From contig CAJNDT010005757.1 in assembly GCA_905221615.1 (NCBI GenBank), forward strand, positions 1-64,000: a stretch of DNA of 64,000 nt, written 5' to 3'. The translations under genes were made by a program, and so were the position numbers. Positions 1 to 64,000 of this stretch are shown here, piece after piece. Position 1 is the stretch's first letter; each line of letters opens with the position of its first letter. The stretch is from Symbiodinium sp. CCMP2592 (taxonomy: Eukaryota; Sar; Dinophyceae; Suessiales; Symbiodiniaceae). A model generated the notes under the pieces. The model did not search any database and was not told the DNA's origin. It saw nothing but the letters and a program-made list of their open reading frames with translations.

Positions 1-89
1 CTTGTTGGAAAGGGCCGTCCAGCCCTAGTGCCACTTGTTGGAAAGTGCCGTCCCAATATCCCTACTCACCTTGTTGGAAAGGGCCGTCC
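1..89 (+). repeat. Three 20-bp repeats encoding LVGKGRP
   Basis: The unit CTTGTTGGAAAGGGCCGTCC occurs at 1-20, 34-53 (one mismatch) and 70-89. Spacings of 33 and 36 bp keep all copies in the same reading frame of the first gene. It is a second short repeat with in-frame coding use, distinct from GGCAGAGTGCC. Confidence 0.8.
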
Positions 90-2024
90 AGGCGAAGCTC
101 ATCCTGCTTTTTTGCGGCATATGAAGACGGAGAAGGGAGGAATATGGTTGGACCCCAAGGCGGAGGTGGAAGCCGAGGAGGAGGACACTTTGGTTGATGT
201 TGTGGTGGAAGAGGAGGAGCCTGTGCAAGATCCGTCGGACGATGAAATGGAATTTGTCGATGTTATGGTGCAGGATGAGCAACCGCCGCTTGAGATGGAG
301 GCGGAGCCCGACCCGGATCGCTTGGACGAGGATGAGGGTGACAGCCAAGCAACAATGGTACTAGGGGACCGTCTCCGAGAGGAGCAAGATGAGCCGATGC
401 CTTCTGTACCGGAGACCCGGGTGACTGAGAGCGAGCACGATGCCGTCGTCGCCAAGGTCATGAACGAGCTGGAGGCTATGAATGTGGACCCCAGCCCGAA
501 GGCTGCCGCAAACCCCAAGAGTGCGACTGCGCCAGTGCCTGGAGAGGTGAAGCCTTTCTTGGAAGCGGAGGAGGACCTCGGAATTACGGACCCCCAAGGC
601 AGAGTGCCAAGGGGTCAAAACAAGATCAAGGTTCCAACCGAGCTTTTGCAGCCAGAGACTGAGGATGAGAAAACTCTCAGAGCGTTGCGGGGAATGCTGC
701 CATGCAGTCACAGGGCGGTGACGACTTCGAAGGTGGGCCGCCTCGCCAATCGGGCACGTATGGCAAGACCGGTGCCACAAGATCAGCCGTTCAACCCCCA
801 CCACAACGATCGGAAGTTCAACAGCAAGACTACGACTGTCATGACCCAGCTGCTCATGGCTGTCCATGAGATCACAGTCCGAGAATGCGAGAAGAATAAC
901 GCGCCAGTGGATAGAAAGGACATGGCGTGGAATCACTTTCGGTCGAAGGGCTCGAAAACTGCGGTTGTCTGGGATCTGTTGTGTGACCAGAACGTGAAGG
1001 AGATTCCAAACAATTCTGAGCCTGGGGACTGGCACCTGTGGCTTCAGAGGGAAACTGGGGTGGCGGTCATTGAGCAGATTCTCCAGGGCATGTTCAATGT
1101 CACTCCGCCAAAACATGGCCGTGATAAAGTCAAGGGAAAAAATCTGACATACTGGCACTGGTTTGAGGCCTCCAAGACACTCGTTGAGGTTTATACGACG
1201 GAAGATGTCATCTCAAAGGAAAAATTCAAGCCCAAAGACCTGCAGAGCTGGATTGTGCCTTTGTCCTGCAAGATTTGGGATGCTTACAATTACACCATGC
1301 TTGTGTATTGTCAGAAGAAGCTGGAACAGAAGGCAAGGGGGGAAGACCTAGACGCGGTGAGCCAGATGGGTGATGATGTCCCGCCATCGGAAGATGAAGA
1401 GTATGTGGATGTTTACCAGACCACTGCGAACTTCGTTCCTGATTGGGGAGTAACTGCAGATGGCTTTCAGGATTGATCAGTGTCAATGATTGAGCTGAAC
1501 GAGTAGGTTTATTAATTGTGTTGCCAAAACAAAGCCATCTAGTGGACCTCCTCTTCTTCATCCCATTCGTCCTTGGGCACTGGGGACTTTCACAAGGCAG
1601 AGTGCCAGAGAGTTCTCGGTGTGACTAAGGCAGAGGGCCACCAAACAGTGTGGCCTGTTCAGATTCATTTTTGTGTCGCTGTCACTAGGCAGAGTGCCGG
1701 AAAGGCAGAGTGCCAATGTGAAATCGCATTTCTTGGGGCGTTTGAATGTTGTCACTTTTGCGGTCCGTCTGATCTGGCACATTTCAGCTTGCCGTTTTGG
1801 AAAACAAAGACGATGCCTATGCATACAGTCATGTCGGCAGTAACTCGATGGATTAATTACTGTGCCTGTGAATTGATTGGTTCAACCTTGGTTTCCTGTG
1901 ACAGCCCCATAAAACCTTTCAGGTGCTGGCGTCCAAGGTGGTTGGCTACTATGGCAAGGCTGGAATGCATGATGCAAGTGATTGTGAGTTGTGGAAGCTG
2001 AAACGCTTGCTATCTGGCCGTTGA
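1..2024 (+). CDS. Acidic protein of unknown function, two exons, 5' end outside the window
   Basis: Exon 1 is open from base 1 to 1470 and exon 2 runs from 1923 to the TGA at 2022-2024. The join is in phase and carries the protein on naturally (DGFQ then VLASKVV). The frame is already open at the left edge, so the start is outside the window; the first ATG is at 121. The opening codons encode three LVGKGRP or LVGKCRP repeats. About 110 residues rich in Glu and Asp follow, then a GRVP motif at 598. A more compact, Trp-containing region of about 250 residues ends in a second acidic patch. I recognise no family. Reading without splicing would stop six bases into the intron. The acidic and low-complexity N-terminal part suggests a disordered region; any function is unknown. 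Confidence 0.65.
1471..1922 (+). other. Inferred GA-AG intron of the first gene
   Basis: The intron starts GATTGATC right after TTTCAG and ends CCTTTCAG before GTGCTGG. Both boundaries carry the direct repeat CTTTCAG followed by G. GA and GC donors are known from dinoflagellate genomes. The intron holds three palindromes, at 1596, 1688 and 1704. Both flanking exons are in phase 0, which supports the call. Confidence 0.6.
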
Positions 2025-2186
2025 TGGGACCATGCCACGTAGTGTGTACGGACTCTAGTGACTAGTGAGTGGATGCGCAAGAATTTCTTGACCTGGCCGC
2101 AATCAACATATGTGTGTTCAAGATCGAGTCCCTTAGTGCTGCAGTGGTGCTTCCAGGCAGAGTGCCAGAGACAGTCGCCGAGAGCA

Positions 2187-2618
2187 ATGGGAAAGTCGAG
2201 GAAGAGCGCTCGTGTGAGTGATCAGATGATGTTCCCAATGCCGGGGGCAATGAACCCAGCAATGGGAATGAACAACCCACTGGCCATGATGAACCCTTTC
2301 ATGTTGCAACAGCAGCAACAGATGCAGCAGCAGCAACAGATGCAGCAAATGCAGCAGATGCAGCAAATGCAGCAACAGCAGCAGATGGCTGCTGTGGGTG
2401 AATCAAGGCAGAGTGCCAACGACTCCTCCTCGTCGGAATCAGAAGACCAAGAAGTGAGGAGGATTCGTAAGGAAACCAAGAAGAACAGAGCAAGGCAAGC
2501 AGCAACGATCGGGATTGATCGGCTGGCAACGTCCACTACCGATGCAGATGCAATCCCGAGAAGCGCCACGACATTGCGTTCGATCCCTCTGGCTGCTTGT
2601 CAATCAACAGAGTATCCC
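2187..2618 (+). CDS. Gln/Met-rich ORF, possible 5' exon of the RING gene
   Basis: From the ATG at 2187 the frame encodes MGKSRKSARVSD, a Met/Pro-rich stretch, about 40 residues of Gln runs broken by Met, an acidic Ser/Glu patch and a basic KETKKNRAR segment, and stops at 2619. The palindrome at 2407 is read here as RQSA, not the usual GRVP. The Gln run comes from CAG/CAA repeats. The next open exon begins at 2682, after an AG at 2680-2681. An AAG|GTCAG donor-like site at 2622 lies in a different frame, so a direct splice does not work without another intron or a frame change. It may be the first exon of the RING protein or a separate small gene. Confidence 0.4.
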
Positions 2619-2681
2619 TAAGGTCAGCAATGATCCCTGAACCCTCCCCCCACAAAGCCTAGATAAGCCTTACTGACTGAG

Positions 2682-4305
2682 GTGAAGGTGAAAGCTCTGC
2701 TCGAGCGAGTTCATAGTGCATGGGATGCTGCGGTCACGGCTGACCTGCCACAACAAACAGCGCTGCAACTGCTCTTCATATTGACCAATCTGAAGCCGAC
2801 CACAAAGGTCAGTGAACTCAGGGTCGATATGAAATACAGCTTGCTTGGTCAGCGATGTGAGAATGCCCATAGGCGTCAATCCGTCTGCGATAGCAGCAGT
2901 TGGAACCGCATAGCCAAACCGGTTCTGGGACTGGGGGTGAATATGTCTGAGCATTCTGTTGACAGGGTTGCCTTGGAGTGTGGATGGCAGTCCACATGGA
3001 TGACCGAGGATGTCACGACCTATGCCAGGCGTAGAGCGAGAGCAAGGCAGTCCACTGAGACGCAGGGACGTCTCAGTTTCAATCCGAGTCCTGCTCCAGC
3101 TGCCCCGCCAACGGTTCCGCCGTCGGAAGGCAGAGTGCCAGACGTGGTCCGTTCTGGTCCTTTGCCAACGACTGCTCCTAGTTCCAATCCAAGCCAGGCT
3201 GTGGGTCGCAGCCCGGCTGGGGAACAAGGCAGAGTGCCGATTCAACAGCCGCCTGCCTCCCCTCATGCCGTTCCGGGTTCCAATGCAAGCCAGGCAACCG
3301 AAGGCAGCCAGGCTGCAGGAAGTGAACAAGACAGAGTGCCGAGGGTTGTGGAAGGCAGAGTGCCAGTTGATGGGAATGCTCCTGCCATGGATGACGATGG
3401 TCTAGCGCCGGCAGAGGCAGAGATCAGGCCCGATCAGGAGATCGTCATGCCTCCTGCAGAAGTGACCACTGCACCTCAAACAGTTGAGTTGCCAGAGCCA
3501 GACACCTCCACGAACAGTGACTCGACAGCCGGTGCTGACGTGAATGCCGTTGTGCCCTTTGCGACACCCAAGTCGAAAGCCAAAGCAAAAGCCAAGGGCA
3601 AGTCGAAAGCCAAGGCCAAGTCCAAGGCCAGGGCGACGGCACCAAACACAGAGTCGCAGGACGAGGTCGCAGTCGAGGTCGATGATGAGGTCATGGCCGA
3701 GGCCGGGGCCGAGGTCGAGGCCGGGGCCGAGGTCGAGGCCGAGGTCGAGCGCGAGGCCGACGACAGTGCCTTCTTTGAGGAGGAGGAGGAGGATGCTCCG
3801 AATGAGTCGAGCAGACCTGCGAACCGGTGGAACCAGGACCTCTGTGTCATTTGCCATTCGGAGATGCACCCGGGCCAGGCAGGCTGGTTTCGTTTGCCTT
3901 TGGTTAATGAACCATTGATAGTGGTGCCTGTCCTGTTTGTACATTCCACTAATCCTCAGAACAGTACCTCTCACATGACGTGTCTTTTTCTGTTGCTTCC
4001 CTGGAATGCAGGCATTGGAAGCGCTATCGTGTGGCCACCTCTTTCACAGCGAATGTATCAATCGATACTGTGAGTCGACCGGGCGGAACAAGGCCACCGC
4101 TTGCCCTCTCAAGTGTGCGAGCTCAGCCTCTATGGCAAGGTTCTTTTTGGGTCCGAGGGGGTCCACGGGAAGCAATGCCCCTGTTCCTGTCGAAGATGAT
4201 GCTAATGATGTGGACGCAATCGTTCAGGAAATACAAGCTCAACTCGTTGACGACCGCACTCGTGAAGAGGAAGCTCCTGAGGTCAACGACCCCGTGGTGG
4301 ACTGA
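2682..4305 (+). CDS. RING-H2 finger protein with Lys/Ala-rich and acidic middle, split by an intron
   Basis: The frame opens at 2682 after an AG and has no clear ATG there, so an upstream exon is likely. Exons 2682-3878 and 4012-4305 join in phase to rebuild a RING-H2 domain. Cys388 and Cys391 (CVIC) are in exon 1. Cys406, His408, His411 and Cys414 (SCGHLFHSEC) and the CPLKC pair at 430/434 are in exon 2. Numbering is from 2682; the last pair is spaced C-x3-C instead of the usual C-x2-C. RING-H2 domains usually act as E3 ubiquitin ligases, binding two zinc ions. The N-terminal part is Pro/Ser-rich with GRVP motifs. A KAKAKGKSKAKAK run and a Glu/Asp-rich block precede the RING. The C-terminus is acidic. 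Confidence 0.65.
3879..4011 (+). other. Inferred GC-AG intron splitting the RING domain
   Basis: The intron begins GCAGGCTGG after GGGCCAG and ends in a pyrimidine-rich tract followed by GAATGCAG, before GCATTGG. Length is 133 nt and phase is 0. Joining gives HPGQALEALSCGH, the expected spacing between the second and third zinc ligands of a RING. The direct repeat CAGGCA at both borders leaves the exact cut ambiguous by a few bases. Confidence 0.75.
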
Positions 4306-5791
4306 TTGCGTCGACAAGGTGGCTCGGTAACAAGGCAGAGTGCCACAATAACTGGCTCATGTGTATGTGTTGTCGGTGATGTGGCCTCGAGTCTTATTAA
4401 TTTTGGAGGTGTGGCAATGCCATTGTCACAGACATGTTTCTGAAGGCGGAGTGCCATGGGTTGTAACATGTGTTCCATGATCATTATGTATTGACATGAT
4501 TGTGTTGCCTTGTGTTGCATTATGCCATCAGGAATGTATGTCTCTTTGTAATCCCAGGCGGTCTGTCGATTTCACAAGGATACTGCAGATGCCTGTGGAC
4601 AAATCCGCGCCAAAGGCAGGATCCAACCTGTCCTAGAACACCAGTTGGGAGGGACCCAACAAAGGACCACGGAAGTCTGCAATGGGGTGCATCCGTGTTT
4701 AAAAAAACATATGGCCTTTGAAGGGACACCATCCCCATACCGCCCCACAGGCCCTGCAAAATCTTAGAAGACATTTGTGACACTTGTGGCATGCCCCGGA
4801 AAAATCTTATTGAATCTTATTGAATCTTATTGAATCTTATTGAATCTTATTGAATCTTATTGAATCTTATTGAATCTTATTGGTCCATCATTTTTAAAAG
4901 GGACACGACTCCAGATCGCCCCAAAAAATCTTATTGAATCTTATTGAATCTTAGAAGACATTTGTACAATTGTGGCCTACCCCGAAAAAATCTTATTGAA
5001 TCTTATTGAATCTTATTGAATCTTATTGAATCTTATTGAATCTTATTGAATCTTATTGAATCTTATCGGTTTTACAAGGGACACAGCCTCCAGCTCGCCC
5101 AAAAAATCTTATTGAATCTTAGAAGACATTTGCAGGATTGTGGACTACCCGAAAAAATCTTATTGAATCTTAGTGTTCGGGCCATCACGTTTTGAAGGCA
5201 CACCGACCCTGTACCAGACAATTGCACACATGTAGCATCCCCTCCCAAAAGTCTTGTTGGAGCTTATTGAATCTTGGGAGCTAGTTATACAATATCGAAT
5301 CCCATTGAATCGGCACAGTCCAGCTAACCCAACCAAATCCCTACGAGTAGTAACACATCTTATGATTAAGCATAAACTAGGTGGCACTCTGCCTTGAAGT
5401 ACCTTTAAACCATGGACCTCCTTAAAACCTAAAACCCTGAAGCTCTTTTAAACCCTAAACCGTTACTGTGTGTGGTAAGTTTACACATAGACCTAGGTAT
5501 ATGTATAACATACATACATACATATAGATATATGTATGGATTATATGCATACACTTATTATTGGGCATACTGCTTTCGAACATTAAACTACATCATCTAT
5601 TAATAGCACTCTGTCTTCAAATATGTGTTAATCTAATGATCATGTGCATAAATGCTTGTGTCGTCCAGTGGAACCTATTGCATGTGGTATTGAAACGGAC
5701 ATGACAATCAACTTCTAGTACCTGTTCGTACTATCCAACACATATAGTTGCTTGCAGCTTGTTGGATCAAAGATATTTAAAGTTAAGCACC
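4306..5791. other. Intergenic spacer
   Basis: No gene is supported here. The spacer holds palindromes at 4334 (+) and 5383 (reverse orientation), the AATCTTATTG array, and A/T-rich sequence with short ATGTATAT-like runs around 5500. Confidence 0.6.
4720..5175 (+). repeat. Tandem AATCTTATTG decamer array with a higher-order unit
   Basis: Blocks of the decamer AATCTTATTG are separated by a longer conserved segment containing GGGACAC, TCTTAGAAGACATTTG and a CCCGAAAAAATC junction. The GGGACAC landmark recurs near 4726, 4901 and 5069, so the higher-order period is roughly 170-175 bp. No coding capacity. Confidence 0.85.
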
Positions 5792-6802
5792 ATGGCACCG
5801 AAACCGAAGGCCAAACCGGCAGCAGCGGGGAGGATCGGCGGGGTGAGGACTCCGAAGCGACGGCCTCGTAGAGTGCCGCCAACCGGTGTGAATGGCATTG
5901 GTGAAGAAGGTGGTGGGGCGGAAGGCAGAGTGCCAGGGCCACAAATGGGTCCGCCGCCACCAACGCCTGTGAATCGGCCACCTTACCCACCTGGCCCAAG
6001 ACCTCCCGCCCCTGCGCGACATGAGTTTGAGATTGCCCAAGCTGTGGCAGAAGCGTTGGACATTATGGAGACCCCGATCATGATCAACTTCGAGCCGGAT
6101 GTGGTTACTGTTAGGGAGGGCCGCATTGTTCTGGTCACCCTTGAGAACTTGACCCCTGAAGAGATGCAACGTCGGCAGTTGGGACGGCGAATTTGTGCCA
6201 TGTGTTTCAATGCTCCAGACAACCCGCCGCCACCAATAGTGCCGCCAAGGCCGATGCCTGAAAATGGCTATCCTGGCCCTAACAATAATGCCAACAGTGG
6301 AGCTACTGAAGGCAGAGTGCCAGAAGGCAGAGTGCCGGAAGGCAGAGTGCCAGATGAGTTCGAAAGTGGAGTTCGTGGTCAAATGTTTTTTCGTTTGGAA
6401 TCTCGCCCGGATGCCTGGTTGACTGGGCCAGCTCGTGCCGAAGGTGAGATTCACGCCTCAGACTCAGATGTGATTGAGGAAGGTGTTCGAGATGTTCGTC
6501 TTGGTGAGCTTGGAGGGCGGGGTCGTTTGGGTATTGATTATGGGCACATCTCAGAAGAAGACCCGGACTGGAGTCAGCGCGGCTCAGCGGATGATGGAGC
6601 CCCCTCAGATGTGGAGGAAGGTGAGGAGTCAGACAATGAGGAGATGGACGCACTGGACGAAGCTCAGTCGTCCCCAGACTCAAATCAGTATGATTCTGCA
6701 GGTGAAGGCAGAGGATTTCGCATTCGTGGTCGTCGATCGGGGTATATCTCCTCAGAACCACCCTCCGACTGTGAGCCACCTGAAGATTTCTGGTGGCCCT
6801 AA
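5792..6802 (+). CDS. Pro-rich and acidic protein of unknown function
   Basis: The ATG at 5792 sits in a good context (CACCATGGC) and starts MAPKPKAKPAAAG; an earlier in-frame ATG at 5759 is less likely. The 336-residue product has a basic N-terminus, a Pro-rich segment (PPPPTPVNRPPYPPGP) and a compact region of about 80 residues ending in CAMC. Three consecutive EGRVP repeats follow at 6311-6351. After them comes a short segment and a Glu/Asp/Ser-rich tail ending DFWWP. No known domain is recognised. The triple 15-bp repeat keeps frame and looks like a local tandem expansion. It lies alone in its spacer, co-oriented with its neighbours. Confidence 0.65.
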   Translation: MAPKPKAKPAAAGRIGGVRTPKRRPRRVPPTGVNGIGEEGGGAEGRVPGPQMGPPPPTPVNRPPYPPGPRPPAPARHEFEIAQAVAEALDIMETPIMINFEPDVVTVREGRIVLVTLENLTPEEMQRRQLGRRICAMCFNAPDNPPPPIVPPRPMPENGYPGPNNNANSGATEGRVPEGRVPEGRVPDEFESGVRGQMFFRLESRPDAWLTGPARAEGEIHASDSDVIEEGVRDVRLGELGGRGRLGIDYGHISEEDPDWSQRGSADDGAPSDVEEGEESDNEEMDALDEAQSSPDSNQYDSAGEGRGFRIRGRRSGYISSEPPSDCEPPEDFWWP

Positions 6803-7209
6803 GGTTGATGTCTTTCAATGACAGCTTGGAAACTTTACAGAAGGCAGAGTGCCAAGAATGCTTGTGTCTGCCACCTCGGTGGCCTCGGAATCGTCGAGGA
6901 CGATGGATGGACTGCTGTGTGCGGTACCAGAAAAACGAGAATCGAGTGAGGGTCTGGCAGTGCTGTATTTGATTGCTTGAGCATGAAGTCATGGTCTGCA
7001 ACAACTATGCCACATGTGAATTTCAACGAGTGATTGCATCATGTCTGTCTCATCCTTGTGTTGTGATGGATCAATCGACTCACAAGTGTGTCAACTGCTG
7101 AATGTGCTGGTTCACAATTACGTTGTTAATTCGAACACCCTTGAGGTTAAGGTGTTACACTTTCTTGCGGATAGGACAGAGTGCCATGCACAGTGCAATT
7201 CGGAGTGCC
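6803..7209. other. Intergenic spacer
   Basis: One palindrome at 6843 and no convincing coding frame. Two further GGAGTGCCATG or GAGTGCCATG-like half copies lie just before the next ATG at 7210. Confidence 0.5.
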
Positions 7210-8259
7210 ATGTCTGCAGCAGCAGATGACCCGGCTGAAACAAGAAGAAGACTGTTAGCAGACATTCGGCGGCAGTTTGATGCAAACATCGAACTGGAGA
7301 AGAGATTCTTGGCCATTTCGAGAGGACAGGATGTTCTGCGCCTTTGCGAAGTTGACCCGTCGCTTCTGGAGTTCCATAATGAAGGTCCTTATGAAGTTCT
7401 GCCTGAGTGCAACTATGATGTGATTCTTGAAGCCAGTGGGTTTTCCTGGATGATATCAATCTGGCAACAAATGTTATCAGAAACTTTTCCCATCATGACT
7501 TCGTGGCCATGGAAGAAACAGATGAGATTCCTCATCAACTTTTGTCATTGGAAGCGGAACATAAGGCAGAGTGCCAGGTTCCACTTCCTGGAGATCTTTG
7601 CAGGGCAGGGCAACCTCAGTCGGGAGATGCTCCGTGCTGGCTGGCAGGGGCTAGCCTTGGACATCAGGTACGGCACAGATCATGATATTCTTTCTGTGAG
7701 AGGACTTCGCCTGGCTGTCAATGCTGTGTGTCAAACACACAAACACGGCCTGGTGTGGTTTGGAACTCCATGCTCTTCCTTCGTCCAACTCTGTAAATAC
7801 AGTACTGGAAGGTCCATTGCCAATGACTGGATGGGAGAACCTGAGCGATCGCTGGCATGCCAAGAAGGCAATCGTTTCATGTATGTGACGCTGCTGTTGA
7901 CTTTGCTCGCGGCTTTGAATGACAACCGGTTTGTGATCGAGCAGCCTTGCTCCAGCATGCTGTTCGACATTCCACTCGTCGATCGTGTCATGGGAATGAT
8001 CCAGGCTATGAAGGTCAAAACCTATGGTGGTGCCTTCGGCCAGCCCATCCTGAAACCGCTTCAACTGTGGAGCAACTGTCAGCACATCAATGGTATGCGG
8101 CGCAGCTATCCTTCCCATGTCAGAGGAAGTGCTGGTTGCGTTGATCGAGATGGTGAGAAGTTCACCGGTCGTCCTGAAGATCTTCAGGTGTCAGAGGAGT
8201 ACACCCCGGAGTTCGGCAAGGCTGTGGCCTTTCATATGATGAGGGATGTCCCAACATGA
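7210..8259 (+). CDS. Cytosine-methyltransferase-like (Rossmann) protein, reading frame disturbed
   Basis: The ATG at 7210 starts MSAAADDPAETRRR; the frame stays open to 8259. Around residues 126-136 is FLEIFAGQGNLS, like motif I of C5 cytosine methyltransferases (SAM binding). Around 184-191 is FGTPCSSF, placed like the catalytic Pro-Cys motif IV. EQPCSS lies near residue 243, where the ENV-type motif would be expected. These support a SAM-dependent methyltransferase fold; the substrate is unknown. Between about 7440 and 7570 the +2 frame reads more like protein (LDDINLATNVIRNFS, then MEETDEIPHQLLSLEAEH) than the annotated frame. Coding thus appears to shift frame near the TTTT run at 7443 and shift back at the palindrome at 7565. 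This could be a sequencing error, a pseudogene or an unrecognised splice. Distant alternatives are other Rossmann methylases. Confidence 0.5.
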   Translation: MSAAADDPAETRRRLLADIRRQFDANIELEKRFLAISRGQDVLRLCEVDPSLLEFHNEGPYEVLPECNYDVILEASGFSWMISIWQQMLSETFPIMTSWPWKKQMRFLINFCHWKRNIRQSARFHFLEIFAGQGNLSREMLRAGWQGLALDIRYGTDHDILSVRGLRLAVNAVCQTHKHGLVWFGTPCSSFVQLCKYSTGRSIANDWMGEPERSLACQEGNRFMYVTLLLTLLAALNDNRFVIEQPCSSMLFDIPLVDRVMGMIQAMKVKTYGGAFGQPILKPLQLWSNCQHINGMRRSYPSHVRGSAGCVDRDGEKFTGRPEDLQVSEEYTPEFGKAVAFHMMRDVPT

Positions 8260-8387
8260 ATTGTAGCTGAAGGCAGAGTGCCAATAAGGCAGAGTGCCAT
8301 AATTCTCTAGAGTTAAATGAGCTTGCTTCATCTTTCGACATTCTGTCTTGTTGGTATTCTGCTTTCCAATGTTGGGACTGGGTTGAG

Positions 8388-8494
8388 CCCTGGACCCCGT
8401 CCGTTCCCTCCACGAGGTGCCGAGGAAAATCCTCGCCGCCTCGTGGAAGGATCTGAGTGATCCGAGCTGGTGCAGCTGTGCAATGAAAATGTAG
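8388..8494 (+). CDS. Candidate short terminal exon
   Basis: After an AG at 8386-8387 one frame encodes LDPVRSLHEVPRKIL followed by SWKDLSDPSW and stops at 8492-8494. Composition is protein-like and the island lies between two genes, but no donor or partner exon was found. It could be the last exon of the methyltransferase-like gene or belong to an unseen gene. Confidence 0.25.
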
Positions 8495-8815
8495 AGAGCT
8501 TCAGTCACTCCGTGATCAGATGTGTTTGTCGGTATTGTCTCAGTTCGTATGCTGCTGTCGTGCAGGTGGCAATGACCTGGCTGGTGTCTCGACCTCCAGT
8601 TGCAGGCATCGGTGGCCTGTGTTAATCATTCCATGTGGTTGTCAGTTCAGTGCCATCTGCGATAGTTTCCTGTCTCAAGTTCGAGTGACATGATGTGGCT
8701 GCTGACATGTCATCGTGAGTCTTTGGGTTGATTTCTTAAGAATTCAATGTGTTGTGAACTGGGGCTTGTTACACAAGTGCAGGTGTGTGTCAGTATTTAG
8801 TAAGATTCAAGTACA

Positions 8816-9868
8816 GTGTTGCTTTGGAGGATTTCGGTGATGCTTCTGAAACTGTGGGTCATGCTATTGCTCCGTGATGGGCAATTGCTTAACTTGGAAA
8901 ATGATGCAAAACTGCCAGCGAGAGCAGCTTGGCTCTCACAGGGCGAACTGTGGTGGCGTCTGGACTTGTTTTTCGATGAGAGCAACAGGAACGGCTCAGA
9001 ACGTCGACAGTACCACAAATGGTACAACTTCTTCAGTGATCTTCTCAGGAAGACCCCCTTGGCTGCGAACTGGGGGTCACATGTGCAAAGTCAAAAAGGC
9101 AGAGTGCCAAACCCTGATGCTGTACAGGAGGATGTGGCATCTTCCACAGCCTTGGCCCGATTCATGTTGCAAGCATCCTTCGACACAAGGACAGACGCCC
9201 ACAGGGAATGGTACAAGAGAAAACTGAATGATGCTATGGTACGTGTGTGTGAAACTATCAGTGATGAGCCTCTGGTCATGCAGTTGGATGAAGGCAGAGT
9301 GTCATGGTTTCTTCAATCAGCTGGGTTGGTGTCAGGCTTTGCCGCTTGGATGATGAAGTCGCTGGCAGGCAACACGTCCCGATCTTTGCGGCAGCTTTGG
9401 GAATCTATGTTCAATGCAAGGACGCTGTCTTCATCTCTCCGAGATGAATCTGAAGGCAGAGTGCCACGAGATTGGGAGGAGGTTGAAACTAGCATCTACG
9501 ACATCATCGCCTTTGCAACCATGGCAAAAAAACACAGAGCGCTTCAACCGTCGGGGCAGGCTCATGGATTTGCCAAGACAGTCGTGAATGCCTTCATGCA
9601 CATACATGAGTGTCTGTCCGAGACATTGTCAGCCGGCCTCCAGGTGTATGTCATTGGGCACTACTTGAGTGTACATGATGCTGGTGTGCCTGTGACGTCT
9701 CGCAGGGCACTTCTGGGCAAGCGTGTTCCATTGAAAAAGACTGTGGACATCAAAAGCATCTGGAAGTTGCTAGAGGGCGCTGCAAAAAGTGGGACCTCTT
9801 TGCGACAAGCCCTCATTCTCAAGAACCAGGACGAACGCAGCGACCTGCATGGTTCCTTGGTGATTTGA
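8816..9868 (+). CDS. Protein of unknown function, about 350 residues
   Basis: The frame is open from 8816 to 9868. The first 18 residues (MLLWRISVMLLKLWVMLL) look unlike the rest. In the neighbouring frame the same DNA reads VALEDFGDASETVGHAIAP before a stop at 8875, so the true N-terminus may come from that frame by splicing or after a frame error. From LRDGQLLNLEND onward the sequence is a convincing soluble protein with Trp/Phe-rich helices. GRVP motifs are at 9098 and 9455 and a diverged GRVS at about 9293. No family is recognised. The stop is followed within 10 bp by a 55-bp segment duplicated at 12127. Confidence 0.5.
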   Translation: MLLWRISVMLLKLWVMLLLRDGQLLNLENDAKLPARAAWLSQGELWWRLDLFFDESNRNGSERRQYHKWYNFFSDLLRKTPLAANWGSHVQSQKGRVPNPDAVQEDVASSTALARFMLQASFDTRTDAHREWYKRKLNDAMVRVCETISDEPLVMQLDEGRVSWFLQSAGLVSGFAAWMMKSLAGNTSRSLRQLWESMFNARTLSSSLRDESEGRVPRDWEEVETSIYDIIAFATMAKKHRALQPSGQAHGFAKTVVNAFMHIHECLSETLSAGLQVYVIGHYLSVHDAGVPVTSRRALLGKRVPLKKTVDIKSIWKLLEGAAKSGTSLRQALILKNQDERSDLHGSLVI

Positions 9869-9873
9869 TATGG

Positions 9874-9928
9874 AGTAGAATGTTGTTTTGTTAACCAGTT
9901 GTTTAAGATTAGTGAATTCTTTGTCACA
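9874..9928 (+). repeat. 55-bp repeat, copy 1 (3' flank of the preceding gene)
   Basis: AGTAGAATGTTGTTTTGTTA and the following 35 bp to GTCACAC recur at 12127-12184 with few changes and a small insertion. Copy 1 starts just after a stop codon, so the second copy may be a relic of a duplicated 3' untranslated region. Confidence 0.7.
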
Positions 9929-9938
9929 CATTCATTTG

Positions 9939-10045
9939 ATGCCACGTACCCGCGCCACAGTCGAACTAAATTCGACTACCGCTCTTGCCATGGCCGACCC
10001 GACGTTCGGCTCTTGCGCCAAGCTGTTGGCCAAGTCCAGCAGAAG
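9939..10045 (+). CDS. Candidate first exon ending at a GT donor
   Basis: The ATG at 9939 starts MPRTRATVELNSTT and continues in a protein-like way (ADPTFGSCAKLLAK) to AGAAG|GTAATG, a good canonical donor at 10046. Without splicing it would stop at 10047. Two bases are left over. An acceptor at 13098-13099 (TCCAG|C) would put the exon in phase with the long frame at 13.1 kb, making the 10.0-13.1 kb region one intron. That join is an inference without other support. Confidence 0.35.
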
Positions 10046-10214
10046 GTAATGTCGGGGGCAGAAGTATCCGCTGCGAACTCTGGGATGGCACCACGACGAC
10101 CACGACGTCCTGCTTCTTTGCGAGCAGAGGGCGACATAAGCATAGCGCGGGCAAATGCTTGCAGCTGCTAGTGGTCGTTGAGAGCCTTCATATCCCCATG
10201 GCAGAGCGGGGTGA

Positions 10215-10237
10215 CCCCATATCTCGGCCGAATGGGG
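10215..10237 (+). ncRNA. P1-like hairpin with CGGCC loop
   Basis: CCCCAT (10215-10220) pairs with ATGGGG (10232-10237); the loop ATCTCGGCCGA carries the GGCC core seen in the P1 hairpins of the structured modules downstream. No complete module follows, so it may be a fragment. Confidence 0.4.
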
Positions 10238-10351
10238 GTGGCCTAAGTCTCCGGTCCGCATGACTGTCAGAGCACGTTCGTCTTTGCAAAGACGCCGGGG
10301 AGGCCGTTACAGAAAGGGATGCTTAAGTCAGGTTGTGCATTTAATATTTAT

Positions 10352-10463
10352 GAAAGGCAGAGTGCCAAAGGCAGAGTGCCAGTAAAACTTCTCAGGGTTT
10401 AGTAGGGTTTAGTGGTTTGCTGCGCTTGCTGTTGATCAGAAAATCCTTGTCGATTCGCTTGCC
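10352..10463 (+). repeat. Unit leader repeat, copy 1, with double palindrome
   Basis: Two GGCAGAGTGCC palindromes (10356, 10370) are followed by AGTAAAACTTCTCAGGG, a TTTAGTAGGGTTTAG segment and CTTGTCGATTCGCTTGCC. The same 112 bp recurs nearly unchanged at 10916-11028. It precedes a structured module in both cases. Confidence 0.85.
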
Positions 10464-10620
10464 GGCATGTGGAGTGTGGCCGCTACCCAGGACTCGCTGT
10501 GTCTCGCACAGGGCTCTGAGGGAAGAACGTAGTGCAGGGCAGCTTACAAGTCTCCTGCCCTTACCCACGGTGCACTTCCGCCGAACGCTTCTTTCGAGAT
10601 TCAGTTCGAGTTGTGTGCTG

Positions 10621-10741
10621 CAGCACCGCTGGCCGGGTGCTGGGGGGCCGCTGCATCGAGTTTTTCGAGCTCTTGAGGCCAACGCAGAGAGCTCTGTGCT
10701 CTCTGTATGACAGTCGGACACATGGGCTAACGTGCCGGCTG
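10621..10741 (+). ncRNA. Structured RNA-like module, copy 1
   Basis: P1 is CAGCACC (10621-10627) with GGTGCTG (10636-10642), loop GCTGGCCG. GGCCAAC is at 10677-10683. P2 is CAGAGAG (10685-10691) with CTCTCTG (10699-10705). The linker is TATGA. P3 is CAGTCGG (10711-10717) with CCGGCTG (10735-10741), then a bulged A, an inner CAC/GTG and loop ATGGGCTAAC. Overlapping ORFs on either strand are not protein-like. A partial second P3, with the 3' arm only, follows at 10801-10829. Confidence 0.7.
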
Positions 10742-10915
10742 GGAGCTCCTTAGTCTCTGCGTGAGCATCGCTCGGGCGGTTCGGAGGGGAGGCCCGGTGT
10801 GACATGGGCTAACGTGCTGGCTGGGTCCGAGGTCGGCACCCGAGTGTCCTCCTCTGCAACTTGGGAGGCCGAATCGAGTATTATAGCAATTACGTCAGGT
10901 TGTGATCAATTTTTT

Positions 10916-11028
10916 GAAAGGCAGAGTGCCAAAGGCAGAGTGCCAGTAAAACTTCTCAGGGTTTAGTAGGGTTTAGTGGTTTGCTGTGCTTGCTTTTGAT
11001 CATAAACGTCCTTGTCGATTCGCTTGCC
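10916..11028 (+). repeat. Unit leader repeat, copy 2, with double palindrome
   Basis: Near-identical to 10352-10463; palindromes at 10920 and 10934. The distance between the two leaders is 564 bp, defining an irregular tandem unit that contains one structured module. Confidence 0.85.
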
Positions 11029-11082
11029 CGACCTAAACCTGAGCAGCGGGCTGGCCGAGGGGGCCCTAGAGACCTGCCAGGT

Positions 11083-11236
11083 TCCATCTTGTTGGCCGTG
11101 TTGGGGGCAGCGATCCATCCGGAGCTGAAAGCTTGGCCACTGACGCCTGCGTGGCCTCGTGGCGGCCACCCTTGGGGCCAACTCCCCTACAGCCCGAGGG
11201 GTATGACAGCAGGGCGATGCGCTAATGCGCCTGCTG
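11083..11236 (+). ncRNA. Structured RNA-like module, copy 2 (diverged)
   Basis: TTGGCC, the P1-loop core, is near 11092; its flanking stem is weak. GGCCAAC is at 11176-11182. P2 is CCCC (11184-11187) with GGGG (11198-11201). The linker is TATGA. P3 is CAGCAGG (11207-11213) with CCTGCTG (11230-11236), a base-pair change at the fifth position relative to other copies with both sides altered. The loop keeps GCTAAT. Confidence 0.55.
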
Positions 11237-11680
11237 GGGGTGGCTTAAATGGGGGGCGGGTGTGTCCTTCCCCCCCCGGTGAGATCCTAAAAGGGAGGCC
11301 GCTTGAGTTGTGTTGTAAAGAGAAGGGTGAGATAGTGCCTTCTTCAGTTCTTGCCTGTGCTCACTTTTGCGCGCAAGTGGCCCTGGGATCAGGTCTATCG
11401 TTGATCGTTTGGCATGGCCTGTAGTGGCAGTGTAGCAGCCTGCTGTAAGTTTCCACTACCCCAGCCGCCAGCTGTGCCTAGAGCCTGCTACTCACAGGGT
11501 GATTTCGGCCTGTGCCTGGTTTGTTTCTATCGGCGCGTTGCGGGCGATGTTTACGCCGAAGCAAACCAAGTCTCCGGGATCTGTTACATCGCAGGTGTGC
11601 CAAATGGCCTGCTGAGCAACAGCTGCGACGGGATCCGGCACAGCGCTGTCATCTTAATTCATTCCCTGTGAGCATGGCGA

Positions 11681-11699
11681 CCCACCTTGGCCGAGTGGG
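11681..11699 (+). ncRNA. P1-like hairpin with TTGGCC loop
   Basis: CCCAC (11681-11685) pairs with GTGGG (11695-11699) around the loop CTTGGCCGA. GGGAGGCCG follows at 11718, able to pair with the loop core. No P2/P3 was found, so it may be a partial module. Confidence 0.4.
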
Positions 11700-11884
11700 G
11701 TGGATTTCAGCAAATGGGGGAGGCCGCTAACCCATGATTAGGCTATATCTCTTTCTGCTGAGCACATGCTTTCTGTTCTCTTGGATCGACGACAGAGGCA
11801 GAGTGCCGAGGCAGAGTGCCAGTCGAACCTCTTCGGTGTTGCCTTACCTAAGGAGTAAACCCCTGCCCCACCAGGGTTGCTCCC

Positions 11885-12000
11885 CACACCATTGGCCATG
11901 TGTGAGGCGTTCGGTTTGCCTGTGTCACAGCCTTGAGGCCAACCTATCCCAGGGGCAGGGGGTAGATGACAGCCGGGCACATGGGCTAATGCGCCGGCTG
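11885..12000 (+). ncRNA. Structured RNA-like module, copy 3
   Basis: P1 is CACAC (11885-11889) with GTGTG (11900-11904), loop containing ATTGGCCAT. GGCCAAC is at 11937-11943. P2 is CTATCCC (11944-11950) with GGGGTAG (11959-11965), seven pairs including one wobble. The linker is ATGA. P3 is CAGCCGG (11970-11976) with CCGGCTG (11994-12000), loop ATGGGCTAAT. A double palindrome stands upstream at 11797 and 11810. Confidence 0.7.
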
Positions 12001-12126
12001 GGGCTGTGACCTGGTGACATCGAAGCAGTCATGCAAGTCACCGGAAGCAATACCGGACAAAGAAGGGAGGCCGTTCTTGGGACATGGCTGTGTTGTTGAG
12101 CTGGTGTGTTCCTCCGTCTCATTCAT

Positions 12127-12184
12127 AGTAGAATGTTGTTTTGTTAGCCAGTTGTTTAAGATTATAGTGAATTCTTTGTCACAC
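12127..12184 (+). repeat. 55-bp repeat, copy 2
   Basis: Second copy of the segment at 9874-9928, here followed directly by the 85-bp tandem. It lies with no coding frame upstream. Confidence 0.7.
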
Positions 12185-12345
12185 CAACCTTACCAACAAG
12201 TCGCGGTGTGTCCAGTTTTGATTCACCAGCCGCGCTTGCATGCCGATGGCCGGGCATGGGTTGTCACACGGACCTTACCAACAAGTCGCGGTGTGTCCAG
12301 TTTTGATTCACCAGCCGCGCTTGCATGCCGATGGCCGGGCATGGG
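12176..12345 (+). repeat. 85-bp tandem duplication containing the P1 hairpin
   Basis: Two copies (12176-12260, 12261-12345) share ACCTTACCAACAAGTCGCGG and continue through the P1 hairpin. They differ at a few positions only. The duplication doubles P1 but not P2/P3 of module copy 4. Confidence 0.85.
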
Positions 12346-12453
12346 GTCGCTTTGGGGGACCGTGGAAGACGGAACCGAACGAGGACTTGGGGCCAACCAC
12401 CAGAGCGGACACCTGGTGATGACAGCCAGACACATGGGCTAACGTGCTGGCTG
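12239..12453 (+). ncRNA. Structured RNA-like module, copy 4 (P1 duplicated)
   Basis: P1 CATGCC/GGCATG occurs twice (12239-12258 and 12324-12343), loop GATGGCCG. GGCCAAC is at 12391-12397. P2 is CACCAG (12398-12403) with CTGGTG (12413-12418). The linker is ATGA. P3 is CAGCCAG (12423-12429) with CTGGCTG (12447-12453), inner CAC/GTG, loop ATGGGCTAAC. After it comes TCCGAGCTCGG and GGGAGGCC, shared with the region after copy 1. Confidence 0.7.
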
Positions 12454-12800
12454 GGTCCGAGCTCGGCACCCGAGTGTCCCCCTTTGCAACATGGGAGGCC
12501 AAATATCGAGCAGAAGTACAGTAATTAGAGTGTCAGTCGAACCTCCTCAAGGTTGCCTTACCTAGCTGGATTTTCTGCGACCTCGGATCGTGTTGTCCGG
12601 GCCAGACTTCCAGGTTCCGAACAAAGAAGGGACGCCGTCCGTTCTTGGGACATGGTTGTGTTATTGAGCAGAGAACCTTGCTTGGCTTGCTGTTCGGTTG
12701 TGTTTGTCGAAGGCAGAGTGCCAACATGTTCAGAATGGGGTTTGGTGTGTGTTGCTCTACCAAGCGGCAGCTGCATGCCCGCCAATTTGGCAGCTACCGA

Positions 12801-12928
12801 CACACTGTTGGCCGGGTGTGGAGCCAGGGAAAGGGCCCCAGGGTCGTGCAGTCTAGGGGGGGGTTGGGGCCAACGGTCGGCGGGCATCCGACCATGACAT
12901 CTGGACACATGCGCTAACGTGCCAGGTG
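12801..12928 (+). ncRNA. Structured RNA-like module, copy 5
   Basis: P1 is CACAC (12801-12805) with GTGTG (12816-12820), loop TGTTGGCCGG. GGCCAAC is at 12868-12874. P2 is GGTCGG (12875-12880) with CCGACC (12888-12893). The linker is ATGA. P3 is CATCTGG (12898-12904) with CCAGGTG (12922-12928), inner CAC/GTG, loop ATGCGCTAAC. A palindrome is upstream at 12712 and GGGAGGCCG downstream at 12975. Confidence 0.7.
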
Positions 12929-13083
12929 GCCCCTCCCGAAAATGACGAAGCCCGGGTGACCCGGACTCTTCCATGGGAGGCCGAAGAATGGTGTTGCTTG
13001 CGCATGGTGTTGAAGTCCAAGTTGTACTTGTATCTCAACTATTTATTGAAGTGAACGAATCGCTCTTTGACTTGCCAGCTCAG

Positions 13084-15959
13084 GTGTGCCTGAGTCCAGC
13101 TGTGACGAGTGGCAGCTTCGAACCAATCGGTTGTACCAGGAGAGAGCTATCACTGCTATGCAGCACTGTCGACAAATCAACTTCATCGCCGATGGGTCTA
13201 CTCACAGCACCAGCGATTGTCTTGTGACAGTGGCTTGGGCGAATGAGATTTCTGCTGCAGTGTTTGCACCCATGCAAGTGATGAAGACTGGACAAGTTTC
13301 TCCACAAGACCGGTTTGACGACGACCTGCTTCTTCACATATCAAAGCGAAAGAAGCTGGAAAGGATTGCTGCATTCAGGCAGCTTCAAGCGATCAGTCAC
13401 CAAATCTGGATTTTGCACAGAGGGCGAATGGATTTGGGCTCTTTCAAGATCGCCCCCTCTCTTGGGCAGAGGCCTGTGAAAAGATATGAAAGCAGGGTGG
13501 TTTTCCAAGTTGGAAAAGAAGACAATGACATTGACCGCTGTTTTCAGTGGTTGAGGGACAATCCGGATCCGGCTGAAGGCAGAGTGCCAGAAGGCAGAGT
13601 GCCAGAAGGCAGAGTGCCACCAGCTTTTCCTCATGTCTCCTTTCTGAAGACAATGTCTGAGGATGGAGAGATCACAAATGTGCTCCCCGTCTTGCCAGAG
13701 TCAGAGAAGTGGTGGCTGAACATTCCACTGCTGGTCTTGGGCCTTGACCAGGGCAGCATCGGACTTGCTGGCATGGCCTATGCTATGCGTGAAAACATGA
13801 TTCATGTGAAATGTGACAAGATTCACAGGGCCATTCGAGATTTCAAAAACAGCATGTCGAGATGCCTCAAAGGACTCTTCCTGAAAGCACAACTTCACTC
13901 CTCTTACATCTTTGCCCTGAATTATAAACCCTTTGGAAGTGGTGGTTTCTACCAGCAGAAGAAGGAAATGCTGGCGAGTTTTGTTTCCTGCACATCACCG
14001 AGCAGAAGCTTGTTGTGGGACGCTTTTCGAGATAAGATTGCCTATGACTTAGACAGGCAGCTATCCGGTGACGAGCATGAGATTGAACATATGCTTGCAA
14101 ATGTCGAATCCTTCATGAAGAAGGGCAGCTTGGTGAAATCCTCCAGATGGTTCAGCTGGAACCAGCTATGTTGTGAGCAACTTCATGAGTTTCATGTCCT
14201 CAAAATGCTGCTGGCTGATCATTTCGGTGAAGATCAATCTTTCAGCCCTTGCTCAAGGGAAAGACTCAGCCTGTATTCCAACTCGGCGAATACACAATCG
14301 GGCAAGGAGCTCTTCGAAGGCAGAGTGCCAGAGTCCGAAGGCAGAGTGCCGGACTCTGACAATGGTGAGAGGCAGGAAGATGCACTGGGTGATTTGCAAA
14401 AGCTGTCACAGGCTGGTCGTGCCACTGATCCACGGAAAGAACTCAGCTTGTTGAAAGCCAGCATGGGGGGCTTCAAGTTGGCATACTATCTCATGACAGA
14501 AGACCTTTTCGATCACTCCAAGATATTGTACAAAGTGACCGAACCGTTGTGGACATGGTATGGGAAACAAGTAAAAAACGTTAAATCGCCGCAGGATGGT
14601 CGAGGTTATGCCGAGTTGATGACAGTGAATGATGCCTGGAAAGCAGACAAACATTTGTTGCAGATTGTCTCCAACCTGCAGAAGACCGAGTTGTGGAAGG
14701 AGCATCTGGATACTGATTTACACGAGCCCGCAGAAAAAATCATGATGTTGAGCTTGCATTTGCTGATGAACAGGGTCTGGACTTGCAGTCTTTTTTCACT
14801 TCCACCAGATGCCTATGCGGGATTGCTGTCACCTGATGCAGAAATTCGGACGATCACGGCTTTGAAGGCAAAGGGCCATCACACATCACTCTTGAGGTTG
14901 GAGTCGACATTGGCACGGTCCACTCCAAGTGTTCATGCCCGGCAACTCTTCACAGACCTGCAAGTTGGAATCAGCCATCCTTCGAGACTTTTTCTGGACA
15001 CATTGGAGGCACAGGGATATGAAGTGGCGCCTCCGGGGTCAGAAGACATTGTCGTGGATGATGTTGACACAGAGCAGGACGGGGAGATGGAGGATTCTGT
15101 GCCTGAAGAAGCAGATGACGGTGCCGGAGTTGGTGACATTTTGTTAGACGGGCAAGAGGGCAGAGTGCCAGCTCAAAGGACTGTAACAATATCGGTACCA
15201 GCATGCCCTGCAACCCACCTGCTGAGTGTTCTGGTGCAGACGCTGCCAGACAACAAGATTGTGGAAGATGTGCACAACAAGATTCGTAATGATTCTTTGT
15301 TGAACAAAACCCGCAAGCAAACATACTCCACGATTCAAACTGTGATCGAGAATTCAAACGTCTTTGAAAGCCGTTCAATCAGGCATCCGGCAAAAGTCAA
15401 ACGGGAATATTTTGAAAGGGAGTTTTGGAATGTGGACAGGAAGCGCCAAAAGTTGTGCTTCAGAGGATGTGTCCACAAGCTGCCGTCACAGTATACCGAG
15501 ATTGTCGGCGACAAGACATGGAACACCCTGTCAGAAGAGACACTCGAACGAGCATCAGCTGCGTGGTCATGGCTAATTCACTACAATGATGCAAGACTGG
15601 CATCTCAGCATGTTCCCTTGCGTGCTGGGAAGTTTAGCAGCCTTGCAGCCCCTTTGAAGATCTTGAACCATGTCTTGGATTTGACATGCTATCTCTCTCT
15701 TGGGGCAAAAACCTGGGCTGCTCTCATGTGGCCAGTGGTCCAGCATGAGGACCAGTCGACAGGAGAGATATATTTTGTTTTGAAGGCAGAGTGCCCGGAT
15801 GGTTCCAGCGTCAAGGCCTGCTGGATTCATTTGTATGAGCCCCAGTATTGGGAAGTCATCGAAACAGAGGCAGTCTTCTGGAATGGCTTCATTTGCCTCC
15901 GTCGTTGTGCTACAAGCTCAGTGTCACTTCTATCCTATATGTTGCAGCATCCCAAGTGA
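13084..15959 (+). CDS. Long exon of a large unknown protein, possibly transposase-like
   Basis: The open frame has no ATG near its start; the first codon after the upstream stop follows a likely acceptor (GCTCAG at 13083, or TCCAG at 13099), and the first internal ATG is at 13158. Some 957 codons run to TGA at 15957. Early residues include INFIADGSTHSTSD and LVTVAWANE. Later comes LLVLGLDQGSIGLAG, then a basic-aromatic stretch (DKIHRAIRDFKNS, LNYKPFGSGGF). Acidic residues at the ends of hydrophobic strands resemble an RNase H-like (DDE) core, but I cannot confirm it. GRVP motifs are at 13578, 13593, 13608, 14319, 14340 and 15159; the palindrome at 15785 is read KAEC. An acidic linker near residue 670 separates the C-terminal quarter. 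The family is not recognised. Confidence 0.55.
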
Positions 15960-16065
15960 CATGTTTTCATTTAGGATTCTGTCAACTGTCGACCCATACA
16001 GTAAATAGTACAATAAACTTATATAAGTTTTGCTGTGCTTGTTTTTGCTGACTCGACTGAGGGAA

Positions 16066-17253
16066 ATGTCACAAGCATGTCGGACTCTCGCAGACTGCCA
16101 GAATCTCGCCGAGCATGTGATCTCCCAGACTGGAAACGTAGACGAAAAAAAGCGAAAGGAGCTGCAACGAATGCGCCGTCCAAAGCTCATGAGCCTGATC
16201 GCTTCTCATCACCTTCCGGAAGATGAGGATTTCATGCGCAAAATTGAGGCTATGTATTCGACAGCCAAAGATTCAACAGAGGATGAGGATGAGGATGACA
16301 TTATCATGGGGGACTTTGTTGATGAGCTGGTTCTTGACGACCTGCTTGCTGAGGACAAACAGGAATTTAAAATGGTCTCAGACGCAGTCAGAAAACGCAG
16401 AATCAAAAGGGTGCATCAAACCTGGCAGGCCATCAAGACGCAGCAAGCAAAGGCCAAGGCAAAGGGCAAGGCCAAAGCAAAGACCAAAGCAAAGGCCAAG
16501 CCACAGGCCAAACGGAAAGCCAAGAGAAAGATTTGTCGCCCACGTATGTTGCCCAGGAAGCAACCCGCGCCTCCTGATGAAAGTGGTCAAGAGGGAGCAG
16601 AAGGCAGAGTGCCAGCACCTCCTGCTGAGGTGCCGGTGGAGCCGGAGCCTGATAATCACGTGGAGGCCGCGGAAGGCAGAGTGCCAGCCCCTCCTGCTGA
16701 GATGCCGGAGGTGCCTGCTGCAATCCCTGTCCCAGAGCCTGATGATCACGTGGAGCCCGAGGAAGGCAGAGTGCCAGCCCCTCCTGCTGAGATGCCGGAG
16801 GTGCCTGCAGTGCCTATCCCAGCACTCGAGCCACGGGAGGTTGCAGTCCGTGGCCCCCAACATCAGCGGCGGCCGAACCGTGTTGACTACCAAGGGGTAT
16901 GGACACCTGTTCAATGCCCGGAGTGTCCCAAGATCGCTGGTGAGATGAAGTACGACCCGAATCCTGGTGGCACTGACAAAGCAAAATGGTTTCTCCGAGT
17001 TCGTGTGACAGACGGCGGTCTCTTGGAAAGATTCGGAACATTTGTTATAGCTTCGATGTGGTTGCCTGATCTGCTGTGTGTTGTGTCACATTACATGAAC
17101 CCATGTGTGTCTGGCATTGAAGGCGAGTGGAGCCACCTCGTACCCTATCACTGGGGACGTGTGGCTTCCAAGATGACAGAAGCGCAGGCCAGACAACACG
17201 TCATTGACCATAGGCCCTGTTGTGGCCCGACCAGGAGGCCTGGCAACAACTAG
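16066..17253 (+). CDS. Lys/Ala-rich protein with Pro-rich GRVP repeats
   Basis: The ATG at 16066 starts MSQACRTLADCQN; an upstream in-frame ATG at 16030 gives an implausible hydrophobic leader. The product of about 395 residues has a helical N-terminus, an acidic block, a Lys/Ala run at residues 126-150 (KAKAKGKAKAKTKAKAK), then three near-identical repeats of about 30 residues. Each repeat has EGRVPAPPAE and a Pro/Glu/His tail. A C-terminal region has CPECPKIAG and many Trp/His/Cys residues that might bind zinc. The Lys/Ala run resembles that of the RING gene. The terminal 60 residues could instead be intron, since a donor near 17010 cannot be excluded. Confidence 0.55.
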   Translation: MSQACRTLADCQNLAEHVISQTGNVDEKKRKELQRMRRPKLMSLIASHHLPEDEDFMRKIEAMYSTAKDSTEDEDEDDIIMGDFVDELVLDDLLAEDKQEFKMVSDAVRKRRIKRVHQTWQAIKTQQAKAKAKGKAKAKTKAKAKPQAKRKAKRKICRPRMLPRKQPAPPDESGQEGAEGRVPAPPAEVPVEPEPDNHVEAAEGRVPAPPAEMPEVPAAIPVPEPDDHVEPEEGRVPAPPAEMPEVPAVPIPALEPREVAVRGPQHQRRPNRVDYQGVWTPVQCPECPKIAGEMKYDPNPGGTDKAKWFLRVRVTDGGLLERFGTFVIASMWLPDLLCVVSHYMNPCVSGIEGEWSHLVPYHWGRVASKMTEAQARQHVIDHRPCCGPTRRPGNN

Positions 17254-17335
17254 AGGATTCATCCTGCGCTGCAAAGAAAAGTTGTGTGTCTGTCTGTGTG
17301 CTTGCATTGATGGCAGCGGGTCCTGCTAGATTGGA

Positions 17336-17521
17336 ATGCGTCCGAGAGACTGTGTGTTTCTGCTTGGGGAAGACGGATTGCGAAAGCATGTTCGCATTTT
17401 CACACATGTGGAATTTGTCACGTGCAAGCACATGGACAATCATTTCGAGTGCCACAACCCGGAAGCCGCACAAACTAGCACATGTGGTTTGAAGCCGTGC
17501 GTGCTTGTGACTGAACAGTAG
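17336..17521 (+). CDS. Small Cys/His-containing ORF or exon
   Basis: The frame encodes DCVFLLGEDGLRKHV and continues with several Cys and His residues (VTCKHMDNHFECHN, STCGLKPCV) before a stop at 17519. It is co-oriented and close behind the Lys/Ala-rich gene, so it may be one of its later exons. Spacing of Cys/His suggests a zinc-binding segment; no family is recognised. Confidence 0.35.
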   Translation: MRPRDCVFLLGEDGLRKHVRIFTHVEFVTCKHMDNHFECHNPEAAQTSTCGLKPCVLVTEQ

Positions 17522-17533
17522 CCGTCCAGAGCA

Positions 17534-18019
17534 ATGCATTTCGCCCCGATCGAACGAGGAGAGTGTTTCTTCAGAGGCGAGCTCTCCCCAATCTTGATCA
17601 AAACCGCTTGCGAAAAATTGGCCAAAGCGCCTGACCAGTGGAAACCAGCTGAGAGATGGAATGAAGTTTATGACGACGTGCCTTGGGAAATCATGGTTCG
17701 CTACCTGCGTTACTGGCCACGTATTGGCTCCCGCATTACAGGAGGCCTCAGGCTTCTTCGACGGTACCAAGGCCCCTTCCCGAAGTGTTATCAGGTGGGT
17801 GAAGGAGAAGAACCGCTGGAGTTGCCGCGCGTTTCTCTCGTTTGTGATTTTGTTTATGTTTGGAACGACGAAGATGAACAACAACGGCAGTTTGTCCTTC
17901 AGATGAAACACCTCTCACTTGTTGCCATCCGTCTCGGTGGTCCGGGGGAACTTCCTGACCTTGATGCTGGAGCAATACCTTTGACCGACCAGCTGAGTGC
18001 AAAGTTGGGGTGGCAATAA
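17534..18019 (+). CDS. Small protein of unknown function, 161 residues
   Basis: ATG at 17534 begins MHFAPIERGECFFRG and the frame ends at 18019 with SAKLGWQ. The composition is a balanced soluble protein (RYLRYWPRIGSR, VSLVCDFVYVWNDEDE). It follows the previous small ORF by 12 bp; the two could be exons of one gene with the Lys/Ala-rich protein. Two palindromes lie just after the stop, at 18042 and 18065. No family is recognised. Confidence 0.45.
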   Translation: MHFAPIERGECFFRGELSPILIKTACEKLAKAPDQWKPAERWNEVYDDVPWEIMVRYLRYWPRIGSRITGGLRLLRRYQGPFPKCYQVGEGEEPLELPRVSLVCDFVYVWNDEDEQQRQFVLQMKHLSLVAIRLGGPGELPDLDAGAIPLTDQLSAKLGWQ

Positions 18020-18041
18020 TTAATGGATCTTGAGGCGGGAA

Positions 18042-18075
18042 GGCAGAGTGCCAGCAGCTGGGAAGGCAGAGTGCC
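18042..18075 (+). repeat. Last two + strand GGCAGAGTGCC palindromes
   Basis: Copies at 18042-18052 and 18065-18075 mark the right end of the palindrome-rich zone in + orientation. Copies elsewhere start at 598, 1596, 1688, 1704, 2156, 2407, 3129, 3228, 3354, 4334, 5924, 6311, 6326, 6341, 6843, 7565, 8272, 8288, 9098, 9455, 10356, 10370, 10920, 10934, 11797, 11810, 12712, 13578, 13593, 13608, 14319, 14340, 15159, 15785, 16603, 16675 and 16765. Confidence 0.9.
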
Positions 18076-18209
18076 AGACGTTGTCGCGTCACCCAGCTGT
18101 ACCCTGCTTCGCCTGCACGTGATTCGCTTGACAGTGTGGTCAACGCAGAAAAGCGCAACATCCAGCAGTTCGTAGCCACTTCACGCGATTTGTGCATCCC
18201 TAATACTAT

Positions 18210-19015
18210 CAAACCCTAAAACTATGGCACTCTGCCTTCTAGCCCCAAACCCTAAATACTAAAGACCCTGAAACTCTAACCCTAACCCTTTCATTACCCT
18301 CAAACCCTAACACTATGGCACTCTGCCTCCTAACCCCAAACCCTAAATATACTAAAGACCCTGAAACTCTAACCCTAACCCTTTCATTACCCTCAAACCC
18401 CTAATACTATGGCACTCTGCCTTCTAACCCCAAACCCTAAATATACTAAAGACCCTGAAACTCTAACCCTAACCCTTTCATTACCCTCAAACCCTAACAC
18501 TATGGCACTCTGCCTGCTAACCCCAAACCCTAAATACTAAAGACCCTGAAACTCTAACCCTAACCCTTTCATTACCCTCAAACCCCTAATACTATGGCAC
18601 TCTGCCTTCTAACCCCAAACCCTAAATATACTAAAGACCCTGAAACTCTAACCCTAACCCTTTCATTACCCTCAAACCCCTAATACTATGGCACTCTGCC
18701 TTCTAACCCCAAACCCTAAATACTAAAGACCCTGAAACTCTAACCCTAACCCTTTCATTACCCTCAAACCCCTAATACTATGGCACTCTGCCTTCTAACC
18801 CCAAACCCTAAATATAATAAAGACCCTGAAACTCTAACCCTAACCCTTTCATTACCCTCAAACCCCTAATACTATGGCACTCTGCCTTCTAACCCCAAAC
18901 CCTAAATATAATAAAGACCCTGAAACTCTAACCCTAACCCTTTCATTACCCTCAAACCCCTAATACTATGGCACTCTGCCTTCTAACCCCAAACCCTAAA
19001 GACCCTGAAACTGTA
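18210..19015. repeat. 91-94 bp satellite combining CCCTAA-type sequence and the reversed palindrome
   Basis: ACTATGGCACTCTGCC recurs at 18221, 18312, 18406, 18499, 18591, 18685, 18777, 18871 and 18965, so nine units. Each holds GGCACTCTGCC (the reverse complement of the left-arm palindrome), CCCCAAACCCTAAATA, an AAGACCCTGAAACTC block and a CTAACCCTAACCCTTTC block. Units differ mainly by 2-bp indels (TACTAA, TATACTAA, TATAATAA). Confidence 0.95.
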
Positions 19016-19056
19016 AACCCTGTGCCAGGTCTTCTTCATCCTCGTCTTCTCGGAAA

Positions 19057-19390
19057 AAACATTAGTTTTTTTTGTTTTAAAGTTTTTAAAAAATTTTAAA
19101 AGTTGTTTAAAGTCTTTAAAAGTATTTCAAATTCTTTTTAAAGTTTGTAAAAGCTTTTAAAAGCGTTTAAAAGTCTTTTAAAGTATTTTTAAAGCTTTTA
19201 AATGTATTTTAATGTTTTTAAAAGTCTTTTAAATATTTTAAAAGCCTTTTAAAGTTTTGAAAAGTCTTTTAAAGTTTGCAAAAGTCTTCTAAAAGTTTCT
19301 AAAAGTCTTTTAAAGTCTTCTAAAAGTTTTTAGAATGTTTTTTCTTGCATTTGAAAGTTTTTAAAAGTCTGTAAACGTCTTTAAAAGCCA
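19057..19390. other. A/T-rich block of TTTTAAAG runs
   Basis: About 330 bp of irregularly repeated AAAGTCTTTTAAAGTTTTTAA-type sequence with a period near 12-16 bp and no coding frame. It sits exactly at the change from the palindrome-rich to the palindrome-free arm. A matrix-attachment or bent-DNA role is possible but not shown. Confidence 0.7.
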
Positions 19391-20656
19391 ACTCTGTCGA
19401 AAAAGCCCTGTGGATCTAAACCTTGTGGTTCTGGTTCGGTGCAAAGGGGCAATGATTCTCTACAAGCCAACCAACACCACGATCCTGAAAGCTGCGTAGA
19501 CGTCGTGCGAAACAAATTATGCAGCAGTCGGTTTGATGCCTGCCGGGTCCCCACATAGGATCTGTGTAGGTAGGTGTGTACATATAATATGTATATACGT
19601 ATGTACGTACGTTTGCGCGTTTTTGTGCATGTGTATGTGTATGAACAACATACTGCGGCCCAGTGCGACTGGCCAACCCCTAACACCATACCAGGATCCC
19701 AGAAGCGACTCAACAGTAGACTTCTTGTTGGTTTGCCCTACTTCCTAAAGTAAAACGCACCCACAGAGTTGCTATAATTGTCCGAAGCCAAGTGCGGCAC
19801 TTCAAACCTTGCCTGAACCATTGGCCTGCATACCTGCACTGGGTCGAACAGAATGTCACTCGAAGAATAGTTCCGGAAGTTCTCCGTGAAGGGTGGCAGT
19901 GCTGAAGCATCGTGCAACAGGCAATCTCCACTAGTTTAGGGTTTGGGGTGCTGGGCTTCAAATTTTCCCTTTTTGGCTGCAAATTAACCAGATCCCCGAG
20001 GGTCTGAGAGTCCTTTGATGTCCTTTGCCTTGCTCATCTAAACGGACAGAGCCACAAAAGCCGACACCGAAAGGAGCATGTTGTGGGGGGCTTGAACCAC
20101 AACCACCCAAGTGCCCTTTAATGGAGCCCTTATGGCCCTAACATAGTGGGTATTTGGGGTATAGCAGAGGGTAGTTGCGGGGTCTAGGAGGGGCTTTGGT
20201 TTTTGGGGTTTAGGGGTTTAGGGTTTAGGGGGCGCTTGAGTCTGAACGCACTGGCGTTGACGGCCGAGGGTTTTGGATTTAGGGCTTGGGACTTATGAAG
20301 GACGAAATCACGCTGCATGCTTGGGGGGTCTACTTGCGAAGACACAGATCATTTTCAAAAACATGAGACTTCCAGAACAGAAGGAAAGCCTCGTACACAG
20401 CGTGTAGCCAGATCCTGATAGCAAAGAGCCCTACTAAAGAAGCACCCTAGATTTCAAGACCCCCAAACCCGTTCGAGAGGCTTATATACTTTGATGTCTG
20501 CTAACATCGGACTTTCGCATCTTTCGCACCCTTGTGTTTGTGAGACAGCCTCCTGCCCCTCCCAGTGAAACTCTTCGAGGCGGTGCCCGCTTAGGGTCTT
20601 AGGATTTTCGAGATTCGGGTTGGGGACCCGAGCCCTTTGCATAGCAGACCCGAAGC
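19391..20656. other. Stretch without a supported gene
   Basis: Around 19400-19557 a + frame (DPESCVDVVRNKLCSS) is weakly protein-like. A TACGTA-type simple repeat lies at 19575-19615. TTTAGGG-like heptamers are at 20190-20230. Nothing else is recognisable. Confidence 0.4.
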
Positions 20657-20876
20657 TACTTGGAGGTTCAGGGGTAGTTATGTGGGGGGATTGTCAAAAT
20701 TATGGTCCCTTTTTGGGTACCATAAATATTAGGTGCTGTACTACGTTAGGGACCCAAAGAGGCACCATAGTTTTGACAACCACCCATATGTGGGGTTATA
20801 AGTCCTGTAACATGGATTCTAAGTATAGCTACCCTACCTGTAACCCTATTTATAACTACCCATGAACCTTCAAGTA
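20657..20876. mobile_element. Palindromic element family A with family B nested inside
   Basis: Ends TACTTGGAGGTTCAGGGG and CCATGAACCTTCAAGTA are inverted copies. Inside, at about 20685-20793, is a second palindrome with GATTGTCAAAATTATGG and CCATAGTTTTGACAACCACCC ends. No coding capacity; looks like a MITE. Confidence 0.8.
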
Positions 20877-21540
20877 AGCCTGTCTCACGCTTGGAAACCC
20901 ACTACATACTTTGGACATTGATCCCGACTGAAATGACCAACTAGGATGTTCAATCCCTAAGCGTCATTATACCCTAAACCCAGAATGCAATCTACAATAG
21001 AGTTGACAGGGTGTGCTTATGTTCACCCTTTTGTGGTAGCACCGCACAAAGGAACTACACCAGGGCCAGTGGCAGGTAAGGTTCAGGAGCATTGGAGCAA
21101 GCTCGGCATGCATATTCACTTGTAAAGCCCAATCTTGAGCCCACCCGTGACTCATTGCACAGAGTCCTTACGCCAACCTCGTTCGGTTGAGCCTGACCGA
21201 CCCGGTAAAGCCCTGAAGCCCTAAATCCTAGAACCTTGGCGTCCCGGACTACTGCCCTAAATCCCGATACCCTAGAGCCATATATCTTACAATCCTAGAA
21301 CTCAAGGAAGCCTTCAAGAACCTCACATCCTAGACTATACCCCCTTAGATGATTATCATAAACAATGTTTTGAATGTTCTATTGGGTTTTATATGAACAA
21401 GTATATCGAAAAACTCCTAAGGAGACTCTATCGCAGCGTCCCAGAGAGTCGTAGTAAGGCTCATGATTTCTCGGGCTACTACGCTCCTCTCTTCATGAGA
21501 AAGGCCCGGTTTCAGGGGCCGAACGGCTCCAATAGAGCCC

Positions 21541-21880
21541 CTGACTAAACAGGAGTCTAGGATGCCCAGTAACTTTAAGGGTTCCGTCAAGGGGATCTGT
21601 AAGTTAGGTTTCCTCTAAGGGTCACCTCCAAAAAGGGGGGCCTTTAAGGGTTTAGGGTTCGCCTTTAAAGGGATCAAGATGCCCTACTTGTCGGGTATCA
21701 TGGGGAACTAGTGCTTAACCTTTGTTGGCTATATAGGGATGATATAGGGGCTATACTACCCAAAAAGGTTAAAAGTTACCTACTCTACTACTAGGGTAAC
21801 CTAGGAATGACAAGGGCTCCCTTTTTGGTGTTGGGTAACTTTATAAGGAACCTAGGATACTGGGCATCCTAGGGACCTCG
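21541..21880. mobile_element. Palindromic element, family J
   Basis: Left part GTCTAGGATGCCCAGTAAC and right part GGATACTGGGCATCCTAGGG are inverted, with inner GGGTAACTTTATAAGGAACC. A related element is at 41907-42066. Confidence 0.55.
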
Positions 21881-22404
21881 AGTCAACAAGTTTCTTAGGG
21901 TTTTGGTGTGCAAGGGTTTAAGGGGTTTAGGGTTTTGGGCTTTTTGGTCTTTTTTTAAAAAAGTGTACTGCGCCGCTCCTTTGACTGCAGAAGGCAGTCG
22001 ATCTAGGGCTTTGGGGTTTAGGAGTTTAGGGCTGTCGGTGAGATTCGAAACCTCAGCCCTTGGCCTCTGATAACGCGTTCTTTGCCTAAACCTGGACCTG
22101 GACCCTAAGGAACCTTCCGTTTTAGGGCCCCCTAAGATGATAGACGTCCCTAAAAGGTGGGTTATTCGGGGTTAACGAAGGGTTTGCTGTGGTTGGTCTA
22201 TTGCTGGTGCATTTAGGAGGTAGGATTGGAGAGCCTAAACCCCAAACCCTGAACCCCTGAACCTCTAAATCCCTAAATCCCTAAACCCCTACACCCCCAA
22301 ACCCCGAAAATCTAAGGTTCAGGGGTTTTTGGGCTTCGCAGCATCCACCTTCTCCCGATATGGGGTTGGGGGTCTGGGCAGGGCTCATGGGTTGCAGTTC
22401 CTGA

Positions 22405-22590
22405 AGGTCTGTAGGTAGTAGAGGGTCGCATTGAGGGTTTTTAGGTAGTGGAGGAGCATATTAAGTAAGTAGAATAGAATAGGGACCAGGGTTTGTAGGT
22501 AGTAGAGGGTCGTATTGAGTAGAATAGAATAGGGATCAGGGTCTGTAGGCAGGCAGTAGAGGGGCTTATTGAGTAGAGTAGAAAGGGATC
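22405..22590 (+). repeat. Three-copy minisatellite
   Basis: GGTCTGTAGGTAGTAGAGGG recurs near 22407, 22489 and 22540 with AGTAGAATAGAATAGGG tails. Unit length varies from about 50 to 80 bp. Confidence 0.7.
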
Positions 22591-23177
22591 AGGCGCTTTT
22601 CATACCATAACTAAACTAATCCTGGGCATCAAAATAGCCAAAAGCCTTATATAGTAATGGTCTTTGGGCCCAAAAGCCTTAATATATGAGTCCTTAGATG
22701 CCTAGGGAACTAAGTAAGTCGGCACTGCCTTCTGTCTGGAACACCCATGCCTAAGAATGATCGAATGGACCCTTTGAAACATCCACAAACCCTACACCGG
22801 AGGGAAGTACCTACACATCAGATTTGTATTATGTTGATATGATTATTGCCATTCTTGATAATATATTTAGCTACATATAAGCCATTGGTTCTTTGTGGCT
22901 AGGGTAAAGCCTGAACATTGCACCCTAAAGCGTTCAGATTTACCGCAGGACTCGAGTCCCTTTTGCGCATTCTCCTTACGCGAGCCAGTATTGAAGGATG
23001 GAGAGCCTACAGACAGCGGGGAATCCCGATGGTTTTAGGGCTTTGGGTTTCAGGTTCTTGGTTCGCTGACAGCTTGCACACCCTTGAAGAATCCTGATGT
23101 TCCACGCGTCGTAGAGTTTCTGCTCCCGGGTAATGCATAAACAACGCACCATGTGCGTGTGGGTGTATCCATGTATA

Positions 23178-23410
23178 TATATATATATATATATTATACA
23201 TATTTATGCATATATGCACGCATACAGGCATAGCATACAAACAAACAAACAAACAAGCAAACATGCAAGTACGACACAAGCAACAAACACAGAACCAGCA
23301 AGCAAACAAAAAAACATCGTCCATCCATCCATCCGTACATCCATCCATCCGTCCAGCAAGACACACCTACATACACACACGCACATACACACATACACAA
23401 AGATACATAA
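23178..23410. repeat. Cluster of simple repeats: (AT)n, (CAAA)n, (CCAT)n, (CA)n
   Basis: Successive short microsatellites fill this stretch. The overlapping ORFs on both strands are low-complexity translations and are not genes. Confidence 0.9.
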
Positions 23411-23786
23411 ACATGAAAGCGTAATTACACTATGTGTATTTATGTGTGTATATGTCGTATTGCACAAGCCTTGGAGGCCTAATGTCGGACGGCACAGCTG
23501 TACGGGTGAACACTTCAGTTTGCATGCGTGGCTGCCAAAGGGTTAAGGCTTGTTTCTGGGTTTGAGTAGGTGGTTGAATGTCTGTCGGAGACAGAGACGG
23601 GTGCAGTGGTTGTTCGACTCATGTCGCTGAATATTCTAGTGGCCTTAAGAAAAACTGCAACACGTTCCACTCAATTTCTTCTCTCGTGTTATGCAGACCG
23701 CAAATAGGGATACTGTTGCTAAACATGTTTCGACTCTATGTTAATGGCTGTTGCCGCTCGTGCTACTCTAATGGAAACACTCCAAC

Positions 23787-23899
23787 TACTTGGAGGTTCA
23801 GGGGTAGGTTTAAGTAGGGCTATAAGTCCCCTAATATGGGTTATAAGTTACCCTACTTATAATTAATCCTACTTAAAACTACCCATGAACCTCCAAGTA
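23787..23899. mobile_element. Palindromic element, family A
   Basis: TACTTGGAGGTTCAGGGG at the left, CCCATGAACCTCCAAGTA at the right; inner TATAAGTCCCCTAATATGGG as in other copies. 113 bp, no ORF. Confidence 0.85.
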
Positions 23900-24403
23900 A
23901 GCCGCATAACGCCAATCCCAGCACTAAACTGGCCTCTCGAGCCTGCGCCACAACCTAGGGTTTCGGGTTCAGGGTCTAGGATTTAGGGTTTGAACCCGAA
24001 ACCCTATAAAGACTGCACTATAAACCTCAAAACCTTAGCCTGAGACCCTACGCATGAAGCCAAACCTGGCTTCATTCCGCCTTCCTCCTTTAGGTACCCC
24101 AGCGCTGTCTCAACAGGCCCTCTCTGCGAAAAGCCTGGCTGTAAAGTGTCCTAAGACTCCAAAGAATATCGAGTTTGGGGCTATATAAGGGTTTAAACCC
24201 CCAAGTAGAAACCTAAACCCTGAACCCTTCATGGAGTCTTAGGGTTCGACAGGCTCCGTGTGGCATGAAAAACTGGCTTCGGGCCAGAATCGTTCTGGCC
24301 TGTGGCCTTCCGACGGACTTCTCGAGCATGCGCGGGCTTCGGTACATATCTGAAAATAGTGGGTTGCCAAAACGCAGGCCCCACAGCCTCCTCTTCTGTG
24401 TGT

Positions 24404-24425
24404 ATATATATATATATATATACAT

Positions 24426-24464
<39 letters not shown>
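24404..24464. repeat. (AT)n microsatellite
   Basis: About 60 bp of TA dinucleotides interrupted once by CATACACA. Confidence 0.95.
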
Positions 24465-24466
<2 letters not shown>

Positions 24467-24469
24467 CAT

Positions 24470-27100
24470 GTTGGGTTCAGGGTAGGGTGTAATATAACAT
24501 ATCGGGCCTGAGTAAGAGTTCATTACGGAAGCAGGGACCTCTGCAATAATAAGGGTCCTGAACTTCCATGGTTTGCCCTGTTGCACATGCATACTATTTG
24601 TCCCGGGTACTAACTTAGTGCCTTCTCCCACTGTACCCCAACATCGCGGAGGCGTAACCAAAAATGCCACAACTGAACCATGATCATAGCTTTAACCATG
24701 ACCCCCTCTCCACCATCAACCTCATAATTAGACTCAACGCCCACAAGGCAGAAAGACAAGATGAAGTCCGGCTTCTCACAAACACTGTTCAAAGCTCCAC
24801 ACACGCCAGACCACTGAATGTAACATCGGCAGTGGATACAGTACATGGTTCTTACGAACCCTAAACCATAAACCCCAAACCTTAACTTTGTTTTACAGAC
24901 ACTAAACCATAAACCCTGTTGCGGGTTCGGGCTCCAGCATCTTAGGGACTGAGATGGACTGAGCCTTTTCGGTTGAAGTGGGGTGTCAAAGGGAGCGAAG
25001 CACCGCTTCCTGGTTAGGGTTTGATTGGGTTTGGATATAAACTCGTGGAGTGGTGTGGGGTTTAGGTATCTGTAGTAGTTGCCAAATGGACCCTACGTCA
25101 TGTCGGAGCTTCGATTCGTGCCGTGACGCCACACGCCTCGGTGCGGCCACGGCGGTTTCGTCCCACGAAAATGGTACTCGCCTTCTGAAAGTTCGTAGAA
25201 GTTGGTTGTTGGTGTCCCACCGTTCCCTCGCAATGGTTGTTGCGGTATAACGTTGCCAGGAGTTTGGGGATTGCTCTGCTCTCCTTGCAAATGTTCAGAA
25301 TGATGCGAGGCTTTATACGCCAACCGCCAAGACCTCCCAAACCCAAACTCCCAAACTGCAAGACCAGCAATCAGAAAACTAGATTTTGGTGTTTGAGTGT
25401 TTAAGGAAACCCAAAGCTCACGATCCTAGGCTCCTGGATTCGCTCAGTCCCGAACCCTACAGACATCAGGCTTTCATCCTATACCCTGAAAGCAAAGGCT
25501 CTTGGGACCACAACTAAACCCGAACAAAATAAATCTAGACCTCGGAACCCCTCCTACAGAACCTAGACCCTGAACCCTAAACTCTCAGAAGGATCTCAGC
25601 CCCTAGACCCTAAGCTCTAAAAAACCCTACAGCAAACCCTAATAGACTCGGTATATACATCCCCTGTTTTTCAGAAGGATCTCACCTGCCCTTTGTACGG
25701 ACAGCACTTCAAACGAGCATCGGCCTGGCGAGAGCCTTCTGCGAAGCGTGCTCCTCCTAGAGTGATAAACAGGGGGCCTAAATAACTAGAATAGGGTTCC
25801 TGTAAAGGTTTCATATAAAGGGTCTATAAGGGTTACTATAAGGGCTCAATTTAAGGGCCGTCAGAAATCCCTTCAAAGGGTTCTATATAAGGCTTTAAGG
25901 GCTTCCCATAAGTCAGCGAAGAGGGCTGAACCCAGTGTAGCCTTTACAAGAAGGACATGACCCCAACAGAATCGTACAATTACCTGTGAAGAAAGGATAA
26001 GACCCGGAAAACCCTAAACTCTAAAAACTAAACCCTGAACCCAGCAATGTGCCCTTCAGATAAAGATTTGCCCCCCAAAAGGGTACATTTACCCTTGTTT
26101 AAGGTACCTTAGCTACTCTACAATTGTGCAAGGTTTGGGGATGCTGCCCAGAGACTCCAATATCCCTTAATTAAGGAATACTCCTTAAATTAAAATAGGA
26201 CCCTAATATGATTTAAGGTATATTCCTTAACTAAGGGATATTGGAGTCTTTGGGTGGTTGAGTCCTGTAGAGTCTCGGCTTTCGTTTCCGCAGCCTACCA
26301 TGGTGTGTAGACTTCCCTGGGTTTCGGGTTTGGGCTCTTATCTGAAAATCAGGAGCAGGGTCTTGCAGGCCCTAAACCCTAAACCCTATAGGCCCTAAAC
26401 CCTAAGCCCGAAACCGTGTTGAAGGCTTCAGAGCCTCGGAGTGGACTCCAAGCCGCCATATGATTGAAACAGCATTTGGGCGTAACTTTGCGGTAGGTAT
26501 GTATGCAGGGCATGTGGAAGAACGATGTGGTCAAGGTTTCTGGTTAGCAGGTTTACAACTCCCAAGCCCAAAAGCGTTAAGCAAAAGGGTCGAGAGACTG
26601 GGGGACCCTCTGCAAAGGACTGCGGCAGCCCGAAACTAAGGACTCTGCGTGAATGCAGGTCAAATGATCCATCCGTGCATACCTTCCCTATCCCCGAAAC
26701 TCCAAATCCCTAAAGTGCATGCCAATCCTAACTCCAAGATCCGAAAAAACACCCCCAACGCGGTGTAAAGCCGTCTGAGTTTCCAAGTCAAGGCAGGTTG
26801 GGGCTTAGCAGCTGGGTTCAGCTTTGTAGCTGTTAGGTTTAGGCACCATCCTTGGCATATGAACCCTAAACCCTAAACCCCAAGCCCTAAGCCCGTCAGG
26901 TGAAAGAAGGCTCCGGATTTACTTGTGTGTATCTTTGTCGCCACATATCTGCTTGACCTCCATGGTATTACACTGTGGAACTTGGCAAGACTAAAACATG
27001 TGGATGTTTAACGCAGCTTCAATCTAAAGTATATCGAGCATTCAAGCTCTTTCTGCAAATACTATAGCCCACAATACCAACCTGACAAGCGCACTACACC
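24470..27100. other. Repeat-rich stretch without a supported gene
   Basis: Contains scattered CCCTAAA heptamers and the inverted pair at 26156-26250 (GACTCCAATATCCCTTAA with its complement). Low-complexity runs with AAGGGTTCTATA-type words fill 25770-25910. No convincing coding frame. Confidence 0.45.
26153..26250. mobile_element. Single-copy palindromic element
   Basis: AGACTCCAATATCCCTTAA and CTAAGGGATATTGGAGTCT are inverted repeats around an A/T-rich centre with AAGGAATACTCC and its inverse. I saw no second copy in the window. Confidence 0.7.
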
Positions 27101-27315
27101 ACCATGACCTCCGAAACCACAAGCCCCAACAAGCGAAGCAGTAAACATGAAACCCTCTGCTTTAAAGACCTAAGCAAACTCTCATCAAAGCCGCTTCGCA
27201 CGAAGGCCAGGCATCACGATGCCAAGACTCGGCTCGCCGCCAGGGTGTGCCTGCTGTTGGAGAAAGGCTTGAGAAGCTTCTCGTAAGGTCCTTTCAGGGC
27301 GCCTTTCGGGCATGT

Positions 27316-27403
27316 GGGAGTTTCCGAAACTAGGGGACCCTAGCATGGTACCCGAAATAGTAGGATCCATATTATAAAGGTACCCTACATTTCGGAAACT
27401 CCC
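27316..27403. mobile_element. Palindromic element, family D
   Basis: GGGAGTTTCCGAAACTAGGG and CATTTCGGAAACTCCC form the termini; the centre has GGTACC-containing inverted words. Family members are at 31850, 36587, 38131 and 48976. Confidence 0.85.
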
Positions 27404-28050
27404 ATATCGATGAAGGTTTCCAAGTGGATGTCGGGGGCTTAGACTAGATGGTCTAATGGGTGTCTGCTGTGTGGAAGGTGTGTGTCTGCTCGGGATTCAT
27501 GGTTGCTGAGCTGCGTCTAGACCCACCTTTTTCAATTCTGGTAGAGCTATATGAACCCCAAAAGCTTAAGGGTTACCTACTCAGCCACCAAGTCTCCAGA
27601 AGGGCCATAATGAGTCTTCAGACCTGTAGAGACCCCAGGCTCACGAAACTCCACGACCCCACCCGACGCCCAAACCCTAAACTCTAAACCGCCTTCACAT
27701 GGGCTGGTATCAGTACAGCTTGGGGCATGTGGGGTTTTCTTGCAGCAAAGGATACTTTTTGTGGTATCCTGCTGTTGAGGGTCCATATTAGGCGGGAGGT
27801 CCCTGCTTTCTCAAATTCCTTTCTGCCAAAGATGTGTAGGGATGAGACTTCGTTCTGTTGCAACAGCGAATGAAGGGTCCGCGGACTTCGTGCTAAATCC
27901 CAAATCCTAACACCCAGTAATACTGGTGTAATCCTGGCCTGAACAGCTAGAAAAGGTCTTCAGTACCTCCTAAACCTTCACAGCCCCTACTGCAAACCCC
28001 GAACCCTAAGTCTTTACGTTTTCAGTCCTAAACCCCAAACCTATCAAGGG

Positions 28051-28154
28051 TATTCCTGAAATTCAGATGTTTTAGAGAACGAGTATTCCTTAAATTCAGG
28101 TGCTTTAGAGAACGAGTATTCCTTACTGTAAAATTCAGGTGCTTTAGAGAACGC
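28051..28154 (+). repeat. Three-copy 34-38 bp tandem
   Basis: TATTCCTTAAATTCAGGTGC and TTTAGAGAACGAG repeat three times at about 28051, 28085 and 28117, the last with a 5-bp insertion. Confidence 0.8.
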
Positions 28155-28371
28155 AGGCCACACCTCCCAGCAACATCTTGCCGTTGATGACCAAGGATCT
28201 GGTCAACAAGGTCCACCTCGGACTTGAGGGTCATGGTTTTAGGGTTTCTATACGGCTGTATTTTTAGGGCCCCTTAATGGTAGTGCAAAGGGTTGTGGGG
28301 TTGAGGGCATTGGGTTTAGGGTTCGGGGTTTAGAGGTTGTTAGGGTTGGGTTTGCGGAGGTTTGGGTTTCG

Positions 28372-28480
28372 TGTAGGAACCTGATTAAGAAATCCTGGTC
28401 CTATAGCCCCCAACATAATAAGATTCATGCAACTAAGGAACCCAGATGAAGACTCAAGCTTTCTTAATCAGGTTCTTACA
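28372..28480. mobile_element. Palindromic element, family F
   Basis: TGTAGGAACCTGATTAAGAAA at the left and TTTCTTAATCAGGTTCTTACA at the right are inverted. A second copy is at 36295-36390 with a different centre. Confidence 0.85.
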
Positions 28481-28988
28481 TTAAGTCTTTGTGGGCTTTG
28501 GGTTGTGCAGACAGTGTGGAATGGGGGAGTGGGTTTAGGGTTCACCGGCTTACTTTGGGTCTAGGAACTTCGGTTAGGTTTAGACGGTCAGGGTTTAGGC
28601 GACTCCGGCTGTTGGGGCTTTGAAGGCTTGGGGCTTAGACGGGTGGGAGGTAGTGGGGCAGTGTAGAGATTGAGGGTTTACAGCCTGCGTGCATTCTGGG
28701 TTCAGCATGTCTTACATACCACGTTGCCTCTTGACATTTAATGCAGATACAGACCTCCACTCTAGTAGAAACTTAGATTGCTTGAAACCCCGAAGGCAAG
28801 GAGTGAAATTAAAACATTAACGTTCTGGCAGATCCATTCTGAATCAAAAAAGTCCCTCCTGTAACGCGTCCGCATCTACTAAATCCTAAACCGCTAAAAC
28901 CCTAACAAAGACTATGCCAAAACCTTTAACGTTAGCAGCTTAAACCTAACTCGGAAAACCCTAACAACCATGCCCATAATTACCATAA

Positions 28989-29087
28989 TCATCGTCGAGC
29001 CGCCACAGTCAGAGCTCTGACTGCGTCGTCCGCCGCGACGACGACGCAACGCTCGGCGAAGAGTCGGCCACCTTCGCGGCGTTGGCG
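28989..29087 (-). CDS. Candidate minus-strand exon next to a family C element
   Basis: Immediately after the element end CCCCTATGTTAG on the minus strand, a frame reads RQRREGGRLFAERC then VVVAADDAVRALTVAAR and stops at 28989. The island is GC-rich in an A/T-rich setting. The + strand also has an open frame here, so strand is not certain. Confidence 0.35.
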   Translation of the reverse strand, partial: RQRREGGRLFAERCVVVAADDAVRALTVAARR

Positions 29088-29205
29088 CTAACATAGGGGC
29101 CTTAATAATTAGAACAGGGTTTTGGGGCCCATTATACTGTAATTATAGCAAGAAAGCCGCAAAATATCATAGGCAATTATTTAGGCCCCTATATTAAAAC
29201 CCCCA
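29088..29205. mobile_element. Palindromic element, family C
   Basis: TAACATAGGGGCCTTAATAATTAG at one side and TTATTTAGGCCCCTATA at the other are inverted around a centre with TTTTGGGG and TATACTATAATTATA-type words. Related copies are at 33272, 34283, 35565, 41311, 43602, 60646, 61534 and 61823. Confidence 0.8.
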
Positions 29206-29439
29206 ATAACAGTGTGCGGAAGCTTTTTGGGGTTTGGGATTTAGGGCTCAGGGTGTCTAGAGGCCTCTTCGGGTAACCACAGGCTTTCACACGCAACTTG
29301 TGTGAGGGTTATGTCGTTATGTAAATGTTTTAGGGCCTAGGCTTGTGTTGCAATGGGGTCGCCATATGGGTCCTATAATGTTCGACAAGGGTTCCATAAA
29401 GGCCTTGGGGTTTGGGCTTTCGGGTTGAACTAATCGGTT

Positions 29440-29735
29440 CGGGGGTTGGCGGGGTTAGGGGGTTTAAGGCTTACTGTCCCGGGTTGCCATCACTTCAAGC
29501 ACCCTAAACCCTAAGCCCTGAGCCCGAAGCCCTAAACCCTACGAACCCCTAAACCCCTAAGCCCTAAACAACCCTAAACCCATGCAAAGCCCTATACCAT
29601 GAACCCTGAGCCGCCTAAGCCCTAAACCCTCAACCCCAAACCCTGAATCCTAAACCCAAACCCTCTAAACCCTACACCCTGAAATCCTGAAACCCAGAAA
29701 GCCCTTAACCCTAAACCCCAAGCCCTACCTTAACC
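29440..29735. repeat. Degenerate CCCTAAACC telomere-type array
   Basis: Dense CCCTAAA and CCCTGAA heptamers over about 290 bp. Similar clusters lie at 30900-31045 (TTTAGGG orientation), 43800-43980, 46380-47030, 51580-51690, 53220-53580 and 61310-61410. Confidence 0.85.
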
Positions 29736-29930
29736 CTGATTAAACTACCATTTTAAGGACGTACATAAGGAAATCAGAAAAGGAACCTTTAAAAGGTAGG
29801 TTATTCACGGTTGAGGTAAGCCCTAAAGCCCACAAACGACCCTCCCAGATCCAACGAACGCCTTAGTACCCTAAATAGTAGGGTCCTTATTCTAAGGACC
29901 CCAAAGTATGGTAGCCCTAGTTTTCGAAGA

Positions 29931-30016
29931 CTCCCCAAATCCAAGGCCAACGCCTGCTGGAGGGCAGCGCACAGCAGCGCCGCCTGCTGCATGAAGGGCT
30001 GGCTCCTGAGCTCCAC
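29931..30016 (-). CDS. Candidate minus-strand exon, Ala/Leu/Gln-rich helix
   Basis: The minus strand reads VELRSQPFMQQAALLCAALQ then QALALDLG, a convincing amphipathic helix. The + strand reads an alternative QGQRLLEGSAQQRR. The flanks are heptamer arrays and element fragments. Confidence 0.25.
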
Positions 30017-30669
30017 TCGGGCGGTTTTAGGTTTCTAGGGTAACGGGGGTTTATAAGGGGTTTTAGGGGCTTTAGGTTTTTAGGGGTTTTAGGGTTTTTA
30101 AGTTTTTAGGCATTTCCGTCCAAGCCCCGGAGTTGCCCAAAAAAGGGGCCTTCAGAATCAGAGGAGGGTTTTGGAGGTACATTCTGCTATAATCATAATG
30201 AACCCCCGAAACCCTGTTCTAATTATTAAGGCACCTATAAAACTTAGAACCCTCATGGAAACCCTTATAGACCCCTTTTAAAGGAACCATATTCTAAAGC
30301 CATTAGGCAAATCGCTTCGACTGCCAAAGCCACCTGAAGGTCGTGCCGCCTTCGCGCACTGCAATCCCATGCACCCCGAGCCATCAACCATTCGAAATCA
30401 CAAGGAAGTTTAAGGTTTTGGGTTTAGGTTTTCAGGGTTCGGTTCATAGGGGGGTAAGGGGGAGGGGGGTAGGGGGCCTTAATTCCAGAAATATGGACTT
30501 AATAAGGCCTATACTTAAGGAAGTATAGTCCCTTACGCCTCTCCCCCTACCCCCCTAAGCTTCCCTATGATGAAATCCACAAGCTGCAATCATGCCCGAG
30601 GCTGTGGCTCTGCACTCGGTGACGACGGCAATCCCTGGAAGGATTTGCTCGGCTTATCGTAAATCAGAA

Positions 30670-30765
30670 GGTCCATATACACTGCCATTATGGACTTAGG
30701 CCCCCCGAAACTATAATAGGATGGTCTTTTGGTACCTGAACCCATCATGGTAGTGTAGATGGACC
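30670..30765. mobile_element. Palindromic element, family G
   Basis: GGTCCATATACACTGCCATTATGG and CATCATGGTAGTGTAGATGGACC are inverted ends. A second member is at 58042-58139. Confidence 0.8.
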
Positions 30766-31849
30766 CTCTGGGTAAGGGCTTACAAAGGTTCCACATATGG
30801 GTTTTAGGGCTGACAGGGCATATAGGGCTACCATAAGGGTTCGTCTTAGCGGATTCTACAAGGCTTGGGGGCTTAGTGTCGGGCCAAAGACGTCGAGTCG
30901 TTTACGTTCGGGATTTGGCTTGGGGATTAGTGTTTAGGGGTTTGGGGTGTAGGGATTTAGGGTTTAGGGGTTTAGCGTTTAGGGGGTTTAGGGTTTAGGG
31001 GTTTATGGGGTTTGGGGTATTAGGGTGTAGGGGTTTAGGGTGTGGGGTTACTGCCGGCACTATTGTCAAACCAATCGCTGCTACCATTTCTGGTGCTGTT
31101 ACTCCGCAGGCTATATTCATAAGCTCATCCTAGATGATTAGGGGTTAGGAAAACAGGCTTTATCTTAAGCGATATCGATTCAGGACTGTGGAGGCTTGCC
31201 AACTCTGGCTTCCAGGCTCGAGCGGCAGGGTGGTTGGTGGATATTGGGCGTATAGACTTAGAAACCGAAAAACAACATGGTAACGGCTTGTATTCAGTAC
31301 AACATACTCGGTACGCACCCCCTCCCCGTTCCCCATTATACTTCGAACGGTTGGGCTTTGTGGGGACCGGGTGAGTCTCGAATGGATTGTAGGAAACACA
31401 AGTGGCAATGCCCAAGAAGGCGATCTGACTGTAGATCAAGATTGACAATTTCGGCTTCTGCATCGAAACAAAGCCTACAAACAACAAACCAGAAAACCCC
31501 TGAACCCTTAAACTCATACGGTTGATGATGTAAATCCTGCATTAATTAAGGACGCTAAACTATGGGAATTATGGTCTACCCCTTATTATGGGCAATGCAG
31601 CATTTATACCATCAACCGTATGAAGCCCTAACATGTCCGGCCGCAAGGAAAGGTCGCGCGCCTGATGTGGGGCTTCATTCGGTGGTAGCTGTGGAGCACC
31701 TGGCCAGGACGTCCAGCTTCAGGGCTTCAAGGTGTTTTGGGTGTGAGGGTTTATATAAGGATCGGGTGTAAGGGTTTAGGGTTCAAGAGTTATAGGAGTT
31801 CAGATTTCGGTTTGAGGAGGGTGTTCAGGGTGTTTTTGGTTCTGTTTAT

Positions 31850-31952
31850 GGGAGTTTCCGAAACTGGGGGACCCTAATATAGTACCCTAAATAGTGGGAT
31901 CCTTATCACAAGGACCCCAACTAATAAGGTACCCTCATTTTGGCAAACTCCC
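31850..31952. mobile_element. Palindromic element, family D
   Basis: GGGAGTTTCCGAAACTGGGG and TTTGGCAAACTCCC ends; centre with AATAGTGGGATCCTTAT as in 27316. Confidence 0.8.
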
Positions 31953-31999
31953 AAATAAAGCTCGGGCTTAAGGCTTGTATTGTGGAGTGTATCAGCAGT

Positions 32000-33270
32000 G
32001 GAGGTCACGGGCTTTGCTTCTGGAATTTACCGGGGTTTTGAGCCGTGCATGAGCCATACACTTAGACCCTTATAGCCAGAACCACATGCCCTGCGTAGAC
32101 CCTAAACCCTAAACCGGCCTCTGCGCCGTCCTCCGCCTAAGCCCTAGCCGTTTGTAACAACGTTTCAGAGTCAAACCTCAGAACTTGCAAATTTCTAGAT
32201 CCCAAACATCACAGTCCGACAGCGTAGACACTCTCCGAAACCTAAAGCCTTTACGCATTAAATCCTTCAACCCCAGCACTCGACGAATGAAAGTCACTAG
32301 TTTCTGGATTATCGAGAAACATGTTTGTGCTTTAAGCCGCGGGAAAAACATGGACGAATGCTGTTACTTGGGATCTTCCTCTGCCATTATACCCATATAA
32401 ACAAAGGAAAAGCTGTCCCAACGGTCTAGCTAAGGAGGTTAGATTTGGTGCTTTCGGATTTGATTCCAAGCTTCGGCGAAATTAAAACCCTAAGTTCACA
32501 GGATTGAGCGCTTCAGGATTCGACGGCGGTCGTCAATACAGGACAAACCCCTGATATAGAGGCCAGAGAAGCCAGGACAAAAGGTATGTTCTACTAGCTA
32601 TACGAGTATGCTACACTAGGTCAGACCCGTAGTTGGTCGCAAGTAGGTACGGTCAGAACGCCAGCCTCTGGCCCCGAATACGACGGCACTCGGTTCAAGA
32701 ATACTACAGTACTCAATGCACAGCTCTATACATGCGGTCTTGCGTACAACCTGCTCGCCTGACTTTACCTATCGCACCAAAACCACAGAAAAAAAAGCTG
32801 GATCGGCAGTTAACACACAGTATCCCAAACCTCAACCCGAGTGCCCATACGCAAGTTCAGTGGACCCTCCGTAGAGGTTACATATACTATGAGCATAGAC
32901 ACATGTACATACAGATTACCGGTGCTGTCTAACTGTACATGTTTATATGTGGATATACTTATGTCTGCATGTATGTGTATGTGTATTACACATAGAAGCC
33001 GCGTGCAACCGGAAACCTGTCAACGGTAGCAGGGCTCGAGAGGGGAAGCTGAACTGGTGGCTGCAGGAGACTACAGCTCTTTCCATTGCACATGGCAGAA
33101 ATCAAGTCTGTTCGGGTTTAGGGTCATCATCCTCTTACACCCTCCTCAATTTAGCATCGGACAGGCCCGGTCTAGCCTAAACATATTTCAACCACTTCAG
33201 CACCGACCAGCGCTGGAATTCACAGTTTAAGTCGTTGGGATGTTGGTTCTTGCATTTCGGGTTTAGGGTT
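32000..33270. other. Stretch without a supported gene
   Basis: Unique sequence with a short TATGTGTATG simple repeat near 32960. No frame stands out on either strand. Confidence 0.4.
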
Positions 33271-33546
33271 TAATACACGGGCCTTTAATTTGAACACGGT
33301 TTTGGGTCCGCTATACTATAATTATGATAAGGACCCTCCAAAATAGTATTTGTAATTATTTAAGCCGTTGCGTTAGGGATGTTCGAACCGGAAGGCCACG
33401 CCGGGCCTATCGTCGACAGGAGCTGTTGTTGGACCTGCTGGTGACTACCTATACCTAGACCCTAAGGAACCTACCCTTTTAGGGTTCCTTACAACGATTT
33501 CCTTCTATGAGTCCTTAAGAAAGTTAGTTGATTTGGGGTTAAGGTA

Positions 33547-33620
33547 GGCTCCATTGTAATTAGTTCCTTTTTGGGATTAGATCCTAAATATGAACCACGA
33601 AACGGAACTACAATAGAGCC
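33547..33620. mobile_element. Palindromic element, family I
   Basis: GGCTCCATTGTAATTAGTTCC and GGAACTACAATAGAGCC are inverted ends around TTTTTGGGATTAGATCC. A related copy is at 43109-43205 and a half copy at 49527-49574. Confidence 0.75.
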
Positions 33621-34023
33621 GGTAGGTAGTGAGGACTCAGTGTTCTGCTTCTTACGGGAAAGTGTGGGGATGTGACTCGGTGTTCGTATTCGCGGCCGCT
33701 ACTTATAGGTGACTCAGTAAGGAGGGTTACAAGTGAGGCAGCTATAGGCTGAGTCTTAACACCGATCAAGCTGCTTCAAACCATTCCTCATGCCCCTGAT
33801 CTCCCTGTATACGGGCTAGGCCAGGGTTGGCTGGGTGGGCAAAGGACTCGGACTTAATAAGGCTTTTGTCCTGGAGTCCTTTAAACTCAGGCTATTTTGA
33901 GGATCCGGGCACCTCCCTAAACCCTAAACCCTAAACCTAGCAGTTTAAGGAGCATTGAAGCTTCCGTCGTCTGCAAAGCCATCACCTTCAGCTCGCTTAT
34001 TTGGCAGCCAAGGACTTATAGGG

Positions 34024-34170
34024 TCCTTAAGGGAGTGTGGTTCAAGGGAGGAGGGTACAAGGGACGCTTAGGGAACGTTAAGGGAACCTTAGGAGCACTA
34101 GAGAGAACTGGGGCTAGTAACTGGGGGATAGTAGGGTTTTCTACCCCTCTTGGAGCCCCCTCCCATAAGG
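34024..34170. mobile_element. Palindromic element, family K
   Basis: CCTTAAGGGAGTGTGGTTCAAGG and CTTGGAGCCCCCTCCCATAAGG are imperfect inverted ends. The second copy is at 48583-48716. Confidence 0.65.
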
Positions 34171-34250
34171 GAAAGAACCGCCTGCAACATCTGCACGAGC
34201 TGCTCCGCAACGTTCATGACCTCTGCAAGCCCAAGTGTTTCAGAAGCGCC
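34165..34250 (-). CDS. Candidate minus-strand exon abutting a family K element
   Basis: The minus strand reads GASETLGLAEVMNVAEQLVQ then MLQAVLSLMG, an acidic amphipathic helix. The + strand reads KNRLQHLHELLRNVHDL, also helix-like. Unique, GC-richer than its flanks, 85 bp. Confidence 0.3.
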
Positions 34251-34282
34251 AAACCCCAAAACTCCAGAACCTAACAATAAGG

Positions 34283-34447
34283 CTATAAGGGCCTTAATAC
34301 TAATAGGGTTTTAGGGTCGCGAATGGCATGAAGGAACTTGCTAATCTTGACCAGTCCACCAGGGGGGGAATTTGGGGGTCTATTATACTATAATTTTAAC
34401 AAGGAACCCCCAAAATAGTATAGGTACTTCTTAAGGCCCCCTGTTAC
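34283..34447. mobile_element. Palindromic element, family C, interrupted
   Basis: CTATAAGGGCCTTAATAC at the left and TTAAGGCCCCC at the right, with the usual TATACTATAATTTTAA centre. About 50 bp of unrelated sequence interrupts the left half. Confidence 0.6.
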
Positions 34448-34729
34448 AGGTAGAGAGCCTCAACGATTTCTTCACCCTGCTTGTAAACCCCAAGCGCTAA
34501 ACCTAAAACTAAAGCCGTAAACCAACAAATTTTCCAAAGACCTAAACTCTAAACCAACGAGAACGAGCGTCAAAGAAGCCCAGTGATTGAAATGCAGTCA
34601 GAGTGGGTCTCTGATACACGGTTAGAACATCAGAATAGGGTATAATATACGTGCACGGTTGAGGGATCAGAAAACGGTTTGGGGAACTTGTGCAAATAAC
34701 TACATAAGGACAAAGGGAAAACTGCCAAA

Positions 34730-35140
<411 letters not shown>

Positions 35141-35462
35141 CAGCATCATGAACCCCCCCACCCTGGACCAATTCTTGGGGCCGCGGCATTGGGATTTGGA
35201 GGTGCCGACGGCGGGCGCAAGAGCCGATGATGCACGGTCCTGCCAGCAAAAGGCAAGACGCAAGCAAAGATCACGGAACCTGGGAACATTCATGAAAGCA
35301 GCTATAAACATGAATTCCGAGGTCCAAATTAAGAACCTGAATTGAGACAGTCTGGGCAAACTACACAACATACATGAAGCCTGCCGACAGATCTGTTAAA
35401 CCCCTAACACTCTGGACTTCTAACTGCCATAGACCCTTAGCCTTAACCCCTTCTGTGCCCTT

Positions 35463-35564
35463 TCAGCCGAGCCACGGTGGAGGCGTTGAAGAGTTCGCCG
35501 AGTGGGGTGACAAGGCACCCATGGAAGCTTCCTCAGTGTCGGCCCATCTCTTCTTCTTGTGCTC
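35463..35564 (-). CDS. Candidate minus-strand terminal exon next to a family C fragment
   Basis: Directly after the element end CCCCTATGTTAG on the minus strand a frame reads EHKKKRWADTEEASMGALSP then HSANSSTPPPWLG and stops. The + strand has a competing open frame (SHGGGVEEFAEWGDK). The setting parallels 28989-29087. Confidence 0.35.
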   Translation of the reverse strand, partial: EHKKKRWADTEEASMGALSPHSANSSTPPPWLG

Positions 35565-36294
35565 TAACATAGGGGCTTTAATAATTAGAATAAGGTTTTG
35601 GCCCCAAAATAGCATAGGTAAGTACGTCCGGCAGGGCTGCTAGATGTTGCAAAGCTGCCGAAGATTCAGAGAAGGAACTCACGGCTGTTTTTTTCGGTTT
35701 AGGTGGTTAGGGGTTTAAGTTTTCACCAGACGCATGGGCACAATACCGCCGTGTATACGGAAGCTCCTAGCCACAAAGCAGATTTCCCCAACCAAAACGC
35801 ACTAGAATTCAGGGCCCGGTTGCAGCTCCACCTCCTTTAAGTTAGCAGCGCGCGACCATACAATTATACATTATCCAAACAATAAGTGGGTTGTTCGAGC
35901 CACATTTATGCCCTACGCCCTACGCCCTATAAAACTCCGTAGCGCCAGAATTCAAAAAATGTCCTAGACCCTGAAAACCGTATACAGCTAATCCTAAGCC
36001 CAAACCAGAACATCTCGGGCTCGCCAGGCATCATCCGCATCACTTAAAACGTATTTGGCAATATGCCATGTGGCGAAATAACGGCTAAGATCAACGTTTA
36101 GATCATCCCTCTGAATTTAGGGTCCGATTTAGCCTTGCAGGACGGGATTCGAGATCAGCTTCTGCCTTAATAAACTCTGTGCGGATGTTATGGACGTTTC
36201 AAGTAATTAGGGGTGACGGGCTGTTGGGGTATTTCGAATTTCGAACACCTTCCTCGTATGGAGCAGTCGCCTCGCGTCTTGCGACTCATTTTAA

Positions 36295-36390
36295 TGTAGG
36301 AACCTGATTAAGAAACCTTGGGCCTGCTCCTTGTATGAATCCTACTATTTTGGGGTGATAGGCCCAGGGTTTCTTAATCAGGTTCCTACA
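36295..36390. mobile_element. Palindromic element, family F
   Basis: TGTAGGAACCTGATTAAGAAA and TTTCTTAATCAGGTTCCTACA flank a 50-bp centre unlike that of the copy at 28372. Confidence 0.85.
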
Positions 36391-36586
36391 TTACCATGTT
36401 GGGATTTGTTCATCTGACCGGGTGTGCAGCTCTTTCGTCAGCGAATCGCTGCTCTGGTCCGTGTACAATGGCTTCGGGTCAGACTGGCTTCCCTGGCGAA
36501 CCCCGCGATGCGCAGCCACGTCTATTTCTTCGGCCGTCCGCATCTTGCGGGCGCTTTGTTTATTACATTGCCTCAACCGCAAAATT

Positions 36587-36690
36587 GGGGTTTCCGAAAG
36601 CAGGGGTACCTTATTTTGGGGTCCTTATAATCAGGATCCTACTACTATTTCGGGAACTATATTAGGGTCCCCTGTTTTCGGAAAGGTCCC
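36587..36690. mobile_element. Palindromic element, family D
   Basis: GGGGTTTCCGAAAGCAGGGG and CCTGTTTTCGGAAAGGTCCC ends; GGTACC and AGGATCCTACTA centre words shared with the family. Confidence 0.8.
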
Positions 36691-36745
36691 GAGCACTGCC
36701 ACAGGCCCCGAAAGGCATGCTCTCCTCACCCCAAGCCCTAATCTG

Positions 36746-36841
36746 AGTTGCTGAGTTCATAAGCCTCAAAAAGTGTACACTTTCAGTTCTATAGTGGGTG
36801 ATATTATCCCAAAAAGTGTAAAGTGTATCCACTCAGCTACT
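36746..36841. mobile_element. Palindromic element, family H
   Basis: AGTTGCTGAGTTCAT and ACTCAGCTACT ends, inner AAGTGTACACTTTCAG and AAAGTGTAAAGTG. A second copy is at 48274-48377 with closely similar sequence throughout. Confidence 0.8.
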
Positions 36842-37782
36842 TATAAGTATTTACAGTAATTGTTCCGATCAACAAAGGCCCCGACATTTAAACTACGGAT
36901 TCATCAACTCAAAACTTATTATGAAGCCTGAACAACCCGTTATACTGCCCTGAGCTATGCCCCTTTTGCGGGCATTCAAAGCTCCCATGCGCAATGACTC
37001 GGCAATCCTCCTCTCGCAAAGTTTCAGGATTTAGTATAAAACTCGACAATAGAACCTGGATTTGCTAGGAATCGTAACTAATTATGATAACCTTACAAGC
37101 CTTACATAGTTGAGGGGGGGGGGAGTGATATCCTTACACATGGGTGGGGGGGAGGGGGGCTCAGGTAGGGACAAAAGAAGCCGCTGAGGGCTGGACGGAC
37201 ACAGTACCTTGGCCAAGAAAAAGGAGCAAGACTCCAGGTGCTGCATAGGCTTGCACAAAGCGCTATCCTAGTATAACTTAAGGAGGCTCCAGGTCCGGGC
37301 TTGGCCATTCTGAGGACGCGGTTGAAGCTTCGAAAACCCGGCCGTCGGCTTTGGAGGATATCATATTTGCTGGAGGATTATCGGGTGTGTCTCGACAGCC
37401 CGAAGGATCATGTGCATTGTGAGTGGTTCTACAAGTTCTGCAAGTCGGGTAGCCACGGCTCGACCATGGCAGTAAGACCCAATAAAGTGTTTATCGCCCT
37501 TAGAACGACCGACACATTTAGATAGTGAGCACTTAAGCTAATTTGATGATTTCTCATTGGGGGTTCAAGTCAAGCTGTGCCCAGACCTTTACAAATAGAA
37601 CCTAACCAGCATCCAATGAAAGCGTCTTCAATCCTGCACAACCCACAAAAAAACGTTGCCGTATGCACCAAGCTGACATCTATTCAAGGCCCAGACACAG
37701 TTTCAAGGACCCCAAACTATGCAGACAGACGATTGTACAACATGGAACCCGAGTACAACTCACACAAACACACACGTGCACA

Positions 37783-37822
37783 CAAACACAAAAACACACA
37801 CACACACACACACACACGCAGG
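37783..37822. repeat. (CA)n microsatellite
   Basis: CACAAA and CA repeats; the overlapping His/Thr-rich ORFs are not genes. Confidence 0.95.
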
Positions 37823-38130
37823 CAACGAGCGAGCAAGCAAATGGCCAAGCAAAACGCCATTTACAGCAAAGTAAGTTCTGCGCTGAGCTAAGCTAGACTA
37901 GCAAGTTGGCAAAGAAACAAGCACACACGAAGACAAACGAACAAGCCGGCTTTTTAAGCCCTAGGACCCTAAAACCCAACCCTAATTTTGAGGGTTTAGG
38001 GCTTTAGGGTTTTAGGGTGCTAAGACCAGGAGACCCCTTCCCTGTTGAAAAGGACATCTCTGCAGCCCCGGGAGCTTGCCGTCTCTGAGCGAAGGTCAAG
38101 TCGGAAGCCCCTTCGCCAGGTTTCAAGTGT

Positions 38131-38412
38131 GGGAGTTTCCGATAACTCGAGGTACCTTTTTTATTCCGATCTATACGAGTTCCTTAAAGGGATCTATGAG
38201 GGTTCTATAAAGGGTTTAGGGTTTAGAGTTTCCGAAAATTTGAGGTACCTTATTTGGGGGTCCTTATATCAAGGATCCTTGCTTGCTTGCGTCGAGCTCT
38301 GTCCGGTTAGGTGTGCGATTAATTCAATCATGCATCTACAGCTTCAGCAACTCAGATATCAAGGATCCTACTATTTGCATGCTGTATCAGGGTCCCCTGG
38401 TTTCGGAAACTA
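38131..38412. mobile_element. Palindromic element, family D, with internal duplication
   Basis: GGGAGTTTCCGATAACTCG at 38131 and a second GAGTTTCCGAAAATTTG near 38227 face a single GGTTTCGGAAACTACC end. This suggests one copy inserted in or duplicated beside another. Confidence 0.65.
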
Positions 38413-39039
38413 CCGTGTAGGGTTTGGGCCTGCCGGTTGCTTGTAACATGTAACTTTATGCCGGAGAGTGTGTTGAGCAATCTGTCATCAAACGAACTAA
38501 ATTGTTAAAACTTGATGCGCATAGATAACCCTTATAGAAACGCTGAAGCTGTGAGTTCGGCTTGGGGTCTCTGGGCCCTTGCAACTACGATGCCCCTTGT
38601 CAAATTTTGGAAAGACATCCTTTGAGAACCCTTGTAGGACCTATAAGAAAAAAACATTACACGACACACACCAGCTGAACCGAAATCCACCGGAGGAGCC
38701 CGGATAGAGTGGTATACGTTAGATGGGGCCCCGGCCCACTAATAGTTCAAAAATAGGTTTATTATCAAACAGACAGGCCAAAAGTAGCACAAGGAAATCT
38801 GATCTCATTCGGTTTTCCAGGGCCAGGCAGTGTTTTGAATCCAAATATGTTTGGCATAGTATGGCGATTACGGCTGTGAGATGGGGTCGGACCGGCGAAG
38901 AGGTTGGGAGGAGCTATCTGCAACTTACCAGCGAAGAGGTTTGGAACCACGGTTTCGTTACCATCGCAACCTGGGCCCGGAGACCTTCTTTCAGACGGCC
39001 TGGACGCGGGGACTGGACTGGCCCGGCCGCCAGAGAGAC

Positions 39040-40315
39040 AGAGCAAAACTAGCAAGAAAAGCACAAAAAAAGCACAATCGGACCGCGTCGAGCACAAGAA
39101 AAGCACAACAGACAGAGACAATTTTGCACCAGAACTGCCGCGCGCCAATGTGTTTTGAAATCATGGAGCACAAAAAAAGCACAAACATACAAACACGTTT
39201 GGTTTTTGGAGCACAAGAAAAGCACAAAAAAAAAGAACAATCGGATCGTTTCGAGCACAAGAAAAGCACAACAGCCGGAGCGTTTCGAGCACAAGAAAAG
39301 CACAAAAAAAAAGCACAAACATACAAACACGTTTGGTTTTTGGAGCACAAGAAAAGAACAAAAAAAAAGCACAATCGGAGCGTTTCGAGCACAAGAAAAG
39401 CACAACAGCCGGAGCGTTTCGAGCACAAGAAAAGCACAAAAAAAAAGCACAAACATACAAACACGTTTGGTTTTTGGAGCACAAGAGAAGCACAAAAAAA
39501 AAGCACAATCGGATCGTTTCGAGCACAAGAAAAGCACAACAGCCGGAGCGTTTCGAGCACAAGAAAAGCACAAAAAAAAAAGCACAAACATACAAACACG
39601 TTTGGTTTTCGGAGCACAAGAAAAGCACAAAAAAAAGCACAATCGGAGCGTTTCGAGCACAAGAAAAGCACAAAAAAAAGCACAAACATGCAAACACGTT
39701 TGCGGAAACGAGCCCGGAGGCCTGCCTAGATTGCAGAAAGAGTACAGACAGAGCACAAGAAAAGCACAACAGCCGGAGCGTTTCGAGCACAAGAAAAGCA
39801 CAAAAAAAAAGCACAAACATACAAACACGTTTGGTTTTTGGAGCACAAGAAAAGCACAAAAAAAAAGCACAATCGGATCGTTTCGAGCACAAGAAAAGCA
39901 CAACAGCCGGAGCGTTTCGAGCACAAGAAAAGCACAAAAAAAAAGCACAAACATACAAACACGTTTGGTTTTTGGAGCACAAGAAAAGCACAAAAAAAAC
40001 CAATCGGACCGTGTCGAGCACAAGAAGAGCACAACAGCCGGATCGTTTCGAGCACAAGAAAAGCACAAGAAAAAAACACAAACATACAAACACGTTTGGT
40101 TTTTGGAGCACAAGAAAAGCACACAAAAAAAGCACAATCGGACCGCTTCGAGCACAAGAAAAGCACAACAGCCGGATCGTTTTGAGCACAAGAAAAGCAC
40201 AAGAAAAGAAAAAAACACAAACATACAAACCCATTTGGTTTTTGGAGCACAAGAAAAGCACAAAAAAAAAACACAATCGGACCACGTCGAGCACAAGAAA
40301 AGCACAACAGAAAAG
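39040..40315. repeat. 134-bp satellite of GAGCACAAGAAAAGCACAA subunits
   Basis: ACGTTTGGTTTTTGGAGCAC recurs at 39195, 39329, 39463, 39598, 39827, 39961 and 40092, with a broken copy near 39695 and a diverged one near 40230. The usual period is 131-135 bp. Each unit has three or four GAGCACAAGAAAAGCAC subunits separated by AATCGGATCGTTTC or ACAGCCGGAGCGTTTC. The long ORFs on both strands result from the absence of stops in the unit. Confidence 0.95.
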
Positions 40316-41310
40316 AGGTCTCTGTGATCGAAATGTCGCGCCCGGGTACGCCTCTCAGTACTAAACTTGGTCGAAGAGCCCAGACCCCGGCCCGGCCCCA
40401 GCCGGGTCCGTTCAGCTTTCCAGCCCAGCCCCCTCAGCCCCCCCCCCAGCACCCCCAGCCCCCCCGCCCCGTCCCCCGTAGTCGCGAGGCATTGCAGCTC
40501 CTGATGTTTGCTCAAGATCGAATCCGAGAAAACAACAGGGGTGTGACTGTGTTTGCAACTCATGGGGTGGCAGTTTACTTGTTGTCTCAGTCTTGCGTTT
40601 TCCAATCATGCGAGCATGATCACAAACGAGTCAACATTTCAGCATTTCCCTGGTGCTTCATCTTGTGCTTCTGTTTCTGCCCACTATTAGTGAGGCGGGG
40701 CCGCACACAAGGTATACGACTGCATCCTTGTGCAAAAACTAAACTCATCCTGCGCTGTATTTGCGCTCTGAAGGCCAACTGGGGCATAGGGCACCCTAAA
40801 CCCTTAAGCCTGAACCCCTAAAGCTGCAAACCAACAAAGCCTAAACCCTGAAACCCTTACCCCGAGAGTCCAAGTACCCAATAATCATAAACTCTGCAAA
40901 ATCCTAACCTACATAACTATACTTTCCTAAAACCGAGTACCTAATTATTGGATCCTTTGGAACCTTAGGGTTACATCTCCAAACCAACAAAGCCTAAACC
41001 CTGAAACCCTTACATCTCCTAAACCCGGCGACCCTTACAGCTCCTAAACCCTGTAACCCTTACATCTCCTAAACCCTAAACCGCCTAATTAAACCCTTAC
41101 ATCTCCTAAACCCTAAACCCTATACATTTCCTAAACCTTAAACCCCAAAACCATAAACCCTAAGCTCCAAACCAAACTGAGGCCCCAAACGGTGCGCTGC
41201 TGTAGCTGTCGCGCGCATCGGACCATGCTGCTCTGCTGCCCTGGGCTTTAGGGTTTAGGGTTTAGGGTTCAGGGTTTACAGTTCAGGGTTTAGGGTTTAG
41301 GGGCCTTAAC
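40316..41310. other. Stretch with C-rich block and heptamers, no supported gene
   Basis: 40380-40490 is C-rich (CCCCCCAGCACCCCC). 40800-41300 is mostly CCCTAAA-type sequence, with an inverted pair AAGTACCCAATAAT / ACCTAATTATTGG at 40872-40960. Confidence 0.5.
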
Positions 41311-41596
41311 AATTAAAATAGGGGGCTTGGGGCACATTATACCATAACCATAAGGAAACCCCACAATAGTGTTTGCCTATAGTACGGGTTGTTGGTGCAG
41401 GGTTTGCAGGGGCTTAAGGATGCTGGATTTAGGGATTGGATGCACTCAATAACCTTGCTGTCCTTCATAGAGGATGTTCATGGTCTGATGGGTCTGATAG
41501 ATGATAGATGTCCAAGGTCATTCGCTTATGTGCTGTGTGACGTATCCGCAAGAAGATTATATTCAGACTAGGTTCGCGGATGATTGAATTTGTGCT

Positions 41597-41718
41597 TACG
41601 GTACAAGCTCAAAAGCTGGAAACCCAATAGCCTCAATCCCCATGAGTAATGTGTATACCGTAGGGGAATCCCGGTACTAACTGTCGTTAATCCGGTTTCC
41701 AACTGTTTTTTGGGGTTA
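41597..41718. mobile_element. Palindromic element, family E
   Basis: AAGCTCAAAAGCTGGAAACCC and CCGGTTTCCAACTG ends; inner AATAGCCTCAATCCC word as in 44493. It directly abuts the family A element at 41717. Confidence 0.7.
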
Positions 41719-41877
41719 CTTGGAGATTCATGGGTAGTCACAAGTAGGGTTATAAGTAGGGTAACTATGCATATAAGCCACATCATTACCCTAAACCCCT
41801 AAACCCTATAGAACCCTTGAAGGGAACCCTAAGCCCCTATATAACCCTACTTCGATCTACCCCGGAACCTTCAAGTA
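41717..41877. mobile_element. Palindromic element, family A
   Basis: TACTTGGAGATTCATGGG and CCCGGAACCTTCAAGTA ends. The interior includes GGGTTATAAGTAGGG and a CCCTAAACCCCTAAACCC heptamer block. Confidence 0.75.
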
Positions 41878-41906
41878 CTATAAGGCGACTCAGACTTGGG
41901 GCCCAG

Positions 41907-42066
41907 GAGCCTAGGATCCTGGATACTGCGGGCCCCTGACTGATAATCTAGGCTACCCAGTAACCTAAGAATAAAAAGGCCTCTCTTCTGGGTATTGGGT
42001 AACTTTATAAGGAACCTAGGACTACAAAAAGGGAATAAGGGTACTACTGGGCATCCTAGTAATAAG
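41907..42066. mobile_element. Palindromic element, family J
   Basis: Shares CTACCCAGTAACCTAAG and TTGGGTAACTTTATAAGGAAC with 21541-21880; ends are imperfectly inverted. Confidence 0.5.
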
Positions 42067-42361
42067 TCCCCCCAAACCTCATCTAGACCCAAGAGTAAAC
42101 ACTAAAACCCCAAATCCAGAAACCCTAACCCTCAAAGGATGCCTTTTCTAGACCTAAGAGTAACCTAGGAACAAACAACGCGTGCCCTTTGGGGTTTAAA
42201 GCGGGCTTATAAGGGGACTTGAACCCGAAAAAAAAGGGAATGAGGGCCTATCTCTGGGTCCTGGTCATAGTCGGAAACCTCCAAACCCTGGGTCTCTGAA
42301 GCCCAAAGCCAGAAACCCTACAAAAGGCGCCTGAAGAAATTGAAGTAATGCTTTTGGGGTA

Positions 42362-42478
42362 TACAGTAAACCCCAGAAAGTTGGAACATTGATTTAGGAT
42401 GATTAGTGCTGCGATTCCCTCTACTTTAGATTAAGGGCATGGGGATAATGATGTTCCAACTTTCTGGCTTCTACTGTA
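42362..42478. mobile_element. Palindromic element, family E, subtype with GGAACAT
   Basis: TACAGTAAACCCCAGAAAG and CTTTCTGGCTTCTACTGTA ends; interior TTGGAACATTGA and ATGATGTTCCAAC. Sister of 54605-54720. Confidence 0.8.
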
Positions 42479-42790
42479 AAAAGCTCTGAAAACTCAAAGC
42501 CCTGGAGTCTCTCAAGCCCAAAGCCTTAGCCTTAGGGGCCTTTAGTAGCCAGATCAAGGCTTAGGGGGGCTTGTACTAGACTTATAATGAGGAAACCCAA
42601 AACATTATTCGTTCCTGATTCCTGAGTGACCCCTAAATAATAATAATAACAGTAATAATGATAAATAATATGCACCCTTTTTGCTCTTATTCAGTTTCAA
42701 GATGGGAACCATACAATAAAAAGAGCTAAAGGGTACTGGTCAGGAACCTAGTTTTATGCCCCTTCAGTATGCCCTACGCATTTCATCCTT

Positions 42791-43030
42791 TCAGGGCCGA
42801 AGGACAGAGCGCAAAGATCTTGCTGTCGAGGGCTGGCTAAGGTCCTCATCCGCCTCCGCTGCTTTCATTTTTTGGGGGGGGATCCCGTCAGGGACCATAC
42901 GCGGCAGGTTGGCAAGGACTCGCTCTGCAAGACTGTTGGGACCGGTCAGTCGGTGGGCCCTGAATTCCAAGGCTACCAGAAGTAGTAGGAGTTCGAGGAA
43001 ACGTTCAGGATCTGAGAAATCCAGATGGGT
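42791..43030 (-). CDS. Candidate minus-strand terminal exon, 79 residues
   Basis: After a TAG on the minus strand (43031-43033) the frame reads THLDFSDPERFLEL, a Leu-rich stretch, RAHRLTGPNSLAERV, then LPRMVPDGIPP and an acidic segment. It stops at 42791-42793. It has no ATG start, so it would be a terminal exon. The composition is strongly protein-like, and the homopolymers (eight G, six T on the + strand) keep frame. The + strand ORF from 42756 is Ser/Arg-rich and less convincing. No family is recognised. Confidence 0.4.
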   Translation of the reverse strand, partial: THLDFSDPERFLELLLLLVALEFRAHRLTGPNSLAERVLANLPRMVPDGIPPQKMKAAEADEDLSQPSTARSLRSVLRP

Positions 43031-43108
43031 CTAGTTTGGTCCCACTGCGCGGTGTTAAGGGTTTCTGGAAAAATCGTTTGGGGTTAGGGTTTAGAGTTTA
43101 CCCAGAGG

Positions 43109-43205
43109 CTCCATAGTGCTTCCTTTAGTAGTTCCTTTTTGGGATTACCTCATAGGATTCTAAATATGAAGCCCAAAAGGGAACTGCTAAACCAAAAAAA
43201 GGAAC
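43109..43205. mobile_element. Palindromic element, family I
   Basis: GAGGCTCCATAGTG and CACTGGAGAC near the ends, TAGTAGTTCCTTTTTGGGATT and its inverse inside. Confidence 0.6.
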
Positions 43206-43601
43206 ACTGGAGACTGTAGGTGAAGCTCTAGAAGCGGCCTTGCTTAGGATTTCCGGAGGGCGCAGAGTCAGAGATTTTGACAAAATGCAGGCATCCGCAA
43301 GGACGACCAGAGTGACTTGTGACCGAAGACAGTTTTCAGGGTGTTTTCTTCGGTTTTCGGAAGAGAAGAGCTCGGATCCAGAAATCCAAACACCCATGCT
43401 CAGTTCTCGAACTGATTTTGGTGATGTCTGTCCTAAGGGATGGAAGATTCAAGTTAGTCGGACCCCAATCTATGAGACTTCCATGAAACCTCCAAGACTC
43501 ACACGCATGCACACACGGACGCACCCCGGGAACGCCGCCTGTCGGCAACATGCCGGCGAGGATTCTGGGCTAACCTTGGCTCGTCCGAGCTGAACTTTGG
43601 C

Positions 43602-43710
43602 CCCTAATATGGGGGCCCCTTCATGATTAGAATAGGGTTTTGGGGCCCGCTATACTATAATTATAATAAGGAACCCCAAAATAGTATAGGTAATTATTTC
43701 GGCCCCCATA
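43602..43710. mobile_element. Palindromic element, family C
   Basis: TAATATGGGGGCCCCTTCATG and TATTTCGGCCCCCATA ends, centre TATACTATAATTATAATAAGG. It is the most regular copy of the family in the window. Confidence 0.8.
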
Positions 43711-43799
43711 GTACCTCCAACAAAGTTTGGAGTCTTGGGGTCGTTACGGTTTGAGAGATTCTGCTCGTCGGCTTGATTGAGGGTGGCAGGTTTGAAGGG

Positions 43800-43980
43800 T
43801 AGAACGGTTCAGGGTTTAGAGTTTAGGGGTTTAGGGTTTGGGGTTTAAGGGTTTAAGGGTTTAAGGGTTTAGGGGTTAGGGGTTTAGGGTTTAAGGGTTT
43901 AGGGCTTTAGGGGTTAAGGGGTTAGGGGTTTAGGGTTTAGGGGTGTAAGATTTAGGGGTTTAGGGCTTAGGGTAGAGACT
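43800..43980. repeat. TTTAGGG telomere-type cluster
   Basis: Nearly continuous GGGTTTAGGG and GGGTTTAAGG repeats over 180 bp. Confidence 0.9.
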
Positions 43981-44492
43981 GCGGGACCCGTGCCCTGAGC
44001 CTGAAGAAAGTCTGACCCTTCGAAGTTCTGCCCGGCATCCTATAGGGTTTATAAGACCCCTTAAGGGTCCCTCTAAGGGATCTATAGGGGTTCCCCTAAG
44101 GGTTCCCTGGGTTCTTGTTAAGGTGAGCCATGACCAAACGGTGCACATCCTTTGCAAACTCCTGAGAATTGCACCGCTTGTCAACACCTACCCAACCGAA
44201 AGAACCCACTCATAAACCCTAACACCTCGTAGTGCCGTAGTGCCTATATAAAGTAGCCCGCGCAGAAACGCCGCCCTTAGAGTAGTTTAGTGCTCCAATT
44301 GGGGTTACAAGTACAATTACCCGAATAATAATAACCCTAGTTACTAAGTCCCATGATCCTTTAAGGAGATCCAGAATTTTCCCCAAACTCTCGAAGGCAG
44401 ATCTAGAATTTTCACTGGGCCCCTGGCAGCCGCGCTGGACGGGGAGGTCGGCTCTGGCCGTTCATGCGCCACCTGTTTCGTGGTTTAGGGTT

Positions 44493-44609
44493 TACAGTAG
44501 AAGCCCAAAAGTTGGAAACCCCATAGCCTCAATCCTTACGAGTAATGTATCTGGAATCCCAGCACTATTTGGCCTTAACCCGGTTTCCAACTTTCCGGGG
44601 TTTACTGTA
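44493..44609. mobile_element. Palindromic element, family E
   Basis: TACAGTAGAAGCCCAAAAGTT and CCGGGGTTTACTGTA ends; interior GGAAACCCCATAGCCTCAA and CGGTTTCCAAC. Confidence 0.85.
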
Positions 44610-44845
44610 GGGGGTTCGGGGCTTAGGGTTTAGGGCTTCTGCACTGACCGTGAGACTCAAACAAGACCACTCGTACGACTGCTCAGATTAATAAGGCTAA
44701 CGGTAAGAGTCATGATGATGAGAAAAGGTGTGTATAACACCAGCTAGTTAACAGTAGCGGTCATACCAGTAGTAGGAAGTGGTGTCTTGGTCATGGCGGT
44801 GGTAATACTGTTGATATCATTGTTACTATGCTAGTAGACGTAAAG

Positions 44846-44849
44846 TAGC

Positions 44850-44908
<59 letters not shown>

Positions 44909-44939
44909 GGGTGGTAGTAGTAGGGGTGGTAGTAGTAGG

Positions 44940-44975
<36 letters not shown>

Positions 44976-44978
44976 TGT
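44846..44978. repeat. (GTA)n microsatellite
   Basis: GTAGTA repeats interrupted three times by GGGGTGGTAGTAGTA. Overlapping poly-Tyr/Thr ORFs are artefacts. Confidence 0.95.
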
Positions 44979-45410
44979 AGTGAATGTGGTCATGGTAGTG
45001 GTAGTATGGTAGTAGTAGAGGTTGTTGTCGTTGCTGTTGCTGCCGTTGCTGCTGCTGCTGCTGTTGTTGCTGTTGGCAGCAGTGCGGCTCCACTTACTGA
45101 GAGTTGATAGCCCGAGCGAAAGTCCACCAAACCCCAAAGCCCTACTTGGAGGTTCATGGGCAGCTATAAGAGGGGTTATAAGTCCCCTAATATGGGTTTC
45201 TAAGTATACACTATTGGCGTTGGGCAGAGTGTGTTCCGGTACACCCGAAACCCTGAAAACCGATATCCTAGACTCTTGACCCGAAGCCCTAAACTTACAC
45301 CCAAAACTCTTAACCCTAAGTTCAACCCCAAACCCTAAATTCTCACCTTGACTCAGTCCCTCAGCGAAACCCAGGGGACTACTTCAAAACGCCTACGTAT
45401 ATACTTACTA

Positions 45411-45622
45411 TATGGGTGGTCGTCAATTCTAGGGTCCCTTTCCGGGTAGCCTATATGTGTAGGTGTCGTATTATATGAGCTATAGTCTAAACTCCTATTA
45501 TCCCCTTAATATCCCTATAGTAGTCCCCTATACAATCCCTATTGTAACCCCCAGTTATCTATTACAGAGTTTAGAATATGGCTCATATCATGGACCCCAA
45601 ACGGGACAACCACCCACATGAG
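45411..45622. mobile_element. Palindromic element, family B
   Basis: TATGGGTGGTCGTCAATTC and GGGACAACCACCCACAT ends, with AGGGTCCC and GGACCCC inner words. The centre holds a CCCTAT-rich insertion. Confidence 0.7.
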
Positions 45623-46379
45623 TTCCTGGACCCTTAGGGTTCTTGTTTTCAGAGTAGGTTTCGGGATTTGAGGGCAGGTTCGGGCAGGGTTTAAGCCTTT
45701 TGGATCCACTTGCTAGAGCTTCCAGCAGTTTTGGTGTCGAAGGATTAAAACACAAAACTCCTTAGGGTTTTGTTGGAGGAAGTTCTAGGACTTGGCTCGG
45801 CGCATACTGAGAGTGGTCGGCTCGTCTCAGGGCTGAAGATTGCAATGCAAGAGTCTAAGATACGGGTCGAAGTAGGTAGAACAGGATTTGAAGAAGGATC
45901 CTGTTGTTTAGGGTCTATCTTAGGCTAGGGTGCCTGCCCCACCGACCTTTCGTAACTGTAAAGCAACTGACTGAGGCCCCTTCCATCAAACCCAAAAGCC
46001 CGTACTCCAAACCCTAAACCCTGTGGAACCCTTACCGCACCTCCAAATTCAACCCTTACTACAGCACCCCTTCAAGGAACGCTTGCACACTCCAAACCTT
46101 AAGGCCTAAATCAAAACCCGATACCCGCATAAAAAAAAAAAAAACTGCACCCACATCTGGGCTGGCCCAAGCACTTCATGTAGGGCCGTAATCATTAGAG
46201 TGGTTCCCTTAATGGTTGTTATCACGGTTCTCTTAAAGGGCGACTGATAAGTGCTTTACTGGGCTTTCTGGGTGGTGTAGGGACCGTCATCATTGAAATA
46301 GGGTTCTAGAGCATAGTATAAGTAGGTACGACATGATCTTGGTAAATTTTGAACTTGTTCTGCCCTGAACCCATCCCTG

Positions 46380-47035
46380 TACTCTAAACCAACCCGGGCC
46401 CTAAATCCCAAGCCGGAACCCTAAACTCCAAAACCCGCAACCGTGAACCCCAGGCCCGACCAAGCCCTACACCCCAAATGTTTAGGGCTTAGGGCTTACA
46501 AACCCCCTTAAACCCCAAGCCCTAAACCCCAAGCTCGAACCCTAAACCCGTAAACCCCAAGCCCTAAAAACCACATGTTTAGGGCTTAGGGTTTGCAAAC
46601 CCCAAGCCCTAAGCCCCTTAGCCCTAAGCCCGAACCCTAAACTCTAAAAGCCCTAAACCCCTAAACCCCAAGCCCTAACCCTATAACTCTAAAACCCTAA
46701 CCCCTAAGCCCGAACCCTAAGCTCTGAAACCCCAAACTCTCTAAAACCCTAAACCCCAAACCCTAGATCCCTTGAAGTACCCTTGAAGGAACCCTATAGA
46801 GCCCGAAAACTCAAAGCCCAAACCCTAAAGACCCCCAAGCCCGAACCCCTAAACCCCAAACCCCGAAACCTAAGCCCCTAAACCCTAAGCTCTAAAACCC
46901 TAAACCCCAAACCCTAAAAGCTTAAACCCCAAAACCCTAGCCCTAAACTCTGAAACCCCAAACCCCAAAAATCCCCAAGCCCTAACCCTAAACTCTAAAA
47001 CCCTAAGCCGGAAGGAACACTAAACTCTATAAGCC
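46380..47035. repeat. Long degenerate CCCTAAACC array
   Basis: About 650 bp made almost wholly of CCCTAAA, CCCCAAA, CCCTAAG and related heptamers or octamers. The longest such array in the window. Confidence 0.9.
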
Positions 47036-47090
47036 ATAACCATAGTCCTTCTTAAGCTTGCCGAAATCTTTCTGCAACAGGCACTGAGGG

Positions 47091-47396
47091 TCATGTTTCT
47101 TCGATGAGCTGCAACCGCAACAGTTGAAACTCTTCATCGCTGTCGCGAGACACTCCGGACAGCTGCTGGCACCTTCTGCTTGTGCTCAGCTTCAGCTCGC
47201 TTGCCTTGAGTGTCGTCAAAGCTTCCTCGATCTGATCAATGGTGTAGGTAGGCCTCTCACTTTTGTCCGGCTGAGGGGCGAGGAGAGCCCGCCTGCTGTA
47301 GCCTTTCAAGCGCTCGGTGCCCACTTCCAAACGCTGGTCGATGGCAAGGATTGTCCTGGCCGACGTCCGCTGCTTGGACGCAGGACCCCAAGGCAC
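47091..47396 (-). CDS. Candidate minus-strand exon, helical protein segment
   Basis: Minus strand reads ILAIDQRLEVGTERLKGYS then YTIDQIEEALTTLKASELK and DSDEEFQLLRLQL before a stop. A second minus frame starting MKSFNCCGCSSSKKHDPQC overlaps its 3' end. The island of 300 bp is flanked by CCCTAAA arrays. Either an exon after an AG near 47345 or an independent ORF; no family is recognised. Confidence 0.4.
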   Translation of the reverse strand: MPWGPASKQRTSARTILAIDQRLEVGTERLKGYSRRALLAPQPDKSERPTYTIDQIEEALTTLKASELKLSTSRRCQQLSGVSRDSDEEFQLLRLQLIEET

Positions 47397-48273
47397 CCTT
47401 ACAGACCCCCACGGTATACAAGCACCTTAAATACTAAAACCCTAAAGCACCCTGAGCCCATCTGCCCCTAAGCCCTATCCTAAACCACAAACCCTATTTT
47501 TCAACCCTTTGAACCCTAAATAGGATTTTATGTGTGTAACTTGGGTCATTAAACTTATCGAGTGCAAACTTAACCCTTAAAAAAAAACAAAGCAGCAGGG
47601 ACCCTAAACCCCAAACCCCAGACCCTACACTCTGAAACCTTACACCGCCAAAGCAACTTGTGTGGAAACTTCTTTGCGAGTAGTGACCCTAAACCCCAAA
47701 TCCTAAACCGTAAGCCCTAAACCCTAGATCCTAAATTAAGGTTTGGAGTGTGTAAGCGTTCCTTGAAGGGGTGCTGTAGTAAGGGTTGAATTTGGAGGTG
47801 CGGTAAGGGTTCTACAGGGTTTAGGGTTTGGAGTACGGGCTTTTGGGTTTGATGGAAGGGGCCTCAGTCAGTTGCTTGTCCCCCACCCAGTATTGCAAGT
47901 ATCCCAAAGTAAGGTATCCTGGATTTTGGGAAACTTCCAAATCATAAACCCTAAACCCTGATCCTAAACCCTAAGTCTCAACAGACTTTCCCCGAGGCCC
48001 GCAGCGCGAAGCAGTTCGTGTTCGAAGTTAGTTATAACCCTGCTTATAACTACCCATGAACCTCCAAGTACAGCGATCCCTCGTCGACTAAGCGCGGAGG
48101 CCGACTGAAACCCGCTCGGGGCTACATCTCCAGAGTGTGAAGTTTAGGGTCAAATCTCGGGAAATTCCTGCCCATGGCTAACCTCTCCAAAAAAACACCG
48201 AAATTCTCAACCCCCTCCCTAAAGAAACACACGAATCCGCAAATCCTGAAGCCCCTTGCCAGAACTTTTTCTT

Positions 48274-48377
48274 AGTTGCTGAGTTCATGAGCCCCAAAAT
48301 GTGTATATACACTTTCAGTTTTATAGTGGGTAATATTATATATTCCCAAAAGTGTAAAGTGTATGCACTCAGCTACT
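48274..48377. mobile_element. Palindromic element, family H
   Basis: AGTTGCTGAGTTCATGAGCC and GCACTCAGCTACT ends, like 36746-36841. A further AAAAAGTTTAAACTTTC hairpin follows at 48410-48478. Confidence 0.8.
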
Positions 48378-48582
48378 ACTCTCTCCTTCAATAATCGGGC
48401 CCAAAAAAGTTTAAACTTTCTAAGATAGACCAGATATATAAGGCTAAAAAGTTTAAAGTTCCCCCATTGGCTATCTAAGACTAGGTTTTAAAGAACCTGC
48501 CTGGGCTCGTCCCAGCTGCTCCTCGGGCACACGATGGAGTCGCCTCTGGAGTTTGAGTGTTTGCCCCTGAGGGTTTATAGGA

Positions 48583-48716
48583 TCCTTAAGGGAGGGTGGT
48601 TCAAGGGGGGAGGGTATAAGGAATCCTTAGGGGACTGTAAGGGAACCTTAGGGAGTACTAGGGAGAGTTAGGGATCACTAGGCTATATACCCCCCTTGGA
48701 CCCCCCTCCCTTAAGG
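48583..48716. mobile_element. Palindromic element, family K
   Basis: TCCTTAAGGGAGGGTGGTTC and CTTGGACCCCCCTCCCTTAAGG ends. Confidence 0.7.
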
Positions 48717-48772
48717 AAATTACAAAGGGTCTTTTTGGGGTCCCTGGAAGGATGAAGTGTCTAGGGAGCCAT

Positions 48773-48885
48773 ATGGGTGGTTGTCAAGATTATGGTCCCT
48801 TTTTGGGTACCCTACATATTTGGTGCCGTACTAAATGAGGGACCCCAAAAAAAGAACCATAACTTTGACCACCACCCATATAAGG
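48773..48885. mobile_element. Palindromic element, family B
   Basis: TATGGGTGGTTGTCAAGATTA and AACTTTGACCACCACCCATA ends with TATGGTCCCTTTTTGGG and its inverse inside; the cleanest copy of the family. Confidence 0.85.
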
Positions 48886-48975
48886 GTTACTATAAGGGAT
48901 CTACAAGGGTACTATAATGTAGGGGCCTTAATAATTGCCTATGAGGGTTCTTTGGGGTCCCTGGAAGGATGAAAT

Positions 48976-49064
48976 GGGAGTTTCCAAAAATAGGGGACCC
49001 TAGTATAGTACCCTAAATAGTAGGATTATAAGGACCCCAAAATAAAGTACCCCGAATTTTCTGC
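48976..49064. mobile_element. Palindromic element, family D
   Basis: GGGAGTTTCCAAAAATAGGGG at the left and the partial CGAATTTTCTGCAAGG at the right. Confidence 0.6.
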
Positions 49065-49073
49065 AAGGTTTAG

Positions 49074-49280
49074 GGTGCGCGGCTTCGAGGGTCTAGATTC
49101 TAAAAGGCTGTTGGAGGAGTTGTAGCTTTGTTTGGAGGTGATTTGGTTACCAGTACCGGTTCTGATGGGCAACATATTCAGATTGTTTGTGGCGGCTTCA
49201 AGATGTGGCAGGTGTGGATGAGTTGTACGAAGGCTTTGTAGTGGTTCTGCATGGGGTTCCTCGACGATACTTGAAGGGCT
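49074..49280 (-). CDS. Candidate minus-strand exon, Ser/Asn/Thr-rich segment
   Basis: After a TAG on the minus strand at 49281-49283 the frame reads SPSSIVEEPHAEPLQSLRTT, then HPHLPHLEAATNN, LPIRTGTGNQITSK and a Ser/Asn-rich tail. 69 codons without stop; the 3' border is unclear because it runs into a heptamer array. The composition suggests a disordered region. No family is recognised. Confidence 0.35.
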
Positions 49281-49698
49281 CTACGGTTTTATAGTGCTCC
49301 TGGTGGGGCCCAAAGGCAGCGCTGCATCGACTGCTTGAGATCCTTTACCCTATAAACCCTATACTATATCCCAGACATAACCCTATGGCTTTAATCAATA
49401 CTTTAATCCAAGGCTCTAAACCTTACATAACCGTAGAACCTCAAGCCCTATATCCTAAGCCCTATACCCTAAACTCTACAACTCTAATCCAAGGCTCTAA
49501 ACCTAACCTCACGACCTATACCTACAGGCTCCATTGTAGTTCCTTTTTGCGGGATCATATTTAGGAGCCTGTGGATAGATACCCTAAACCCTGAAATTCA
49601 ACATAGTACCCTGAATAGTCGGATCCTTATGACATTCTTTTAAGGACCCCCAAAATAAGGTAACTTTAGACCACGTACTCTCAAGCCCTATACGGCCC

Positions 49699-49926
49699 TA
49701 CTTGGAGGGTCTAAGTAGGGTTATAAGTAGGCTAACTATACTTATAACCCCATATTAGGGGACTTATAACCCCACCTATAACTACCCTAACCCTAAACCC
49801 TAAACCCTATATATAGAACCCTTAAGGGAACCCTAAGCCCCGAAATACCATCTCTTATAGCTACCCTAGAGAACCCTTTAAGGAATCCTATATCCCCACT
49901 TATAACCACCCCTGAACCTCCAAGTA
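49699..49926. mobile_element. Palindromic element, family A
   Basis: TACTTGGAGGGTCTAAGTAGG and CCCCTGAACCTCCAAGTA ends; interior contains CCCTAAACCC heptamers and GGGGACTTATAACCCC. Confidence 0.75.
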
Positions 49927-50123
49927 GTTTAGAGAACCGAAGAAGGGACCTTTAAACCCTAAACTCCATCAATCCCCCTAAGGAATCCCCAAAGAGACCC
50001 CATAGACCCCCTTCAGGAATCCCTTAAAGAGACCCCATAGATCCCCTTAAGGAACCCTTAAAGAGACCCCATAGATCCCCTTAAGGAATCCCCTAAAGAG
50101 ACCCAAGGGGGCCCAAGTAAAGC

Positions 50124-50191
50124 CTCCCAGGCGAGGACGACGAGGAAAGTCCGGCGTAGCGGCGGTTCATCAAGCGTCGCAGAAGAACATC
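50124..50191 (-). CDS. Candidate 68-nt minus-strand exon
   Basis: Bounded on the minus strand by GTCCAG|GATG and GGGAG|GCTTTA (GC donor). One frame reads CSSATLDEPPLRRTFLVVLAW, another DVLLRRLMNRRYAGLS. The first would be in phase with the candidate start exon at 52904-53093. Very short, so weak. Confidence 0.2.
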
Positions 50192-50287
50192 CTGGACTAG
50201 GTCCAAGAGCAACCGAGAAACAGGGTGCCCTGTTTTGGCTTAAAGGGGCGTATAAGGGAACCTGAAGCCTGACAAAAGGAATAAGGG

Positions 50288-50622
50288 TTGGAGGTTCATG
50301 GGTAGTTATAAGTGGGGTTATAAGGGTTCCCATAATTGGTTCTCTAGGGCTGTATAGGGATTCTACGGAGTTTAGGGTTTATACGAAGTGTTATACAGAG
50401 GGCTTAGGGTTCCTTTAAGGGTTCGATAGGGTTTAGGGTTTAAGGGTTTAGGGGGTAGGGTAGTTATAGGTGGGGTTATAAGTGGGGGTATATAGGGGCT
50501 TAGGGTTCCTTTAAGGGTTCTATATAGGGTTTAGGGGTTAGGGTAGTTATAGGTGGGGTTATAAGTCCCCTAATATGTGGTTATAAGTATAGTTACCCTA
50601 CTGAAACATGAACCTCCAAGTG
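50288..50622. mobile_element. Long palindromic element, family A
   Basis: GTTGGAGGTTCATGGGTAG and ACATGAACCTCCAAGTGC ends. The interior has two copies of TATAGGTGGGGTTATAAGT and a TTTAGGG cluster, so it may be two elements merged. Confidence 0.65.
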
Positions 50623-51405
50623 CAGGGTGCGGCTGGAAAAAGATGCAGCTAGGGTTTAAGGATAGGGTTTAGGGTTGAGGGTTGAGGGATAAGGCTTTAG
50701 GGTTTTAGGGGTTAGGGTTTAGGGCTAGGGTTTACGTAGAGTAAAACGGTAAATTACCAGAAAGAAACTGGTACATACGCTTTAAAGTGCCGTGGTTACA
50801 CTATATATAGGTACGGTTCAAACCCCTAAACTGTAAAAGCCCTATCCTATTATGTATGTCCATTTAGTAACCCGCCTCCCAAGCTGACTCGTGAAGCCTG
50901 ACGCCCTGCACTTCCTGATACGAGCCTGTATTCCCTGACGCAGCCTAAAACCGCAACCCTAAGACCACCAAACACAAGCCCAAAACTAAACAACCCTAGG
51001 CGCAAAAAGCCCTAAACCTCAAAACCCTAAAGCCCTCAACCCTAACACCCTACAGCCCCAAAACCCTAAACGCTTAAACCCCAAAGCCCTGTAAGCCCCA
51101 TAAAGAGGCCCACAAGAAGCTTCCTCGCTAATGTGGGTGTCGGTTTTGGAATATAGGCCCCTTTAATGCGTCGGCTCCGGGGCTAAGACCAAAAATTTGG
51201 GGGTACTAATTAATGCGTTTTTCTCTGGCTGGGGGGATCTTTTTGGTGGCGGGGCTGTGCTGTTTGCTGATGGTCAATCTTAAGGCAGCCACGACCTAAA
51301 CCCCCACCCAAACCCCCACCCAACCCTAAAACCCTTGCCCTGAAGCCCGAAAATCTCTTGCAGAATTGTTTCGCTTATTGGGGCGTCAGGAATGAGAATC
51401 TGTAC

Positions 51406-52462
51406 TACTACTGTACTACTATTGTACTACTATTGTACTATTGTACTGCTGGGGGGGGGCTGCTAGGGTGAACCGCCGAATTGGGAATTGGACCCTTGCT
51501 CGACAAAGGCCTCTCCAGTACTAAAGTTTGTATAAAAAAATCAATTTTGGGTCGAATCTGGACCGACGAGCCCTTTGGGAAGGGTTTAGGGCTTAGGGTT
51601 TAGGGTTTGTTAGGGTTTAGGAGTTTAGGATTCGTTAGGGTTTAGGGTTTGTTAGGGTTTAGGGTTCAGGGTTTATGGTTTAGGGTTTCAGGCGCTGGCT
51701 GTATGCATTGCTTATTGGGGGAATGTGCTCACCGGCTTTATGCTTTGCTTATTGGTACTATTTCTGTACTATTACTGTATTACTACTGTACTACTGTACT
51801 ACTGTTGTACTACTACTGTACTACTAGTGTACTACTACTGTACTACTGTTGTACTACTACTGTACTACTAGTGTACTACTGTACTACTATTGTACTACTA
51901 CTGTACTACTATTGTACTATTGTACAATTATCGTACTACTACTGTACTACTATTATACTACCACTGTACGACTGTTGTATTACTATTGTACTACTGCACT
52001 ATTATTGTACTACTACTGTACTACTACGGTACTACTATTGTACTACGGTACTATAATCGTACCACTACTGTGCTACTACTGTACTACTACTGTACTACTA
52101 TTGTGCTACTGTGGTACTACTATTGTACTATTGTACTATTATCGTACTACTACTGTACTACTATTGTACTACCACTGTACTACTGTTGTATTACTATTGT
52201 ACTACTGCACTATTATTGTACTACTACTGTACTACTATTGTACTACGGTACTATTATCGTACTACTACTGTACTACTACTGTACTACTATTGTGCTACTA
52301 TTGTACTACTGTACTATTGTTGTACTACTACTGTACTACTATTGTACTACCACTGTACTACTGTTGTATTACTATTGTACTACTGCACTATTATTGTACT
52401 AGTATTGTACTACTACTGTACTATTTCTACTGTACTACTATTGTACTACTGTACTATTCTTG
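51406..52462. repeat. TACTACTGTAC complex microsatellite
   Basis: Mainly 51756-52462: permutations of TACTACTGTAC, TACTACTATTG and TACTATTATCG, with longer internal duplications. Outlying TACTACTGTACTAC runs are at 51406-51450. Poly-Tyr/Cys/Thr/Leu ORFs on the + strand are artefacts. Confidence 0.95.
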
Positions 52463-52903
52463 TACCGCACCAAGCTTCAGACGTGGTCGATTGTGGGCGG
52501 GAGTGTGGGAGTGTAGGTTACGGAGGCAAAAGTGTTCAAAATGAAGGGTTTTAGTCTTGGTAGTAATCTTGGAGTGATCGGGGCTTGGTTTCCATCATTT
52601 GGTGATCCCCAAACCCCCCCGACCCCCGACCGCGCATTCGCGCAGAACCGCAGACCCTGCACCCAAGCCAGCCCCCAAACCCCGGCACCTCCCCATTCCC
52701 TGCCACTCAGACCCCTGACCCCTGTCCGGCGTCACCGGCTCCATATTAAATAGAATTTTTTTTTGGTCGGGGGTGGTGGGGGGGGGGGGGGTACCCTATT
52801 ACTAAACCGACACCCACATTACCCTAAACCCTACAGCCCTAAACCCCACCAAAAAAAGGCGTCCTGGCTGCGAACCAGTTGGTAAGCACATTCGAGAACT
52901 GAC

Positions 52904-53093
52904 CTGCCAAGCCTTGCTCAGACACAGCTGGCAACGACGCTGCGGCGCCAGCACCGAACCCAGCTGACAACGACGCGGCGACGCCAGCCTCAGACCCAGC
53001 TGCGGCAACAGCCCCAGACCCGGCTGGCAATGACGCCGCGCGGACGTCGGCTGGGGCAGCCGGTGCGCTGATTTTACGCTTGGGCGCAGGCAT
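52904..53093 (-). CDS. Candidate minus-strand first exon, Ala-rich
   Basis: Minus strand ATG at 53093 starts MPAPKRKISAPAAPADVRA and continues Ala/Ser/Gly-rich through VSEQGLA to GGCAG|GTCAGT, an excellent canonical donor. Reading on past the donor enters CTGGTTCGCAGCCAGGACG, a sequence that recurs twice nearby and is probably not coding. A basic KRK start followed by an Ala-rich linker suggests a disordered N-terminus. Confidence 0.4.
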
Positions 53094-53219
53094 TGCTAGG
53101 GCCTGCAGAAGCAGCAAGCCAAGACTGAGCTAAAGGCGCACTAGATCTGAGCCACAACCTGAAGATCAGGTAGCTTCCAAAATTTTATTTCAGGCGTGTT
53201 GAACTGCGCTGCTTGGCTA

Positions 53220-53580
53220 TCTGCTTTCAGCCCTACAACCCATTAAGCCCTAAACTTCAACCCCCGAGAAAGGCCCACAAAAAAGGGGTCCTGGCTGCGA
53301 ACCTCAAACCCTATCTAAGCCCTATAAACCCTACACAAAACCCCAAAGCCCTAAAACCCTGTAAGCTCTAAAAGCCTAAACCCTAAGGCCCTAAAACCCT
53401 ATAAGCTCTAAAACCCTTATCCCTAAAACCCTGTAAGCTCTAAAACCCTAAAACCCTAAACCCTAAAGCCCTAAAACCCTATAAGCTCTAAAACCCTAAA
53501 ACCCTAAACCCTAAAGCCCTAAAACCCTTTAATCTCTCAAACCCTAAACCCTAAACCCTAAACCCTGAAACCCCAAAAAA
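53220..53580. repeat. CCCTAAAACCCTATAAGCTC repeat array
   Basis: A telomere-type array in which CCCTAAAACCC alternates with TGTAAGCTCTAAAACC or TATAAGCTCTAAAACC in several tandem units of about 35-50 bp. Confidence 0.85.
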
Positions 53581-54337
53581 GCGTCCTGGCTGCGAACCAG
53601 CATGCTGAGCTCTCGCCTTGGTCCCCGGCTTTGGATTTTGCAGGAAATTCGGGGGGCTTGCGGGGCTTTAAGGCTTCCTTCAAGGGTCCCTTGGTCCCTT
53701 TCAGGCTTGATTTAAGGGTCCCTTTAAGAGTACCATAACCGTTCTATTGAGCTTTGTAGTGCGGGGCCTTGCGTGGCTTTAAGGCTTCTTCCAAAAGAGG
53801 GTTTATGGTTTTTAAAGCTTCTAAACGAGGGCTTATAGTTTTAGGGCTTCCAAAAAAGAGGGTTTATGGTTCAGAGCTCGGGGGCTTGTGGGACCTCTAA
53901 AAAGGGAACCAACAAAACTGAGGCAAGGTTGTAACTACGTGTTTCTGTCGCTGGTGGCGTGTCAACTGAAGGGCGATGGACATTCACACCAACAAGATGT
54001 GTGGTTGTGTTACAATAAATGTACGATTGTTTTTTTTGAGGGGGGGGTTTCGAGTGGGGATTCGGATTTTGGTGTTTTGCGTTTCGGAGCCTGTGCTTCC
54101 GGCTTTGGGGTTTGGGACTTCAGGATACCAGGGGTTGGGAGTCACGTTTCAGGTTTTGGGCCGCGGGCTTTCGGTTGCCTGCGGCTTGAGGCTTATAGGG
54201 TTTAGGGACGAGGCTTTCGGTTTCGCTAACTTACTTGGAGGATTGCATTTGAGTTTGCTTCAGGGTTCGGTTCGTGTGGCATTTGGCGGTGTTGGGCTAT
54301 AATTAGGAGCCTCGAGAAACCGAACAGGGTTTCGAAA

Positions 54338-54454
54338 TACAGTAAACCCCATAAAGTTGGAAACCGGATTAAGGCCAAATAGTGCTGGGTTTCCCTATGC
54401 ATTACTCTTAAGGATCGAGGCTATTGGGTTTCCAACTTTGGGGCTTCTACTGTA
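54338..54454. mobile_element. Palindromic element, family E
   Basis: TACAGTAAACCCCATAAAG and CTTTGGGGCTTCTACTGTA ends; interior GGAAACCGGATTAAGGCC and GGCTATTGGGTTTCC. Same family as 44493-44609, in the opposite orientation. Confidence 0.85.
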
Positions 54455-54530
54455 AGTTATCGTAAAGCTGTACTGAGGAAGCCTTGAGGACATTATTACG
54501 AACTACTCAGACTTCAAGCAAGCCCAAAGG

Positions 54531-54740
54531 CTCCATGTGCCCATTTGGTAGGTACTTAGGCCTTCAAGTACCCATATAGGGACCCCCTTTAAGGCCTGAG
54601 TACCTATAGTAGAAGCCAGAAAGTCGGAACATCATTCTCCTCATGCCCTTAAGGTAAATTAGAAGGGATCCTAGCACGAATCCTCCTAAAGCCATGTTCC
54701 AACTTTCTGGCTTCTACTATACTATATGGGCACATGGAGT
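54531..54740. mobile_element. Nested palindromes: family E element inside another
   Basis: Outer ends CTCCATGTGCCCAT and ATGGGCACATGGAG enclose a GGTACTTAGGCC / GGCCTGAGTACC hairpin (54551-54604) and a family E element (54605-54720). Confidence 0.8.
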
Positions 54741-55077
54741 CTTAGGGATAGCTGAACGGCTTGAGATTCCGCATGCTCTACGGCCTCGGCCTACGCAGCT
54801 AGGGTGCTCCTCGGTTTACGGTATGAGCTCCGGTCTTCTTCCAGAAGCTCAACAGCTTATGGCTCCTATGTTTTCGCTCGGCTTAGCTTTGGTTAGTAGG
54901 GAATGGAGGAATGGGATGCAATTATAACTAGTATTACTACCATTCTTCCATTCCCTGCGAACCAAAAGGTAAGGTGGGTTTCATCAGAGTTCGTCATGAT
55001 CGCCAGCTAGGCTGCGCGGTGGCGAGCCAAAGCTTCAAGAGGTCCTTGAACTGGAACCCATCTGCTAGTGCGTATAC

Positions 55078-55168
55078 CCTGCGGGTCCATGTACCCAAAT
55101 AGTATATGCTTTGGCCCCTTTAAGGCCAAAGTAAAATCTACTTTGGTACATGGACCCTTAGGGATAAA
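55078..55168. mobile_element. Palindromic element, related to the outer element at 54531
   Basis: GGGTCCATGTACCCAAATAG and CTTTGGTACATGGACCC ends with inner CTTTGGCC and GGCCAAAG. Confidence 0.75.
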
Positions 55169-55427
55169 ATTAGTCAGTGTAGTCTAGAGGGTGTCTTCGC
55201 GGTGTCCGTCCCTGAAATCCCAGCGCAGCTATGGTAGCCTGGAAGCCCCGGGAAGCACGCCCCAAAAACCTTAATGCCTAATGCCAGAAACACCCGAAAC
55301 CTAAACGCCTAAACCCCGAATCCAAGGCCTAAATGCTGAAACCTGCATCGGCATATGGGCCCAATGGGACACCCAATATCCCTAAACGCCCAAACCCTTA
55401 ATCCAAAGCCTAAATGCTCGAACCCCT

Positions 55428-55700
55428 ATGAAGAGCCGCGTGGCACTTCGTTTTGGAGGGGCTCGGCAGACGCTTGCTGCCGCAGCTCTGCCACCTTGTG
55501 CAATGTGTAGGGCTTCGAGCTCAAAGTTCGCAGTAGAGATGAACCCACGAGAGCCCAAGAATCTTCATGATGGAGCATACACCCATAACCCCGACTAGAA
55601 GCCCGGTATAGCAGGAAGATTCCCCAATTGAATGGCATTTGGGTGCTTTGTTTTTTTTTTTCTCTCTCTCTCTCTCTCTCTCGGATAACTCTTGCCGTTC
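55428..55700. other. Coding-like island, strand unresolved
   Basis: The + strand ATG at 55428 gives 56 residues (MKSRVALRFGGARQTLAAAA, ending THNPD). The minus strand reads SWALVGSSLLRTLSSKPYT then LHKVAELRQQASAEPLQ before a stop at 55426. Both look protein-like. A (TC)n microsatellite at 55649-55683 follows. Confidence 0.3.
55649..55683. repeat. (TC)n microsatellite with T run
   Basis: TTTTTTTTTTTCTCTCTC run; the Arg-Glu repeats in an overlapping minus ORF come from it. Confidence 0.95.
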
Positions 55701-56074
55701 TCAACACTCAGACTCAGCCCTGAAGCAATACATCCTAATCCATGAAGTTTACGGCTTTCTGGGATAGTGTCCCTTGGTGGGGGGCCTGCCCAGCCGCGTG
55801 CTGGATGGCTAGGTACAGCCTGGCCCGGACAAGCACAAAGGGAGTAGACTGCGTAGATGTCTTTTAAGCTCGTGCTTGGGGGTTTGAGGTCCGAGATCAA
55901 ACATGCAGGTCTTGGCTGCAAACTGGCTGTGCACTGCTGTGTTCAGAGCTATAAGGCTATAAGGTGTTCGGGGCTCATCACAGGTTAGCTGCGCTGCCGC
56001 ACCAGCGACATATAAATGCTCGGTAACAGCGGCTTCAGGAATTGCATGCCTAACTGGGAGGAAAAATCTTTACC

Positions 56075-56266
56075 TTAAGCTTTACCAGCTTTTTCCGGCT
56101 TCCGGAGTGTGCGTTTATGAGATTTAGAGGAGCTTCGGTTTTCGTGGAGTGAAATCGTGCTGACTAGATTAAAGGGCTGCAGGTTTGGGGCGTCGGTGCT
56201 TCTGCGAGTTACGATCATCTCCACTGGAGGTTTGATGTAGGGAGTAGTAGTCATTAATCGAATCAT
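56075..56266 (-). CDS. Candidate minus-strand ORF, basic C-terminus
   Basis: Minus strand reads YIKPPVEMIVTRRSTDAPN then LQPFNLVSTISLHENRSSS and KRTLRKPEKAGKA before the stop. 63 residues with an in-frame ATG. No family is recognised; may be a terminal exon. Confidence 0.35.
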   Translation of the reverse strand: MIRLMTTTPYIKPPVEMIVTRRSTDAPNLQPFNLVSTISLHENRSSSKSHKRTLRKPEKAGKA

Positions 56267-56820
56267 GCTGTGGGGAGCTCTTCCGAAGCAGCTCTTGGCT
56301 CCTTAAGCGAGAAGCCCCAAACCCTGGAAGCTTGAATAATCAGCTAATCTACATACGTGTTGAAGACCTTTTGAAGCAGTATATGGGCTGAATCTACCCA
56401 ACCCTAAAGCCCTAAACCCTAAACCTTCTTTTACAAAAGTAGGATAAGTTCGACAGAAGGTCTTCCTTAGAGCAGGCCTTCCACCGCTGGTCTCGGCGGC
56501 CCCCAGGCCTGAGATTTCCTCGGACCGGTTCAGATGCAGATGCTTGGGGCTTTAGGGTTTTATGAAACTTTCGGGTTTTATGGGGCTTTAGGGTTTTATG
56601 GGGCTTTAGGGTCTAGGGCATATAGGGTTTAGGGTTTATACATACCCAAGTTAGGGGCTCGGGGCTTTAGGGTTTAGGGTTTTCTGGGGCGGGGGGGGTG
56701 GGTGTCATGGGTTGTAGGGTCTTTTTCAAATCGTTTTGGGTATCCAATCAACGGAATGAAGGTGATCAGGTTTTCGGACTTTGGCCTTGCGGAGTTAGGA
56801 TCCTGCGGATTTAGGATCCT

Positions 56821-56949
56821 TCAGAAGTACAGTGGACTTGTTGGTCGTGTTGCTATGAAGGTCTGGTCGAGTCGAAGCGGCCGCAAAAGCAGAAGAGCCC
56901 CTGCCTTCAATTGCGCAGCGATAAACGACTCCACATCCCCAAGTCGTAG
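56821..56949 (-). CDS. Candidate minus-strand terminal exon
   Basis: Minus strand reads LRLGDVESFIAAQLKAGA then LLLLRPLRLDQTFIATRP and SPLYF before the stop at 56821. An acceptor GATGTGGAG|TCG at about 56934 is possible. A + strand ORF across it is less protein-like. Confidence 0.35.
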   Translation of the reverse strand, partial: LRLGDVESFIAAQLKAGALLLLRPLRLDQTFIATRPTSPLYF

Positions 56950-57570
56950 GTTTAGGGTTTAGGAACACGGGGTCTGTTCCCAGGGTATATATTTGTATGA
57001 AGAGAAGCCCTCAGTTGGAGTACTCTAAGGCGCACCGGGAGTCTTCGTATGCTTTGTTGGTTCCATCAGGGCTGCTCTGGTTTAGGGTTTAGGGGTTTGG
57101 GGTTTTGCGATTTGGGGTTCAGGGGTTAGGGTGCAGAGTTCAGGGTGATGGGCCCTGTTGTTTACACCCGGCACACTCTCTCCAAACACCCCTTCGACAC
57201 GAAACCACAGGACCTTATGAGCCGGAGACATCTACTAGGTCCGACACACCCTGAACTCCAAAGCCTAACCTCTGATCCCCAAAACACCAAACCCCTAAAC
57301 CCTGAACTAGGACCCTGGTACGACGAGGCTCCGCCCAGGGGTGGATCCGCAGACGCGCCACAGCCAGCTCGCGGCCTTCGTGCGGGATCTCGGAATTATG
57401 GAAATCCCTGTTCCTTGCAACACCAAGTACATGACAGATTTTCTTGCTGCCTGACCAGAGTATCCGGGACCACAGATAGTAGGTCCAAATCTGATGTACC
57501 AACCCGAAACCCTGAAGAGAAAATCAACATCTGAAAACCACCAAACCCAGACTCACCCTAAAGTCCTGAT

Positions 57571-57783
57571 TCAATACTCGTACGAGCAGAAGCTTTGAAA
57601 GAAGCCTTGAACAACTCTCCTCAGACGCTTGTATAGCCATTTCATTACATAGCCACTATGCAACGCTCTTTGAACTGTGAGGAAGCTTCCTGAAAGCAAT
57701 TTCGCAGAGCTCTGAAGCAATGAACCGTTGCATGCGTAATGCAGACCCAAGCCGCAAATCCAACACGACTTGCTGAGTCTCAC
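57571..57783 (-). CDS. Candidate minus-strand ORF
   Basis: Minus strand reads SLLQSSAKLLSGSFLTVQ then RALHSGYVMKWLYKRLRR; 70 residues. The + strand alternative (SHQKACVRVVQGFVEST) overlaps its 5' half. Low certainty. Confidence 0.25.
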   Translation of the reverse strand: MRLSKSCWICGLGLHYACNGSLLQSSAKLLSGSFLTVQRALHSGYVMKWLYKRLRRVVQGFFQSFCSYEY

Positions 57784-58041
57784 CAGAAAGCCTGTGTACG
57801 GGTGGTGCAGGGCTTTGTGGAGTCGACTTTACGGTCTGACTATGCAGGCCCCGATGATGCGGATGCGGTCATAGCAGACCCTAAACTGTACCACCTTCTC
57901 AGGTTGCCTCGTTTCTTCATTACAGCAGAGGTGGCCACCACAAAAGCTCTGGAATTGGGTCCACGAAACGTGTGGGCTCAGGGTGCCTGGATTTAGGGCG
58001 TAACAGTAATCGCAATACTACTGCTCATACTAATACCCAGA

Positions 58042-58139
58042 GGGTCCATGCACACTACCATTATGGAATAGGTCGCCAAAGCCATAATAAGGATGGTCAT
58101 TTGGGACCTAATTCCATAGTAGTAGTGGATCTGGACCCT
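58042..58139. mobile_element. Palindromic element, family G
   Basis: GGGTCCATGCACACTACCATT and AGTAGTAGTGGATCTGGACCC ends; TATGGAATAGGTCGCC and its inverse inside. Confidence 0.75.
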
Positions 58140-58371
58140 GTGGGATACTGTTTTAATAAGACTAATAAGACTAATACAATAGTAATAGATGGCCTTCCGA
58201 GTCCTCGGACAGCAGGCTTCGGGTGGGCACCTTCCCTTGGAGCCTGGGGGTGCCTCGATCCTCCGAAACCCGCCTACAACCTCCCTAGACTCTAAGCCCT
58301 TACACACTGGAAAACAACAAAAACAACATTTAAACCCTACACCCCCGAACCCCTGAACCCTAAAATCCCTA

Positions 58372-58464
58372 GCCCTCAAGAACGATGGCAGCATCCTCAA
58401 GTTCTCAGACGATGGTGGTAACGGGCAAGACGAGTTGAAGCGTGCTTTCTGTTCCACTGATCTC
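58372..58464 (+). CDS. Candidate + strand exon, acidic
   Basis: Reads LKNDGSILKFSDDGGNGQD then ELKRAFCSTDLL in one frame. The minus strand gives MEQKARFNSSCPLPPSS. Flanked by heptamers on both sides. Confidence 0.25.
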
Positions 58465-58512
58465 CTTTGTTTTCGGTTTAGGGTTTAGGGTTTGGGGGTT
58501 AGGGTTTGAGGT

Positions 58513-58950
58513 TTATGGTTTATGTAGGGTTTTGGGTCCATGACACCCAAAAGAGGCATAACCTGAAGCCGAGTGACGAAGCGCTCTGCAGACCTGCTGA
58601 GCACATTGAAAACACGGGTTACGAGATCGGAACATGTCTACACATTTCTGAGCATTCGAGCCGCTAGACTCCTGCAATCGATCATGGTGATGTAAGCACG
58701 GTAGCAATACACATCCCCAAACTTCGCGCCGGGAATCTTCATCAGCTTCAGCAGTTCCTCTGTTCATTCGTTTAGAGCCTTCTAGTACTGTAGTAGTCTT
58801 GGTTGAAGTCGGCATCATCGTCATTTTCATCGTCGTAACAGGAAGTGGAGCATGCAGCAATGCTGCATCAGCAGCAGCAACAATTGATGCAGATTGAGTT
58901 CCGACAAAAAAGAACATGTGAAAGTACTGCAATGGCAATGAGCTCAACAT
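58513..58950 (-). CDS. Candidate minus-strand Cys/His-rich protein, 145 residues
   Basis: The longest protein-like minus ORF of the right arm outside simple repeats. It begins MLSSLPLQYFHMFFFVGTQ, a hydrophobic start that might be a signal sequence. Then comes a Thr/Met-rich linker, an acidic segment (TAEADEDSRREV) and a Cys/His-rich C-terminus (WGCVLLPCLHHHDRL, KCVDMF, NPCFQCAQQVCRAL) that might bind zinc. No family is recognised. A CAG-rich + strand frame (MLHQQQQQLMQIEF) overlaps the N-terminal third. Confidence 0.4.
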   Translation of the reverse strand: MLSSLPLQYFHMFFFVGTQSASIVAAADAALLHAPLPVTTMKMTMMPTSTKTTTVLEGSKRMNRGTAEADEDSRREVWGCVLLPCLHHHDRLQESSGSNAQKCVDMFRSRNPCFQCAQQVCRALRHSASGYASFGCHGPKTLHKP

Positions 58951-59019
58951 GTCCTCTACCCCTCAAACGCATAACTGCCTCGGTCTCGAGAGCTGTGTCC
59001 AATGAACCTCAGCTAGGGA

Positions 59020-59275
59020 TACTTGGAGGTTCAGGGGTCGTTAGAAGCGTTCCCTTTAGGGGTTCCTTTAAAGGGATCTAGAGGGATTCTATAAGGGTAT
59101 AAGGTTTAGGGCCTGCTCGGAGGTTCAGGGGTAGTCATAAGTTAGGGTTAAAAGAGGTTCCTTTAAGGGTTCTATAGGGTTTAGAGTTTAGGGTAGGGTT
59201 GTAAGTAGGGTAACTATACATATTACCCATATTCGGGGACTTATACCCCCACTTATAACTACCCCTGAACCTCAG
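59020..59275. mobile_element. Palindromic element, family A
   Basis: TACTTGGAGGTTCAGGGG at the left and CCCCTGAACCTCAG at the right. A second GGAGGTTCAGGGGTAGTCA at 59117 suggests two overlapping copies. Confidence 0.75.
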
Positions 59276-59771
59276 CCAGGGAAAGGCATCATCCCGACAA
59301 GAAGGATCATGCGATCTAGGATCTATAAACTATATTTTGGGCATGTCATGTCCCTTTATGAACGTTAAGTTAATAGTTAACTGAATATAACTGTATTCAA
59401 CTGTTCTCATGTACATATACAAATATGTAGAGTTATACTTATGTACCATATAAGCGATTGAGATCTTGACTGTTCTTCTGGGGCTGTCAATCAGGCCAAA
59501 GTAGCACTTCGTTACTCCAACCCTCCTGAGACCCCTGAAGGATCTGTAAACACCCAAATAGCAACCGTAAGAAATCGAAGCAAATGGACAAGATTTCGGA
59601 GAGCTTTGTACCATTGGCCTGGGGTATATGGGACTTGTCATCGTATTACTATGTCTTCTTGAGCTTCTTCGCAGATCTCCAGTGCTAACGGAGGAGTGCT
59701 ACCCAAAGGTCCTATGTTCTGCTATGGGGGACACTTTAAGGGTTTCCGGTAAGGGATCTATAGGGGTCCGT

Positions 59772-59880
59772 TCAAGGGCTTTTTTGAGGGGATTTAAGGG
59801 TTCTGTTATGGGGGATACCTCCCCAAATCATAGTAGTAATTCCAATTACGGAAACCCTACATTCTGCCATAAAGGTACTT
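59772..59880. mobile_element. Palindromic element around ATTCTGCCATAAAGG
   Basis: CCTATGTTCTGCTATGGGGG (59710) and GGTTCTGTTATGGGGGATACC face TACATTCTGCCATAAAGGTAC; irregular inverted repeats ending directly at the exon candidate at 59883. Confidence 0.4.
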
Positions 59881-59882
59881 AG

Positions 59883-59993
59883 GATCCTTTGGGCTACACA
59901 GCTGCTTGAAGCAAAGATGCTGATCTGTGCTTGGCGCAGCTTGTCCAGCAAGCCTGACGACGGACTTTCCACGGGGTGGGCAACTTGGGCTCC
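59883..59993 (-). CDS. Candidate minus-strand exon
   Basis: Minus strand reads GAQVAHPVESPSSGLLDKL then RQAQISIFASSSCVAQRI. Strongly protein-like over 37 codons; other frames are not. Borders are a heptamer array (upstream) and a palindromic element (downstream). Confidence 0.4.
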
Positions 59994-60158
59994 AAACCCC
60001 TAAACCATGAGCTCCGTAACCCTAAACCCCAATACATTCCCTACATTCCCTAACTTCTCCCCACCAAACCCACCCCTCCACGTCCTGAATTTCTGGAAGT
60101 CCGTCGAGGGGTCATACACTTAGGCAACTTGGGGAATGTAGAGAAGATCAAGTTTAAA

Positions 60159-60425
60159 CACCCGTGTAGTTTTGCGCATGGTGTGTCGACATTAATTTAA
60201 CTATGGAGAGTGAGGAAACCAAAAAAACCCAGCAGTCCAGTGCATAGTGCATGGAACCAGGGCGCTTAAATAAATTAGTAAACGTATAGAGTTCGGGAAA
60301 TCTGAACACCTAAGTAGCCCGTGCATTGTGTGTGTCGATCTAGCGAAAGTACGGAGACGATAAAAAAGAAAACTCATGCACTCCTGCGCATGGTTCGTGG
60401 AACTAAGGAGGATGTGGAATTTAGA
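60159..60425. repeat. Diverged tandem duplication of about 125 bp
   Basis: GCGCATGGTGTGTCGA...AGTGCATGGAACCAGG and TGCATTGTGTGTGTCGA...GCGCATGGTTCGTGGAACTAAGG follow one another with similar internal order (GGAGA, AAAAAA, CAGTCC or CACTCC). Confidence 0.5.
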
Positions 60426-60645
60426 GTCGTAGCTTGTCCCGTGCAAGTTTACGGAAGTAGGGACCTTAGGGAACTCAAGGAACCCAAAGAATCCACGGGA
60501 GTGGGGACCCAAATACTTGGGAAGTGCAACCGCAAAAAGAGCCGCTGCCGCCCAGTGACTCATGAGGTCTTGCGGATGTCCGGTAAGGAACCTTGGCAGC
60601 AAAGGCACGAGCAAACTCGGAGTTTAAATCCAATTAAAAGCCAAT

Positions 60646-60757
60646 GCCCCCTAATATTATGGCCGTTAGTAATTACCTATACTATTTGGGGGGGGCTCCT
60701 CACTAATTAGGCATTATGGACCCCAAAACCCTATTCTAATTTTCAGGTCCCTATATT
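60646..60757. mobile_element. Palindromic element, family C
   Basis: GCCCCCTAATATTATGGCCG and TTCAGGTCCCTATATTAC ends, with the TATACTATTTGGGG centre. Confidence 0.55.
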
Positions 60758-60925
60758 ACACCTTTGGCAAGGGCTTTAGCTCTTCAGGCCATTGGGTTTG
60801 CTGCATGGGTGTTTCCAAACAGGGCAACACGTATTTGGCTTCAGAGTGCTATGCACATGCAATCATTAAGCTGTAGATACCGTGATGAGGAGATCCCCAA
60901 TTATGAGAACCCATGACCCTTTATA

Positions 60926-61063
60926 TATGGAAAGCAGGATGGAAAGCAGCGTATTTCGGAGTCGCCAAGGAGTGACGCTGTTGACGACGGGAGGGCAAAG
61001 AGATCCTTGAGTAAGGCATGCCCTAAGCATTCAGATCTGCAGTCGAGAGAATCCGAACTTTGA
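60926..61063 (+). CDS. Candidate + strand terminal exon, charged
   Basis: Reads YGKQDGKQRISESPRSDAVD then DGRAKRSLSKACPKHS and DLQSRESEL before a stop at 61061. Charged and disordered in character; other frames stop sooner. Confidence 0.35.
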   Translation, partial: YGKQDGKQRISESPRSDAVDDGRAKRSLSKACPKHSDLQSRESEL

Positions 61064-61111
61064 AGCCCAAGATCTTTTAGTTTAAAAAGGGCTGAAAGGT
61101 TTGGGGGCTTA

Positions 61112-61218
61112 TACTTGGTGGTTATATAGTAAGTGGGGTTATAAGTCCCCTAATATGGGTTAAAGTATAGTTACCCTCCTTATCACCCCACTGTTAACTA
61201 CCCCTGAACCTCCAAGTA
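61112..61218. mobile_element. Palindromic element, family A
   Basis: TACTTGGTGGTTATATAG at the left, CCCCTGAACCTCCAAGTA at the right; TATAAGTCCCCTAATATGGG interior. Confidence 0.8.
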
Positions 61219-61533
61219 GGATTGGGGGTTTAGGAGTTTGGAGCTTAAGGGCTTAAAGGTTTAAGGGCTCACAACAACTCTGTGATTCGGCAATCCGAAG
61301 ACACCGAAACGTCGCCACACCCTCCCCCTAAACCCTAACCCTAACCCTAAGCCCTAAACCCAAAACCCTAAACCCTGAACCCTAAACCCAAAACCCTAAC
61401 CCTAAACCCCCAAAATGAAGAGCAAGCGCAGCGAGGTCACGCGCGGCCGTTCCATCCGTGTTGCTTCAGGGCCTTCCGCACCTCGGCCCCAAGAAGCCCT
61501 GAAACCCGAACTAATATATCTATACCAGGGGTC

Positions 61534-61647
61534 TATGATATAGGGGCCTTAATAATGAGAGTAGGGTTTTGGGGGTATATTATACTATCATGATAATAAG
61601 GAACCCCCCAAATCGCATCCTAGTCTACTTTGGGTACGGCCCCCACT
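61534..61647. mobile_element. Palindromic element, family C
   Basis: ATATAGGGGCCTTAATAATG and TTTGGGTACGGCCCCCAC ends with TATATTATACTATCATGATAA centre. Further partial copies start at 61752 and 61823. Confidence 0.7.
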
Positions 61648-61822
61648 CAGTAATAGTTGAATAACATTCATAATATAGATATATAAGGACCTTAGTAGTT
61701 GACTTGTCATAGACTCTTACTGTATGGGGGCAGTACCTAAAATGTATAATGTAGGGGCCTTCATAATAATGAGAATAGGGTTCCTTCAAAGGGTTCTATA
61801 AGGGATCTATAGTAGGGGTCTA

Positions 61823-61912
61823 TGATATAGGGGCCTTAATAATTAGAATAGGGTCTTGGGGCTCATTATACTACAGTTATAGCAAGGAGCCCGCCCCAAA
61901 TTAGCGTAGGTA
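61823..61912. mobile_element. Palindromic element, family C, truncated at an exon candidate
   Basis: ATAGGGGCCTTAATAATTAG start; the right end stops after TTAGCGTAG and passes directly into the + strand coding-like island at 61916. Confidence 0.65.
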
Positions 61913-61915
61913 CTT

Positions 61916-62083
61916 GCTATCAGACGGGCTATTCTCATCGCAAACAAGTCGAAGCCGGGTGTAGGGACTAGTCGTTTGATCGATGGCTCTGTTGCTAAGG
62001 GCTTTGAATGGTTCTATCAGAATTACGAAGGTTTCATGCGGAGGCCCGCATCGCAATCACAAGATAGACGCCCTAAGCTTTAG
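61916..62083 (+). CDS. Candidate + strand terminal exon
   Basis: Reads AIRRAILIANKSKPGVGTSR then LIDGSVAKGFEWFYQNYEG and FMRRPASQSQDRRPKL before the stop at 62081. An acceptor TATCAG|A at 61924 or GTAG|G at 61909 is available. Convincing aromatic and charged composition, no ATG, so a downstream exon. No family is recognised. Confidence 0.45.
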   Translation, partial: AIRRAILIANKSKPGVGTSRLIDGSVAKGFEWFYQNYEGFMRRPASQSQDRRPKL

Positions 62084-62158
62084 GGTCGGGGTACGAACAA
62101 GATATGTTGAAAACAAGTCCCATGTTTAAAAGCTTCAGTCATTAACTTCTCGCTGCAG

Positions 62159-62323
62159 TCCTCGTGGCATGACAAGATCTCGCTTTTTGAAGACACCCCA
62201 GAGGAGCAGACTCCGACAGAAACATGCACAAGCCCAACAGCTACCCTCAGTCACTTGGAGCCAAGCTATTCCAAACTCGAAGCACCAAAGCCGAAGAGTG
62301 GGCAAAGCGCCCGAAGACCTTAG
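62159..62323 (+). CDS. Candidate + strand exon after a CTGCAG acceptor
   Basis: After CTTCTCGCTGCAG (pyrimidine-rich, canonical acceptor) the frame reads SSWHDKISLFEDTPEEQTPT then ETCTSPTATLSHLEPSYSK and EAPKPKSGQSARRP before a stop at 62321. It is co-oriented with the island at 61916 and may belong to the same gene, but the frame between them needs an intron. No family is recognised. Confidence 0.45.
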   Translation, partial: SSWHDKISLFEDTPEEQTPTETCTSPTATLSHLEPSYSKLEAPKPKSGQSARRP

Positions 62324-62544
62324 GCTACACCATAGACTCAAACACCTTTTCTTAGACACTGTAGTGTCTATGCGTTCACCGTGAGACTAGGACTGAAATA
62401 CCTCACCTCCCTAAACGTAGAAAACCTCCCTTTATCGCATATCCTCAACCACAACATGTACTACTCCTCATGAATGATAGAAGCTCCTCATAAGAAGCCT
62501 TAAACTCGTATACAAAAACCTGAAACCTAAACCCTTATAAGCCC

Positions 62545-62683
62545 CTTGTAGGAACTCCAAACAACCAACACGTGAGCTCCCTTTGGGCTCCCGAACCGTC
62601 CGGGACAGCTCTGCAACGCTCACGAGCCCTTCGTTCACCTGGGCAGCGACGCAAAGGGCGTTCCTTTCCTTCGGTGCTTTCAG
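62545..62683 (-). CDS. Candidate minus-strand exon, helical
   Basis: Minus strand reads LKAPKERNALCVAAQVNEG then LVSVAELSRTVREPKGS and continues open to about 62545. Helix-like and charged. The + strand gives an alternative Ser/Arg-rich frame. Confidence 0.3.
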
Positions 62684-63487
62684 GTTTTAGCAGTTTCGGG
62701 CTTCAGGGATTTAGGGAAACTGAATTACCCGCTTTCTATCTCTGAGGGTGTAGGGACTATGGATCTAGTTTGGGTCTAAAGGGTTGTAGGATTCGGGGCT
62801 CTGTTGTGTTACGGCCCAAGACCCGGAGCCCTGGAAGGATCCCGAGAGTAGATCCCTCCTGAAGGGATTTTGTTACAAAAGGCCCTTTTGGAGTATAGAA
62901 GAATATTTGCTTGTTACAAAAGAACCTGCTTTAAGTATAGGATTAAGTATATGTACATATGTGTTGGGTATACTCTGCGAAGAAGATGGACAGTCAGACA
63001 CGTGCAAAACTGCAGATCCTTGAGATTCCCCGGCTCTCACTTAAGAGCCATACCTGCATCCCGACATCCTGCAACATAGGTCATGACCCCTTAACCCTAA
63101 ACCCTAAACCCCTAAACCCTAAACCCTATCATGACCCCTTAGTTATAGGGTATATAACCCCGCAACACAGTAGGTTTTTGGAACCCCAGGTAGAGCCACT
63201 TTTGCAATAAAGCCCGGCATCATGCTTCCGGTGGCATCCTATGATCTTCGGACTTCAACTGCATAGGGCTTGTGAGCCCAACGCTTTTTTGACCCCTACC
63301 CTATAATGGGCTATATAATGGGTATGTAATAGCTATATATTAAGGGTATATACCTAGGGGTCCTTATCAAGGGTCCCTCCTTTTTACCCTTGGATTTTTG
63401 ATATAACAAGAGTACAAGGATCTAGGGTGTAGGATTTGGCGCTGAGGTGTTCAGTGTCTAGGTCTAGGATGTATGCTCTCGGGTCCC

Positions 63488-63493
63488 GGGCCG

Positions 63494-63526
<33 letters not shown>

Positions 63527-63600
63527 ATCCCCCCCCACCCCCCCGCTGCTGCACGCCCACCCACCCTGCACCCCGGCCCACCCCCCCGGCCCGCACCGCA
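63488..63600. repeat. Poly-C and C-rich tract
   Basis: A run of more than 30 C at 63488-63520 followed by C-rich sequence. Pro-rich and Gly-rich ORFs across it are artefacts. Such runs are also places where assemblies are unreliable; a shorter poly-G run is at 52768-52790. Confidence 0.9.
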
Positions 63601-64000
63601 CCTTGCCCGCCCCTTGACTTTGTGCGCGGATCGGGAGTGTCGCAGTACATGCCCTGCCGTGTGCGGAAAGCGGGAATCGGCTCAGTAGTTTCCAGCATCT
63701 GACATGAATTGCAATGCTGAATTATGAGGGTTGTATGGCGATGGTGATGGTGCAGATATTCTTTTGAAGGTGTTAATCATGAAGATGACGACGACAAGGA
63801 TGATGTTGAGCATGGTCTGATTGTCGACTCATGTCCCGGTCTAGAGCAGCACAACATCTTGAGCAGTATCACCGGTGCCACAGCAAGAGGGAAGACAAGG
63901 AGTAACACATAAGAACGTCGCGGCAAAAAGAGTACCACCACAGGCCCCACACCACAGGGGGGGCGGCGGGGAAGGATACCATGGGATGGGGGGGGGAGGG
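63601..64000. other. Right end without a supported gene
   Basis: Contains a GATGATGGTG-type low-complexity patch (63730-63815) and a G-rich end. No coding frame stands out. Confidence 0.4.

What the first reader, a model, noticed from the sequence alone, without database searches (positions are those of the whole stretch)
10621..12928. Five-copy structured RNA-like module with compensatory base changes
Seen directly: five modules (10.62, 11.1, 11.9, 12.3 and 12.8 kb) share the order GGCCAAC, hairpin P2, ATGA, hairpin P3. P2 arms differ completely between copies yet stay complementary: CAGAGAG/CTCTCTG, CCCC/GGGG, CTATCCC/GGGGTAG, CACCAG/CTGGTG, GGTCGG/CCGACC. P3 covaries too: CAGTCGG/CCGGCTG, CAGCAGG/CCTGCTG, CAGCCGG/CCGGCTG, CAGCCAG/CTGGCTG, CATCTGG/CCAGGTG. 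The P3 loop keeps ATGGGCTAA or a close variant. Conserved single-stranded words with covarying stems are the signature of selected RNA structure. I know no RNA class with this arrangement.
Basis: partly seen in the sequence, partly recalled or inferred. Interest (0 to 1): 0.92.

Follow-up and report, generated by a model that had tools for sequence, protein, structure and literature searches.

The report
New structured RNA in giant transposons
A dinoflagellate genome holds over two thousand copies of a roughly 230-letter RNA-like sequence whose folded shape has been kept by evolution while its letters changed; many sit in rows inside a giant jumping DNA element, and the shape matches no RNA family in the reference library.

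The parts
10558..10794 (+). module M1 (start CCCTTACC, P0 hairpin 10621-10642, junction GGCCAAC 10677-10683, first GGGAGGCC end at 10787-10794)
   Evidence: R1 core 10659-10760, 77.7 bits
10802..10874 (+). truncated extra 3' half of a module behind M1, 93% identical to the 3' half of M4
   Evidence: family D6
11089..11300 (+). module M2 (5' end unclear, P0 doubtful)
   Evidence: R1 core 11158-11255, 81.1 bits
11841..12072 (+). module M3, the most regular of the five
   Evidence: R1 core 11919-12019, 88.6 bits; fold
12271..12500 (+). module M4; its 5' part is tandemly duplicated (85-bp repeat 12176-12345)
   Evidence: R1 core 12373-12472, 76.7 bits; (family D4)
12757..12982 (+). module M5
   Evidence: R1 core 12850-12947, 82.9 bits
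13086..15959 (+). 957-aa ORF right after the array, hAT/Hermes-like transposase by predicted fold
19413..19455 (-). right terminal inverted repeat of the giant transposon that contains the array; the left end lies beyond the window start
   Evidence: alignment to contig C80 stops at 19455; inverted match to the left end at C80:1242419
1..19455 (+). portion of the giant transposon present in the window (complete copy on C80 about 32 kb)
   Evidence: long aligned pieces 97.7-99.8% identical to C80, with 9930-10322 not aligned; TIR words genome-wide

Best explanation
It is a family of structured RNA genes, 226-232 nt in five compact copies and read from the + strand. SHOWN by comparison: three helices (P1, P2, P3) at a junction with the conserved unpaired words TTGRGGCCAAC, ATGA and ATGNGCTAA, and a 5' hairpin P0. 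INFERRED: its two ends (CCYTACC and GGGAGGCC) pair to close it into one self-contained domain, and the P0 loop (GTTGGCC) docks on the junction (GGCCAAC). SHOWN: at least 59 of 100 listed copies ride in a giant TIR DNA transposon, with an array about 0.5 kb inside an end and, in the window and on C80, one just upstream of a hAT-like transposase ORF; some other copies stand elsewhere with unrelated flanks. INFERRED mechanism: the RNA is transcribed as a separate or processed noncoding RNA and works in trans as an RNA-protein particle. The invariant junction and P3 loop would be the protein-binding or active core, and the freely changing arms only scaffold. The transposon carries many diverged paralogues, either because its own proteins need the RNA or because it borrowed a host RNA gene.
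For: Covariation and its recurrence in two separate sets of copies. P0: 115 of 120 cells paired, shuffles 90.0 ± 2.7. G·T against A·C at paired positions 41 to 10 overall, 38 to 6 without the three outer pairs, 21 to 6 when the invariant T·G pair is left out too. 2,463 exact genome matches, control 0, and 2,389, control 5. Five compact copies are 226, 227, 228, 229 and 232 nt long. Of the compact loci, four pairs share 171-242 nt that cover the module and nothing else of 150 nt or more. No Rfam family at its cut-off. TIR pairs 4.2-6.7 kb apart hold no listed module in 4 of 5 cases, whereas 8 of 8 pairs 23.9 kb or more apart hold 3-9; so the module does not look like a DNA site that the transposon needs in cis. 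In the 10 TIR pairs that hold listed modules, a module lies about 0.5 kb inside an end in 10 of 10, and all modules are on one strand in 9 of 10; the tenth (C91) has two on each strand, reading inward (read off by eye).
Against: No transcript data. No promoter, terminator or T-run was recognised at the ends (by eye only). The window's array stands directly upstream of an ORF, as a cis leader would. No element protein was shown to bind RNA; the one ORF folded for this (350 aa) gave pLDDT 38, useless. The P0-loop/junction pairing shows no compensation: 5 of 20 copies break it without a matching change (by eye). Copies without TIR ends are only partly understood: some (for example the C12 array, L026) are 94-97% like window pieces and carry the transposon's hairpin word, so they look like broken transposons and not free RNA genes. 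One of 11 sites (L016) has an 8-nt flank repeat that could be a target-site duplication.
Confidence: 0.45

Rival explanations
1. Cis-acting element in the transposon's transcripts: a repeated structured 5' leader that controls translation, splicing or stability of the genes downstream (the transposase above all).
For: M5 ends at 12982 and the transposase ORF opens at 13086; the other array lies about 0.5 kb inside an end; on C80 and in the window the modules are on the strand of the long ORFs read here as the element's; four of the five shortest TIR pairs hold no listed module.
Against: 29 of 100 listed copies have no TIR within 60 kb, though part of these look like broken elements; compact copies have unrelated flanks; the left-end array on C80 lies about 2 kb from the next + strand ORF of 180 aa or more; 3 to 9 diverged copies per large element are more than a leader needs.
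Confidence: 0.25
2. Self-cleaving or otherwise catalytic RNA: each module would cut or join its own transcript and so release unit RNAs from the arrays.
For: Closed multi-helix domain with invariant unpaired words and a possible loop-junction contact (inference); tandem arrays (720-bp units four times in L026, a 265-bp spacing in L006).
Against: No match to any catalytic family in Rfam; no known core recognised; catalysis not testable here.
Confidence: 0.13
3. SINE-like retroposon with a structured body that has inserted into the transposon and elsewhere.
For: Dispersed on both genome strands, thousands of copies; compact copies with unrelated flanks; an 8-nt flank repeat at one site, L016, and a 7-nt one at L010.
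Against: At the other 9 of 11 sites the longest shared flank word is 3-6 nt, random-site means 4.1-4.5; constant place about 0.5 kb inside transposon ends, and one strand per element in 9 of 10; strong selection on structure.
Confidence: 0.08
4. A highly diverged member of a known RNA class (for example RNase P/MRP, SRP or telomerase RNA) that Rfam models do not reach.
For: Size about 230 nt, closed ends and multi-branched shape.
Against: No Rfam family near its cut-off even at permissive thresholds; thousands of copies, many in a transposon; no class-specific word recognised (recalled motifs only).
Confidence: 0.09

Closest known systems
hAT DNA transposons (Hermes)
   Different: About 32 kb with many ORFs; no Pfam match; the only copy seen at both ends shows a 5-bp and not an 8-bp flank repeat (the 8-bp rule is recalled); carries structured RNA arrays.
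Transposon-borne RNAs of IscB/TnpB elements (omega RNA, HEARO)
   Same: A structured RNA of about 200 nt carried by a DNA mobile element (recalled).
   Different: No Rfam match (that HEARO is in Rfam is recalled); arrays of diverged paralogues; the nearby protein is hAT-like; no guide segment was seen (by eye).
Small self-cleaving ribozymes in eukaryotic mobile elements (hammerhead, HDV-like)
   Same: Compact RNA domain repeated in mobile elements (recalled).
   Different: No Rfam match; larger; different conserved words; catalysis unknown.
SRP Alu domain / Alu SINEs
   Same: GGCCGGGTG near the 5' end and GGGAGGCC at the 3' end look alike (recalled, probably chance).
   Different: No SRP match in Rfam; internal structure and words differ.

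Membership tests
Any of the 4227 Rfam families | covariance-model score at or above the family's gathering cut-off | tested here: not met
   window: 0 matches. Permissive: 6 matches in 9800-13600 (E 0.76-8.4, bits far below cut-off, three of them overlapping modules, two of these on the - strand) and 9 in seven loci, none at cut-off, most in TA-rich repeats, one weak one over a module on the - strand (L016, 15.6 bits, cut-off 100)
Structured RNA under selection | compensatory base changes beyond shuffled and slid controls | tested here: met
   17 sequences; two separate subsets; P0
Structured RNA under selection | transcribed | not testable with these tools
   no RNA reads available
hAT transposon (host element) | RNase-H-like transposase with helical insertion as in Hermes | tested here: met
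   by predicted fold only: (no match with E <= 0.001); D36 is D in 18 of 18 and D221 in 21 of 21 rows that have a residue there; third acidic residue not settled; no sequence match to a solved chain
hAT transposon (host element) | terminal inverted repeats | tested here: met
   602 matches, control 0, many of the 100 listed in inverted pairs; ends compared
hAT transposon (host element) | 8-bp target-site duplication | tested here: inconclusive
   one both-ended copy only: AAGAA shared at the two junctions
SINE | target-site duplications around single copies | tested here: inconclusive
   11 sites: longest flank words 3-8 nt, one of 8 and one of 7, random-site means 4.1-4.5; old copies could have lost them
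SINE | internal Pol III promoter and 3' tail | not tested
   looked for by eye only
Self-cleaving ribozyme | cleavage in vitro | not testable with these tools
   needs bench

The most novel reading that the evidence does not exclude
The RNA is a working part of the transposition machine: a giant hAT-like DNA transposon that moves with the help of its own structured RNAs (as scaffold, target selector or regulator of the transposase). That would be an RNA-assisted form of a transposon class not known (from memory) to use RNA.
Probability: 0.1. Interest if true: 0.97.

Novelty: categorically new. Interest (0 to 1): 0.82.

Why it matters
A large, strongly covarying RNA class with no Rfam relative in a eukaryote is rare, and here it comes with more than two thousand pattern matches in one genome, so structure and function can be dissected from natural variants. 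It links a structured RNA to a giant DNA transposon of dinoflagellates, whose genome expansion and gene control are poorly understood. It also gives a direct test of whether a cut-and-paste transposon can depend on RNA.

Tried and rejected
Known RNA: Rfam at gathering and permissive thresholds, nothing near a cut-off; the miRNA-like matches lie in TA-rich repeats. By my own estimate from base frequencies (no call) such numbers are expected by chance. Model R1 was run on 80 of the 100, 80 of the 119 and the 7 of 7 stretches of a tighter pattern (best 14.3 bits). The best was 25.0 bits, in three IMG/VR stretches with the same score, at a place away from the pattern hit and without the GCTAA word. 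In the 28 own-genome loci (some overlapping) R1 gave 74 matches, 73 of them 50.8-92.1 bits and one 22.1; in the window 5, and a sixth of 11.7 bits at 61458, taken as chance. The pattern P0+junction has 0 matches in IMG/VR. Thus no relative was found outside this genome, but no eukaryote collection could be searched.

Pseudoknot P0 loop/GGCCAAC: complementary and conserved, but 5 of 20 copies break it uncompensated; not claimed. Closing helix CCYTACC/GGGAGGCC: conserved in sequence, so no covariation can speak for it; a genome pattern for a longer form of it found 1 forward and 1 reverse match, the same as its control, so it gave no support. Integron attC sites: similar words in reversed order (recalled), dropped. 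ORF 8816-9868: model useless. Genome search with the covariance model: not accepted for this genome. Literature: listings only, no paper opened; none of the titles or abstract starts listed names such an RNA. Row choices: 20 distinct cores; one near-duplicate of M4 was left out of A2, then L013 and L028 were dropped from A3 because a one-base bulge shifts the columns; R1 finds both (71.4 and 77.7 bits).

Full report
Observation. The five modules are present at the stated places on the + strand, with 5 exact pattern matches and 0 in 100 shuffles. Own arms pair far better than arms swapped between modules for P1 and P2 (36 of 43 and 31 of 32 against 74 of 166 and 52 of 114). The gain is smaller for P3 (35 of 35 against 117 of 140) and for P0 (30 of 40 against 103 of 160, with M2 the bad case).

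Extent. The window belongs to a 1.098-Gb assembly in which the core pattern has 1301 forward and 1162 reverse exact matches and none for the reversed pattern; a second pattern gives 2389, control 5. These are counts of exact matches, so diverged copies are missed. The 21-nt dinoflagellate spliced-leader word (recalled) has 429 matches, control 0, so the genome is taken to be a dinoflagellate's.

Structure. Twenty distinct cores were found in the window and the 28 own-genome loci then held. Seventeen were aligned (A3), one near-duplicate and two bulged copies being left out. On the 24-pair structure 90.9% of 408 cells pair (shuffles 64.7 ± 1.6; slid by 1-3 columns 36-43%), 19 of 24 pairs have changes on both sides (shuffles 14.3 ± 1.4, 1 of 500 reaching it), and 107 cells are doubly changed (shuffles 35.4 ± 4.9, 0 of 500). 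The structure was taken from the consensus, which favours it against the slid controls; the size of the effect and the shuffles make chance untenable. Copies inside the transposon (8) and copies with no TIR pair found (9) show it separately: 92.7% and 89.4% against 66.0 and 67.9, 0 of 1000 shuffles each. P0, in 20 copies with hand-taken arms, has 115 of 120 cells paired against 90.0 ± 2.7 and 17 doubly changed against 2.8 ± 1.4. Single-sequence folding with the junction words kept open gives, in many of 20 copies but not in every one, a further 5' hairpin, a long central arm and an end-to-end closing helix; the five compact copies have a 3' hairpin with GGGAATCT. Those five measure 226-232 nt from CCYTACC to GGGAGGCC; six other copies measure 193-288.

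Strand. At paired positions G·T or T·G occurs 41 times and A·C or C·A 10 times. Without the three outermost pairs it is 38 to 6, and 21 to 6 if the invariant T·G pair is also left out. A + strand RNA tolerates the first and not the second, so RNA read in the direction of the neighbouring ORFs is the simplest reading.

Where the copies are. Of the 100 modules listed, 59 lie inside a TIR pair; 12 have one TIR on the inner side within 60 kb (one of these, on C113, lies outside its pair); 29 have none. Pairs of 23.9 kb and more hold 3-9 listed modules (8 of 8), the 11-kb pair 4, the 6.7-kb pair 1, the four pairs of 4.2-5.1 kb none. In the 10 pairs with modules a module lies about 0.5 kb inside an end in 10 of 10 (read off). 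The 29 are mixed: the C12 array (L026) and part of L019 are 76-97% like window pieces, and L026 carries the transposon's hairpin word, so they may be broken or diverged elements. The compact loci L009, L010, L011, L013 and L016 have none of the transposon's hairpin words in 4 kb. Between them, in up to 20 kb around each, matches of 150 nt or more were four pairs of 171-242 nt that cover the module, and one 498-nt repeat within the C106 flanks; so the module itself is the unit that is kept. L009/L012 and L010/L265 are duplications of larger pieces.

Function. The self-contained shape, constant length, invariant unpaired words and dispersal of the compact copies favour a trans-acting RNA. The place before the transposase ORF favours a leader. 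The arrays and closed domain leave a ribozyme open. The absence of listed modules from the four shortest transposon copies speaks against a DNA site needed in cis. None of these is shown; the mechanism confidence is 0.45 accordingly.

Known or new. No Rfam family reaches its cut-off, and no relative was found in the prokaryote or IMG/VR searches made (coverage as told under Tried and rejected). Eight listings of the paper library named nothing alike; no paper was opened, and most subscription journals and all eukaryote genomes but this one were out of reach. I therefore call it an apparently undescribed RNA class of unknown function.

Noticed in passing
window 598-18970 (49 places): The 11-nt hairpin GGCAGAGTGCC (or GGCACTCTGCC) occurs 49 times, all inside the transposon part of the window; in 70 kb of C80 81 of 81 lie inside the element. 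Several are in frame in ORFs as EGRVP. Element-specific short palindrome, possibly a protein-binding or self-marking site.
   Followed up: partly
window 13086-15959: hAT-like transposase without a Pfam family, with 30 homologues found, one cluster of 296 members.
   Followed up: yes
window 7102-8259: 385-aa ORF with words typical of DNA cytosine methyltransferases (recalled), no Pfam match.
   Followed up: no
L257:3434-4759: 442-aa ORF near the left end of the transposon with a weak C-terminal match to CDKN3/dual-specificity phosphatases (E 0.0013, below cut-off).
   Followed up: no
window 18209-19000: Tandem repeat of about 92 bp just inside the right end of the transposon (spacing seen), with CCCTAA-like words.
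   Followed up: no
window 10290-10300, 11686-11730, 12618-12640: Possible degraded module remnants (GGGAGGCC-like 3' ends, P0-like words) between the five modules, seen by eye.
   Followed up: no
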